From Impatiens glandulifera (taxonomy: Eukaryota; Streptophyta; Magnoliopsida; Ericales; Balsaminaceae), in NCBI RefSeq assembly GCF_907164915.1, contig NC_061868.1, positions 27,585,819 through 27,649,818 on the forward strand: a DNA stretch of 64,000 nt. Direction: 5' to 3'. Positions within the stretch are counted from its first letter, which is position 1. The number at the start of each line of letters is the position of its first letter. The notes below the pieces were generated by a model. The model had not been told where the DNA came from. It saw only the letters and a list, made by a program, of their open reading frames with translations, and searched no databases. The position numbers and the translations under genes were made by a program. Shown piece by piece: positions 1 to 64,000 of the stretch.

Positions 1-93
1 GGTCAAACTCTATCTTCTAAAAACAATCGGTTAAACTATATTGTCAGTTTATGGACAAGGTCTGGAGAAGCTGTCAAATATCAGATTAGTCTG

Positions 94-531
94 TTGAAAT
101 CTACTAGATCCAAATCCGGTTTAGGATTTGATAGCAATGACCCGGACCAGTCCTGTAAAAAGTTAATCCCAGAAATAGACAAGATTAAAGCTATAAGCTT
201 TGTCAAAGGGAGCTTAAATGAGAATGGAACAGATCCAAGCTGTGATGAGTTAACCTTAAATGATGAGATTACTTATGTTTCGCCAACTGTTAGCTGGCTG
301 AAACTTAATATGGAAGCAGCCAACAAGTCTGGCATATTAAAACCTGACAGAAAGTCAAGGAGTTTTAGACAAAAACCATCTTCTAAGGTTAACAGTTCAG
401 CTGCTAACAGGAAGACGTCTGCTAAGCCTAAATCATACGCACCGATAACATCGCAACATGGAAAATCCATAAAAATAATCAAAGTATGGATTCCCAAGGG
501 ACTAATAAGCCATGGACCCAAAGAAAAATGA
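94..531 (+). pseudogene. Copia gag C-terminal remnant
   Basis: The 145-codon frame corresponds to the last quarter of the 600-aa gag at 49765-51567. Shared features are the acidic stretch with ELTLNDEITYVSPT (compare ELTAYYTEEKLTYVGPT), a Lys/Pro/Ser-rich basic tail, and the closing motif VWIPKGLISHGPK (compare VWMPKGLTACGPK). The frame ends at a TGA (529-531) where related elements have a Trp codon before Val-Pro. Reading beyond this stop stays in frame with the start of protease, so in this subfamily gag and pol seem to have been one frame. The N-terminal gag and zinc knuckle lie upstream of the window. Confidence 0.8.
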
Positions 532-730
532 GTACCGTATTTGTTATTGTCTTTGAATGCAGGTAAAACAAGAAAACAACTTGGAAGAGTCAAATGGCAT
601 CTGAACAACCGTCTGCTCGGACATAGCATATGACATTCAACAGCCTGAAGTGGCTGAAATCTTTACGAAGCCACTTCTCGAGTCTAAGTTTTCTTACCTT
701 AGAAATATTTTTAGGATTGTTAGATTACAA
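532..730 (+). pseudogene. Copia pol remnant: protease start joined to RNase H end
   Basis: After the gag stop the same frame reads up to a degraded version of the protease start (WHLNN where the 14-kb element has WYLDS, near 594-610). From about 640 the translation matches the pol C-terminus: VAEIFTKPLLESKFSYLRN, compare VVDIFTKPLQEAKFSQFR at about 54728-54781. Integrase, reverse transcriptase and most of RNase H are deleted. Confidence 0.75.
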
Positions 731-768
731 TAATGCCTAGATTATATTTAAATCATGAACTCACCTGG

Positions 769-975
769 TTTTGATAATTTAGCTTAAATAATCAAAAGGG
801 GACAAATTGTTGGGTTAAGATTTTTAATGTTTAAATTGGTTTTGATAATTTAGCTTAAATAATCAAAAAAGGAGAAATTGTTAGGTTAAGATGTTTATTG
901 TTTAAACTAGTTTTAATAATTTAGTTTAAATAATCAAAAAGAGAGAAATTGTTGGGTTAAGATTTTTAATTGATT
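769..975 (+). repeat. Three ~71-bp tandem units, each with a purine tract and LTR-start-like motif
   Basis: Units start at 769, 840 and 911. Each holds TTTTGATAATTTAG, a short AT spacer, a purine tract of the type AAAAGGRGA, and then AAATTGTTGGGTTAAG, which resembles the LTR start at 1617. A fourth, partial version directly precedes the LTR. The 14-kb element has two related blocks (60818-60882 and 60983-61047). Multiple polypurine tracts near the 3' LTR are a reported hallmark of Sireviruses. Confidence 0.8.
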
Positions 976-1031
976 TAAAATAACTTAACATTCTTGATTT
1001 TAATGACTGATGAAATGACTTTTGATAATAA

Positions 1032-1220
1032 ATGGTGGCCATCACAAGGGATGTAGCCATCAATTGGTCGAAATTCCTCTTCAATAATCTGGTTAGAATG
1101 ATTTCCTCTCGAAAGAAGATCTTTGGTTATGATGCTCCTCTTAGAGCATTCCTCTGTTGTTTCCTTACTGAACCTGGTCAAGGGTTTCAGTTTAATCCAT
1201 CCAAAATCTTGAACAACTAG
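1032..1220 (+). pseudogene. Accessory-ORF domain fragment (C-terminal half)
   Basis: The 62 codons match the second half of the accessory domain found three times at 55345-60707: here AINWSKFLFNNLVRMI, there VNWSRVLFDVLIWMI and AINWSTIIFQNLKTMV, followed by a Gly/Pro-containing end. It lies between the pol stump and the LTR, the same relative position as in the 14-kb element. The N-terminal half is lost. The following 150 bases are basic and degenerate. The domain resembles the family described as putative plant transposon protein (PF20167-like); that assignment is inferred from layout only. Confidence 0.7.
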
Positions 1221-1779
1221 AAGGTTGTCGACTAAGTTCTTCGGGTGAGTAGGCTCAGGTCGAAGAAACGAAATAGGGATGTCAATAACTCAGCTCTAAC
1301 CTTAGCCATAGAGTGGGCCGTAGATTCCCTTCCCGAATGATGTTAAAAAGGGGGAAAGAAAAGGAAAAAGATTAGACTTAGACTTAGGGGAAGGTAGACT
1401 TAGACTTAGGGGGAAGGAAGAATCTTTTGATGTTTTGGGTGTTGATGTTTTTGAACTATGTTTTTTGTAAATTTTCTTGAAAAATATTCCTGATGTTTCA
1501 ATTTATTCTTTTATGTGCCATAAAATATGAACAATTTAGTTTCATCTACTGTATTATTGAATATTCTAATCTCTTATCTATGCAAAGTTTTAACATCATC
1601 ATCAAAAGGAGGAAATTGTTGGGTCAAATTATTTTGACTAAGGGTCAAAGTATTATAACTAATGAAATTTTGATAATGAGTATGTATAAAAATCAAAGAA
1701 AAAATCTAAGCCGTCTAATTGTCTTTGTGCAGGTGCATTAAAACATGCTAAATTAGACTAAGTCTGAATGAGGTTCATT

Positions 1780-2640
1780 AGACTTACTGGCTAATAGACG
1801 CATTAAGTTAGACGTGCAGTCTAATGGATACGTAGTTAGACGTGCAGTCTAATAGAAGTAGTTAGACGTGTAGTCTAACAGATACGTAGTTAGTGTGTAA
1901 TCTAACAGATATGTAATTAGACGTGCAGTATAACAGATACGTAGTTAGACGTGCAATCTAATAGACATAGTTATACGTGCAGTCTAACAGACGTAGTTAG
2001 ACGTGCAGTCTAACAGATACGTAGTTAGACGTGGAGTTTAACAGATACGTAGTTAGACGTGCAGTCTAATAGACGTAGTTAGATGTGTCGTCTAACAGAT
2101 ACGTAGTTAGACGTGTAGTCTAACAAACGTATTTAGAAGTGCAGTCTAATAGATACGTAGTTATACGTGCAGTCTAATAGATAAGTAGTTAGACGTGCAT
2201 TCTAACAGATACGTAGTTAGACGTGCAGTCTAATAGATACGTAGTTAGACGTACAGTCTAATAGATACATAGTTAGACGTGTAGTCTAACAGATATGTAG
2301 TTAGACGTGCAATCTAACAGATACGTAGTTAGACGTGCAGTCTAACAGATACGTAGTTAGACGTGCATTTTAATAGATACGTAGTTAGACGTGCATTCTA
2401 ACAGATGAGAGTTAGATGTGCAGTCTAATTCCTTCAGATTAGTCTGAATTGAAACGTAGTTAGACGTGCCGTCTAAAAGATGAGAGTTAGACGTGCAGTC
2501 TAACTCCTTCAGATTAGTGTGAAGGGAACCGTAATTAAATGTGTCGTCTAATTCCATTAGACCTGGTGGTCTAATTGATATTGCTGTTAGACGGGGGCGT
2601 CTAACTTCATTAGACTTGTTGGTCTAATTGAAGAATGTGT
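1780..2640. repeat. Hairpin minisatellite inside the LTR
   Basis: Roughly 30 imperfect units of about 20-30 bp follow each other. Most contain TTAGAC, a 5-base spacer (usually GTGCA) and GTCTAA, a 6-bp perfect inverted repeat, then a short linker such as CAGATACGTAG. Near the right end the spacer changes (CTGGTG, GGGGGC, TTGTTG) while the TTAGAC/GTCTAA arms stay. Several units carry TTAGAT, which could still pair with GTCTAA in RNA through G-U. There is no array-leader or cas context, so it is not a CRISPR array. Confidence 0.9.
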
Positions 2641-2917
2641 AATGCCACGCTTTTGCAGTTGCTTAAAACTAGCATTCGTCTACCCACGATCAACTAGCTG
2701 TATGCTACTCCAGCTCCACTATTCCGTGCAGATCAGTACGACAGCTAGTTGCAACCAATGAACTAATTCCACGTAATCAAATATTCTTCATACTACTTGT
2801 TTCTTACAGGACAATTCTAGAAGAATATTCGGCGCACTACCAGATTGGTACGGCCACGTTCATGGTGCTTAAAGTTTGTTGTACCTGTGTACTATGGAGG
2901 CTTTCCAATGGGCGTTC

Positions 2918-2969
2918 GCCACGTGTCATTATAGAAGATTCGACCGTTGGTTCATGCTCTCTATTTAAA
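2918..2969 (+). promoter_or_regulatory. Putative LTR core promoter
   Basis: It contains CCACGTGTC (G-box/ABRE-like, near 2919-2927), then GACCGTTGG (2942-2950) and a TATA-like TATTTAAA (2962-2969). GACCGTTGG also lies just upstream of the TATA box in the otherwise diverged LTRs at 40573, 48389 and 61046, which supports this as the promoter. The transcription start is not known. Confidence 0.5.
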
Positions 2970-3510
2970 GATCCTCAAGGAGAACAGATGAACGGCCAGC
3001 CAGACACTTGACAATAACACAATATGCATACGAACGAACTACTGAACTTACAATCTCACAAATTACTTTCTTGTTTACTGGTTTTGTACATCAAGAGACT
3101 GATAGAATCAAAGTATTTTCTAGCTGAATGATATTCTTCAATATATTGTAAGTTGAAAAGAGTTTGTTCTGTTCAACAGTGAGCTAGCTTTGCAACTGTA
3201 TTTGATTCTAAATAAAAGTATAGTGAATCCTTCTGGTGGTTGGAAGAAGGGGTAACGTAGGAGTGTTTTGCTCCGAACATCCATAAACAACTTTTTGTGT
3301 AATTTACATTCTGTCATCTTCTCCTTCATCGGTTCTTAGCTTCAAACCTAAGCAAATTTTTTTGCACTTGAATCGTTTAAGAGTTTGCAAGGGTTTATGA
3401 AGAATAGAAAGTGATTTAAATCCCTAACAGGATTTCTATCAAATTGTTTTTGTACGAAGTTGTCATCAATAGCTAGACCACTGTCTCTATTGGTTCTATC
3501 GATCCTTTCA

Positions 3511-3707
3511 GTATTAATAGAGGGCTTAGAGGGGAAGAGATTGCAGAGTTCATAAGGGAAGTAAGTGATGGTTGGTGAAAATGGGAAAAAAGATAAGGGT
3601 TAAAGTTGGAGAAAAGAAAAACAATATCAAAAATAAAGAAGAATAAGACATTGATGGTGTTGTGGAAGAATTGATCAGGCTTATTAATGGAGAAAGCAAA
3701 AATTTAT
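3511..3707 (+). pseudogene. UGT C-terminal fragment (broken)
   Basis: The translation matches the last ~60 residues of the UGTs in this window: GGLRGEEIAEFIREV, then a frame break, then remnants of the Lys-rich KIKSKGEED end and the NGESK tail. Small indels and stops make it unreadable as one frame. It is the copy A equivalent of 32698-32895. The copia LTR ending at 3510 interrupts it directly before the Gly-Gly-Leu motif. Upstream exons are not present to the left within the window. Confidence 0.8.
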
Positions 3708-4063
3708 AACTCCTTATTCATATTTTAAATAGACAAGTTATAAGTTGTTTTATTAAGGTATGAATAGGTCAATGCTTAAAAAATATTATTGACTAATTTA
3801 AGACTGTCCATTCTATTGTTGTTATTATTATTGTCATAGTAATGAATAAAGGTAAAGATAATTAATTATGAATAACCTCTCTAATCATTGAGTTTTTATA
3901 ATTTGGAGCCATCGCTCCAATTAGATAATCAACACATTGATCTGTTCACTAGTCAAGTTCTTCTTATACTAATTTATCATGGTCTTTCTTGTTTGGATTT
4001 TGATAGAAACCTTAAATTCGAAAATGACCGCTTCATTCATTCCGAGTTAAACATGAAGCGAGC
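3708..4063. other. UGT 3' flank, no gene seen
   Basis: AT-rich sequence collinear with 32896-33290 in copy B. No coding potential, RNA gene or repeat structure recognised. Confidence 0.6.
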
Positions 4064-4510
4064 GTATTTGGATCACTCTCATTTACAACGTTAATAGAAG
4101 TGAAACAAACTTCACTCGATAACGCTTGATTCTCTTCTATAAGCAACTTAAATAAAAGTGAAGCAAACTTTACTCGACAGCGCTTGCTTAACTTATATTA
4201 GCAGTGTTAATAGAATGAAGCAAAATTCACTCGATAACGCTTGCTTCCCTTCATTCGATAACGCTTGTTTCCCTTCTATAATTTGCGTAAATAGAAGTGA
4301 AACAAGCTTCACTTAATAGCGCTTGCTTTCACTTATATTAGCAACATTAATACAAATGAAGTAAACTCCACTCGATAACGCTAATTTCACTTATATAAGC
4401 AATTTAAATAAAAGTGAAACAATTTTCACTCGATAGCGCTTCACTTGTATTCAACGTCAATAAAAATGAAACACTTTCACTTTTTTTAACAATGCTAATA
4501 GAGTGAATCA
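4064..4510. repeat. Palindromic ~65-75-bp repeat array (copy A)
   Basis: About six imperfect units contain GAAGTGAAACAA and its inverse TTGCTTCACTT or TTCACTCGATAACGCTTG, separated by short TTAGCAAC-type linkers. Each unit can fold on itself. Related motifs recur at about 5200-5285 (AGTGAAACGC with CACTTGTATTGACG). The array is conserved but larger in copy B (33290-33790). It could be subterminal repeats of an unidentified DNA transposon. Confidence 0.7.
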
Positions 4511-5478
4511 ATCTTAACTCGATTGTATATAATATTTTTTTTATATTCATTTATTTATAACAAAATATTTTATTAATTTATTTATATTTATGTTATCAAC
4601 TAAATTATTATTTACTATATTAATTATTTTATTATTAATTAAATCATCATTTACCATAATAATTATTTTAATTTATAAAAATAAATATTTGATTTATTTA
4701 TAATAATTTTGATAAAAAAAATGTTTTCGACAAAATGTGTTCATGCTACGTAATTTCAGCTTTGATGATCATTTCACATTAAACCTCATCTCTTCTAATT
4801 TCACTCTGTTAAATAGTATGATTTCATCTATAAACACTTAGGTTTAAGTGAGTGATATGATTGTGGGGTGTTATGTAGTTCTCATTTATAAAAAAAAAGT
4901 ATGATTTTCAATTTCTCTCTATACGATTTGCCGAAAACAAGTTCGGGATGAAGCAAAAACTTACTATTTTTTGTCGAAGACTTATTTCACGATTTTTTTT
5001 AGCAAATAAATTCCCCTGTAGCTCATTACTTCACAATTTTGGGGTGAAAATGATACATTTTAAAAATTATTTGCAAGTAACGAATTGTTTTGACAATTAA
5101 CAAGATTCTATTTTGTTAATATTCAGGAATGAAACAATAATGATGATAATGATGAGAGATATATTATTTCTTTAATATTATAAGTTGATTTTGTTTATAG
5201 TGAAACGCACTCCCATGTGAATCACATTTCACTTGTATTGACGCTGTAAATATAGTGAAACGCGCTCTCAAGTAAAGCTTGCTTTACTTGTGTATTGATC
5301 AATAATAACACAATATACAGCCTTCATTTAACAAGATTTTTTTTATTTTTTCAACTTCACCAATATTTCGCTTTTTCCATTATCAAGAATTGATAGTGAA
5401 TATACGAGTTGCCACCATCAATTAAATTTTGATCAAAATAGTCAAATTTTGAAGAATATTTTAGCATAATTTAATCCA
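4511..5478. other. AT-rich spacer, no gene seen
   Basis: Collinear with about 33791-34760 in copy B. It contains short GTGAAAC/CACTT inverted motifs near 5200-5285 but no open frame resembling a known protein. Confidence 0.55.
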
Positions 5479-6710
5479 TATATCGGTAGAGAATTTGAGA
5501 TAGAATAAGATGTCTATGAATTTTATTTAGCATACGCTAAAATATTTGAATTTGGTATAAGACGCAATTCAAAACATAATGATAAATCAGGTTCAATATT
5601 AGATATGATTTTTGTTGTTGTAGTGCACATGGTCAAAGGGGAAAAACAAAAGATATGTTTATGTTAAATGCATTCGTTCTAAAACAAGGTTCAGTTGTGA
5701 GGCAAAAATGGAGATAAAAAGGGCAGATAATAGAGTGTTTAAAGTAGTGAATTTTCTTAGTGAGCATAGTCATCCTCTTGTAAGTCCAAAGAAATCTCAC
5801 ATTTATAGATGTCATAGGAATATTTATATATCTGCAAACTTACAAATTGAAATGACATCAGATGTGAGAATCTCTCTAAAGGCATCAAATGCTCTTATGA
5901 TGAAACAAGTAGGTGGGAGGGACAATTTATGTTTTATTCCTGAAGATTACAAAACTACTTGCGATCCAAAAAATAGAGATTGTTAGTGAAAGCTAGTCTT
6001 TTGAAGAGGTATGTATCCTACAAACATAATATCTTAGATATTTTTCAAGAACTTTAACAGACTCATTGATGAAAGTATATATTATGAGTTAAAAGCTTAT
6101 TTTAGATCAATTATTAGTGCGCCAAGTTTGTCCTACCCAATTGAGATCTTAAAGGATGCAAATAGTATTTACACTCTTGAGGTATTCAAAATTTTGAACA
6201 ACAATGGTTCATGTCTCACGACTGCGATGTAGAAATATTTGAGGATGTTGATACACACAAACTATAAAATAACTCCCCATAAAAGGAGATACCATCATAT
6301 AGTTACAGTTGATAAAATTGAGTGTAACTGTCAGATTTGATTTTGGTGAGATTTTGTTTGCTCTTATTCTGAAGATATTCACGATGAGAAACATCATTAA
6401 GATTTCTCCTAAGTTGATATTAAGAAGGCGGACTCGAACCACAAAAAATAGATATTTCAATGGTGAACATAATATATTTAGTCAATGTAAGATTGTTAAT
6501 AATAAGTTACAATAAGAGAGTCAAACACCAGTTGGATTTGCTTCAGGTGATGGTACCCTCTATAAGTGTCAAAGAAATTAAATCGAAGAGAAAACTGACT
6601 CTGGTAAGAGAATGAAAGGTGTCTTAGAGAATAATTCAAAGAAAAAGAAAAGAAACAAGAAAAACAGCCAAACAACAATAATTCTAGTATATTTTAATGT
6701 CAACAACTAA
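5479..6710 (+). pseudogene. FAR1/FRS-like (MULE-derived) pseudogene, copy A
   Basis: FAR1-RELATED SEQUENCE proteins combine an N-terminal zinc-binding DNA-binding domain, a MULE transposase core and a SWIM zinc finger. Here the DNA-binding part is visible as GREFEIE (5485) with VYEFYLAYAKI shortly after, then FLSEHSHPLVSPKKSH and YRCHRNIY (5708-5830), followed by LMMKQVGG. The SWIM region appears near 6320-6450 (FDFGEILFALILKIF, then RRRTRTTKN) and a Lys-rich tail near 6610-6670. The transposase core is missing and there are several stops and frameshifts. The order and losses are the same in copy B, so it was already dead before the duplication. Confidence 0.75.
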
Positions 6711-7712
6711 TACACTAACAACTCCACAACATTGAAATAAAAGTTTGAGCGTAGATGTTGATACTCCATTTACTGTACTTTTGTTATCTCAACTTTCTTA
6801 GGTAGGGTCGACAATGTTTAAAGGACCTTCACTTCACATTGCTTCTTTAAACGACGGATCTTGAAATCTTTAAAAATTGAAATATATGCATGTAATTTTC
6901 ATGTAAAACTATTTACACATTAATGTAAAACGATTTATACCTTAGTGTAAACTTAGTAAAAACCTACAATATAATTTACTAAAGTTCTTAAAACATAAAA
7001 TTTGATTAGAAAATTTGTTAAAATCATTCATAATGCTTGATTTAATGTTCAAATACTACTTTTAACGGTTTAAAACTGAAATAAATACACAACATACTAT
7101 TTGAAATCCTTGAAAACTGAAATATATGCATGTAATTTTCATATAAAATTATTTACACATTCATGTAAAACCATTTATACATTTATGTATATATTAAAAC
7201 TATCAATAATTTCTATGTACAGGTTCGAATATCTCATATAAAAATTTTGGTCTTGAGTTTTTGGTTGAAGAACACTAGAGGGATGGTGGTGTATAGAGGA
7301 CATCAATTAATTTTTCAATTATTTGAAGAAAATTACATTTCTTCTTTCAAGGAAACATAGTTCCTGGCAGGATTTCGGTTCTTGGAATTGTTGCATCGCG
7401 TTTAAATGATGGATGCCCAGTGGGATGCAACATAAAATCGAGTTTCGTCCATTCATAATTCCATTACGAATTTGTCATAAATCATTTAATTGTTTCTTAT
7501 TATTATAATAGGTTTGCCTTTTTTCTTTTCCATGTTGTTTTGAAGTCCACAAGAACACAGTTAGAATGCGAGCTTTCACTATAAGATACCATAAGCGTGC
7601 GAGATTTACTAGCATTCAACATTTTAAAGAACACAATTGAATGACTTATTGGTTTGCTGTTAATTATTCTCTTCTATGTATAATAATAAAAAATGAAGAT
7701 TACAAAAATGAG
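6711..7712. other. Spacer without recognisable gene
   Basis: Collinear with about 36070-37070. It holds two loosely repeated AT-rich stretches starting ATATATGCATGTAATTTTCA (6882 and 7122), giving a degenerate ~240-bp direct repeat. No protein was recognised. Confidence 0.55.
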
Positions 7713-8104
7713 TTAGTGAAGGAATCTAATTACCTGAAATGCTAGTATTTTACTACTATGTGTATCATCATGTCTCCATACATGTAAATCATGTTGAAAT
7801 AAGTAAAACCTTTTCAATTGAGAATCTGAGAATTTGAATATTGACCATTTATGATCGTTTAGTTTATGTAATCTTCTTTGGAGCGAGGAAATTGAGTTCT
7901 CAAAGCAACTCAATCGAACTAGCCACTTGTTCCGCCTCTTTACCTCTAATGGACCACGAGCTCTGGACAATATGAATATTGACCATTTATGATCGTTTAG
8001 CTTATATAATCTTCTTTCGAGCGAGGAAATTGAGTTCTCAAAGCAACTCAATCGAACTAGCCACTTGTTCCGCCTCTTTACCTCTAATGGACCACGAGCT
8101 CTTG
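7713..8104 (-). pseudogene. Unidentified coding-like fragment with in-frame 46-codon duplication, copy A
   Basis: On the minus strand a 112-codon frame contains two tandem copies of a 138-bp unit (from 7837 and 7975). Each encodes a block with RGPLEVKRRNKWLV, FENSISSL, RRLYKLNDHKWSIF. The unit length is a multiple of three, so the frame continues through both. A unique C-terminal part follows (LKRFYLFQHDLHVW). Upstream the frame is interrupted. I do not recognise the family. It may be a gene fragment; the equal open frame in copy B is the only argument that it was coding. Confidence 0.4.
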
Positions 8105-9726
8105 GACAAGTGCGATTTGACGTCTGAAATAAGATCCTCTTAAAGGCGACATCAATGTCTGGTATATAAATGCCTTAGTCGGGCTTCATATATCTCCCCC
8201 AACATTCCTTAATGTTTTAAGAAAGAAATCATTAGGTGTAAGATACTCAATACCGTTCAGCGTAGTAAAAGTAATCTCTGCAACCCATATTGTCATTGGA
8301 TATATATGGTTCAATTATTTTTTCAAAATTGGAAGGATGGTTGGTTGAGCGTTGTTGTTTTTTTAGTCTTTGCATTTTAATTTATCTAGTTTTGTGTTGT
8401 TGGTTTAACACCTTCAAATCAAACATCAAGTCATTATTCATCAACTAGTTTTCATCAAAAGAGCCCTTGTCAAAATTTAAAGCTTTTCATTTTTTTAAGT
8501 CTTATTAGGATTCAGGTCATTTAAATAACCCGGTTATTAAATGATTGATGGTTTTGAGGTAGGTATATTTTTAGTATAAAGATTTAAAGTATTAATACAT
8601 AATGATAAAATAAAAATAATAATTTTTAAAAAATAATATATTTTAATATTTTAGATAATGAATTGAATAATGAGATAAATGAGAGAAATAGTGATATGAT
8701 ATTTGAGGAGTGATAGGGGTGAAGTTTAGTATAAAGAATAATGAGGAATGGTGTGTCACTACATCACTCAATAGAAAAATTAGGATTTAGGGTTTAAGTT
8801 TTTATAAAACAATTGTTATTTTTTTAGCGTTTTGCGCCACGTAATTCCCTCTCAAATTCTTCCTTTCAAATTCCCTCCTCAATCATTTCTAAATAACCTT
8901 ACATTTAAATAAGTTATAAGTTAGTTATAAGTTATAACCTTACCCGTAATTATGTTTTTGGGTTATAAGTTATTTAAATAACCTTGTACCATTTTTAATC
9001 ATTCAGAACACACTTTTTAGATTTGAAATGAAATTGGTTGATCAAACTAAATAAACATACAAATAAAATAAAAAATATAAATGTTCCAACCTTACACAAG
9101 TTTCTTAGTAGTCATATGCTTCCAATTAGTCCTGGTGTATGTTCTTCAACCATAATACAATATATTATATAATATATTATATTTAAGTTAAAAAATATGA
9201 TAAATAAATTTTAAAAGTATTATGAAATAAATTTAAAGTTATTTTTTATTTGAACAATTAACATTATACTCCACCGCCGTAGTCCATACAAATACAAAAT
9301 TATTTATTATATACATAAATATGTAAACATATATAAATAAAAAAGTTTAATATAAATGTAAAATTATTTATTTAAAGTTAAATTTTAAAATATTTATTTT
9401 TATTACAAAATATATTCAATTTTATTAATATTAATACAAAAATAAGGAACAATGTTATTATTATTTTTATTTACATAATACTATTATTCATCTGATAAGT
9501 TGTTAATCATTTTTTAAATTATTTTTATTATTTTTAATATACACAATTTTTTGATATTTTTTTTGGAACACATTTAAAATATTTTAGTAATTTATACATA
9601 TAAATATAAAATTTTAATTATATATTTTTTTTATTTTAAAAAATATAATCAAAATTTTATAGATTTTTTAAATAAGTATAATATAATAAAAAAACACGCC
9701 AAACGTGTGGCAACACTAATTATAAT
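8105..9726. other. AT-rich spacer
   Basis: Mostly A/T-rich, collinear with about 37461-39067. No open frame or RNA gene recognised. The left Mutator terminal repeat begins at its right edge. Confidence 0.6.
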
Positions 9727-9850
9727 GAGAAATTTAATGAAATGACCATAATAATTACATCATTTTGGGAAATAACCAGGGCCGGATAAAATTTATAAAA
9801 ATGACTCTTTTGGATGAAAATACCTTCGTGTCATGCGGCACGTTGGGTTA
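9727..9850 (+). repeat. MULE left terminal inverted repeat
   Basis: It matches, inverted, the segment ending at 14600. The outer 22 bases are the best conserved; inner matches include GATGAAAATACC and CATGCG. The corresponding copy in the second duplication starts at 39068. Confidence 0.7.
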
Positions 9851-10102
9851 TTACTTGACGCGACTGCGTGCCACGTGACAGGGTATTTTCGTCTTTATAC
9901 ATGCCCAAAGGGCCATTTTTGCAATGTTTATGAAGTGTTGGTCATTTTAAAAAAAAGCGCCCATCTCTTATAAAATGCGATGGCAAACTACGAACTGACT
10001 GCGACGAAGAGGTGTCGCATTTCTCTTCTCTACTCTTTAACCCTTATGTCCTTTATAGCTGAATTTTTTTGTGTTTAATTGATTCGCCTTGATTGAATTC
10101 AG

Positions 10103-10510
10103 ATGTCGATGGGGTCCCTGTTGATGAGGTTGGATGCAGTGGTACGGTCTAATGTTGATTCGCCTTGCGGAGCGAGCGCGATTGTTGATCGCTTGATAGT
10201 TATCGATTGCGTCTCGAGGTTGGTTGAATCTCGTGGATGCGTCTCACGAACGTGTCTCGCAACAATGATAAAAGTTTGGAATATGATTTGTTTTGATTTT
10301 GTTGTTTAGGCGATCAAAATGAGTGAGAATGATGGTGAAAGAATTGTATTTATAAATTTGGGGACAACTTGTTTTGATTCTCTTGTTAAAACTGTGGACA
10401 CTTCTCTTGTATTAAGTCGTCAACATTTTGTAGTTTGTTTATTCATTCATAATCATAGAAAATGGATGCTTGACTGTAGATTACTTTACCTTCTCTTTCA
10501 GTATAGCTGA
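10103..10510 (+). other. Unidentified MULE cargo with two short open frames
   Basis: Two adjacent small frames (10103-10309 and 10319-10510) lie downstream of the left terminal repeat. The first encodes MSMGSLLMRLDAVV and contains Ser/Arg/Cys-rich repeats made from GCGTCTCGCGA-like DNA repeats. Copy B (39418-39639) has extra repeat units. The second reads INLGTTCFDSLVKTVDTSLV and is not open in copy B. No family recognised; probably not a functional gene. Confidence 0.3.
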
Positions 10511-11390
10511 TTATTTGAAATCAACCTCTCTTGTAATCAGTCATGCAAGTAAAACATTCATATTTTCCTATCTTATTAATTTTATACTTTGGATATTCAT
10601 GTCAAATAATTTGTTTGAATTCAATAATTAATATTACACACATTAAATCTCTCTATCTTTTAATTGTTTTCCATAAATAAATCCAAGAAAAATAATAAAT
10701 TTGGGAGATTCAAATGAAGTGCCTATTACTCAAGCTTGGACATGCATTTTACTAAAACCAAAATTTTCATTCAAACTTTGTCCAAGAGGGACATTCTGTA
10801 GACACTCATTTTTGTTCCCCAAATTTTATTATTCTACAAAGGTTAATAGCACTATAATTAGAAATTGATTTAACGAACAATGTCGTATCAATTGGATCCT
10901 AAAATAATTAATTGAGGAATTATTTTAAAAATCCAAGTGTTACAAACAAATAATTAAGGTGAATAGTAGATTGAGGGAATTACTATCATTATTTATTAGG
11001 TATTTTGGGAAAGATAAAAATTAGTTGATCAAAATATATTTAAATAATAAATAAAATAATAATTAAAGTTTGGAAAAAATTAATCTATAATTATAGATAT
11101 TATTTTATAAATATGTTGGAAGTTAAAGTATAAAATAAAATACAAAATAATAAATGGTAAGTTGACTAATAATCAATATACTTATTAATGTTATTTTTAT
11201 TATACTTAGAGATATTTTGAAAATGCATAAATAAGATGTAATAAATATATATGATTGATATTAATTTTATTATTTTTATTTTGCAGTCCAATTAATTTAT
11301 AAAGAAATAAGCCCAAACCTAATGAAAGGAAGCTCAATCCGAAAGAGGTCCAGACCACCAGATGAAATAACCCTAGTAGCTTAAGCATTA
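10511..11390. other. MULE interior, no gene seen
   Basis: AT-rich. In copy B the equivalent point after GTTATTTTTATT carries the 2656-bp copia derivative at 40573-43228; here the site is uninterrupted near 11190-11205, showing the empty state. Confidence 0.6.
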
Positions 11391-11399
11391 TAATAAAAA

Positions 11400-11935
11400 A
11401 AAAGATTTCGTCTCCACCGACTTCTTTCAGAGAGAGAGAGAGAGCGAGGCTCTCGCGAAGATAAATGGTTCATTTGACCGATTCCCGCCACCGACTTCCC
11501 TCTCAAGCCACGATCGGTAGATTTGGTATTCCGATAGATCGGAGACTTCCTCAAGCCACGTCTGCGGTAGATCTGGTCTCCTAATGCCCGCCGAGAAGAC
11601 CGCATCGTCCTCTGATCTAGTCTCCCAGCCGAGAAGACCGCATCGTCCTCTGATCTAGTCTCTCAGCAAGGAAGATCATGTCGAAACTAACACCATGTGC
11701 CTATAAAATGAGATCGAGCAGACAAATAGAGGGAGGGGAGAGAAAAAAGAAAAGGGAGAGAAGATATGGAGCACAATTCTTCCTGTTATTTTAAAGGATT
11801 TTCAGAAAAATTATTTTTCTTTTCCTGAGTGATTGTGAGAATATTTTGAGCGGTAGTTAGTTGTTGATCCTGTAGTTGTCGAAGAACAATTGATATCACT
11901 GTAAGCGCATTTTCTTTGTTGTTTTTTATATATAC
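11400..11935 (+). promoter_or_regulatory. Captured promoter / 5'-leader-like segment in the MULE (copy A)
   Basis: This GC-richer island has a GAGAGA tract (about 11431-11444), two copies of a ~35-bp direct repeat (GACCGCATCGTCCTCTGATC at 11598 and 11636), a TATA-like TATAAAAT (11702-11709), a purine-rich leader and GTAAGCGC (11899-11906), which resembles a splice donor. This is how a captured host promoter plus first exon would look, but no coding exon is recognised. Copy B has the same at about 43440-43950. Confidence 0.35.
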
Positions 11936-13129
11936 ATATCATTTTCATTGAAAGATCTGGAGCGAAATTACATGAATGTCTAAATATATATGATGTTGTT
12001 TGAGATGGACAAATTAATCTTTGCTAGATAGATCTGTGAATATTATTGTAATATTTATTAGATTAGGTTGATTTTGGTTGGATTTTGGCTACTAGATTCA
12101 AAGACGAACATATTAGATGTAAAGATGAACAAGGAGGTTGAAAATGAGTATCTGAAACTGAAACTGAAATACTCCATGCCTGCTAATTAGTTTATAATTT
12201 ATTCTTGACTGCTGTTAATGAGTTTATTATAGCCTAGTTTTGTTTTAAATATGCAGAGAATCAAAAGACAAAAAAAAAATAACTCAAACCATCTTACCAC
12301 GATGATTTACTAAACATTTAGGTCTATTATTTTATTTTTTTATTTTTTTATATTATTTTTTATTAAATTATATTCATCATGAATAATTAAATAGTAACTA
12401 AATAATGAAAAAAATTAATTAAGGAAGTAATATTTAGGAAAGTTAAAATATATTCTAGAATTAAGTATCAGTTTGGTCATTATCTAATTTTTCATATTTT
12501 ATTACTTTTGTTTTGTTTTAGGGCTCTAAAAATCCTAAAACTAATTTTATGTATAAAATGTAAATTACTTACTTGATTATAAATTAATATTCGATACATG
12601 TCTATTAATATATTAGTGTTTGGCATGATTAGAAAAATGTCTAGGCTTATGATTTAAGTATTATTTTATAAACTCTACTATATTTATATAATCTTTATGC
12701 TTCGTTTGTAATTAATGCTTTGAACGAATTGAAATGATTATTAAGATATAACCTTAGCATTAAGATTTAGTACGGTAGAATCCAAAATGTCTAAAATGTA
12801 AAGTGTAATAATATTTTTTTTAACGGCCAAAATTGTTGAAGTAGAGACTGTTTTTTAATGGGCATGTGAGACATAGCTCCAAAAGCCTTTTTCACGTATA
12901 ATCAGGCACCGAACCTTTAAAGAATTTCTTTTCAAAGGCGTTATTGTTTTACATGCCAAATAATTTATTTTTCCTAATTTTATAAATATTTAGGTGGTGA
13001 CTCTTTAGTCACAAACTGGTTTTTAAACAATATTTGACTTAATTTTATTTCAATTTTTTTTAAAGAGATTTTTATATTTTATATTTATTTCTTAAAAGTC
13101 AAGAAAATCGTTTTTTGGGGCAAACATTT
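11936..13129. other. MULE interior, no gene seen
   Basis: AT-rich, collinear with about 43950-45133. No supported feature. Confidence 0.6.
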
Positions 13130-14065
13130 TTAAACGCGTACAACTGGTGTTTGCATTTTTTTCTCTAGCCTCGACAGAATTGAGCATTTGTGTTGTTGGT
13201 CGAATTTCCGGATCTCAAACATCTCAGATAATTTACCTTTCATGGCACGTAGTCTCCACTTGCATGTCACATCCAAACATTTCACATACCAAAGATATTT
13301 TCTTGACTTCTCCACTTTAAATTCAAAATGATTAGTCATCGCATATTTATATAACATCAATTGTAGTTCTTTTTTATTTTCAAACAAGGCACCGACTTCC
13401 AATACAGTTTCAGTAGTTAATGCCATTGTAAATGAGGGGTCTGTCAGGTCTGTCGATGGTGTACCCAATGATGATATTCTTGCACTAGATGGTGTACCCA
13501 TTTATGATCTTCTTGCACTAGTTGTTGTACCCATTGATGATCTTCTTGCACTAGTTGGTGTACCCATTGATTCTCTTCTTGCACTAGTTGGTGTAGGTAT
13601 TGATGTAAAGAGTTATCTTTGGCTTCATTTTGACTTTCAACAAAGACATCAAAGGGTACAACTTCTAGTACAATTTTTTGAGTAAGTTGTGGTGGTAGTA
13701 TACTTTCTTGAGTTGGGTATGTAACTAGAGATATCTTTTCTTTAGTAAATTGTGACTTCTCTATCATAGAGACACACGATGGTGACACAGTTCGACCCAA
13801 AATCAAGCGTGATAAATATGTGTTCAAATCCTCATCTTCATCAATAACAACAGGTCTAGGATTTGTGATACGTGGAATATCATACTTGACTTGCAGCACT
13901 AAATCATATGTAGATTTCTACACGTTAAGTCTATCATAGAGTTTGTCAACTAATTCGGTATACCGAGTACTTTGGGGGTAAATCCAATGTTTTGATTGAA
14001 GAGGCATCAAAATACAATATTCTATCAGCATCAAATTTCCACTCTCCGTTATAGAAAATAAAAAC
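13130..14065 (-). pseudogene. MuDR-type transposase N-terminal fragment, copy A
   Basis: Reading leftward from about 14065: an N-terminal region (YDIPRITNPRPVVIDEDEDL in the 151-codon frame 13444-13899), a Gln/Val/His repeat region, then in another frame (13130-13501) the MuDR-like DNA-binding domain: VGALFENKKELQLMLYKYAM, then WYVKCLDVTCKWRLRAM and a Cys/His end QQHKCSIL. This is the typical start of plant MULE transposases. The catalytic DDE core that should follow is absent. The upstream part is interrupted by stops (near 13920). The two parts are in different frames, connected through the repeat. Confidence 0.75.
13445..13605 (-). repeat. 33-bp coding minisatellite in the MULE transposase (copy A)
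   Basis: About five units based on ATGATCTTCTTGCACTAGTT plus GGTGTACCCATTG (plus-strand order). On the minus strand one frame reads an 11-residue QLVQEDHQWVH-type repeat; a second frame reads GTPSSARISSL-type repeats. Both frames are open through the array, in both copies. Confidence 0.8.
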
Positions 14066-14479
14066 TTCGGCTGCAATAAAAAACATTATTTAGAAACGGG
14101 AAATGGATAATTAATACTGTGAAATGAAAGGCCTTCGCGAAACGGGAAACCCTTCGCGAAATGGGAAGTGACATCGGATAAACCCTAAACAACAGTCATT
14201 TAAAGATGCAAAAACTGAACAATAATAAACTTGATGTATCATAGGATAAACGTACCAAGTGTAATAATGCTCGTGCTCGTCGTGGATCTCATTGTATGTA
14301 GCCGTCGCCGCCGATCACCACCGCCGCAGCCGCCCAGTTTAGAGAGAAGGAGGAGAAGAGCGGGAAGAGAGAGAAGGAGAAGAAAAGAAATGAAAAAAAA
14401 GAGGCGAGGTTATATTAAATAGTAAGGATATTATGGACTTTTCACACTTTTCCACTTTGCGAAACGTGAAGTCCTTTCG

Positions 14480-14600
14480 CATGATGCAAAAAGGGTATTT
14501 TCGTCCAAAAAAATTAAAGTGGTCACCCGAGCAATTTTATTTAGCCGGTGACCACGGAGGCAAATACCTCCATCATTAGGGTCATTTCGTTAAATTTCTC
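14480..14600 (-). repeat. MULE right terminal inverted repeat
   Basis: Inverse of 9727-9850. It lies inside the 1733-bp segment deleted from copy B, so copy B has only the left end. Confidence 0.7.
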
Positions 14601-16171
14601 AGTTGGAATCTCTATCCCTAATTTGCGTATGCGTGTCTTAGTTTTCAAAAATAATTAAATTTTAACCATTTTAACCGTTTTATAAGAAGAATTTTATTTT
14701 TTTATTTCTGTTTTAAAAAATTTATAAAGAAAGAGTAAAATTATTTTATATTTTTCAGTAAAATTATTTCTTAAAATTTTACATTTATTCATAATTATTA
14801 ACCTTTATCTTATACTACTAGTAAGGTTTTCGTACATTTGTAAGGTTAAAAATAATTTTATCGTCACCATTTTGCCGAATTATTTTTGTAAATCAAGTAA
14901 TATATTCCTTAGCCAACTATCTATTCTTTACCGAACTTCATCAACTCACTTCGGTCATCCACCAATTTTATTTTCACCCTCTTACAAATTCACTTTCGTT
15001 AACCAACATATTATATATTACCCAACCACCTCCCCTTTCTCGAGCTTTATCAATTTATTTATGACAAATAACAATATTATTTTCACTCACTTATTATGTA
15101 GAATGAACACTTAACCATTACACCACTGAAGATTGTTAATTTCTTTTTTATAAATTTATGTGTGAATATATAATTGATAATACGAATTAAAAATATTATT
15201 AGTTTAATTATTTAAAATGTTGGAGTAATATTATTAAAAATGTCATACGTTAATCAATTTTGAAGGTTCATTTTAAAATATAAAGTGGTATTAGTCTAGT
15301 TGTTTAAAATCTTAAACTTATATTGTGAGGTTGCAAGTTCAAAACTTGTGTATATCATATTTTTTATTTAATTTTTTAAGTTTATGGGTGGACGGGTCAA
15401 CCCACGACCCTACCCAAGTATTTATTTAGTCTCACATACATATCCAAATTGTGATATCTCGACACGAAAAGTAGGACACTTTAAAAATTAAGCACATATA
15501 TATATATATATTTGTATAATATTGATTTAAGAAATAATATTAACACAAAAAAATTTAATATTTTTTATGATAATACAACTAAAAAAATATTGTGACAATA
15601 TTTTGAAGATTCTTCACCAAGATATTAGTGTTGACCTAGTTTGTGCTTATTTAAATGTGCAATCAAACATTTTAGAAAGCTGAAATTTTTTACTTGAGAT
15701 TGGGGAGACCGAGTGTAATACATAACCAAAATTTGTATTAATGTAATCTCTATATTAATCTTCTCAATAATACTCTCATTTTTTGATGGACGTAGCCAAG
15801 TTTAATTTTTATGAACCACATTAAAATTTGTATCATTCTTTATTGTTTATGCCGTCCCTCATATTTTAGTCGCAGCAGTTAATAATACAATTAAAAATTA
15901 AGTTTTTGTCGGGCCATCGGAGGGAGCAAGCACGTCACACGTGGGATCAAAAGGAGAAACACCTGGATAAAAATTTTGTTAACATGCATCATTGTAACAT
16001 GTACGTGGAACAAATGATTCAAATATTGTAACACGTTTTCAATGTAACCCAAAACTGATGTGATCAAAAATCCCAAAGCAATAAGTTTGAATGATTTATA
16101 TATTTGATGTGGAAGAAGCCATTATTAACAAATTCAATTCATCTCTGATTCTGATTAAAAAAAGTGATCAT
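14601..16171. other. 5' flank of UGT-A
   Basis: AT-rich, no gene. A perfect G-box CACGTG lies at 15938-15943. 14265-15997 is absent from copy B. A TATA-like TATATA at 16097-16102 is 70 bases before the UGT start codon and is conserved in copy B (46388-46393). Confidence 0.5.
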
Positions 16172-17611
16172 ATGGAGACGAAGAAGCCATGCTTGAATGT
16201 TGTAATGGTCCCATGGCTAGCCCATGGCCATGTCTCTCCTTACTTAGAGCTTGCCAAAAGACTTGCCGACAGAAACTTCCGAATCTATCTATGTTCAACT
16301 CCGATCAATCTGAGCTCCATCAAGAAAAGGGTCACACAGAAATACTCTCAATCGATCAAACTCATCGAATTCCATATCCCATCTCAACCCGACCTTCCTC
16401 CCCATTTCCACACAACAAATGGCCTCCCACTTCACCTCAACTCAGTTCTCAAAAGAGCCATGTTCAAGGCCAGCCCATCTTTCACCCAAATCATTAAAAC
16501 CCTGAAATCGGACATACTCATTTACGACTTCAACCAACAATGGGCATCAATAGCCGCAACAACAATCGGGATACCAGCAGTTCCATTCATCAGCGGTAGC
16601 GCTTCCGCCATCTGTTACTTCTTCCATACATTTATGAAACAGGGCGTTGACTTCCCTTATCCCGTCTTGAATCTACGGGGAACTCACTGGAACCGAAAAA
16701 TTCAAGAAATGTTGAATACAACTCCGAATGATCAAAGTCAAACTGAAAGTAGTAATATTCTTATTTTCAATCTATTTAGTTTAAATTTCAGAACTATAAT
16801 AATATATTTCCAATAGGCAATCCGCTCTTTAGTAGAACCTGCGACATCATATTCATGAAGACTTTTGGAGAATTGGAAGGGAAATACATAGAGTACGGAT
16901 CAAACCTACTTGGAAAAAAGATAGTCCCCACGGGTCCTCTTGCTCAAGAACACGGAGACTCGGAAGATAACAGCGAGATCATGGAGTGGCTTAACAAGAA
17001 AGAGGCATCTTCAACAGTTTTCGTATCATTTGGAACGAGTACTTTTTGTCTAGAGAAGAAACAGAGGAAGTAGCAAAAGGGTTGGAGCTAAGTATGGTGA
17101 ATTTCATTTGGGTGCTTAGATTTTCCTTTGAGGAGGAGAAGAAGATTTCAATTGAAGAAGCACTGCCCAATGGCGCTTTCTTGAGAGGGTGGGAGATAGA
17201 GGTCTTGTAGTTGAGAAATGGGCTCCGCAAGCTAGAATCTTGATGCACCCAAATGTTGGAGGATTTGTAAGCCATTGTGGGTGGGGTTCTATAATGGAGG
17301 CCATGACATTTGGAATTCCAATTGTGGCTATACCCATGAACTTAGACCAACCAGTGAATGCGAGGTTAGTGGAGGAGATCGGTGTGGGGTTGGAAATAAA
17401 TAGAGATGAGAATGGAGGGCTTAGCGGGGAAGAGATTGCAGGGTTCATAAGGGAAGTCATAGTTGGTGATGAAGATGGGAAGAAGATTAGGGACAATACA
17501 AGAGAAATGAAACACAAAATCAAAAGTAAAGGAGAAGAAGATATGGATTGTGTTGTGGAAGACTTGTACAAGCTTCACAAGAAGAATATTCATGAAAAAA
17601 ACATGGATTAA
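16172..17611 (+). pseudogene. UGT-A: UGT94-like glycosyltransferase, frameshifted
   Basis: The gene structure matches the intact UGT-B: exon 1 16172-16751, a 65-bp intron 16752-16816 (GTAATATTC to CCAATAG), exon 2 16817-17611. Start chosen at METKKPC because both copies share it and it sits about 20 residues before the catalytic-type His of AHGH; an earlier in-frame Met (16091) is not family-like. Exon 1 is open and has the donor-domain linker motifs. Exon 2 has a 1-bp deletion near 17036 (after SFGT) leading to TAG at 17071-17073, and a 2-bp insertion near 17175. The PSPG box (WAPQ to LDQP, about 17221-17350) is intact in the last frame. It can make only a truncated protein without a sugar-donor site. 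Confidence 0.88.
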
Positions 17612-18800
17612 TTGTCAAAGCTTATACATATTTCTCATACTTTTGTAATGCTTAATTTGTTTTTTAGATTATACAATTTTATGTCATGTTGTATTGTTAA
17701 TCATATGTACTTAGTTGTTATAATTTCTTTTAATATTTTGTTAATTATGTTCAGGGTTGTCTCTAGGTAAGCTCAGCAAAACCCTTGGACTAAGAGATTA
17801 GGATATAAACCCTTGGACAAAGAGATTAGGATATGACACCCATTAGAATCTTTTTAATTAAAAGGGTCATTTTTTTGGCACTAAAACTTAGTGGTTTTTT
17901 TTATAAATTATTAACATCATTTATTTAAGAAACCTGCTGTTTGATATACTTAAACAATGAGCCTATTTATAGTCTTATAAACATGCGCAGTTTGTTTCGC
18001 ATGATACATAACTAGAAAATGCTACAAATCGCAAAATATTATCAAAACTTTTATTCTCGGTCGCACAATGACTTCCGCCCTTCGTCCTTCAGTCGGGCTC
18101 TAGCTCCTCGGTCGGAATCTTTGGAATCTTCTTCTCTCCTTGCCCTGACCTTAGGGGAAGACCGAAAATCCCATAAGCTAGGGCAGCCCATTTTTAAAAA
18201 AAAACATAGGTTCTTAGATAAATTTATTAAGTTTTCTATCATAAAAGTTTGTAAACTAGTAGTGTAGGATGAAAATTGTAAAAATGTTATTTGGTTATAA
18301 ATTTTAATCTAACTAAAAACAATTTTTTTAACTTATATTAGTAAGTACATGCAAAAATATATATATATATATATATATTTTTTTTTTGACTATTATGGAT
18401 GGGCAGCCACATTCTCGGGGCTGACATTGGGTTGAACACTTCATGTCTTCACAAAAAAATCACATTATAAATTAAATATAAGAAAACAATTTAGACTAAC
18501 ACAAGTTATTGTTTAAATAGTTAGGATAAACCATTTTTTTACTAAACGCTAACCCGACTAACTCAACCAAAACTGATATATTGATGTTGACCAGACACAA
18601 TTAATATGACATTTTTCAGAGGTCCAAACAAATCGCGGCACAATATGAGCAAGGATGAATCACACACAATTAGGCATGACATGTAACATGAGCTCAGCAC
18701 TTTACATTAAGTAATTTTTTTCCCTAATGGCTATATAGTATAGTATACATTATGTCCAAATATAGTTGTTTTTAATTATTATCAACAACTAAATAATTGT
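17612..18800. other. UGT-A 3' flank and unassigned sequence
   Basis: Up to about 17913 it matches the UGT-B 3' flank; copy A alone has a tandem duplication of about 36 bp containing CCCTTGGACAAAGAGATTAG (17779-17835). 18050-18200 is GC-richer and transposon-like (GGTCGGAATC, CCTTAGGGGAAGACCG) but unidentified. A (TA)n tract is at 18358-18379. Confidence 0.5.
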
Positions 18801-18804
18801 TTAA

Positions 18805-18805
<1 letters not shown>

Positions 18806-18861
<56 letters not shown>
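18806..18861. repeat. (TA)n microsatellite
   Basis: About 55 bases of nearly pure TA with one AATA interruption. Confidence 0.95.
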
Positions 18862-18864
<3 letters not shown>

Positions 18865-21492
18865 GTATGGGTTTAAGATTTTTTTAAAATAAAAAATGTA
18901 AAAACAAATTAATTTTAAATAATGTACAAATTATTAATTTATAGAACATATTTGTTTTATAAGATTATGACGGTTGTGTTTGTAACTATGCGATTATTAA
19001 TCGGACAAAAGAAAGTTTAATAATTAGTCGAGTTACACACTTAAAGTATGTACATAAGTTATTAATTTATTAAATGAATTAGTTGAAGCAACATCCTACC
19101 AAAGTAGGCACTCTTGTGTATGTTAACATGTTTTATAAATTAAGAAGGTAGTGTGTATGTAATTCATGCGATTATTTAATCGGCCCAAAAAAGATAAATA
19201 ATTGGTCACAATAACATTATGCAAATGTGGTAATAAATATGTAACAATTATTCGGTGTGTCATGTGAATAATTGGACTATCCAAAGATAACCAATTGTTT
19301 GACAGAACTTATTGTTAATATTTGATTACTACAAAAGAGTATCGTTTGCAAGTTAATATATCATGTCCAAAGACTAAATATTAATGTTGTGTTTGATATC
19401 TTATGATGAGACGTACCATTATTTTGAATTTATGTGATTATTAAAATTTTGTGAGTATGGTTGTTCATTTGTTTTGTTATCTAATTAAGTTAACATTTCT
19501 ATTTATACGTTTTTTTTCTTCTTGTCAACATCTTAAGTTCATTTTATACGATAAAGTTTTTAAGGCATAACTAGAATTTATTATTTTTTAAGAATTATAT
19601 CTAAAAGGGTTAAAATTACTAAGGGTATTATTAGAATAAATATTTCATAAGAAATACACCATATATTTTATTTTGTTTCAAAATTAAATGCATTAAAGTT
19701 AGAGTTACACTAATGTATTCTCATGCATCTAATTTTGATTTTCTTATTCACACTTAAATTAATTGATATGAATTGCAGTTGTCTAAAGGGAGACTTAGTC
19801 TCTATATGAACTCACATCATATTGTGTTTAAGAAAATAAAAGATTGAAACAAAAATAACATAAATAATGTTCACTTAGAAAATGTCTTAAAAGATAATAA
19901 AGAAATGAAGTTGTAAGAATTGCAGATGTTACACCTAAAAGAAAATTACTAAGGAAAGTGGTGCATAAAAGAATGCATATTAAAATTTTTTCTATTTGTT
20001 CTAAAAGTAATTTAACTTTAGTACTCATACACATTTGATGGTAAACTTCAGTAAACTAAAGTAAATGTGTTGATGTAATTGTCAAAAGTCAATTGACGAT
20101 GAAAGAAACATCGGTGTGGACATTGACAATTCATATTAAATATGAAGAAATAAATAACTACTTCAAATAGTCTTTATTTGGAAACAAACATTTATGGAAT
20201 ATCTCCATATAATTAATTTATTTGGAGAGAAGAATTAAAAATTACATTTTGTATACGAAATAAAATTTCAACTAAAACAACTAATGAATTCTGATGAGGA
20301 TGTCCAGTTAAGAATAGACTTTATAGGTCTAAAGAAAATAAGTTGGACTAAAGAATTGTTAAATGTTAATTATTGGATATTTTAAAAGATCTAGAGACAA
20401 ATTTAGTCTCATAAGTATTTCAAGATTAGAATTGAAAATAAATAAATACAAAAGACTATTTAAGCAAGAGTCTAATGTATGCTCAAGATTATATGAATCA
20501 AGAAATTTAGTATATTTATGATGTTGGACAAATAATTGAAGAATCCTTGTTTGGATCATCAAGAAAGAAACCAAACAAGTAATGTGACATTCAAAGAACA
20601 AAACATTACATACTCATATAGTGAAATCGAATTTGATATAGATCATTTGATATTTTGATTCGAATTTTGTTGGATACCAAAACAGTCGTAAATTTGTGCC
20701 ACATAATTTTAGTTTAATTATTAGTTTAAAGAATTAAGTCTTGTAAGAATGTTAAGTAGGTACTTGAATTATTTCAACATGATGGAAGGATTTATTTTGT
20801 GTTATGTGACATCCAATTAAAGAATCTGACTGCAATTTTTTTTGTCACGGGGTTGAAAATTATGAATGATATAGAAAGATCACTAAAGATATTACATGAC
20901 AATAATATATAGTTATTTTAGTTTAAGAGTAACATGAGTTCGACTAAGTCGAACTATTTGGAAAATAAAGAATTACGGATCAATTCTCTAAATATTTGTT
21001 ATCCGAGGTTTTTCATGAACATATTGTTCATATGAATATTGCATATTTATATGATATACAATTTTAGTGGGAGTTTGTATTGTGATGCTTGTAAATATAT
21101 AATTTGGAATCAATGTGCACATTAAAAAATTAGTTTTTTTAAAGAAATTAAAGATTCAGTTTTAAAGAAAATCAAGAATGTAAAGTTATTTAAATTGATA
21201 TCTATAAGGAATAAATGATGACTAGTTAGTATTAGACATGTTAAAGATCACACTGCATGTTAATATTAATCCACACTACACATCCATGTTTAATCTATGT
21301 CATTTGATATATTGACATATGTGACCATTGAAGGTTTAGTTACGAACTAATGTAACAAAAATTGCTTTAATCTTATGTTGATATAATTGATGGACGAGAT
21401 TGATATAGATATATTTGAAAATGATAACAATATTTTGAGCTCTTAAGGTTATAATAGACAATTGAAGAAAATATATGACCTAAGTGGGAGAT
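18862..21492 (+). mobile_element. Decayed sequence, in part the interior of a copia element
   Basis: AT-rich, no long frame. The right end has the copia 3' arrangement: AAGTGGGAGAT (polypurine tract, 21482-21492) directly before an LTR start. No reverse transcriptase or integrase motif could be read, and no left LTR partner was found, so the left border is unknown. Confidence 0.4.
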
Positions 21493-22051
21493 TGTTGGAA
21501 TTATTTCCAATATTTGTGTACATATATTATTTAGTAATTGTGTATTAGTTATTATCATATAAATATTAAATCCCAATTAAAGTAATCTATTAAAGTATAA
21601 AGATTATGGGCTTATATAGATATCTATAATAAATATGAGAATATATTTGTGTAGAAGCATAAATACTATTTATTATTTCGTTGATGGGTCGAATAATAAA
21701 TTGGTAAGTTAGGGCTAGGTCCCTAACCCATATAGATAGTCTACCTATTATGTTTCTCTCATCAGACAAAAGGTTTTTGTTCATCTCTCAAGAACACTTA
21801 AGAAGGCTATCGATAGAGGGTTGGAAGACTTAAACCACACCCACATCAGACATTCCGATCTAGATCTAGATCCAGAACAAGAAGATCCAAGATCAAGAGA
21901 AGATATGAAGAATAACAAAGAACGACTTAATGAACCGTTCTTCATTACAGATTAAGTATGTTTCCGTATCTAAAGATTGTCTAAATTTATCGACATAGAG
22001 TATTACATTTATAGAACTAAAGAATAAAGATTTATATTAAAGATTCTAACA
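21493..22051 (+). repeat. Copia LTR (559 bp) inserted in a UGT
   Basis: It starts TGTTGGAATTATTTCC after a purine tract and ends AAGATTCTAACA. Immediately afterwards the sequence reads CAGATTGCACACTTGATAAG, which resumes the UGT C-terminus (compare AGATTGCAGAGTTTATAAG in UGT-B), so the element interrupts a UGT copy whose upstream part is missing here. Confidence 0.65.
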
Positions 22052-22237
22052 CAGATTGCACACTTGATAAGGGAAGTCATAGTTGGTGATGAAGATGGGA
22101 AGAAGATTAGGGATAAAGCAAGAGAAATGAAACACAAAATTAAAAGTAAAGGAGAAGAAGAGAGTGATGTTGATGTGGAAGAATTGTACAAGTTTCACAA
22201 GAAGAACAAAGTTGATGATGGAGAGAGCAAAGGTTAA
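22052..22237 (+). pseudogene. UGT C-terminal fragment
   Basis: It encodes the last ~56 residues: IREVIVGDEDGKKIRDK, EMKHKIKSKGEE, then a divergent end YKFHKKNKVDDGESKG and a stop (22235-22237). The frame is open but nothing precedes it except the LTR. The tail differs from UGT-A/B and shares GESK with the UGT at 32698-32895, so it is a separate family member. Confidence 0.8.
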
Positions 22238-22694
22238 TTAATTGTCCAATTTTATGTTTATTTTATTTTGTAGTCTTGATTTTATGACCTGGGTAATGAG
22301 TTTGATTTGTTAATCTTAATTATTCTAGCTTTTCAAAAGTAATTTAAGATTTGTATTCCATTTTCTTTATAAAAAATGTTTCGTTAAGTTAAGACTAAAG
22401 TTATAACATTAGAAGGATATATATACTAGTTCAATAATTCTCTACCATAACAATTTCAAACGGGTTCCTAAAATGAACTGGCTTAATCGAGAGGTAAACA
22501 AGTGATAATAATGACAAATAATATATATATTTATCGAAAAAAAAATAAAATATTATACAAGACTGTTTAGAAATAATCAATATTATACCAAATATTAAAA
22601 CAATATATAAATGATCAAGGCCAAAGTAGAGGTAAGTTCATATGTACATGATTTAGATTGCAATATCTTTCTATCTATAGATCTATTTCAACAG
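22238..22694. other. Spacer before UGT-C exon 2
   Basis: AT-rich, with no exon 1 visible. The end CTATTTCAACAG (22683-22694) looks like the intron 3' splice site preceding exon 2. Confidence 0.5.
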
Positions 22695-22726
22695 ATAGTG
22701 TGCAGCCCACCCGTAGAGCTACTGAC

Positions 22727-22800
22727 ACAATACTGGTGAAGACTTTTGGAGAAATAGAAGGACACAATACTGGTGAAGACTTTTGGAGAAATAGAAGGGA
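22727..22800 (+). repeat. 37-bp tandem duplication in UGT-C
   Basis: ACACAATACTGGTGAAGACT and the following TTTGGAGAAATAGAAGG occur twice in direct succession. 37 is not a multiple of three, so the second copy is out of frame. Confidence 0.9.
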
Positions 22801-22952
22801 AATACATAGAGTATGGACCATTGGCATAAAGTTAGTCCCCACGGGTCCTCTGGTTCAAAAACCAGAAGAAGACGGGGAAGAAGAAGATAACAGGGAGATC
22901 GTGGAGTGGCTTAACAAGAAAGAGAAATCATCAACTGTTTTTGTGTAGTTTG

Positions 22953-23473
22953 TGTTAGGAATTTCAAGTTGAATAATACTTTCCTATTGAAATCAATTGA
23001 TCTGATTAATTTCACAAGTCAACCAAATCATACTAGCAGATCAACAAAGTAATAAAGAACACCAGATTTACGTGGAAAACCCTCTCAACACGGAGGGTAA
23101 AAAACCACGGGGCAAAACCAACAGATTTCACTAATCAGTAAGAAATCAATACAATTGTTCTTCTCAACTTTAAACCTAAAGTTGAGGTATACATACAGAG
23201 AAACTAATTTCATTCAAACCCAAACAAATTTAGGTTTGAGAAAACATGAAATTCCCTTTACAAGTAAGAGAGAAATGAACCTGAGGGTAATCAAGACAAA
23301 GAAGGTGATACTCTGTTCTCCTTCTCTTCTTCTTCCTCTATATTTTCTTCACTCTGTTTCTTTTGATCTCTTCACAGAACTCTCTCTGAAACTGTGTGAT
23401 AGAGAGAGAAACAAAATTAGGGTTTAATTGGTTTTTATATTGCCTAATTGGGCTGGACCCATAAGGCCCAACA
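22953..23473 (-). repeat. 3' LTR of the Tork-like element
   Basis: 521 bp, terminates TG/CA, next to the purine tract at 23474-23490. Almost identical to 27569-28089. Confidence 0.95.
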
Positions 23474-23520
23474 ATCTCCCCCTCCAGCCCACGGAGAGAG
23501 GCACACCGATCTTCAAGTCA

Positions 23521-26500
23521 TCACTTGGTATTCACGCTAACAAGCCGATAACAAAGCTCAAACTTGTCTTTTGGAACTATCTTTGTAAACATGTCTGATG
23601 GATTCTTATCAGTGTGAATTTTCTTCAGCTTCATCTGCTGGTTTTCTATTGCATCTCTTAACCAATGAAATCTCACATCAATGTGCTTAGTTCTGGAATG
23701 ATATGTAGCATTCTTGCTCAAATCTATAGTACTCTGGCTATCACAGAAAACAACTGCATCTTCTTGTTGCATACCAAGCTCTAAGAGAAATCTAATCAAC
23801 CACAATAGCTCTTTACCAGCTTCAGTGGCTGCAATGTATTCTGCTTCTGTGGTTGACAAAGCCACACATTTCTGCAATTTGGATTGCCATGACACGGCTC
23901 CCCCTGCAAAAGTAAACACATAACCTGAAGTGGATTTTCTGTGATCCAGTTCTCCAGCCATATCAGAATCAGTGTAACCTTCTAGCACATGTTCACCATT
24001 TCCAAAACTCAAACACAAATTGGAAGTGCCTCTTAGATATCTAAGAATCCATTTCACTGCTTCCCAATGTTGTTTTCCTGGATTAAAAAGGAATCTGCTT
24101 ACCACACCGACTGCATAAGCTATATCTGGGCTAGTGCAAACCATTGTATACATCAAACTCCCTACAGCTGAGGAGTATGGCACACTTGACATTTCATCCT
24201 TTTCTTTTTCTGTTGATGGACACAACTTCTTGCTCAATTTCAAATGGCTAGGAAGTGGACAACTTACTTTCTTTGCTCCTTGCATGTTGAATCTTTCAAG
24301 CACCCTTTCAATGTACTTCTCTTGTGACAACCAAAGTCTCTTAGCCTTTCTGTCACGAGTAATCTTCATGCCCAATATCTGGCGTGCTTGACCCATGTCT
24401 TTCATTTCAAATGTCTTGGACATCTCTTTCTTCAACATAGCTATAAACAGAGCATCCTGTCCTGCAATCAACATATCATCAACATAAAGTAAAAGGATTA
24501 TAAATTTTCCATTAGGAAATCTTTTGAAGAAAACACATGGATCTGCCTTGGTTTTCTGATACCCATGACTCATCATAAAGGAGTCAAATTTCTTGTACCA
24601 CTGTCTCGGGGCTTGTTTCAAACCATATAGACTCTTCTTCAATTTGCAAACCATGTTCTCTTTTTCTTTCACTTCAAATCCCTCTGGTTGCACCATATAG
24701 ATCTCTTCTTCAAGGTTACCATGAAGGAATGCTGTTTTTACATCAAGTTGTTCAAGTTCAAGATCTAGGCCAGATACTAGACCTAACACTGCACGAATGG
24801 AAGTCATCTTTACCACTGGTGAGAAAATTTCCTCAAAGTCGATGCCCTGTTTCTGTCCAAAACCCTTTACAACCAGTCGGGCTTTGTACTTCATAAGTTC
24901 TCCATTTTCATCTCTCTTTAGCTTGAACACCCATTTATTTCTCAAGGCCTTTCTGCCCTTAGGAAGCTCCACAAGCTCATATGTGTCATTTTCTTGCAAT
25001 GACTTCATCTCGTCTTTCATTGCATCCTGCCACTTAACTTTGTCTTTATGAGCTTGTGCCTCCTGAAAACTTTTTGGCTCTCCTTCTTCTGTCAACAGGA
25101 TATACTCTGAAGAAGGGTATCTTTTAGAAGGTTTGTGCTCTCTTTCTGATCTTCTTACTTGGGGCTCTTCTGGCTCCACTTGATGATGTTGCTCCCCCTG
25201 CATAGAAGCATCATTAACAATATCATCATCAGTACTACCATTAATGTCAGAGGTTTCTTCAGCAACTTCTTCATCATGTTCATCTTCATTTGTTACTGCT
25301 GACTGTACATATGAAGGAACTGGTATGAGTTCTATGAACTCATCAACTCTCTCTGAATTCTCGTTGATTTTTGGACTTATCCCTGTCTGACCTTCAAAGA
25401 ACACAACATCTCTGCACCTGACAATTCTCTTCTTTTCTGAGTCCCATAACCTGTACCCAAATTCTTCATTTCCATATCCAAGGAAAATACATGGAGTTGC
25501 TTTACCATCCAACTTGGATCTTTGTTCCTTTGGAATATGCACATATGCTTTGCATCCAAACACCCTTAGATGTGAGTATGAAACATTCTTCTTAGACCAT
25601 ACTGTTTCTGGTATCTCGAATTTCAAAGGAACATATGGCGACCTGTTTATGAGATAGCAGGCTGTGCGAACTGCTTCTCCCCAAAACTGTTTTGGCAACT
25701 TTGCCATCTTCAACATGCATCTCACCTTTTCTACAATGGTGCGATTCATTCTCTCAGCCACACCATTGTGCTGCGGAGTTCCAGGCACTGTCTTCTCATG
25801 TCGAATACCATATTTGGTACAGTATGCTTTAAATTCCTTGGAGGTATACTCTCCCCCGTTATCAGAGCGAAGACATTTCAGCTTACTGTCTGTCTCTCTT
25901 TCTACCATGACATGGAACTCTTGAAAGTAATTGAATACCTGGTCTTTTGTTCTCATAAAATAAACCCACACCTTTCTAGACGCATCATCAATAAATGTTA
26001 AAAAATATCGATTACCACCCAATGACTCCACTTGAAAAGGACCACACACATCAGAATAAATCAAGTCTAACACATTATGTTTTCTTTCTGATGTCTGACT
26101 AAAAGAGACTCGATGTTGCTTACCAAATGGGCAGTAGTCGCATAGATCTAGAACCTCATCTTTGGTTGAGGGGATGTGCAGCTTCCTCACCAGAATTCGC
26201 AAACCTTTCTCACTCATGTGGCCAAGGCGTTGATGCCACAGATTTAGAGAGCTTTCAGCTTGTACTGCATTCAGATCATCTTTGAGTACCTTCACATGTG
26301 TTCTGTACAATGAGTGCCACGACTTCCCTTTTGCTACAATCATTGATCCTTTGCTGAGTTTCCATTCACCACCACCAAGATAATGCTTGAATCCATCTTT
26401 GTCCAATGCATCACCTGATATCAAATTTAGACGCAAATCAGGAATATGTCGCACATCTTTCAGTGTTAACTGATGCCCCTGTTCTGTCTGCAAATAAATG

Positions 26501-26758
26501 TCACCAATACCCACAATGCTTGAGTGACTAGTATTACCCATCTTCACTGTACCAAGATCTCCAGCCTTGTACGTGGTGAAGAACTCTTTATTCGGTGTAG
26601 CATGATAGCAAGCACCTGTATCAACTATCCATTCAACTCCTTGGTGATCTTCTACATGTAGATATTGTTCCTTTTCAAAAGAAAGAATAACTACATTCTC
26701 TGCAGTTACTGTGGCTGTGGTATTTCTGTTTTCATCATCTTTCTTCTGATTTTTGCCT
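23521..26758 (-). CDS. Pol polyprotein (protease, integrase, RT, RNase H) of the Tork-like element
   Basis: The frame is open from about 26758 to the stop near 23521; no Met occurs before the protease, as expected for a gag-pol fusion. In order: aspartic protease VDTGACYH (near 26612); integrase zinc finger LWHQRLGH ... CDYC (26240-26130); integrase core with Asp (YSDVCGP), Asp (RSDNGGEY) and Glu (GVAERMNRT); reverse transcriptase with YVDD (near 24480); RNase H with YTDSDMAG and STTEAEY (about 23960-23830); end near HTDKNPSDMFTK. About 1080 codons, usual for this clade. Products make element cDNA and integrate it. All catalytic motifs are present, so only the gag-pol junction looks broken. 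Confidence 0.92.
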
Positions 26759-27529
26759 TCATTTTGTAGTCTTTTTCCAGGCTCTACAATTTTTCTTCAT
26801 GTGACCTTCTTTACCACAGTGATAATATTCTCTTCCCTTAGATTTTGATCTGCCTCTTGACTTGCTATGGCCTCTTGATTGTTGTCGGTGTTCAGCTCTT
26901 CCCTTGTTCTCTGTGACTAGGGCCTGTGCACTATTTGTATTAGTTGACTTCCTTCTTGTCTCCTCATTGAACAAGCTGTTAGTAACTATACTCATAGTAA
27001 GCACACCATTCAGAGCTGCATTACTAACTGTCACAACCAATGTCTCCCAACTGTCAGGCAATGATCCCAATAGCAATAAGGCTTGTAGCTCATCTTCTAA
27101 GGTCATCTCCATCACTGATAATTGATTAATTAAGCTCTGGAACTCGTTTAAATGCTCAGCAACACCTGTGCCTTCTCTGAATTTCAGATTTACCAACTTT
27201 CGGATCAGAAACGCTTTGTTACCTGCCGTTTTCTGCTCATACAATGACTCAAACTTCTTCCATAGCTCATGAGCACTTTTCTCACTTGCTACATGGTGAT
27301 AAACACTATCATCAAGCCATTGTCTGATTGTGCCGACTGCTTTCCGGTTCAGTTTTATCCAATCAGCTTCAGCCATCTCTTTTGGCTTTGCACTATCTCC
27401 TTCAACTGGCTCATACAGATCCTTACAATAAAGGATGTCCTCCATTTTGGATTTCCAAATCTGCCAGTTATTGTTTGTCAGCCTGATCATAGTGCTACTG
27501 CCTTCCATCTGAACCTGAGGGAAAAGCAC
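26759..27529 (-). CDS. Gag of the Tork-like element
   Basis: 256 codons from MLFPQVQMEGSS; the likely true start could be the second Met (MEGSSTMIRL). It contains the copia gag body (WQIWKSKMEDIL, WKKFESLYEQKT, GSLPDSWETLV) and a zinc knuckle near the end: YYHCGKEGHMKKNC. The first Cys of the usual C-X2-C-X4-H-X4-C is Tyr (TAT for TGT), which probably impairs RNA binding. The TGA stop at 26759-26761 lies in a run of A; pol continues in the +1 frame. One base lost from the A-run would explain this; programmed frameshifting is the alternative. Confidence 0.9.
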   Translation of the reverse strand: MLFPQVQMEGSSTMIRLTNNNWQIWKSKMEDILYCKDLYEPVEGDSAKPKEMAEADWIKLNRKAVGTIRQWLDDSVYHHVASEKSAHELWKKFESLYEQKTAGNKAFLIRKLVNLKFREGTGVAEHLNEFQSLINQLSVMEMTLEDELQALLLLGSLPDSWETLVVTVSNAALNGVLTMSIVTNSLFNEETRRKSTNTNSAQALVTENKGRAEHRQQSRGHSKSRGRSKSKGREYYHCGKEGHMKKNCRAWKKTTK

Positions 27530-27554
27530 TCTTCAATAGAAAGTAAACCTAACC

Positions 27555-27566
27555 GCTCTGATACCA
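27555..27566 (-). other. Primer-binding site (tRNA-Met type)
   Basis: TGGTATCAGAGC on the minus strand, two bases from the LTR end. Confidence 0.9.
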
Positions 27567-27568
27567 CT

Positions 27569-28089
27569 TGTTAGGAATTTCAAGTTGAATAATACTTTCC
27601 TATTGAAATCAATTGATCTGATTAATTTCACAAGTCAATCAAATTATACTAGCAGATCAACAAAGTAATAAAGAACACCAGATTTATGTGGAAAACCCTC
27701 TCAACACGGAGGGTAAAAAACCACGGGGCAAAACCAACAGATTTCACTAATCAGTAAGAAATCAATACAATTGTTCTTCTCAACTTTAAACCTAAAGTTG
27801 AGGTATACATACAGAGAAACTAATTTCATTCAAACCCAAACAAATCTAGGTTTGAGAAAACATGAAATTCCCTTTACAAGTAAGAGAGAAATGAACCTGA
27901 GGGTAATCAAGACAAAGAAGGTGATACTCTGTTCTCCTTCTCTTCTTCTTCCTCTATATTTTCTTCACTCTGTTTCTTTTGATCTCTTCACAGAACTCTC
28001 TCTGAAACTGTGTGATAGAGAGAGAAATAAAATTAGGGTTTAATTGGTTTTTATATTGCCTAATTGGGCTGGACCCATAAGGCCCAACA
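27569..28089 (-). repeat. 5' LTR of the Tork-like element
   Basis: 521 bp. The CT-rich part and the AGAGAGA stretch near 28015 resemble a leader region. Followed by GTTTG target duplication. Confidence 0.95.
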
Positions 28090-28248
28090 GTTTGGAACAG
28101 AATACTTTTTGTCGAGAGAGGAAAGAGAGGAAATAGCAAGAGGGTTGGAGCTAAGCATGGTAAATTTCATTTGGGTGCTTAGATTTTCCTTTGAAGATAA
28201 GATTTCAATTGAAGAAGCTTTATCCAATTACTTCCTTAAGAGGGTAGG

Positions 28249-29288
28249 TGTCACAAGGGAGAATAGCGCAGCGGATTTTTGCTTAATTTTTCAACCCTTG
28301 CACGGCTTGTTTTGCGCATCAAAACAATCAGTCAACTACCGAGGTTTATTTTTCGTAAAAAAATAAACAACTAACTCACAATAATTAACAAGTATGCAGG
28401 AAAGAAAACACACACAATTACGAGTCGCGCCCAACTTTATACTTGTATTTAATCTCACTCAAGACAATATAAAGGGCTATAAATGCTCAAGGCTACACAC
28501 AAAATAAACACTCACTAGTTGGGCGGTATTTATCTACCAAAGTCCCTCCTAAAACGTCTTGTGCAGCTCAAGAGTTATATTTATAGCCAAAGAATAATAA
28601 TATGCCTAAGGAAATAACGAACTCAGGGTGTGGGGTAAAACTGCCAGGCAGCTGTTGCTGAATCGTGGGTCTTAACTGCCCATAGTGGGTCTTTAACTGC
28701 CCACTTCTCCAGTCCCACGATCTTCCTCGGTCAAGTTGCGCCTCAAGCTGCTGGACGTGAGTATAACTGCTAGTAGTGCGTTGTAAGCGTCCACTATATC
28801 CACGTTTTCCATCGGACCTAGCTGCTGCTGACTTTTTTCCCCACATCTGCCCATTATGCCGACTTTTCCTGTCCTCAACCCATCATGCCGATATTTCCGG
28901 GTCCTCAACTCATCATGCCGACATTTCTGGGTCCCTCACCTGGTCACCACCGGTCCTCACCCAACCGTCACCAGCCGGCTCCGTATTTTCCGCACTCTAT
29001 GAACGCAATGTGCTGGCCGTTGTCACTCTTATGCCCATGTCGAATGCACACGACTCCTCCTAAGCATTCACTCGGTCCTGGAAGTCCACAATCATGCCAC
29101 GGCAGCTCACTTTGCTAACACCTTACGCCTTAGTCGCATGCACCCGACTTTCCTTTGGCACCCTTCTCTCAGTCCTAGCATTCCGCAATCATGTCAAGAC
29201 CGCACACCCGCGACTCTTTATTGGAACCTCTCGGTCCTGGCCCTCCGCAATAAAGCCAAGACCGATGCCTCATTTTAAGGTTGTAACA
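28249..29288 (-). repeat. Gypsy-type 3' LTR
   Basis: TGTCACAAGGG to GGTTGTAACA. It carries about three copies of a CATCATGCCGACATTT-type repeat near 28856-28930. Confidence 0.88.
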
Positions 29289-29300
29289 CACCACCCCCAA

Positions 29301-30045
29301 TAGAAGAACACAACGTCCTCGTTGGAGCCTGCACCAAACCCGCGTTGCCCAAGTATTTCAACAACACATCCTCGGTCTTCTCAACGAAACTTGCCTTCAA
29401 CATTGCCATCAAGACCGTATACTTGGATAATCTACCCACCGGGATAGAGGTCTACCCACTCGCATTTGGGAATTCAAGAATGAAGCCCTTTGAGAGATAT
29501 CTCCCCAATCTCCCCGAAATATGTGACTGCTGCTGCAAGAAACCCACTTCCATCTTCTTCTCGGTCTTGTCCAGTTTACACACTAGACAAGTCATCAACT
29601 TCGCCAGCAGCTGATGTTTGGGGTCCTCCTTGGTTACCTTTCGAGCATCTTTCAAAAGTCTGGACCCAACAAACGTCGGGATCTTAACACAGGCCAACGC
29701 TTGGTCCTCTATGGCCTTCATCTCCAATCCAGTTGATGCATCCACCTCCTCTTTCCCCACTCGGCTTTCAACTAGATGAATGGCTGCAAGGCGTCCCGAC
29801 TTACTCTTATTTGGAGAGTTGTAAGTTCATGCTATGAATGAGGGGTTATTAGGATCACCAATGAAAATCCCTCCCAAGTGAGAAATCACCACCACCTTCA
29901 CTTGGAATAGAAACTCAAGTCCTAGGATGACTTCATAATCATCTAGGGGGACATCCATCAACTCGACCTACCCCTGCCAACTTCCCACCTAGAGATCGGA
30001 TTTGACCATGCCTTTATTTGGCGTGGCTTCAGAATTCACAGCCTT
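29301..30045 (-). pseudogene. Protease-downstream remnant of the gypsy-type element
   Basis: Upstream part (minus strand, about 30045-29860) contains DVPLDDYEVILGLEFL, matching the conserved end of plant Ty3 protease regions. Beyond it a 102-codon frame (29452-29760) rich in Lys/Asp is not recognised. No RT motif follows, so the polymerase part has been deleted. Confidence 0.55.
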
Positions 30046-30415
30046 TTATCGGCCCTTGTGTGGTGACATCACCAATCTGAGCTTCTGAATCTCTTGGTCT
30101 GCAATAAAGTTATGTGTGGCCCCCGAATCAACCAACATCACCACCTCTCTTTTATTGATGCAGACTTTCACAAACATCAATCTCTTCCCTGGAAATGATT
30201 TCTCCACATGCAAAGCATTCAATAGTTGCATCGGATTCACCCTTGCAGGAGCTTCTTCGCTTGGCTCCTCATCTTTCTCGGCCAAGAGTGTTGCTACCCT
30301 TGCAAGCTTTGGACAATCTTTCATGCGGTGGTCTTCTTCACAAATGAAGCACCCTTGAATGGCACGGTCCTTGGAAACAAAGCTCGTTTTTGTTTCCTTC
30401 ATGTTGCTAGATTCC
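30046..30415 (-). pseudogene. Gypsy-type zinc knuckle and aspartic protease
   Basis: The 118-codon frame has CFICEEDHRMKDC (C-X2-C-X4-H-X4-C) followed about 60 residues later by VMLVDSGATHNFI, the catalytic Asp-Ser-Gly of retroviral-type proteases. Both motifs are intact, but the frame is isolated by frameshifts on both sides. Confidence 0.8.
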
Positions 30416-31309
30416 TCAAACTTGACTGCCTCAATTTCATAAGATTTAGCCTCCCCCTTGTCCCTTTGAGTGTGCTTCTTAGCATTAGGATTCTCACCCC
30501 GATTGCTTTGAAGTCCACTGAGCGCTCAGCCAGAGCAATGTACGATGACAAGTTCTTCACATCTTACCTTCTTAGTTCGGTTTGTGCCCACGATTGCAAA
30601 CCAGATAAGAAGTTAGACAACTTATCTTCTTCGAACATGTCCTTCACATCCAACATTAGGGAGCTGAAATCCATCACATAATCCCTGGTCGATCCTGAAT
30701 GTTTCAAATTCCAAAGGGACTCTCTTGCCCTCCATGAAGAGTTTCGAGGCAAAATTGTTCCTTAAGTTCATGATTTATGATTTCCCATGAGTCAATCTTC
30801 TCCTGATTTTCCCTCGCATCATTCGACAAGCGTGCTCTCCACCATAGTTTCGCATCCCCCACAAGGTACAAGCTAGTAATCGAGACCCTTTCTACCTCAG
30901 GGATCTTCGTTGCTACGAAATATGTCTCCATATCCCACTGAAAGTTCTCTAACTCTTTGGCACTTCTCACTCCACCAAAGGGTTTCGGTTAAGGCACCTT
31001 GAATCTACTTAAAGAAACATTTGTGATTTCCGTTCCAGAGGCGAAAGCTTTCTTCAAAAGCTTGATCTCAATAACAAGATGCTCCAGTCTTGACTCCAGG
31101 TCTTCCTCCAATGAACGCACCTTTCGCCCAATAGATTCTGACTCAGCAACATTATCCCGCATGGACAACGATTATGTATTCAGACTATCTATGTGAACGA
31201 ATATAGATTCATCTCCACCAGAGTTTGGGGAACCAACCAAGTCTTCAAGGCGTCTCACCCTTGTGTCCATCTCATGGACCAGACTCTTTATTGTCTTAGG
31301 TTCAGCCAT
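30416..31309 (-). pseudogene. Gypsy-type gag, interrupted
   Basis: Start at ATG 31309 (MAEPKTIKSLVHEMDTRV), a coiled-coil-like N-terminus, then the gag core: FQWDMETYFVATKIPE, LYLVGDAKLWWRARL, FEEDKLSNFLSGLQ. Two in-frame TAA codons lie where CAA would keep the frame (near 31164 and 30988), and there is a frameshift near 30745. Confidence 0.78.
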
Positions 31310-31349
31310 CTTTGATAAATATCCAGCAGTGTGTGGCTCTAATACCACT

Positions 31350-32467
31350 TGTCATAAGGGAGAATAGCGCAGCGAATTTTTGCTTAATTTTTTAACCCTT
31401 GCACGGCTTGTTTCGCGCACGAAAACAATCAGCCAACTACCGAAGTTTATTTCTCGCACATAAATAAACAACTAACTCACAATAATCAATAAGTATGTTG
31501 GAAAGAGAACACACACAATTACGGGTCGCGCCCAACTTTATACTTGTATTTAATCTCACTCAAGACAATATAAAGGGCTATAAATGCTCAAGGCTGCACA
31601 CAAAATAAACACTCACTAGCTGGGCGGTATTTATCTACCAAAGTCCCTCCTAAAACATCTTGTGCAGCTCAAGAGTTATATTTATAGCCAAAGAATAACA
31701 ATCTGCCTAAGGAAATAACAAACTCGAGGGTGTGGGGTAAAACTGCTAGGTAGTTGGTGCTGAATCGTAGGTCTTAACTGCCCATAGTGGGTTTTTAACT
31801 TCCCACTACTCCAGTCCCACGATCTTCCTCGGTCTAGCTGCGCCTCAACTTGTTGGACGTGGGTATAACTGCTAGTAGTGTGCTATACCGTCTACTATAC
31901 CCACGATTTCCATCGGACCCAACTACTGCTGACTTTTTCCCCTACATCTGCCCATTATGCCTACTTTTCTGATCCTCAACCCATCATGCCGATATTTACG
32001 GGTCCTCAACTCATCATGCCAACATTTTCGGGTCCTCAATTCATCATGCCGACATTTTCGGGTCCCTCATCTGTTCTCCATCGTTCCTCACCCAACCGTC
32101 ACCAGCCGACTTCGTATTTTATGCACTCTATGCACGTATTGACTTAATGCGCTGGCCGTTGTCACTCTTATGCCCACGCCGAATGCACACGACTCCTCCT
32201 AGGCATTCACTAGGTCCTGGAAGTCTACAATCATGCCACGACAACTCACTTTGCTAACACTTTATGCCTTAGTCGCACACACCCGAATTCCCTTCGGCAC
32301 CCTTCTCTCGGTCCTGGCATTCCGCAATCATACCACGACAGAAGGTCGGTCACTTAGCACTTCTCATTCTTGGCGCCTTTCACACACCAGTGACTCTTTT
32401 TGGGCACCTCTCGGTCCTGGCATTCCGCAATCAAGCAAGACCTAGGCCACATTTTAAGGTTGTAACC
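31350..32467 (-). repeat. Gypsy-type 5' LTR
   Basis: It starts TGTCATAAGGG on the plus strand and ends GGTTGTAACC (expected last base A). It has one more CATCATGCC repeat than its partner. Confidence 0.85.
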
Positions 32468-32895
32468 GTTGGAGACAGAGGACTTTTAGTTGAGAAATGG
32501 GTTCCGCAAGTAAGAATCTTGGGGCATCCAAAAGTTGGAAGATTTGTAAGCCATTGTGGGTGGGGTTCTACAATGGAGGCTATGTCATTTGGAGTCCCAA
32601 TTGTGGCTATACCCATGAACTAAGATCAACCGTGAAATGCGAGACAGAATAGGTGGGGAAGAAAATAGGTGTGGGGTTGGAAGTGAATAGAGATGATAAT
32701 GGAGGGCTTAGTGGGGAAGAGATTGCAAAGTTCATAATGGAAGTTATGGTTGGTGAAAATTGGAAGAAGATAAGGGTTAAAGTTGGAGAAATGAAAGACA
32801 AAATCAAAAGTAAAGGAGAAGAAGACATTGATGGTGTATTGGAAGAATTGATCAAGCTTCACAATAAAAATATTAATGGAGAAAGCAAAGATTAA

Positions 32896-33289
32896 TTACT
32901 CCTTAATCATATTTTAAATGGACAAGTTATAAGTTTCTTTATTAAGGTATGAATAATAGGTCAATGCTTGAAAAATATTATTGACTAATGTAATACTGTC
33001 CATTCTATTATTATTATTATTGTTATAATAATTAATAAAGGTCAAAATAATTAATTATGAATGACCTCTCTAATCATTGAGTTTTTATAATTTGGAGCCA
33101 TCACTCCAATTAGATAATCAACCCATTGATTTGTTCACCAGTCAAGTTCTTCTATTACTAATTTATCATTGTGTCTCTTGTTTGAAATTTGAGAGAAACC
33201 TTAAATTCAAAAATGACCGCTTCATTCATTCAGGGTTAAACACGAAGCGTATTTGAGGAAGCGAACACACTTGGATCACTTCTATTTAC
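32896..33289. other. UGT-C 3' flank, no gene seen
   Basis: Matches 3708-4063. AT-rich. Confidence 0.6.
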
Positions 33290-33790
33290 AATATTAATAG
33301 AAGTGAAACAAACTTCACTCGATATCGCTTTATTCTCTTCTATAAGCAACTTAAATAGAAGTGAAGCAAACTTTACTCAACAGCGCTTGCTTCACTTTTA
33401 TTAGCGGCGTTAATAGAATGAAGCAAAAATCACTTTATAATGCTTGCTTCCCTTCATTCGATAACGCTTGTTTCTATTCTATAATTAGCGTAAATAGAAG
33501 TGAAACAAGCTTCACTTGATAGTGTTTGCTTTCACTTATATTTGCAAAATTAATAGAAATGAAGTAAACTTCACTCGATAACGATTGTTTCACTTCTACA
33601 AGAAATTTAAATAGAAGTGAAACAATCTTAACTCGATAGTGCTTCACTTATATTTACAACGTCAATACAAATGAAACACTTTCACTTTTTTAAACACTCG
33701 ATAGTGCTTCACTTGTATTTACAACGTCAATACAAATGAAACACTTTCACTTTTTTTTAACACTGCTAATAGAGTGAATCAAGTTTAACT
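33290..33790. repeat. Palindromic repeat array (copy B, expanded)
   Basis: Same GAAGTGAAACAA / TTCACTCGATA units as 4064-4510. One block containing CACTCGATAGTGCTTCACTT is additionally repeated (33633 and 33694), so the array has grown here since the duplication. Confidence 0.7.
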
Positions 33791-34768
33791 CGATTGTATA
33801 TAATATTTTATTTATGTTCATTTATTTATATCAAAATGTTTTATTAATTTATTTATATTTATGTTATTAATTAAATTATTATTTACTAAACTATTTATTT
33901 TTTATTAATTAAATAATCATTTACCATAATAATTATTTCAATTTATAAAATAAATATTTGATTTTTTTATAATAATTTTGATAAAAAAATGTTTTCGACA
34001 AAATGTGTTTCCACTACGTCACTTCAGCTTTGATGATCATTTCACATTAATCCTCATCTCTTCTAATTTCACTCTACTAAATAGTACGATTCCATCTAGA
34101 AGCATTTAGGTTCAAGCGAGTGACATGATTGTGGGGGTGTTATGCTAGTTCTCCTTTAATTATAAAAAATAGTATGATTTTCGATATAACTCTATACAAT
34201 TTGTCGTAAACAAGTAATGGTGAAGCAAAAACTTATTATTTCTTACCGGAAACTTATTTCACGATTTTTTGTAGCAAACAAACTCCTCCGTAGCTCATTA
34301 CTTCACAATTTCGGGGTGAAAATGATACATTTTGAAAATTATTTGCACGTAACGAATTGTTTTGTTTTGTTTGGACAATTAACAAGATTTTATTTTGTTA
34401 ATATTCAGGAAAGAAACAATAATAATGATAATGATGAGAGATATACTATTTCTTTAATATTGTAAGTTGATTCTGTTTATAGTGAAATACACTCCCATGT
34501 GAATCACACTTCACTTGTATTGACGTTGTAAATATAGGTGAAACGCGCTCTCAAGTGAAGTGAAGCACGCTTGACTTGTGTACTGATCAATAATAACACA
34601 ATCTACAGCCTTCATTTTACAAGATTTTTATTTTTTATTTTTTTCAACTTCAACAATATTTCGCTTTTACAATTATCTAGAATTAATAGTGAATATACGA
34701 GTTACCACCGTCAATTAAATTTTGATCAAAATAGTCAAATTTTGGAGAATATTTCAGCATAATTTAAT
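33791..34768. other. AT-rich spacer
   Basis: Matches 4511-5478; no gene seen. Confidence 0.55.
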
Positions 34769-36065
34769 CCACATATCGGTAGAGAATTTGAGATAGAATA
34801 AGATGTTTATAAATTCTATTTAGCATACGATAAAATAATTAGATTTGGTATAAGACATAGTTCAAAACATAATGATAAATCAGGTTCAATATTATATATA
34901 ATTTTTGTTGTTGTAGCGCAAATGGTCAAAAGGGAAAAACAAAAGAGATGTTTATGTTAAATGCAGTCATTCTGAAATAAGGTTCAGTTGTGAGGCAAAA
35001 ATGAAGATAAAAAAGGCAGATAATAGAGTGTTTAAAGAAGTGAATTTTCTTAGTGAGCATAGTCAGCATCTTGGAAGTCCAAAGAAATCTCACATTTATA
35101 GATGTCATAGGAATATTTATGTATCTACAAACTTACAAATTGAAATGTCATCTGAAGTGAGAATCCCTCCAAAGGAATCAAATGCTCTTATGACAAAACA
35201 AGTAGATGGGAGGGACAATTTATGTTTTGTTCCTGAACATTACAAAACTACTTGCGATCCAAAAAAATAGAGATTGTATGATTGGAGATACATGGGTGGT
35301 GTCTTAGAATATTTACAGAAAATGTTATTTGAGAGTGAGAGTTGGTCTTTTTAAGAGGTATATCTCCTACAAACACAAGTTTTTAAATTTTTTTCAAGAA
35401 CTTTAACAGACTCATTGATGAAAGTATATATGATGAGTTAAAAGCTTATTTTAGATCAATTATTAGTGCGCCAAATTTGTCCTACCCAATTGAGATCTTA
35501 AAGGATGCAAATACTATTTACACTCTTGAGATATTCAAAATTTTGAACAACAATGGTTCATGTCTCACAGCTGCATTGTAGAAATATTTGAGGATGTTGA
35601 TACATACAAACTATAAAATAACTCCCCATAAAAGGAGATACCATCATATAGTTATAGTTCATAAAAATTGTGATAAAATTGAGTGTAGCTGTCAGATTTG
35701 ATTTTGGTGGGATTTTGTTTGCTCATTTTCTGAAGATATTCATGATGAGAAACATCATTAAGAAATATACTAAGTTGATATTAAGAAGGCGGACTTTAAC
35801 TAAAAAAAAATGGATATTTCAATGGTGAACATAATATGTTTTATCAATGTAAGATTGTTAATAAGAAGTTACAACAAGAGATTCAAACACCAGTTGGATT
35901 TGCTTTCGGTGATGGTACCTCTATAAGTGTCAAAGAATTAAATTGAAGAGAAAACTGACTCTGGTAAGAGAATGAAAGGTGCCTTAGAGAATAATTCAAA
36001 GAAAAAGAAAAGCAACAAGAAAAACAAGCCAAACAACAATAATTCTGGTATATTTTAATGTCAAC
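34769..36065 (+). pseudogene. FAR1/FRS-like pseudogene, copy B
   Basis: Same architecture as 5479-6710: GREFEIE with VYKFYLAYD nearby, FLSEHSQHLGSPKKSH, YRCHRNIYVSTNLQ, then after frame breaks the SWIM-like CSCQI / FDFGGILFAH and RRRTLTKK, and the Lys-rich tail. It retains about 55 bases (near 35276-35340) lost in copy A. The MULE core is absent in both. Confidence 0.75.
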
Positions 36066-37069
36066 AACTACTACACTAACAACTCCACAACATTGAAATA
36101 AAAGTTTGAGCATAGATGTTGATACTCTATTTAATGTACTTTTGTCATCTAAACTTTCTTGGGTAGGGTCGACAATGTTTAAAGGACCTTCACTTCACAT
36201 TGCTTCTTTAAATGAAAGATCGTGAAATCTTTGAAAATTAAAATATATGCATGTAATTTTCATGTAAAATCATTTACACGTTAATGTAAAACCATTTATA
36301 CCTTAGTGTAACTGTAGTAAAAACCTACAATATGATTTACTAAAGGTTTTAAAAAATAAAATGTGATTAAAAAATTTGTTAAAATCATTCATAATGCTTG
36401 GTTTAATGTTCAGATACTACTTTTAATGGTTTAAAACTGAAATAAATACACGAAATACTATTTAAAATCCTTGAAAATTGAAATATATGCATGTAATTTT
36501 CATATAAAATCATTTACACATTCCAGTAAAACCATTTATACATTTATGTATATATTAAAACTATCAATAATTTCTATGTACAGGTTCGAATATCTCATAT
36601 AAAAATTTTGGTCTTGAGTTTTTGGTTGAAGAACACGGATGGTGGTGTATAGAGGACATCAAATAATGTTTTCAATTATATGAAGAAAATTACATTTCTT
36701 CTTTCAAGGAAACATAGTTCCTGGCAGGATTTCGGTTCTTGGAATTGTTGCATCGCGTTTAAATGATGGATTCCCAATGGGTTGCAACATAAAATCGAGT
36801 TTCGTCCATTCATAATTCCATTACGAATTTGTCATAAATCATTTAATTGTTTCTTATTATTATAATAGTTTTGCCTTTTTTCTTTTCCATGATGTTTTGA
36901 AGTCCACAAGAACACAGTTAGAACGCGAGCTTTCACTATAAGATACCATAATCGTGCGAGATTTACTAGCATTCAACATTTTAAAGAACACAATTGAATG
37001 ACTTATTGGTTTGCTGTTAATTATTCTCTTATATGTATAATAATAACAAATGAAGATTACAAAAATGAG
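36066..37069. other. Spacer without recognisable gene
   Basis: Matches 6711-7712, including the degenerate ATATATGCATGTAATTTTCA direct repeat. Confidence 0.55.
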
Positions 37070-37490
37070 TTAGTGAAGGAATCTAATTACCTGAAATGCT
37101 AGTATTTTACTACTATGTGTATCATCATGTTTCCATACTTGTAAATCATGTTGAAATAAGTAAAACCTTTTCAATTGAGAATCTGAGAATTTGAATATTG
37201 ACCATTTATGATCGTTTAGTTTATATAATCTTCTTTGGAGCGAGGAAATTGAGTTCTCAAAGCAACTCAATCGAACTAGCCACTTGTTCCGCCTCTTTAC
37301 CTCTAATGGACCACGAGCTCTGGACAATTTGAATATTGACCATTTATGATCGTTTAGTTTATATAATCTTCTTTGGAGCGAGAAAATTGAGTTCTCAAAG
37401 AAACTCAATCGAACTAGCCACTTATTCCGCCTCTTTACCTCTAATGGACCACGAGCTCTGGACAAGTGCGATCTGACGTCTGAAATAAGA
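37070..37490 (-). pseudogene. Unidentified fragment with in-frame 46-codon duplication, copy B
   Basis: 131 codons open on the minus strand. The 138-bp unit is tandem (from 37194 and 37332), each encoding RGPLEVKRRNKWLV ... LNDHKWSIFK. The open frame extends upstream to about 37490 before a TAA. Longer than in copy A. Family not recognised. Confidence 0.4.
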
Positions 37491-39067
37491 TTCTCTTAAA
37501 GGCGACATCAATGTCTGGTATATAAATGCCTTAGTCGGGCTTCATATATCTCCCCCAACATTTCTTAATGTTGTAAGAAAGAAATCATTCGGTGTAAGAT
37601 ACTCAATACCGTTCAGCCTAGTAAAAGTAATCTCTACAACGCATATTGTCATTGGATATATATGGTTCAATTATTTTTTCAAAATTGGAAGGATTGTTGG
37701 TTGAGCGTTGTTGTTGTTTATTTTTTTTAGTCTTTGCATTTTAATTTATCTTGTTTTGTGTTGTTGGTTTAACACCTTCAAATCAAACTTCAAGTCATTA
37801 TTCATCAACTAGTTTTCATCAAAAGAGCCCTTGTCAAAATTTAAAGCTTTTCATTTTTTTAAGTCTTATTCGAATTCGGGTTATTTAAATAACCCGGTTA
37901 TTAGATGATTGATGATTTTGAGGTAGGTATATTTTTAGTATAAAGATTTAAAGTATTAATACATAATGATAAAATAAAAATAATAATTTTAAAAAAATAA
38001 TATATTTTAATATTTTAGATAATGAATTGAATAATGAGATAAATGAGAGAAATAGTGATATGATATTTGAGGAGTGATAGGGGTGAAGTTTAGTATAGGG
38101 AATAAGGAGGAATGGTGTTTCACTACATCACTCACTAGAAAAATTAAGATTTAGGCTTTAGGTTTTTATAAAACAATTGTTATTTTTTTTAGCGTTTTGC
38201 GCCACGTAATTCCCTCTCAAATTCTTCCTTTCAAATTCCCTCCTCAATCATTTCTAAATAATCTTACATTTAAATAAGTTATAAGTTATAACCTTATAAG
38301 TAATTATGTTTTTGGATTATAAGTTATTTAAATAACCTGTACCATTTTTAATCATTCAGAACACACTTTTTAGATTTGAAATGAAGTTGGTTGATCAAAC
38401 TAAATAAACATAAAAATAAAATAAAAAATATAAGTGTTCTAACCTTACACAAGTTTCTTAGTAGTCATATGCTTCCAATTATTCCTAGTGTGTGTTCTTC
38501 AACCATAATACAATATATTATATTTATATTTAAGTTAAAAAATATGATAAATACATTTTAAAAGTATTATGAAATAAATTTAAATTATTTTTTATTTGAA
38601 AAATTAACATTATACTCCACCGCCAGTCCATACAAATACAAAATTATTTATTATATACATAAATATGTAAACATATATAAATAAAAAAGTTTAATATAAA
38701 TGTAAAATTATTTATTTAAAGTTAAATTTTAAAATATTTATTTTTATTACAAAATATATTCAATTTTATTAATATTAACACAAAAATAAGGAACAATGTT
38801 ATTATTATTTTTATTTACATAATACTATTATTCATATGATAAATTGTTAATCATTTTTTAAACTATTTTTATATTTTTAATATACACAATTTTTTAATAT
38901 TTTTTTAGAACACATTTAAAATTTATTAGTAATTTATACATATAAATATAAAATTTTAATTATATATTTTTTTAATTTTAAAAAATATAATCAAAATTTT
39001 ATAGAATTTTTAAATAAGTATAATATAAATAAAAAACACGCAAACGTATGGCAACACTAATTATAAT
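37491..39067. other. AT-rich spacer
   Basis: Matches 8105-9726; no gene seen. Confidence 0.6.
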
Positions 39068-39417
39068 GAGAAATTTAATGAAATGACCATAATAATTACA
39101 TCATTTTGGGAAATAACCAACGCCGGATAAAATTTATAAAAATGACTCTTTTGGATGAAAATACCTTCGTGTCATGCGGCCCGTTGGGTTATTACTTGGC
39201 GCGACTGCGTGCTACGTGACAGGGTTTTTTCGTCTTTATACAGGCCCAAAGGGCCATTTTTCCAATGTTTATGAAGCGTTGGTCATTTTAAAAAAAGCGC
39301 CCATCTCTTATAAAATGCGACGAAGAGGTGTCGCATTTCTCTTCTCTTCTCTTTAACCCTCATGTCCTTTATAGCTGAATTTTTTGTGTTTAATTGATTC
39401 ACCTTGATTGAATTCAG

Positions 39418-39639
39418 ATGTCGATGGGGTCCCTGTTGATGAGGTTGGATGCGGTGGTACGGTCTAATGTTGATACGCCTTGCGGAGTGAGCGCGACTGT
39501 TGATCGCTTGATAGTTATCGATTGCGTCTCGAGGTTAGTTGAATCTCGTGGATGCGTCTCACGAACGTGTCACGAATGCGTCTCGCGACCGCATCTTGCG
39601 AATGCGTCTCACAATCTAAATTGTGTCTCGCAACAATGA
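39418..39639 (+). other. Unidentified MULE cargo frame, copy B
   Basis: 73-codon frame equivalent to 10103-10309 but with added CGTCTCGCGA-like units giving a Cys/Ser/Arg-rich end. Probably not a gene. Confidence 0.3.
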
Positions 39640-40572
39640 TAAAAGTTTGGAATATGATTTGTTTTGATTTTGTTGTTTAGGCGATCAAAATTAGTGAGAA
39701 TGATGATAAAAGAATTGTATTTGTAACTTTGGGGACAACTTGTTTTGATTCTCTTGTTAAAATAGTGGACACTTCTCTTGTATTAAGTCGTCAACATTCT
39801 GTAGTTTGTTTATTCATTCATAATCATTATAAATGGATGCTTGACTGTAGATTACTTTACCTTCTCTTTCAGTATAGCTGATTATTTGAGATCAACCTCT
39901 TTTGCAATCAGTCATGCAAGTAAAACATTCATATTTTCCTATCTTAGTAATTTTATACTTTGGATATTCAAGTCAAATAATTTGTTTGAATTCAATAATT
40001 AATATTACACACATTAAACCTCTCTATCTTTTAATTGTTTTCCATAAATAAATCCAAGAAAAATAATAAATTTGGGAGATTCAAATGAAGTGCCTATTAC
40101 TCAAGCTTGGACATGCGTTTTAGTAAAACCAAAATTTTCATTCAAACTTTGTCCAAGAGGGGCATTCTGTAGACACTCATTTTTGTTCCCCAAATTTTAT
40201 TATTCTAAAAAGGTTAATAGCACTGGAATTAGAAATCGATTTAAGGAACAATGTCGTATCAATTGGATCCTAAAATAATTAATTGAGAAATTATTTTAAA
40301 AATCCAAGTGTTACAAACAAATAATTAAGGTGAATAATAGATTAAGGGAATTACTATCATTATTTATTAGGTATTTTGGGAAAGATAAAAATTAGTTGAT
40401 CAAAATATATTTAAATAATAAATAAAATAATAATTAAAGTTTGAAAAAAATTAATCTATTATTATCTATATTATTTTGTAAATATGTTAGATGTTAAAGT
40501 ATAAAATAAAATACAAAATAATAAATGGTAAGTTGACTAATAATCAATATACCTATTAATGTTATTTTTATT

Positions 40573-41873
40573 TGTTAGATAAAATTAAACCGGTTCACAT
40601 AACTTAACATAAATAAACCTTCCATGCAGGAACAAGGAACCAGACCGGTCAAACAAATGAACCGGCTAAGAAGATTAACCGGTCAAGATAGTAAACCGAC
40701 CAGGAACATTCGGAACATGACCGCACAAAGAAAGGATCGACCAAAGCTAAAAAATCGGAAACACCAGACAACCGATCAGCTAGAAGGCAAATGAATAACC
40801 GGAAGCTGTCCGGTTAAACCAATCACACCGGAAGCCATTCGGTTAAATGACCGACCAGTACAAGAAGCCACTTTGGGTATCTGTTGAGAATGATACCAAA
40901 GGAACAGACTGAACACTTCCATATTCATACAAGTCTGAGGAAAGTATGCAGGCTGCAAAAGACAGTCCTACAGGATCTTTCCACTTTCATGATAAATCAG
41001 AGGCAATCTTCCAAGTACAGACAACTGTTCAACCAACAGTTACCACATTGAGTAAAAGACAAACCCAGCAGGTTTGTTTTACATACCGGAAGAACAGTTG
41101 CAGAGTTGACCGCCAGGTCTGAAAAGATGACCGCAGGTTCTGAATCACTGAACCTCTGCTCAGCCAATCAGATTCAAGGAAGTGAAATATGACCGTTGGC
41201 ATATTTCACTTATAAAAGGGAGCAGCTTAAGAAGAGTAAATGTGGCACATACAAGGCATATACAAGGGACAACATACGGGACACAAGTGAAACAGCGAGC
41301 AATTAACTTACAAGTGAAAAGAGTGTGTTCTCTCTCTAGAAAGCATAAGTGCTAAAGTTGAAGTGTGTATTTTACAATTTCGGTATAAATTGTAAGTGGA
41401 TTATCGAGCAGAAAATAAGTCTCGATCGGATTGTACTTGTATTCCTTAGTGAATATCCTTCTCGCGGTTTCGAGAGGAAGGGGTGACGTAGGAGTTTTAT
41501 CTCCGAACATCCATAAAAACCTGTCTTGTTATTTCTTTTCTGCCGGCTCTATTCTCTAACCGACCGGTATTAACTTACCTGCACCGTTCTAACTTACTTG
41601 ACTATATCCAAACCGAACCACCAGGTTACAAAAACCGACCCATCAATTTTCAAACCTATATCATCCAAAATCGGTTCCGCCTATCACACAAGTGTGCTGC
41701 TTCAACCTGAAACAAACCTCTTCCGCGCTTGAACCTAGTTCAAGGGTTTGTGACAGTTTGTGTAGTATTGAAACCCCGGTGTTAATCTCTAACAGGATTA
41801 ATCACCACCCTTTGAGTAAGACCCGCTAAAGCGGCCCAACCCCGGTCCTCCAACGACGACCTAGATCCTAACA
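40573..41873 (+). repeat. 5' LTR of the deleted copia
   Basis: TGTTAGATAAAATT to GATCCTAACA, 1301 bp. TATAAAA at 41211-41217 is preceded by a 12-bp perfect inverted repeat (41180-41211) around ACCGTTGG. Confidence 0.93.
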
Positions 41874-41875
41874 AT

Positions 41876-41887
41876 TGGTATCAGAGC
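41876..41887 (+). other. Primer-binding site (tRNA-Met type)
   Basis: TGGTATCAGAGC two bases after the LTR. Confidence 0.9.
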
Positions 41888-41912
41888 AGTTAGTTTCAAT
41901 ACTCAAGCAAGC

Positions 41913-42773
41913 ATGTCGTTCGATAGGCCTCCAATGCTAGAAGGTGATGATTTTGTCAACTGGAAGGCACGCATGCACCTGCATTTAATCACCTTGGATG
42001 ATGAAATGGAGTCCATTCTGGCCGAAGGACCGATTATCATTGATAAGGACAGAAAGGAATGGACAGCTGAAGATAGGAGAAGAAATAACCTGGATAACCA
42101 TGCTAGAAACCGGATCTCCAACAGTGTGGACAGAAACACATACTGCAAGATCAGAGACTGCAAAACCGTAAAGGAGACATTGGACACGGTTATTCAGATC
42201 TTTGAGGGAAATGAAAGAACAAAGGAAAACAAGGTGATGGTGGCTACTCAGAAGTTTGAAAGCATCAAGATGAAACCTGGAGAAACAATGAAAGAGTACA
42301 GTGACCGGTTCACTGGTGTGTTAGATGAGCTAGCAACTCTTGGCAAGAGGTATGACAACAAGGAGGTCATCATGAAAGCTTTGAGATCTCTTCCAAGTGC
42401 ATGGGACATAAAGACAATGGTGATGAGGGAATCAAACTGCCTAGGTAAGATGAAGCTACACGATGTATTCGAAGATCTTAAGGCATATGAGTTCGAAATG
42501 AGATCTAGGACTGAAGAAGAAGTCTCGGCCTCAACCTCAACCAGAGCACTGATCACGTCCACAGAACCGGCTACACATGCACTTGCACCTGCCCCTGTAC
42601 CGATTAGAACCGCCGAACAGTTCACCGAGGATGCCATGGCAATGCTTGCAAAGAAGTTTGGAAGATTCATGAAAAGAAGCCAACCAACAAACTACAACTA
42701 TGGTGATAAATCTAATATAAGGTGTTATAACTGCAACTGTTTGGGACACTTCAAGTGGGAATGCAGAAAATAA
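41913..42773 (+). pseudogene. Gag N-terminal half of the deleted copia
   Basis: 286 codons from MSFDRPPMLEGDDFVNWKAR. It contains the gag body (TKENKVMVATQKFESIKM, LRSLPSAWDIKTMVM) and a complete zinc knuckle CYNCNCLGHFKWEC near residues 271-284, then ends two residues later at a TAA contributed by the LTR junction. The normal gag is 600 residues. A protein with matrix/capsid-like body and knuckle could still be made. Confidence 0.9.
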
Positions 42774-43228
42774 GTCTCGATCGGATTGTACTTGTATTCC
42801 TTAGTGAATATCCTTCTCGCGGTTTCGAGAGGAAGGGGTGACGTAGGAGTTTTATCTCCGAACATCCATAAAAACCTGTCTTGTTATTTCTTTTCTGCCG
42901 GCTCTATTCTCTAACCGACCGGTATTAACTTACCTGCACCGTTCTAACTTACTTGACTCTATCCAAACCGAACCACCAGGTTACAAAAACCGACCCATCA
43001 ATTTTCAAACCTATATCATCCAAAACCGGTTCCGCCTATCACACAAGTGTGCTGCTTCAACCTGAAACAAACCTCTTCCGTGCTTGAACCTAGTTCAAGG
43101 GTTTGTGACAGTTTATGTAGTATTGAAACCCCGGTGTTAATCTCTAACAGGATTAATCACCACCCTTTGAGTAAGACCCGCTAAACCGGCCCAACCCCGG
43201 TCCTCCAGTGACGACCTAGATCCTAACA
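42763..43228 (+). repeat. Partial 3' LTR of the deleted copia
   Basis: 466 bp, the same length as 41408-41873 and differing at about seven positions. U3 and R-like parts are absent. Confidence 0.93.
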
Positions 43229-43439
43229 TTATTTTATTTAGAGATATCTTGAAAATGCATAAATAAGATGTAATAAATATATATATATAATTGATATTAA
43301 TTTTATTATTTTTATTTTGCAGTCTAATTGATTTATAAAGAAATAAGCTTAAACCTAATGAAAGGAAGTCCAATCCGAAAGATGTCCAGACCACCAGATG
43401 AAATAACCCTAGTAGCTTAAGCATACTAATAAAAAAAAA

Positions 43440-43960
43440 GATTTCATCTCCACCGACTTCTTTCAGAGAGAGAGAGAGAGAGGTTCTCGCGAAGATAAAG
43501 GGTTCATTTGACCGATTCCCACCGCCGACATCCCTCTCAAGCCACGATCGGTAGATTTGGTATTCTGATAAATTCGACGACTTCCTCAAGCCACGTCTGT
43601 GGTAGATCTGGTCTCCCAATGCCCGCCGAGAAGACCGCATCATCCTCTGATCTAGTCTCCCAGTCGAGAAGACCGCATCGTCCTCTGATCTAGTCTCTCA
43701 ACCGAAAAGATCATGTCGAAACTAACACCAGATGCCTATAAAAGGAGATCGAGCAGACGAAGAGAGGGAGGGGAGAGAAAATAAGAAAAGGAAGAGAAGA
43801 TATGGAGTACGATTCTTCCTGGTATTTAAAGGATTTTCTGAAACATCATTCTTCTTTTCCTGAGTGATTGTGAGTATATTTTGAGCGGTAGTTAGTTGTT
43901 AATCCTGTAGTTGTCGAAGAACAATTGATATCACTGTAAGCGCATTTTATTTTTTGTTTT
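43440..43960 (+). promoter_or_regulatory. Captured promoter / leader-like segment (copy B)
   Basis: Matches 11400-11935: GAGAGA tract, duplicated CCTCTGATCTAGTCTC, TATA-like CCTATAAAAGGAG (43735-43747), GTAAGCGC (43937-43944). No coding exon recognised. Confidence 0.35.
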
Positions 43961-45133
43961 TTTATATATACATATCATTTTCATTGAAAGATCTGGAGCG
44001 AAATTACATGAATGTCTAAATATATATGATGTTGTTTGAGATGGGCAAATTAATCTTTGCTAGATAGATCTGTGAATATTATTTTAATATTTAATAGATT
44101 AGGTTGATTTTTGGTTGGATTTTGGCTACTAGATTCAAAGAAGAACATTTTAGATGTAAAGATGAACAGGGAGGTTGAAAATGAGTATCTGAAACTGAAA
44201 CACTCTATGCCTGCTAATTAGTTTATAATTTATTCTTGACTGTTGTTAATGAGTTTATTATAGCCTAGTTTTGTTTTAAATATGCAGAGAATCAAAAGAC
44301 AAAAAAAATTAACTCAACCCATCTTACCACGATGATTTACTAAACATTTAGGTCTATTATTTTATTTTTTTATTTTTTATATTATTTTTTATTAAATTAT
44401 ATTCATCATGAATAATTAAATAGTAACTAAATAATGAAAAAAATTAATTAAGGAAGTAATATTTAGGAAAGTTAAAATTTATTCTAGAATTAAGGATCAG
44501 TTTGGTCATTATCTAATTTTTTATATTTTATTACTTTTATTTTGTTTTAGGGCTCTAAAAATCCTAAAACTAATTTTATGTATAAAATGTAAATTACTTA
44601 CCTGATTACAAATTAATATTGGATACATGTCTATTAATATATTAGTGTTTGGCATGATTAGAAAAATGTCTATGGTTATGATTTAAGTATTATTTTTTAA
44701 ACTCTACTATATTTATATAATCTTTATGCTTCGTTTGTAATTAATGCTTTGAACGAATTGAAATGATTATTAAGATATATCCTTAGCATTAAGATTTAGT
44801 ACAGTAGAATCCAAAATGTCTAAAATGTAAAGTGTAATAATATTTTTTTTAACGGCCAAAATTGTTGAAGTAGAGACTGTTTTTTAATGGGCATGTGAGA
44901 CATAGCTTCAAAAACCTTTTTCACGTATAACCAAGCACCGAACCTTTAAAGAATTTCTTTTCAAAGCCGTTATTGTTTTACATGCCAAATAATTTATTTT
45001 TCCTAATTTTATAAAAATTTAGGTGGTGACTCTTTAGTCACAAACTGATTTTTAAACAATTCTCCAATTTGACTTAATTTTATTTCAAATTTTTTTAAAG
45101 AGATTTTTATATTTTATATTTATTTCTTAAAAG
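43961..45133. other. MULE interior, no gene seen
   Basis: Matches 11936-13129; AT-rich. Confidence 0.6.
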
Positions 45134-46101
45134 TCAAGAAAATCGTTTTTTGGGGCAAACATTTTTAAACGCGTACAGCTGGTGTTTGCATTTTTTCTCT
45201 GGCCTCGACAGAATTGAGCATGAGTGTTGTTGGTCGAATTTCCGAATCTCAAACATCTCATATAATTTACCTTTCATAGCACGTAGTCTCCACTTGCATG
45301 TCTCATCCAAACATTTCACTTACCAAAGATATTTTCTTGACTTCTCCACTTTGAATTCAAAATGATTAGTCATTGCATATTTATATAGCATCAATTGTAG
45401 TTCTTTTTTATTTTCAAACAAGGCACCAACTTCCAATTCAGTTTCATTAGTTAATGCCATTGCAAATGAGGGGTCTGTCGATGGTGTACCCAATGATGAT
45501 ATTCTTGCACTAGATGGTGTACCCATTGATGATCTTCTTGTACTAGTTGTTGTACCCATTGATGATCTTCTTGCACTAGTTGGTGTACCCATTGATTCTC
45601 TTCTTGCACTAGTTGGTGTAGGTATTGATGTAAAGAGTTATCTTTGGCTTCATTTTGACTTTCAACAAAGACATCCGAGGGTACAACTTCTAGTACAATT
45701 TTTTGAGTAAGTTGTGGTGGTAGTATATTTTCTTGAGTTGGGTATGTAAGTAGTGGTATCTTTTCTTTAGTAAATTGTAACTTCTCTACTACAGAGACAC
45801 ACGATGGTGACACAGTGTGACCCAAAATCAATCGTGATAAATATGTGTTCAAATCCTCATCTTCATCAATAACAACAGGTCTATGATTTGTGATACGTGG
45901 AATATCATACTTGACTTGCAGCACTAAATCATATGTAGATTTCTGCACGTTAAGTCTATCATAGAGTTTGTCAACTAATTCGGTATACCAAGTACTATGG
46001 GGGTAAATCCAATGTTTTGATTGAAGAGGCATCAAAATACAATATTCCATCAGCATCAAATTTCCACTCTCCATTATAGAAAACAAAAACTTCGGCTGCA
46101 A
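45134..46101 (-). pseudogene. MuDR-type transposase N-terminal fragment, copy B
   Basis: A 216-codon frame (45451-46101) starts MQPKFLFSIMESGNLMLMEY and includes HSTWYTELVDKLYDRLN, DEDEDLNTYLSRL and the 11-residue repeats. The MuDR-like DNA-binding domain follows in another frame (45320-45592: VGALFENKKELQLMLYKYAM) and is cut by a TAA where copy A has TAT; it continues at 45134-45319 (CKWRLRAMKGKL). The N-terminal part is better preserved than in copy A. No transposase core. Confidence 0.78.
45478..45625 (-). repeat. 33-bp coding minisatellite (copy B)
   Basis: Same unit as 13445-13605, similarly open in two frames on the minus strand. Confidence 0.8.
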
Positions 46102-46463
46102 TAAAAAATATTATTTAAAAACGGGAAATGGATAATTAATACTGTGAAATGGAAGGACTTCGCGAAACGGGAAGCCCTTCGCGAAACGGGAAATGACATC
46201 GGATAAACCCTAAACAACAGTGATTCAAAGATGAAAAACTGAACAATAATAAACTTGATGTATCATAGGATAAACGTACCAAGTGTAACATGTACGTGGA
46301 ACAAATGATTCAAATATTGCTACACGTTTTCAATGTAACCCAAAACTGATGTGATCAAAAATCCCAAAGCAATAAGTTTGAATGATTTATATATTTGATG
46401 TGGAAGAAGCCATTATTAACAAATTCAATTCATCTCTGAATCTGATTAAAAAAAAGTGATCAT
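46102..46463. other. 5' flank of UGT-B, rearranged
   Basis: MULE-derived sequence up to 46288, then only about 175 bp of original UGT upstream sequence. ACGTGG (46293-46298) and a TATATA (46388-46393) remain; the G-box found at 15938 in copy A is gone. Confidence 0.6.
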
Positions 46464-47905
46464 ATGGAGACGAAGAAGCCATGCTTGAATGTTGTAATGG
46501 TTCCATGGCTAGCCCATGGCCATGTCTCTCCTTACTTAGAGCTTGCCAAAAGACTTGCCGACAGAAACTTCCGAATCTATCTATGTTCAACTCCGATCAA
46601 TCTGAGCTCCATCAAGAAAAGGGTCACACAGAAATACTCTCAATCGATCAAACTCATCGAATTCCATATCCCATCTCAACCCGACCTTCCTCCCCATTTC
46701 CACACAACAAATGGCCTCCCACTTCACCTCAAATCAGTTCTCAAAAGAGCCATGGACAAGGCCAGCCCATCTTTCACCCAAATCATTAAAACCCTGAAAC
46801 CGGACATACTCATTTACGACTTCAACCAAGAATGGGCATCAGTCGCCGCAACAACAATCGGGATACCAGCAGTTCCATTCATCAGCGGTAGCGCTTCCGC
46901 CATGTGTTATATCTTCCATATATTTATGAAACAGGGCGTTGACTTCCCTTATCCCGTCTTGAATCTACGGGGAACTCACTGGAACCGAATGATTCAAGAA
47001 ATGTTGAATACAACTCTGAGTGAGCAAAGTCAAACTGAAAGTGAAAGTAATATTCTTATTTTCATTCTATTTAGTTTAAATTTCAGAACTATAATAATAT
47101 ATTTCCAATAGGCATTCCGCTCTTTAGTAGAACCTGCGACATCATATTCATGAAGACGTTTGGAGAATTGGAAGGGAAATACATAGAGTACGGATCAAAC
47201 CTACTTGGAAAAAAGATAGTCCCCACGGGTCCTCTGGCTCAAGAACACGGAGACTCGGAAGATAACAGCGAGATCATGGAGTGGCTTAACAAGAAAGAGG
47301 CATCTTCAACAGTTTTCGTATCATTTGGAACAGAGTCCTTTTTGTCTAGAGAAGAAATAGAGGAAGTAGCAAAAGGGTTGGAGCTAAGTATGGTGAATTT
47401 CATTTGGGTGCTTAGATTTTCCTTTGAGGAGGAGGAGAAGATTTCAATTGAAGAAGCACTGCCCAATGGCTTTCTTGAGAGGGTGGGAGATAGAGGTCTT
47501 GTAGTTGAGAAATGGGCTCCGCAAGCTAGAATCTTGATGCACCCAAATGTTGGAGGATTTGTAAGCCATTGTGGGTGGGGTTCTATAATGGAGGCCATGA
47601 CATTTGGAATTCCAATTGTGGCTATACCCATGAACTTAGACCAACCAGTGAATGCGAGGTTAGTAGAGGAGATCGGTGTGGGGTTGGAAATAAATAGAGA
47701 TGAGAATGGAGGGCTGAGCGGGGAAGAGATTGCAGAGTTTATAAGGGAAGTCATAGTTGGTGATGAAGATGAGAAGAAGATTAGGGACAATACAAGAGAA
47801 ATGAAACACAAAATCAAAAGTAAAGGAGAAGAAGATATGGATTGTGTTGTGGAAGACTTGTACAAGCTTCACAAGAAGAATATTCATGAAAAAAACATGG
47901 ATTAA
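46464..47905 (+). CDS. UGT-B: intact UGT94-like UDP-glycosyltransferase (exons 46464-47046, 47112-47905)
   Basis: Predicted 458-residue cytosolic family-1 UGT. Exon 1 gives METKKPCLNVVMVPWLAHGH with the catalytic-type His20; the partner Asp is likely in LIYDFNQ (about residue 117). A 65-bp phase-1 intron (47047-47111, GTAATATTC to CCAATAG) joins exon 2. Exon 2 has KTFGELEG, the STVFVSFGTESFLSREE donor-binding stretch and the PSPG box (WAPQ ... HCGWGS ... LDQP, about 47512-47645), then a Lys-rich end. PSPG usually has HCGWNS; Gly/Ser variants occur in UGT94-type enzymes. The sequence style (WLAHGHVSPYLELAKRL, YHTTNGLP-like region) resembles UGT94 enzymes that add a sugar to the sugar of a glycoside; the actual substrate cannot be told. 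No signal peptide or membrane segment. Confidence 0.9.
47047..47111 (+). other. UGT-B intron
   Basis: GT..AG, 65 bp, 69% or more A/T. In frame on both sides (phase 1). The equivalent intron in UGT-A is also 65 bp. Confidence 0.8.
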
Positions 47906-48189
47906 TTCTCGAAGCTTATATATATTTCTCATACTTTTGTAATACTTAAATTGTTTTTAGATTATACAATTTTATGTCATGTTATTATTAGTTAATCCTA
48001 TGTACTTAGTTGTTATAATTTCTTTTAATTAATTTGTTGATTATGTTCAGGGTTGTCTCTACGTAAGCTCAGCAAAACCCTTGGACAAAGAGATCAAGAT
48101 ATTACCCCCATTATAATCTTTCTAATTAAAAGGGACATTTTTTTCACTAAAACTTAGTGTTTTTTTTTTATATATAAATTATTAAACTG
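47906..48189. other. UGT-B 3' flank
   Basis: Matches 17612-17913. Ends where the LINE poly(T) starts. Confidence 0.7.
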
Positions 48190-48388
48190 TTTTTTTTTAA
48201 AACGACTTAGCATCATTTCACTAAAAATTCCCAAAAACGGGAAAAACCTACGAGTTTAAGAGATTATTCTAGACAGGCCTAGAATGATTTTAAAGTTGTA
48301 ACATTCTGAATAAAAGTTAAAAAGCTAAAAACGTAAATGAATTATTTGATTATAATGTTTTCAATTCTAGTGAATTCAAAAAACGGTA
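48190..48388 (-). mobile_element. LINE 3' end (left piece of a split LINE)
   Basis: A poly(T) run (48190-48198) is the poly(A) tail of a minus-strand LINE placed directly after the last base shared with copy A. 48199-48388 would be its 3' untranslated region; it continues at 62386 behind the 14-kb element. The assignment relies on the poly(T), the absence of this segment in copy A and the LINE ORF2 end found at 62443-62660. Confidence 0.6.
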
Positions 48389-49725
48389 TGTTAGATAAAA
48401 TTAGACCGGTTCACAGAACTTAACACATAAACCTTTCATGCAGGAACAAAGAACCGGACCAGTCAAAGTATCCAACCGGTTTGAGAAAACCGGCCGGTCA
48501 GATCACTCAACCTGCTAAGAAGCTCCACCGGTCAAGTTAGTTAACCGACCTGAAACATGACCGCACAAAGAAAGGATCGGCCAAAGCTAAAAACCGGAAA
48601 CACCAGACAGCCGATCAGCTAGAAGGCAAAGGAATAACCGGAAGCTGTCCGGTTAAACCAATTACACCGGAAGCCATCCGGTGAAAAGTCAAATGACCGA
48701 CCAGCACAAGAAGATACTTTGGGTATCTGTTGAGAATGATACCAAAGGAACAGACTGAACATTTCCATATTCATACAAGTCTGAGGAAAGTCTGCAGGCT
48801 GCAGAAGACAGTCCTACAAGATCTTTCCACTTCAGGATAAATCATAAAGGAAATCTTCCAAGTACAGACAACTGTCTAACCAACAGTTACCACATTGAGT
48901 AAAAGACAAACATAGCAGGTTTGTCTTACACACCGGAAGAACAGACTGCAAAGTCTGTAGAGTTGACCGCCAGGTCTGAACAGATGACCGCCAGGTCTGA
49001 ATCACTGAACCTCTGCTCAGCCAATCAGATTCAAGAAAGTGAAATATGACCGTTGGCATATTTCACCTATAAAAGGAGCAGCTGAAGAAGAGTAAACGTG
49101 GGACAAACGGGATACGTGAGACAAGAGAGATTTTAAGGGAACACAGTGAACAAGTAATCTACAAGTGATAAGAGTGCGTTCTCTCTCTAGAAAAGCTTAA
49201 GTGCTAAGTTGAAGTGTGTATTTACAATTTTAGTGTAAATTGTACGGGTGTTATCGAGCAGGAAATAAGTCTCGATCGGATTGTATTTGTATTCCTTAGT
49301 GAATATGCTTTCTCGCGGTTTCGAGAGGAAGGGGTGACGTAGGAGTTTTATCTCCGAACATCCATAAAAACCTGTCGTGTTATTTACTTTCTGCTGGTTT
49401 TACATTCTAACCGACCCGTTCTAACCGACCTACACCATTTTGACCGACTCTATACTATCTAAACCGAATCACCAAGTTACAAAAACCGACCCATCAATTT
49501 CCAAACCTGCCTTATACAAAAACCGGTTCTGCCTATCCTGTAAGTGTGCTGCTTCAACCTGAAACAAACCTCTTCCGCGCTTGAACCTGGTTCAAGGGTT
49601 TGTGACAGTTTGTGTAGTATTGAAACCCCGATGTTAATCTCTAACAGGATTAATCACCACCCTTTGAGTGAGACGCCCTAAACCGGCCCAACCCCGGTCC
49701 TCCAGCGGCGACCTAGATCCTAACA
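48389..49725 (+). repeat. 5' LTR of the 14-kb element
   Basis: TGTTAGATAAAATT to GATCCTAACA. The first ~300 bp contain many CCGG-centred palindromes (ACCGGT, CCGGCCGG). CCAAT (49020-49024), inverted repeat 49039-49066 and TATAAAA 49068-49074 mark the promoter. Confidence 0.95.
49039..49074 (+). promoter_or_regulatory. LTR core promoter: palindrome plus TATA box
   Basis: GTGAAATATG, spacer ACCGTTGG, CATATTTCAC (10-bp perfect arms), then one base and TATAAAA. The spacer complement CCAACGGT contains the MYB/MSA-type core AACGG. Repeated in the 3' LTR (61696-61731). Confidence 0.65.
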
Positions 49726-49727
49726 AT

Positions 49728-49739
49728 TGGTATCAGAGC
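49728..49739 (+). other. Primer-binding site (tRNA-Met type)
   Basis: TGGTATCAGAGC, two bases after the LTR end at 49725. Confidence 0.93.
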
Positions 49740-49764
49740 AGTTAGTTTCAATACTCAAGCAAGC

Positions 49765-51567
49765 ATGTCTTTCGATAGGCCCCCTATGCTAGAAGGTGAT
49801 GACTTTGCCAACTGGAAGGCACGCATGCACCTACACTTAATCACCTTGGATGATGAGATGGATCTCATCCTGGCCGAAGGACCGATAATCATTGATAAGG
49901 ACAGAAAGGAATGGACAGCTGAAGATAGGAGAAGAAATAACCTGGATAACCATGCTAGAAACCGGATCTCCAACAGTGTGGACAGAAACACGTACTGCAA
50001 GATCAGAGACTGCAAAACCGCAAAGGAAACATGGGACACGGTTATTCAGATTTACGAGGGAAATGAAAGAACCAAGGAAAACAAGGTAATGGTAGCTACT
50101 CAGAAGTTTGAAAGCATCAAGATGAAACCGGGAGAAACAATGAGGGAATACAGTGACCGGTTCACTGGTGTGTTAGATGAGCTAGCAACTCTTGGCAAGA
50201 GATATGACAACAAGGAGGTCATCATGAAAGCTTTAAGATCTCTTCCAAGTGCGTGGGACATAAAAACAATGGTGATGAGGGAATCAAACTACCTAAGTAA
50301 GATGAAGCTACACGATGTATTTGAAGATCTTAAGGCATATGAGTTCGAAATGAGATCTAGGACTGAAGAAGAAGTATCGGCCTCAACCTCGACCAGAGCA
50401 CTGATCACATCCACCGAACCGGTCGCACCTGCACCTGCACCGATCAGAACCGCCGAACAGTTCACCGAGGATGCCATGGCAATGCTTGCACAGAAGTTTG
50501 GGAGGTTTATGAAAAGAAGCCAACCAACAAACTACAACTATGGTGATAAATCCAATGTAAGGTGTTATAACTGCAACTGTTTGGGACATTTCAAGTGGGA
50601 ATGTAGAAAACCGAGGAGGGATGACCGGAAACCGGATTACCAAAATAACCGAAATAACTATCAACAAACCGGTGAAGGAAGTGAGGTTCAAAAAGCACTG
50701 ATAGCCGACGATGGAGGAAGTTTATGGGCTCACAGTGACAGTGATGATGAACTCACATGCCTCATGGCAAATGAGGAACAGGTATTTGACTCTTCTTGTG
50801 AAGAATTTACTAAAGATGAGTTATATAATGCATTGAATGATATGCTAGAAGAGTATAAGAACCTGTTAGCCATGTTACCTAAGCAACTCAACTTTAGAAC
50901 CGACCCCATAGTACCCATTCCGACAGAACCGGAAATACCCGTTCTAACCAAACCAGAGATCACAAAACCTGATGAAATCCCTACCTTAGAAACCAAGTTA
51001 GAACCTGAACCACCACTCAAGACCGAACAGCCTAGTGAACCAGCTAGAGAATTAACCGAGGAGGAAAATGCCCGACTCCAGTATAAGATGGCCGCATATA
51101 AAAGATCTAGTGATATGGTGAACAAGATGTGTAGTTACAAAAGACATCCTACTTGCATGTTCGGTTTAGGATACATAAACGATAGATCCAAAGACCATAA
51201 ACCCGTAGACAGAGTAAGGTTCTCAAAGAACGACCTTCCTCTTATAAGTTTCATTAGAAGTTCCCTAACCGCCGAAGAGGAACTGACTGCCTATTATACG
51301 GAAGAAAAACTAACCTATGTAGGTCCAACCGCCTCTGAGAAATGGCTTGATCCTGAGAAAAGAAAAGCCGACTTGCTCAAAAATAGGAGAGCCAATCATC
51401 AACCGCGTAGGACAAATTACAAATCACCCTCAGTTAAGGCCTTCGCAGGAAAACCGAAGTATCCAAAACCTAGTGCCAAAAGGACGGTTAAGACCTTAGC
51501 AAAGAAAGCTGTCTGGTTTGTCAAAGTTTGGATGCCCAAGGGACTAACCGCATGTGGACCCAAGTAA
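49765..51567 (+). CDS. Gag of the 14-kb element (600 aa)
   Basis: Start MSFDRPPMLEGDD, shared with 41913. Residues about 1-230 form the copia gag body; the zinc knuckle CYNCNCLGHFKWEC lies near 267-280 with all four ligands; then an acidic region, a Pro/Glu-rich stretch (PIPTEPEIPVLTKPEI) and a basic C-terminus ending VWMPKGLTACGPK. 600 residues is long, as in Sireviruses. It packages element RNA. It ends at TAA 51565-51567; in the related remnant at 94-531 the frame ran on into pol, so this stop or the nearby 2-base difference may be secondary. Confidence 0.92.
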   Translation: MSFDRPPMLEGDDFANWKARMHLHLITLDDEMDLILAEGPIIIDKDRKEWTAEDRRRNNLDNHARNRISNSVDRNTYCKIRDCKTAKETWDTVIQIYEGNERTKENKVMVATQKFESIKMKPGETMREYSDRFTGVLDELATLGKRYDNKEVIMKALRSLPSAWDIKTMVMRESNYLSKMKLHDVFEDLKAYEFEMRSRTEEEVSASTSTRALITSTEPVAPAPAPIRTAEQFTEDAMAMLAQKFGRFMKRSQPTNYNYGDKSNVRCYNCNCLGHFKWECRKPRRDDRKPDYQNNRNNYQQTGEGSEVQKALIADDGGSLWAHSDSDDELTCLMANEEQVFDSSCEEFTKDELYNALNDMLEEYKNLLAMLPKQLNFRTDPIVPIPTEPEIPVLTKPEITKPDEIPTLETKLEPEPPLKTEQPSEPARELTEEENARLQYKMAAYKRSSDMVNKMCSYKRHPTCMFGLGYINDRSKDHKPVDRVRFSKNDLPLISFIRSSLTAEEELTAYYTEEKLTYVGPTASEKWLDPEKRKADLLKNRRANHQPRRTNYKSPSVKAFAGKPKYPKPSAKRTVKTLAKKAVWFVKVWMPKGLTACGPK

Positions 51568-51589
51568 ATGTGGGTACCAAATAGTTGTA

Positions 51590-54500
51590 AATATGTACAT
51601 TTTGCAGGATATAAATAGACAGCTAGGAAATTTTGAATGGTACTTGGATAGTGGTTGCTCCAGGTATATGACCGGGAACAACAACCTGCTAACCGACATC
51701 AGAATAGAAACCGGTGCACTAATCACTTTCGGTGACAACTCAAAAGGTAGAACTGTGGGCAAGGGTAAGATTGTCCATGGTAACCTAACAATTGATAATG
51801 TACTCTTAGTTGAAAACCTACGTTTTAACTTGCTAAGTATTAGTCAAATGTGTGATGCTGGATACACGGTAGAATTTCTTAAACATGCATGCTTAGTTAA
51901 GAACTCTCAAGGCACCATACTACTAACCGGAAATAGGCTAGGAAATATCTACAAGGTAGACTGGAAAACTAAGATAGAATATCCTGTATGCATGATAGCT
52001 AAGACTGATCAAACCTGGTTGTGGCATAAGAGACTAAACCATCTGAACATGAAAACCTTAAACTACATTCGCGGTAAAAAGTTAGTTGAAGGTATTCCTG
52101 ACATAGTATTTAACAAGGATAAGGTTTGTTCAGCATGTCAAATGGGTAAACAAACTAGGTCAACCTTTAAGAGTAAAGGAAACATTCAATCTAACCGATG
52201 CTTAGATCTCCTTCACATGGACTTATTTGGACCGATTCAGGTCATTAGCCTAGGTGGTATGCTTTACACCATGGTAGTTATTGATGATTACTCTAGATTT
52301 ACATGGGTAATATTTCTACCATCCAAACGTGAAACCGCAACAAATTTGATCACATTACTTAAACGTTTGCAAAATGAAAAATCAACTCGCATTAATAGCA
52401 TTAGAAGTGATAGAGGTACCGAATTTACCAACATCACTTTAACCGCATTTCTTGATGAATCCGGTATTAGACACGAGTTGTCTAGTGCTAGGACTCCTCA
52501 ACAAAATGGCCTGGCCGAGAGAAGAAACCGAACTCTCAAGGAAGCCGCACGGTCCATGATAGCCGATTCGGGCATTGCTCAGAAATTTTGGGCTGAGGCT
52601 ATCAACACTGCATGTTATACACAAAACCGGTCTCTAATTAACAAGTTTCACAACAAAACACCGTATGAGGTATACTTTAATAGGGTTCCCAACCTTAAAT
52701 ACCTTAAGATTTTCGGGTGTAAATGTTATATTCACATAAATGGTAAAACCTATCTTTCTGCTTTTGATGCAAAAACCGATACTGGGATCATGTTAGGTTA
52801 CTCAGTAGTGAGTAAGGCATATAGAGTATATAACAATAGAACATTAACCATGGAGGAATCACTTCATGTTGTTTTCGATGAATCGGTTGAGAGTAATACT
52901 GCATCATGCTTTGATCTACACAACAGATTGGAAAATAACAATATCCATTCTGATAGTGAAGATGAGATTCCGGTTTTCAGGCGGTTTATCCATGACCAAA
53001 TGGGTAATAATGAAACCCAGCCGGATCAAGCTGTTCCACAACAGGAAGTTGACACTTCGGTTCAAACCGAGGAAATCGGTCGGTCTGATAATCCTGTTCA
53101 GCCTACCGATATGTCTAGCCTTGATCAAGCAAACGGTAATTTGGTAGACATCCCTGAACCGAACTTCAAAAGGAACACTAAACATCCTCCTGAGCAAATT
53201 ATAGGTGACCTTTCAGAACCTGTTCGAACTAGGCGTCAAATTCTGGAGGAATATTTCAATTCCGCCTTTATATTTCCAGATTGAGCCGAAAAGAATAGAT
53301 GAAGCATTGTCAGATCCGGATTGGATCTTGGGAATGCAAGAAGAGCTAAACCAGTTCGAGAGCAACAAAGTCTAGTACCTAGTCCCTAGACCGAAAGATC
53401 AACCGGTCATAGGAACAAGATGGGTATTTAGAAATAAACTCAATGAAGACGGTTTGGTCACAAGGAACAAAGCCAGATTAGTGGCACAAGGTTACAAACA
53501 GGAAGAAGGCATTGATTTTGAAGAATCATTTGCCCCTGTAGCTAGGATTGAAGCTATTAGGATTTTTCTAGCATTTGCTGCATTCAAAAACTTTAAGGTT
53601 TTCCAAATGGATGTTAAAAGTGCATTTTTGAATGGTGACCTACGTGAAGAGGTGTATGTTGAACAACCACCCGGTTTCAAAAGTGCTGAATTTCCAAACC
53701 ATGTATACCGGTTAAACAAAGCTTTATACGGTCTAAAGCAAGCACCTAGAGCCTGGTATGACACACTAACCGCATTTTTGTTAAAACATGACTTCACCAT
53801 CGGTTCGGTGGACAAAACACTTTTTAAATTTGAGAAGAAGGAACATATCCTACTTGTTCAAATCTATGTAGATGATATCATATTCGGTTCAACCGATCCT
53901 AAGTTGTGTGATAAATTCTCAACCTTGATGACTAACAAGTTTGAAATGAGTATGATGGGAGAATTAAGTTTCTTCCTAGGTCTTCAGGTTAAACAACTTA
54001 AAGAAGGAACGTTCATAAGCCAACCCAAGTACACCAAGGAGCTTCTAAAGAAATTTGGGATGGACACATGTTCCTCAGCGGCTACTCCAATGAGCTCATC
54101 GGTTAAGTTGGACAAGGATGATGAGGGTCAATCGGTAGACCAGATCGCTTACCGGGGCATCATCAGTTCTCTCCTATATCTGACAGCAAGTAGACCGGAT
54201 ATTCTATTTGCAGTCGGTGTGTGTGGAAGATTTCAAGCCAATCCAAAACAATCCCACTACACAGCCGCAAAGAGGATCTTGAAATACCTAAAGGGAACAC
54301 CTGATGTCGGCCTGTGGTATCCAAAGGATTCATCCTTTAACCTAACGAGCTATTCAGATGCAGACTACGCAGGTTGCAAGATTGATAGAAAAAGCACCAG
54401 CGGAACATGCCAATTCCTAGGTGACCGGCTTGTTTCATGGCATAGCAAGAAACAAACATCAGTGGCCACATCCACCGCAGAAGCTGAATACCTGGCGGCC

Positions 54501-54830
54501 GGAAGCTGTTGTTCACAACTTCTCTGGATCCAACAATAACTAAAGGATTTCGGTGTCACAGCCGAAGAGTCTCCGATCTTTTGTGATAACACCAATGCCA
54601 TAGCAATCACCTACAATCCGGTTCTACACTCCAGAACCAAGCACATTGACATAAGGCACCACTTCATTTGGGAACATGTCATGCTGAAGCATATCCGGCT
54701 GGAATACGTACCGACAGATCAACAAGTAGTCGATATCTTCACCAAGCCTCTACAGGAAGCTAAGTTCTCTCAATTCAGACTTACACTCGGTTTAACCGAT
54801 ATTAGTCAGATCATCCCTAAGGATGTTTAA
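51590..54830 (+). pseudogene. Pol of the 14-kb element (protease, integrase, RT, RNase H), broken
   Basis: Frame 1 (to 53284): protease WYLDSGCSRYMTG (51640), integrase zinc finger LWHKRLNH ... CSACQ (52019-52140), core Asp (LHMDLFGP), Asp (SDRGTEF), Glu (AERRNRT). A 1-base shift near 53278 moves into the frame of EPKRIDEAL. TAG at 53373-53375 stands where Trp is conserved. Reverse transcriptase follows: [29 protein letters not shown] (53868). RNase [21 protein letters not shown], then TAA at 54537-54539, and the C-terminus to 54830 (DIFTKPLQEAKFSQFR). Catalytic residues are present, but at least three lesions prevent a full product. Confidence 0.92.
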
Positions 54831-55344
54831 AAGGAAAATCGATTCGGACAGACAAAACCGGTAGTTCCTCCTAAACTGTTGGATTTCAAATTTCCCAGGG
54901 TATCTATGGAAGAACCGCCTGGTTCATCAGTCAGAGTAAACCGACCGGTTATTTAGTGCATGCACCAAATAACCGCATCGGGATGAACAACTGATAACTG
55001 ACCGGTTCGGAAATAGGTTATCTTAGATTATTTGAACTTCAATCAAAAGTGGAATACTTATCTGTGTTTAAACTTATCTGTTCTGAAACATTTCCTTTTC
55101 AAAGTAAAATGGTCGCACCTAAAAAGACGTGAAGATCTGATATCTTTCATGGTCCAGGTCTATGACCAACACCCGTAGGCTGTAGACATGCTTATTTCAT
55201 GCAAAACTTTTTATCCTATGGATAATAGACATTATCACCTGTGATACCTGGATAATAAGATCCCCTCTCCATTAGTATATAAGATGAATAAAACCTTAAA
55301 CAAAACAATCACAAGTCATAACTCACTCTCTCACTAAGACAAAA
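54831..55344 (+). promoter_or_regulatory. Pol-to-accessory spacer with TATA-like box
   Basis: 514 bp, no ORF. TATATAA at 55276-55282 is followed by an A/C-rich leader and ACTCACTCTCTCACTAAG just before the accessory ORF1 start. Layout equals a plant core promoter. Confidence 0.45.
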
Positions 55345-56106
55345 ATGTCTCAGTTTCCAAACATCTTCCAAGTGGACTTCAAATCAGCAAAGAGTACTGA
55401 ACACTATGATGTGTTCAAAATGATCAAATCACTTGAAGACACAGGTCTTCAATACTTCCTGGATGACAAGCATGTCATCTATCCAGAATCTGTTCTAGAA
55501 TTCTTGTACAATGCAAGGGTTTTCAGAGGCACACCGCATTTTGACACCCATATCCAGTCAAAGGTGGGCGGTATAGTATTCGACTTCACGGAGAATGACT
55601 TTGGGAGATGCTTTGGGCTGCCAAAGCAAGGACTAACCGATCTCAACGTTCCGGCCGACTTAAAGGCCGAGATCTCCCTAACCTTTGCCCGGTCTAACCA
55701 ACCTGTCGATGACCATGGCACAAAGTCACTATTGAGGGCTGAATATCAGCTCCTCAATGACGTGATAGGTCGAAGCATCTTAGGGAGAGATGTGACGAAT
55801 ACCTACTGCTCCGCATCCTTCAACATGATGGCTGCTATAACCACCGGGACACCGGTTAATTGGTCAAGGGTACTGTTCGACGTCCTAATCTGGATGATTG
55901 GCGTTCGAACAGTCGGCCTCGTTCCCCAACTGAGTTGTCTATTTAATGAGTTTGGCGTACCGACCTGTCCGGGCGAAGGTCTGAATCAAGCTCAAGTGCT
56001 AACCAAGGAAGTAACCGACTCCTTCTATGAGCGGTTTGAGAAGGATTGGAAGAGGAGGAACCGTCGCAACAACCCCAACGGTGCAGTCACCTCCAGCGGT
56101 TATTAG
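55345..56106 (+). CDS. Accessory ORF1 (253 aa)
   Basis: Intact frame. N-terminal FQVDFKS (residues 8-14), DTGLQYFLDD, YPESVLEFLYNA, a strand-like block GGIVFDFTENDFGRCFGLP, then LLRAEYQLLNDVIGRSIL, MMAAITTGTPVNWSRVLFD and an end with CPGEG. The tail is basic (KDWKRRNRRNN). This layout resembles the plant domain called putative plant transposon protein (PF20167-like); inference from motif order. No signal peptide or transmembrane helix, so the env-like label used for Sirevirus third ORFs is not supported here. Function unknown. Confidence 0.8.
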   Translation: MSQFPNIFQVDFKSAKSTEHYDVFKMIKSLEDTGLQYFLDDKHVIYPESVLEFLYNARVFRGTPHFDTHIQSKVGGIVFDFTENDFGRCFGLPKQGLTDLNVPADLKAEISLTFARSNQPVDDHGTKSLLRAEYQLLNDVIGRSILGRDVTNTYCSASFNMMAAITTGTPVNWSRVLFDVLIWMIGVRTVGLVPQLSCLFNEFGVPTCPGEGLNQAQVLTKEVTDSFYERFEKDWKRRNRRNNPNGAVTSSGY

Positions 56107-56561
56107 GTCACTCCCTCCTACACCCGGTCATTTTGCTGCACGCACCGGGTGTATCTTTGTTCAACATCCTTATGATCATTTCAGTTTTATCTATGTCTTC
56201 TTCGGTTTTAGACTAAGTTATCTTCGGTTCTTATCGGTTACTTTTCAGTGTGTTGTTGCATGAGTCATTAATGAAAAGTAATATTTAATTAATGCAGTAA
56301 CCCCTAACCACCTGAATAATTACTACCCAACTAACTTGGTTACTTCTCAACTAAAACCTACCTCGAGCTCTGCAATCAGCCTCTTCCCAATGACCTTGGA
56401 AACATAAAGATTCTCTTCTCCAATAAAACAAAACTGACATTCAATGCTAATATTTTCCCTCCAAAACCGAATCTATATAAAGGGCTATCTTCTAATCAAC
56501 TAAACACATCCTAAACATAAAACTCTCTTGAACTCTCTCTCTAAATAGCAAAGTTAGCATC
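56107..56561 (+). promoter_or_regulatory. Spacer between accessory ORF1 and ORF2 with TATA box
   Basis: 455 bp. TATATAAA at 56474-56481, then a leader containing CTCTCTTGAACTCTCTCTC (56523-56541), before ATG 56562. No ORF. Confidence 0.5.
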
Positions 56562-57263
56562 ATGCCGAGTCGAACCTTAGGAAACTTCTTGAGCATCGAT
56601 TTCGAATCTTGTATGGAACATTGGGACGGAGAAACAAAGGAGATGATGTTTGAATCTCTCATTGACACCGGCCTTCGAACCTTTCTCGAAGAATCCGGTC
56701 CCATTCTTATTGAGGATGTTAAGACCTTCTTCAGAAGTGCTTGCATCAGAGGTAACTATATCGTCTCCACGGTGAGAGACCATACTTTCTGGCTTGATGA
56801 AGCCGAATTTGCACAGATGTTCAACTTACCCACAGAAGGATTTTCCGACTTCCCAACCCGGGTGGGAAGTGCAGCAACCGATCACGCACTTTTCTTCTCT
56901 GGAATCGACATTCCGGTGGAAAACCATGGGTTAAAAACCCGCCTTGCTCACCACATCCAACTCCTTCTTGAGATTGTAACCCGATCTATCATATGTCAAT
57001 CTCCGAACCAGCGCTACTCTAAGAAAACATACGACATGATGACCTATATTGTTAGCAACACGGCTATCAATTGGTCAACGATCATCTTTCAGAACCTAAA
57101 AACTATGGTGCTAACCAAGAAAGGTCTCGGTTATGCTCCTCATATCAGCCGGCTTATTCTCAAATACCGCCCAGAATTTGGACTAGGCACACCGGCATCT
57201 CCTTCGAACATTCTCGACTTAGATGGAGTGGAAGAAAAGCTTTCAAGGGTAGTTATCACATAA
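56562..57263 (+). CDS. Accessory ORF2 (233 aa)
   Basis: Intact frame, homologous along its length to ORF1 and to the first 200 residues of ORF3: LSIDFES, DTGLRTFLEE, DVKTFFRSACIRG, FWLDEAEFAQMFNLPTEG, HIQLLLEIVTRSII, MMTYIVSNTAINWSTIIF, then a Gly/Pro end. Divergence between ORF1 and ORF2 is high (shared motifs only), so the triplication is old relative to the LTRs. No catalytic motif or membrane segment recognised; function unknown. Confidence 0.8.
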   Translation: MPSRTLGNFLSIDFESCMEHWDGETKEMMFESLIDTGLRTFLEESGPILIEDVKTFFRSACIRGNYIVSTVRDHTFWLDEAEFAQMFNLPTEGFSDFPTRVGSAATDHALFFSGIDIPVENHGLKTRLAHHIQLLLEIVTRSIICQSPNQRYSKKTYDMMTYIVSNTAINWSTIIFQNLKTMVLTKKGLGYAPHISRLILKYRPEFGLGTPASPSNILDLDGVEEKLSRVVIT

Positions 57264-57871
57264 GTTATCTTTATTTCTTATGTATTTCCATTTCCAAACC
57301 GATCCATATATCGGTTTATATCCTATACCTTTTCATTCAATGAAATTTTATTTCAGTCTAAATAACCGGGTCAACATAATAATTAGAACATTCATCTAAG
57401 TAACCGGTTAACAATGTCAAGTAACCTCGCTTTCTATCCGGTCAATATCAATAAATCACTTTGCCTTCATTAAAAATCCGGTGAAAGTCTTAAACCGCAT
57501 CCTCGCGGATTAATAGATCACATCTCTTCATAAACGGCTTTGAAAAGGGACAGATTCATTCAAAACTGAAATCAAAAGTTGGAGGGAAATTTCCCGTCCG
57601 ATACCTCCCACTCAAACATCCCGCCTCTGGTTTGGCGCCCATAGTTTGCCGTCCTTTTGGCTTCCCGCCCATAGTTTGCCGCCTCTTCGGCTTGGAGGGA
57701 AAACTCCCGCCAAATGTTAATGGGACGGTTGGGTTTCCGAACCGCACCTATAAAAAGGGCCCTTGGCCACTTCATTTTCCTCTTACGCGAAACAACTTTC
57801 TCTCTCTATGTTATTAAAATCTCTCACACCGGTTATTCTCTTGCTCTCTCAAACTCTCTCATTCAACAACT
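57264..57871 (+). promoter_or_regulatory. Upstream region of accessory ORF3 with TATA box and E2F-like motifs
   Basis: 608 bp, GC-rich near 57580-57720. TTTGGCGCC (57631-57639), TTCCCGCCC (57662-57670) and CCCGCCAAA (57706-57714) match the E2F core TTTSSCGC/GCGSSAAA type. CCCATAGTTTGCCG is repeated directly (57638, 57667). TATAAAAA at 57749-57756 and a CT-rich leader follow. Confidence 0.45.
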
Positions 57872-58105
57872 ATGGGTCGTGCTTCAGCCTTGTTCAAACA
57901 CATCATTCAGGTGGACTTTGAGGAAATCCGCCAAAACGGTTCGGTTGCGGCAAAGGAAGTTATTAACCGGATTTCCGAAGCCGCACTTGAGCATTTTCTG
58001 GGCGGTCCATTTGTTCTCACACCGTTATTCTCTTGCTCTCTCAACTCTCTCATTCAACAACTATGGGTCGTGCTTCAGCCTTGTTCTCTCATCAACAACT
58101 ATGGG
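57826..58105 (+). repeat. ~190-bp tandem duplication over the ORF3 start
   Basis: The block from the CT-rich leader through the start codon to GGCGGTCCATTTGTTCT occurs first at 57826-58016 and again from about 58017. A further ~40-bp piece (ACTATGGGTCGTGCTTCAGC) is repeated, giving three start codons (57872, 58062, 58101). Confidence 0.9.
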
Positions 58106-60707
58106 TCGTGCTTCAGCCTTGTTCAAACACATCATTCAGGTGGACTTTGAGAAAATCCGCTAAAACGGTTCGGTTGCGGCAAAGGAAGTTATTAACCGGA
58201 TTTCCGAAGCCGGACATGAGCATTTTCTGGGCGGTCCATTTGTTCTGTACAGAGAAGCGGTCGGAGAGTTCTTCAGAACCGCATCTCTCTTTGGCGACAA
58301 AATAACCGCAACGGTTGGCGGAAAACAATTCGAGTTAACCGAAGAATCGGTTGCGGAGATCCTACGTCTTCCAACAGAAGGTCAAAACGCTTTAATGGAG
58401 CTAGACCCAACAACATTCGAGGCGGTCTGCCAGATTCTCTCTGGAGACGGGAAACCGGTGAAAGTATCCGGTAAGAAATCGACACTAGGACCGGAATACA
58501 TACCGCTTTGTGACATCTTCACAAAGTCGGTTCAAGCAAGAGGTGGAAATTACGACAACATCACCAAGGCCAAGATCGAAATGCTTATCGGTTTGCTGGA
58601 AGGTACGAAAGTCAACTGGGCGAAGGAAATTTTCCACAACCTGAAAGATATGGTGAAACCGGATTTAGCCCGGTCATGGGGATACGCCATCCCCCTTGGT
58701 AAAATAATGTCCCACCTTAACATCAACACCGGCCCCGGTGTTCTTCTCTCATCAAGCAGGATAATAAGATCCAAACATTTCCGGGAGAGGAAGCAGCCGG
58801 CCCCCGGCTCTACAAGTGGCCGAAAGAGGAAATCTACTACCAAGGCACCGACTCCGGTAAAAGATAAGTCCGGAAGCAAGAAGGGTAAGGAACCGATAGC
58901 TTTCACGGAACCGCCCTCGCAAACAAGAGATGAGGAAGAATCGGCTTCCACGTCTGACCGAACCGGCTCACAGAAAACCGATGAAAATCCTTCCGATAGA
59001 GAAGGACCGAATAACGAAGAACATACGGGTACAAGTCCTGACAATACCGGTGCGGGCGCAAGCCTTGAGAACACAGATGCCGGTGCAGACGGCCGTGAGG
59101 AGGAAGAGACTCCCTTTGACAGCGACCAGAAGAAGGCCGAAATTATAGCGCGCCGGATCCTGGAGGAAATTGAACTGCGAGTTCAAGCGGTTGCCGCATT
59201 ATACCGGGAATGGCACGAGTACCGATGCGACAAATTTTACAAACACATTTTACCGGGCCTAACCGATGAACAATGCTTCAGAAGGATGAAGGAGATGGAG
59301 GAAAATGTCATAAGCCTCACAAACGCCGAAAATCCTAACAAAGCCATGGACCGACACGCAATCGTGAAACCGCGTGCTCGGCTACAAAAGCTAACCGTAC
59401 GTATCCGAAAGCTTACAGAAAGGTACGTTGCGGGAACACCGAAGGCTAACTTACAGCTCTTGGTGTTAGAAAAGCTTGAGATAGCGAAAGGAGAATTCGC
59501 TGAAGAAATTGATCGGCTTGAAGCGGTGTACAGACAACGAGAAAAAACGCACTCTCCAGCTCCTGAGACCAGTAACGGTCAGAACCGAAGTGAAACGCCT
59601 CCTCTAGCGGATCCGGCCATAAACGAAACCGACGAAAGGATAGAAGCTCCTTTCACCGAGCAACTTGAAACTGATCAACCTGGGGTTTCCGAACCGGGCG
59701 TCACAGAAGAAAGGGTCAAGTCCCTTATTCAAGAGTTTGCCGACTCAACGGTTCAACCATTACAGGAGAAAATCAAGAAAGCCATGCGCCAAACACTCTT
59801 GTTCGCCGAAAAGACGAGGGATGATCTCGTAAAGGCAGAGGACCGGATCACAGTCATCGAAAACGAATACCGGGACGACGTAGTTCTGCACAACGAGCAT
59901 TATCAACAAACCGAGGACTTAGAAGATAAGACCTCAAGGATGGTAGATGACTTGGATCGTTTGGACCTAGGGCAACGATTCAAAGAGGTCGATGACGACC
60001 TAGGGCGGTCAAGAAATGAAGTCGGTTCGACACTTGACAGGGTCACAGATCTGGAAAAGAAGAATGCAAGCCTTGAAGACCGCAACGACAAGCTTGAAGC
60101 CGATCTTAAGGCGCTAACCAAACAGGTGGCTGAGCTGTTAAATGCCAAGATCAATGCCGATACAACGGTTGAGGAGGCAAACGCCCGAGCGGCTAAGGAA
60201 GTCCAAGATGCGCTGGACGAAGAAACGCGGAGAGCAAAGGAGACATTGCGACTATCTGAAGAGGAAATAGCCGAGCGCGAACGAAACCTAGCGGCTCAAA
60301 ATCCGGGACTTGCGAAGACCGTGGCAGCTCAAGCGGCCAAAGATGCAGAGTAGTTAAACGCACAAAAATAAGGGCTCGAAGAATATGCCAGGGATCACAA
60401 GAAGAAAAAGGCAGCTTCCTCCTCTTCGGCTCCGGTAAAACGAAAAAGAAAGGTTTCTGCAAAAAAAATGTTGGAGAGGATCACAAAGACAAACATCGAT
60501 ACTCCACCAAACTCACAGCAAACCGAGGATGAAGACGAAGAGCATCTTGAGCAGCGGTCTACAAGACAGCGAATCTCCAATGCGGTTCCAATCAGCACGG
60601 TTGGTCAACCGCAAGCTGAAGGTTCATCCTCAAGACCAGATCAACCGGATAAAGAAAAACCGACCAAGGATATGATGGACGGTTTCACGTTTTCCGAATC
60701 AGAATAG
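58101..60707 (+). pseudogene. Accessory ORF3 (869-codon span), three in-frame stops
   Basis: One frame throughout, starting at the third duplicated ATG. Stops: TAA 58161-58163 (the upstream duplicate reads CAA here), TAG 60351-60353, TAA 60369-60371. Open part 58164-60350. Domains: the accessory domain (to about residue 205: EAVGEFFRTASLFG, GKQFELTEESVAEILRLPTEG, GTKVNWAKEIFHNLKDMV), a Ser/Thr/Glu-rich linker (about 220-340), an Arg/Glu/Leu region, and a coiled coil (about 540-750, VTDLEKKNASLEDRNDKLEA). The end has KKKKAASSSSAPVKRKRK, a nuclear-localisation-like basic cluster, and an acidic tail. No membrane helix. Function unknown. Confidence 0.8.
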
Positions 60708-61045
60708 GGGATTTCCTTTCTAAATCTATGTTTCCTTCGGTTTCTACATATAATATTTTCCCTTTTATTTCGGTTACCTTTATATATATATATATATAAA
60801 GATATTTTTGAAACCGGCCTATACTTGCATTATTACATGGTTTTGATAATTTTAAATAAAATAATCAAAAAGGGAGAAATTGATAAGATAAAAGATAATA
60901 ATTTTCCAAAATTTTTCTCAAAATTTTTTTTCGAAAAATTCTCCCATGTTAATTTCAAAAATCCGGTCAAATAAAGAACCGACCTACGTTTGCATTATTA
61001 CATGGTTTTGATAATTTTAAATAAAATAATCAAAAAGGGAGAAAT
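60708..61045 (+). repeat. Two 65-bp purine-tract blocks before the 3' LTR
   Basis: Blocks 60818-60882 and 60983-61047 share GCATTATTACATGGTTTTGA and AATAATCAAAAAGGGAGAAA. The second directly precedes the LTR and is the likely plus-strand primer; the first is followed by TGATAAGATA, not a real LTR start. A (TA)n run lies at 60780-60798. Confidence 0.85.
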
Positions 61046-62380
61046 TGTTAGATAAAATTAGACAGGTTCACAGAACTTAACACATAAACCTTTCATGCAG
61101 GAACAAAGAACCGGACCAGTCAAAGTATCCAACCGGTTTGAGAAAACCGGCCGGTCAGATCACTCAACCTACTAAGAAGCTCCACCGGTCAAGTTAGTTA
61201 ACCGACCTGAAACATGACCGCACAAAGAAAGCATCGGCCAAAGCTAAAAACCGGAAACACCAGACAACCGATCAACTAGAAGGCAAATGAATAACCGGAA
61301 GCTGTCCGGTTAAACCAATTACACCGGAAGCCATCCGGTGAAAAGTCAAATGACCGACCAGCACAAGAAGATACTTTGGGTATCTGTTGAGAATGATACC
61401 AAAGGAACAGACTGAACATTTCCATATTCATACAAGTCTGAGGAAAGTCTGCAGGCTGCAGAAGACAGTCCTACAAGATCTTTCCACTTCAGGATAAATC
61501 AGAAAAGAAATCTTCCAAGTACAGACAACTGTCTAACCAACAGTTACCACATTGAGTAAAAGACAAACCTAGCAGGTTTGTCTTACACACCGGAAGAACA
61601 GACTGCAAAGTCTGTAGAGTTGACCGCCAGGTCTGAACAGATGACCGCCAGGTCTGAATCACTGAACCTCTGCTCAGCCAATCAGATTCAAGAAAGTGAA
61701 ATATGACCGTTGGCATATTTCACCTATAAAAGGAGCAGCTAAAGAAGAGTAAACGTGGGACAAACGGGATACGTGAGACAAGAGAGATTTTAAGGGAACA
61801 CAGTGAACAAGTAATCTACAAGTGATAAGAGGGCGTTCTCTCTCTAGAAAAGCTTAAGTGCTAAGTTGAAGTGTGTATTTATAATTTCGGTGTAAATTGT
61901 ACGGGTGTTATCGAGCAGGAAATAAGTCTCGATCGGATTGTATTTGTATTCCTTAGTGAATATTCTTCTCGCGGTTTCGAGAGGAAGGGGTGACGTAGGA
62001 GTTTTATCTCCGAACATCCATAAAAACCTGTCGTGTTATTTACTTTCTGCTGGTTTTACATTCTAACCGACCCGTTCTAACCGACCTACACCATTTTGAC
62101 CGACTCTATACTATCTAAACCGAATCACCAAGTTACAAAAACCGACCCATCAATTTCCAAACCTGCCTTATACAAAAACCGGTTCTGCCTATCCTGTAAG
62201 TGTGCTGCTTCAACCTGAAACAAACCTCTTCCGCGCTTGAACCTAGTTCAAGGGTTTGTGACAGTTTGTGTAGTATTGAAACCCCGATGTTAATCTCTAA
62301 CAGGATTAATCACCATCTTTTGAGTGAGACGCGCTAACCGGCCCAACCCCGGTCCTCCAGCGGCGACCTAGATCCTAACA
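61046..62380 (+). repeat. 3' LTR of the 14-kb element
   Basis: 1335 bp, about 20 differences from 48389-49725; TATAAAA at 61725-61731. Ends TAACA followed by CGGTA. Confidence 0.95.
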
Positions 62381-62385
62381 CGGTA

Positions 62386-62741
62386 AATTCTAGTTCCTGT
62401 AAATATTCCAGTTCTGCTCCGTGCTTGGGATTATTCTCCACGTCATGCGAGGGCGCTACAATCCGATACAATATATTTACATAACTCTTCAACACTCCTG
62501 CGGGTTCTGCCATATACCCTTGCATTTTGTTCTTGCCAAATGTTATACACCACTGCTCCAAAGCCGCACTTGAACACGCTTGTTGCAAATCTATTTCCCT
62601 TGGCTTTGAGTAGTGTTGCTTATTTGATTTTATTGCATTCGCTCGGGAAACTGATCAACTCCAAGCTTTTAAAGGTTCTGTCACAAAGCTCTGAAACAAT
62701 ATGTTACGGTCTGCTCACTAAAACCTCGGTCCTAAAATATT
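62386..62741 (-). mobile_element. LINE ORF2 C-terminal end (right piece of the split LINE)
   Basis: On the minus strand, about 62660 to the TGA at 62443-62445 reads a LINE reverse transcriptase tail: FKCGFGAVVYNIWQEQNARV followed by RRSVEELCKYIV. The VVYNIWQEQNARV pattern matches the conserved A-x-V-Y-x-I-W-x-E-R-N-x-R-x-F end of plant L1-type ORF2 (zf-RVT region). The 14-kb element inserted into its 3' untranslated region; the upstream side is cut by the gypsy LTR at 62742. Confidence 0.75.
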
Positions 62742-63184
62742 TGTAGCACCCGTCTCTCGGCCCTAGTGTGCATAAGGGCCAATTTATGTTTTTTATTAAA
62801 TAATTCTGTTTTGTTTTCTTTCTCTCTTATTTCTCTTGAAACCGAATTCTGTTATTTTGGAAGTAGTTGTAACCGAATACTCTTGGGTAACTCAGCCTCT
62901 TTAAATGTTGATGCCCACCCCACTTTTGGGGCTATGAATTGAATATTTTGGAACTTGGTGCTCTAAGTTATCTCTCGTCCCTCATCCTTTTTCTTGGACT
63001 ACTAGGTGTATTCTAGTGGTATTCTCTTCTCACCACGGTTTCTTCTCTCTTTAACCTCGAATTCTTTCCTCACTCTATGTCCGCTGCGATTGAGTATTGA
63101 ATTCCATCCTTGGTCTCATCAATCAAGAACTCGTTTCTTGAATCAAAGAACTCAAAAGGCCCGGTTATAGTTTAAAGTGTAACA
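62742..63184 (+). repeat. Gypsy 5' LTR
   Basis: TGTAGCACCCGTCTCTCGG to AAAGTGTAACA, bounded on the right by the primer-binding site. Left border set at the TG; no partner in the window to confirm it. Confidence 0.65.
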
Positions 63185-63213
63185 ATTGGTATTAGAGCTT
63201 GGAGATTATCCAA

Positions 63214-64000
63214 ATGGTAGAAAACCGCCAGCAAACAGAAATGGAAGCACTAAAGTTCCTAATTGAAGTATTGTCCCAACAATCAGCCTCTACGCATGCC
63301 ATTTTGCACAAAAACATGACAGAATCGGCTGCCTTGCATGGTGCCCTTAAACAGCAGCTGGCCGAACTAAGCAATAATATAGACGGAAGATTCAGTGTCA
63401 CTGAAGAAAGACTTGCAGCAATTTAAATTGCCGCGTCAGGTAAGCGCCAAGATCCCCGCGCCGACCCCGATGATCAATGATGAGCCTTCTTGCCACGGTC
63501 CTCCATTTAGGCCCCCGCACCCTAGCCAGCACCGCAACCAGCAATATGTTCCTCCCACTCGGCTAACCAAGGTCGACTTCCCTTGGTATGATGGGTCGGA
63601 TGTCGAGGGCTGGTTGATATCCGCCGAGCAATTCTTCAGGGTGGACAGGACCAAGGATGACACTAAATTAGATACTGCCCCCATTCACTGTTCTGGCGAA
63701 GCAAGAATGTGATACGGGTCATATCTTCAGAACCGCAACCAAAAGGAAGCATTGTCATGGGATGTGTTCAAAAGAAACCTCGTGGCGCAATTTGGGCACT
63801 CTATACACGACACTCCAATGAGGCAGTTGATGAATTTGAAACAGGTTGGTTCGGTCCAAGAATATAATCTTCGGTACATGTCGATCTCTCAAAAGTTATT
63901 ACATAAGTCGAGGGACTACGTCATAGATTGCTACTTATCCGGTCTAAGGGAAGAGATTGCGAACTGTATCAGGTTGCGATTCCCAGATTCTTTAAACGAA
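63214..64000 (+). pseudogene. Gypsy gag (partial, broken)
   Basis: Start MVENRQQTEMEALKF with a helical N-terminus (to 63426). A frameshift near 63420 leads to the frame with KVDFPWYDGSDVEGWLISAE and FFRVDRTKDD (to 63712), then TGA at 63710-63712 where Trp is expected, and continues in frame: SWDVFKRNLVAQFGHSIHD, VGSVQEYNLRYMSISQKL, DCYLSGLREEIANCI. This is the Ty3-type gag core (PF03732-like). Confidence 0.8.

Follow-up and report, generated by a model that had tools for sequence, protein, structure and literature searches.

What are the three additional genes that follow pol in a Copia retrotransposon of Impatiens glandulifera (Himalayan balsam), and how might they be expressed? The element belongs to a many-copy family, and the copy studied here spans about 14 kb (48389..62380) of the window, the whole 64,000-nucleotide stretch of DNA analysed. 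Its two LTRs are 98.43% identical, with 19 mismatches and two gaps in the pair comparison. The layout outside the additional genes is as follows.

48384..48388 (left) and 62381..62385 (right), no strand: target-site duplication CGGTA, read from the LTR alignment output
48389..49725, plus strand: 5' LTR (TGTTAG...CTAACA), with a TATA at 49068
49728..49739, plus strand: primer binding site TGGTATCAGAGC, read from the sequence, which we take to be of the tRNA-Met type
49765..51567, plus strand: gag (Retrotran_gag_2, Pfam 6.7e-24)
51554..54830, plus strand: pol, with Pol_BBD (Pfam 1.4e-15), integrase (rve, 9.6e-16) and RT (RVT_2, 1.1e-66), its RNase H end placed by eye
60870..60877, plus strand: internal polypurine-tract copy AAGGGAGA, by sequence match
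61035..61042, plus strand: terminal polypurine tract AAGGGAGA, by sequence match
61046..62380, plus strand: 3' LTR, paired with the 5' LTR

The pol of this copy is broken into separate ORFs (51554-53284 and 53454-54539). Its Pfam domains follow the Copia order, integrase before RT, and extra sense ORFs lie between pol and the 3' LTR, as in the SIRE lineage, to which the family most likely belongs. The passages cited on that lineage describe the same gag-pol order, LTRs of about 1.3 kb, a long linker with more than one polypurine-tract copy and an additional sense gene ahead of the 3' LTR (PMC6317226, PMC2829016, PMC3414828). A mid-LTR TATA (here position 681 of 1337) is also shared, as apparently is a CGG/CCG-rich repeated motif. 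In the LTR, ACCGG/CCGGT is dense, with 15 of 19 sites upstream of the TATA, and no single palindromic unit is defined. Sirevirus marks in the cited passages include several copies of the polypurine tract AGGGGGAG near the 3' LTR and CGG-CCG palindromic repeats in the LTR upstream of the TATA and upstream of ENV (PMC6317226, PMC2829016, PMC3414828), whereas our octamer is AAGGGAGA (two copies) and the motif also fills coding sequence. One further difference concerns the genes themselves: three paralogues, each with a conserved TATA before it, take the place of the one ENV-like gene described there. The eORF-3'F is given as present in 74% of SIRE elements (PMC6317226).

The accessory genes, here called A, B and C, occupy the following positions.

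55345..56106, plus strand: gene A, 253 aa, PF20167-type, open ORF, with AlphaFold model
56562..57263, plus strand: gene B, 233 aa, PF20167-type, open ORF, with AlphaFold model
57872..60707, plus strand: gene C, PF20167-type domain and long acidic tail, broken in this copy
57863-58017 and 58092-58246, plus strand: 155-nt tandem duplication inside the start of C, 97% identity between repeats

Protein alignments confirmed the proposal of the initial annotation that three homologous coding units lie at these places 3' of pol. A and B are 31% identical across 220 aligned positions (E 8e-27), and the main C ORF is matched by A at 5e-9 and by B at 1e-8. The common motif order is present in all three, with LPKQG for LPTEG in A and IDF for VDF in B. 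By homology they are rightly described as three copies of one domain, but they are distinct paralogues of long standing (27-28% pairwise identity in the window) and C carries the long extra tail. C also proved not to be an open gene here, since only 92 aa can be read from the ATG at 57872; its start is disrupted by the tandem duplication, and in-frame stops occur within the second duplication copy and from 60351 onward. The PF20167 (Transposase_32) profile matches 11 of 11 family members at E <= 1. The best score, 33.6 bits (E 4.5e-8), is below the curated cut-off of 45 bits, and the proteins are therefore labelled PF20167-type rather than members.

The broken C would suit a chance or copy-specific arrangement, in which secondary insertions or decayed frames happened to gather in a single 14-kb element, as would the finding that 19 of the 20 other long copies lack a full open frame in one or more of the three genes. 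However, a survey of the genome for other family members recovered the same three genes and not one, with the order A-B-C identical in 41/41 copies and in a diverged subfamily. The dN/dS values of 0.11 (A), 0.18 (B) and 0.32 (C domain, among other copies) are far below 1. The three genes are under purifying selection, and we regard a copy-specific arrangement as extremely improbable.

Upstream of each gene, the following elements were located.

55276..55283, plus strand: TATA box of gene A (TATATAAG), from sequence and family copies
56474..56481, plus strand: TATA box of gene B (TATATAAA), from sequence and family copies
57749..57756, plus strand: TATA box of gene C (TATAAAAA), from sequence and family copies
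57632, 57662 and 57676, plus strand, and 57706, reverse (span 57632..57713): boxes of the E2F type 5' of gene C, by motif scan

The TATA-like boxes reported earlier are exact: TATAWAW (TATA[AT]A[AT]) begins at 55276, 56474 and 57749, and elsewhere in the linker, plus-strand matches are confined to an AT microsatellite (60781-60793). Under a first-order model of each spacer, the probability of a chance TATAWAW in -130..-60 is 0.048 (A), 0.047 (B) and 0.042 (C). Gene A has TATATAA in 35/41 copies (three of the six misses read TATTTAA) and TATTTAAG in 3/3 diverged copies having A. The box of gene B is kept in 41/41 copies and in 4/4 diverged copies, and that of gene C in 24/24 copies (TATAAAA in 18, TATATAA in 6), with TATAAAG or TATAAAAG in 4/4 diverged copies. 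The leaders lack an upstream ATG in 33/33 (A), 38/38 (B) and 21/23 (C) copies. Spacer lengths of 514 (A), 455 (B) and 608 bp (C) agree with the 450-610 bp first given, but the C spacer is not ORF-free, being overlapped by a 149-aa alternative-frame ORF (57714-58163). Likewise, of the leaders taken whole only that of C is CT-rich (C+T 0.67, compared with 0.54 for its spacer), those of A (0.49, spacer 0.51) and B (0.58, spacer 0.58) being no richer than their spacers. Comparison of the three upstream regions with one another and with the LTR gave no convincing DNA likeness, so the promoters are apparently not recent copies of one another or of the LTR. Derivation of the C promoter from the LTR had been considered because both read CTATAAAA, and the same comparison gave it no support. 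E2F-type boxes, scanned with a published consensus (PMC5464667), lie 5' of C in 24/24 copies, averaging 5.5 per 330 bp where shuffled sequence has 0.38.

Together, the TATA boxes at near-fixed distances across copies and the diverged subfamily, and leaders mostly free of upstream ATGs, support putative internal promoters for A, B and C, from which the genes would be transcribed independently. Alternatively, all three could be expressed through alternatively spliced forms of the genomic RNA that the LTR promoter drives, the TATA boxes being leftovers or chance. Splicing is a published mode for plant env-like genes, predicted or reported in BAGY2 and Athila in the passages cited (PMC2829016, PMC7264820). 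An AG lies no more than 12 nt upstream of the ATG in 37/39 (A), 37/38 (B) and 18/23 (C) copies, reading CTAAG in 36 copies of A and 18 of C, with pyrimidine runs upstream. How common this AG proved led us to give splicing more weight and the three promoters less. However, no acceptor sequence is common to all three genes: CTAAG precedes B in no copy, and CAG, the usual plant splice acceptor, precedes the ATG in 0 (A), 0 (B) and 2 (C) copies. Moreover, the C of the window has no AG from the CT tract to the ATG, and splicing leaves unexplained three TATA boxes kept at near-fixed places. We consider it rather unlikely.

The reading that we favour, with modest confidence, is a fixed cassette of three old duplicate genes with their own TATA promoters, separate mRNAs and VANC21-like DNA-binding products. 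In such a Copia family, with the anciently duplicated A, B and C held between pol and the 3' LTR, the LTR would drive the genomic RNA, and a separate TATA promoter for every gene makes three shorter mRNAs, all ending in the 3' LTR, probable. Each shorter mRNA would be translated for its first gene only, and the C promoter, with its clustered E2F-type boxes, may be cell-cycle responsive.

A structure search with the AlphaFold models gave VANC21 (PDB 9lnj) as the best match to the predicted folds of both A and B. The score is under the tool's safe level for both models; the same single VANC21 chain stands far above the next match for each, and nearly the whole domain is covered. Foldseek found no match at E <= 0.001 against the PDB (A and B) or BFVD (A). 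Sequence similarity to VANC21 was not detected by Pfam and PDB sequence searches: the latter returned insignificant matches only, VANC21 not among them, and DUF1985 had no Pfam match at E <= 1 in these proteins. Given the predicted fold match of A and B to VANC21, the likeliest role of the products is that of DNA-binding accessory proteins. They would act on the DNA of the element itself, perhaps by way of AACCG, a motif spread all over it. AACCG is dense throughout coding and non-coding parts and is enriched even at synonymous sites. By such binding the products may counter silencing.

The promoters could be real and the products nevertheless unrelated to VANC, with another fold or role such as particle assembly, RNA binding or RNA-level suppression of silencing. 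The structural match below the safe level would allow this, and the strand bias of AACCG (93 to 53) is also compatible with an RNA role, whereas the isolation of one chain far above the next for both models, over nearly the full domain, speaks for VANC; a non-VANC product seems to us fairly unlikely. Stretch 176-194 of A has a mean 19-residue hydropathy of 1.79, exceeding the usual cut of 1.6 for a transmembrane stretch, and we accordingly gave more weight to the genes being env-like in the retroviral sense, that is, encoding membrane proteins. Position and orientation also agree with eORF-3'F of SIRE elements as described in the cited passages (PMC6317226). However, the stretch lies within a conserved helix of a confidently predicted domain, maxima on this simple scale are only 0.99 (B) and 0.72 (C), and it is a DNA-binding protein that the predicted folds match best. 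Membrane proteins are thus quite improbable.

Parts of this arrangement recall other plant transposons. Athila and Grande are Ty3/gypsy elements, and VANDAL is a Mutator-like DNA transposon. Athila has an additional ORF that encodes Transposase_32 (PF20167), with a stated relationship to ORF1 of A. thaliana Athila (PF03078); the cited passages describe one sense ORF with the domain, compared with three here, in a Copia element (PMC11728184). Gene23 of Grande is likewise an accessory gene with its own promoter, but a single, antisense one as described (PMC7264820). VANC21, the anti-silencing protein of VANDAL21, gave the best match to the predicted folds of A and B and is likewise encoded by a plant transposon with a single short motif packed densely along its DNA; in the passages cited, VANC differs in its DUF1985/DUF287 domains and in a motif, YAGTATTAY, located in non-coding tandem repeats (PMC5735166). 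A protein search with A alone gave 191 candidates, none at E <= 0.001, and the A/B/C alignment gave four matches at E <= 0.01, three in I. glandulifera and one in Dorcoceras hygrometricum. Viral contigs searched with A yielded one pattern match and no confirmed relative. Searches of an open-access library, covering listings and passages of papers, found no report in which one Copia element has several PF20167 ORFs.

For the Sirevirus 3' gene, the cited passages of papers from 2010 and 2012 call the expression mode and role open, and state that an internal promoter, proposed in 2002, had not been conclusively found (PMC2829016, PMC3414828). In this family, three candidate promoters can be placed to the nucleotide, genomic copies on which to test them are numerous, and the predicted fold gives a clue to function. 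A tentative extension, which we hold as possible but doubtful, is a separately transcribed three-gene anti-silencing system in Copia, in which VANC-like proteins would read the AACCG carpet and lift methylation, with C tied to the cell cycle by its E2F boxes. In that case a single system would have the CGG/CCG repeats of Sireviruses as its target and their 3' 'ENV-like' genes as its factor. Should the VANC link prove right, LTR retrotransposons would join the VANDAL transposons, for which the cited passages describe sequence-specific anti-silencing (PMC5735166).

The Copia LTR retrotransposon at 48389-62380 has gag, integrase and RT in Copia order, and the linker between pol and the 3′ LTR carries three paralogous PF20167-type accessory genes, A, B and C.

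Features of the element, by position in the window
48389-49725, 5′ LTR
interior, gag (PF14223, 6.7e-24)
interior, integrase (9.6e-16)
interior, RT (1.1e-66)
55345-56106, gene A (TATA box at 55276)
56562-57263, gene B (TATA box at 56474)
57872-60707, gene C (TATA box at 57749)
61046-62380, 3′ LTR

The LTRs are 98.43% identical (19 mismatches, 2 gaps), CGGTA lies on both sides of the pair, and the PPT is present twice ahead of the 3′ LTR. Judged by its LTRs, the copy is young. It is not intact, as pol is in separate ORFs and gene C is broken. Structure and published descriptions make the SIRE lineage the most likely assignment. An AACCG/CGGTT carpet covers the whole element (48389-62380), and gag, pol, A and C contain more of the motif than their synonymous shuffles.

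The surrounding sequence holds a large tandem segmental duplication (3515-17905 and 32697-48172; blocks 87–97% identical), with ORFs that are glycosyltransferase-like by eye; one copy stops immediately left of the element. A truncated same-family copy at 40572-43228, made up of an LTR, the beginning of gag and the final 466 bp of an LTR, is missing from the other arm and therefore probably inserted after the duplication. Positions 1-3400 are a remnant of another SIRE-like element, retaining the end of gag, little of pol, a degenerate PF20167-type fragment at 1032-1301 and repeats that look PPT-like by eye. A different Copia element occupies 22953-28089 on the minus strand (521-bp terminal repeats, 99% identical; pol ORF of 1008 aa).

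The accessory genes proved to be real and general for the family. Genome searches gave at least 150 matches each for A and B (150 scored of 18,838 and 18,717 first-look candidates, respectively); these numbers are floors, since every scored candidate matched. All 20 fetched linker regions beyond the window had A then B, and in 19 of 20 the N-terminal part of C and its domain were present as well; the sole exception (L042) keeps only the tail of C. After removal of 17 duplicate loci, A preceded B in 41 distinct copies, window included, and the start of C followed in 24 of the 25 extending 900 bp past B. Other copies thus carry the same set rather than one ORF. Among 21 long copies, selected by similarity to A, the frame was open for A in 19, B in 7 and C (≥700 aa) in 4, and for all three in one.

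The mutual similarity claimed in the initial annotation was confirmed: A and B share 31% identity over 220 positions (E 8e-27), and C matches both. Against PF20167, each of the 11 aligned copies, which include A, B and C, gave a hit at E ≤ 1 (best 4.5e-8); the scores, 11.9–33.6 bits, are under the Pfam cut-off of 45. Median pairwise dN/dS came to 0.112 over 40 copies of A, 26 of them stop-free, to 0.178 over 38 copies of B (18 stop-free) and to 0.316 over 23 C domains from copies other than the window (15 stop-free). Of 7,996 database proteins scored against C, 67 were listed as relatives, and every one of these carries the name Impatiens glandulifera. One Dorcoceras protein groups with C in the tree, with weak support (0.672).

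A diverged subfamily was found via protein P0067, and four regions were fetched. Three contain A, B and C, and in two of them C could be followed no further than residue 33; L059 has B and C, and A was not seen there. Identities are 75–84% for A (by piece), 63–68% for B and 62–70% for C, and the linker blocks that align between the window and L059 or L060 show 71–75% identity. In the tree each gene forms one clade spanning both subfamilies, so the triplication predates their split. Against window positions 53736-57874, DNA identity of L060 is 0.82–0.92 at the end of pol and drops to about 0.7 from near 55.1–55.2 kb, as if the subfamilies had swapped pol and the accessory cassette.

On the linker plus strand, TATAWAW occurs just at the three named boxes and in one microsatellite. 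The boxes lie 67–71 bp (A), 77–102 bp (B) and 120–126 bp (C) upstream of their genes. Strict matches are found in 35/41, 41/41 and 24/24 copies, and three of the six failing A boxes read TATTTAA. The diverged subfamily has TATTTAAG for A in 3/3, TATATAAG for B in 4/4 and TATAAAG or TATAAAAG for C in 4/4. Singly, the heptamers are only moderately more conserved than their surroundings (percentiles 0.885, 0.945 and 0.901; among AT-rich heptamers 0.893, 0.893 and 0.966). Taken together, the three show a conservation that random triples attain at a frequency of 0.0047. Predicted leaders are ATG-free in 33/33 (A), 38/38 (B) and 21/23 (C) copies, against fractions of 0.46, 0.22 and 0.60 expected from spacer density. 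Plant core promoters normally have TATA at −50 to −20 together with Y patches, as described in PMC1832190. The window's C leader is one of the two with an extra ATG, and a 149-aa alternative-frame ORF (57714-58163) spans the C promoter and start.

The claim of independent transcription is thus favored by retained candidate boxes and mostly ATG-free leaders. Against it, an AG that might act as a splice acceptor is common before the ATG: it lies within 12 nt in 37/39 copies of A, 37/38 of B and 18/23 of C. This AG is part of CTAAG in 36 copies of A and 18 of C, and never in B. On the sequence evidence, the best-supported reading is that A, B and C are probably transcribed separately.

Upstream of C, E2F-type TTSSCGSS sites (both strands) cluster in 24/24 copies, with an average of 5.5 sites in 330 bp where shuffled sequence has 0.38. 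The mean upstream of A (37 regions) and B (41 regions) is 0, and diverged copies have 5, 5, 1 and 4 sites upstream of C. The stricter TTTSSCGC occurs in 21/24, 1/37 and 0/41 regions of C, A and B. E2F sites are given as TTTSSCGSS and TCCCGCC in PMC5464667.

The leading hypothesis, drawn from predicted folds of A and B whose best match, below the level counted as safe, is VANC21, the anti-silencing protein of VANDAL21, is that the products may be VANC-like DNA-binding accessory proteins. PMC6317226 reports an additional sense ORF in 74% of SIRE elements and sorts these ORFs into 19 groups that resemble one another little. PMC2829016 names splicing and, in SIRE1, stop-codon suppression as the modes of expression already known. 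The internal-promoter idea is old: by that account, Peterson-Burch and Voytas proposed one in 2002 and found none, and its authors did not conclusively identify one in their own study. Grande gene23, an antisense accessory gene, is driven by a promoter of its own (PMC7264820). What this family may add to the old idea is TATA boxes as candidate promoters, in one family.
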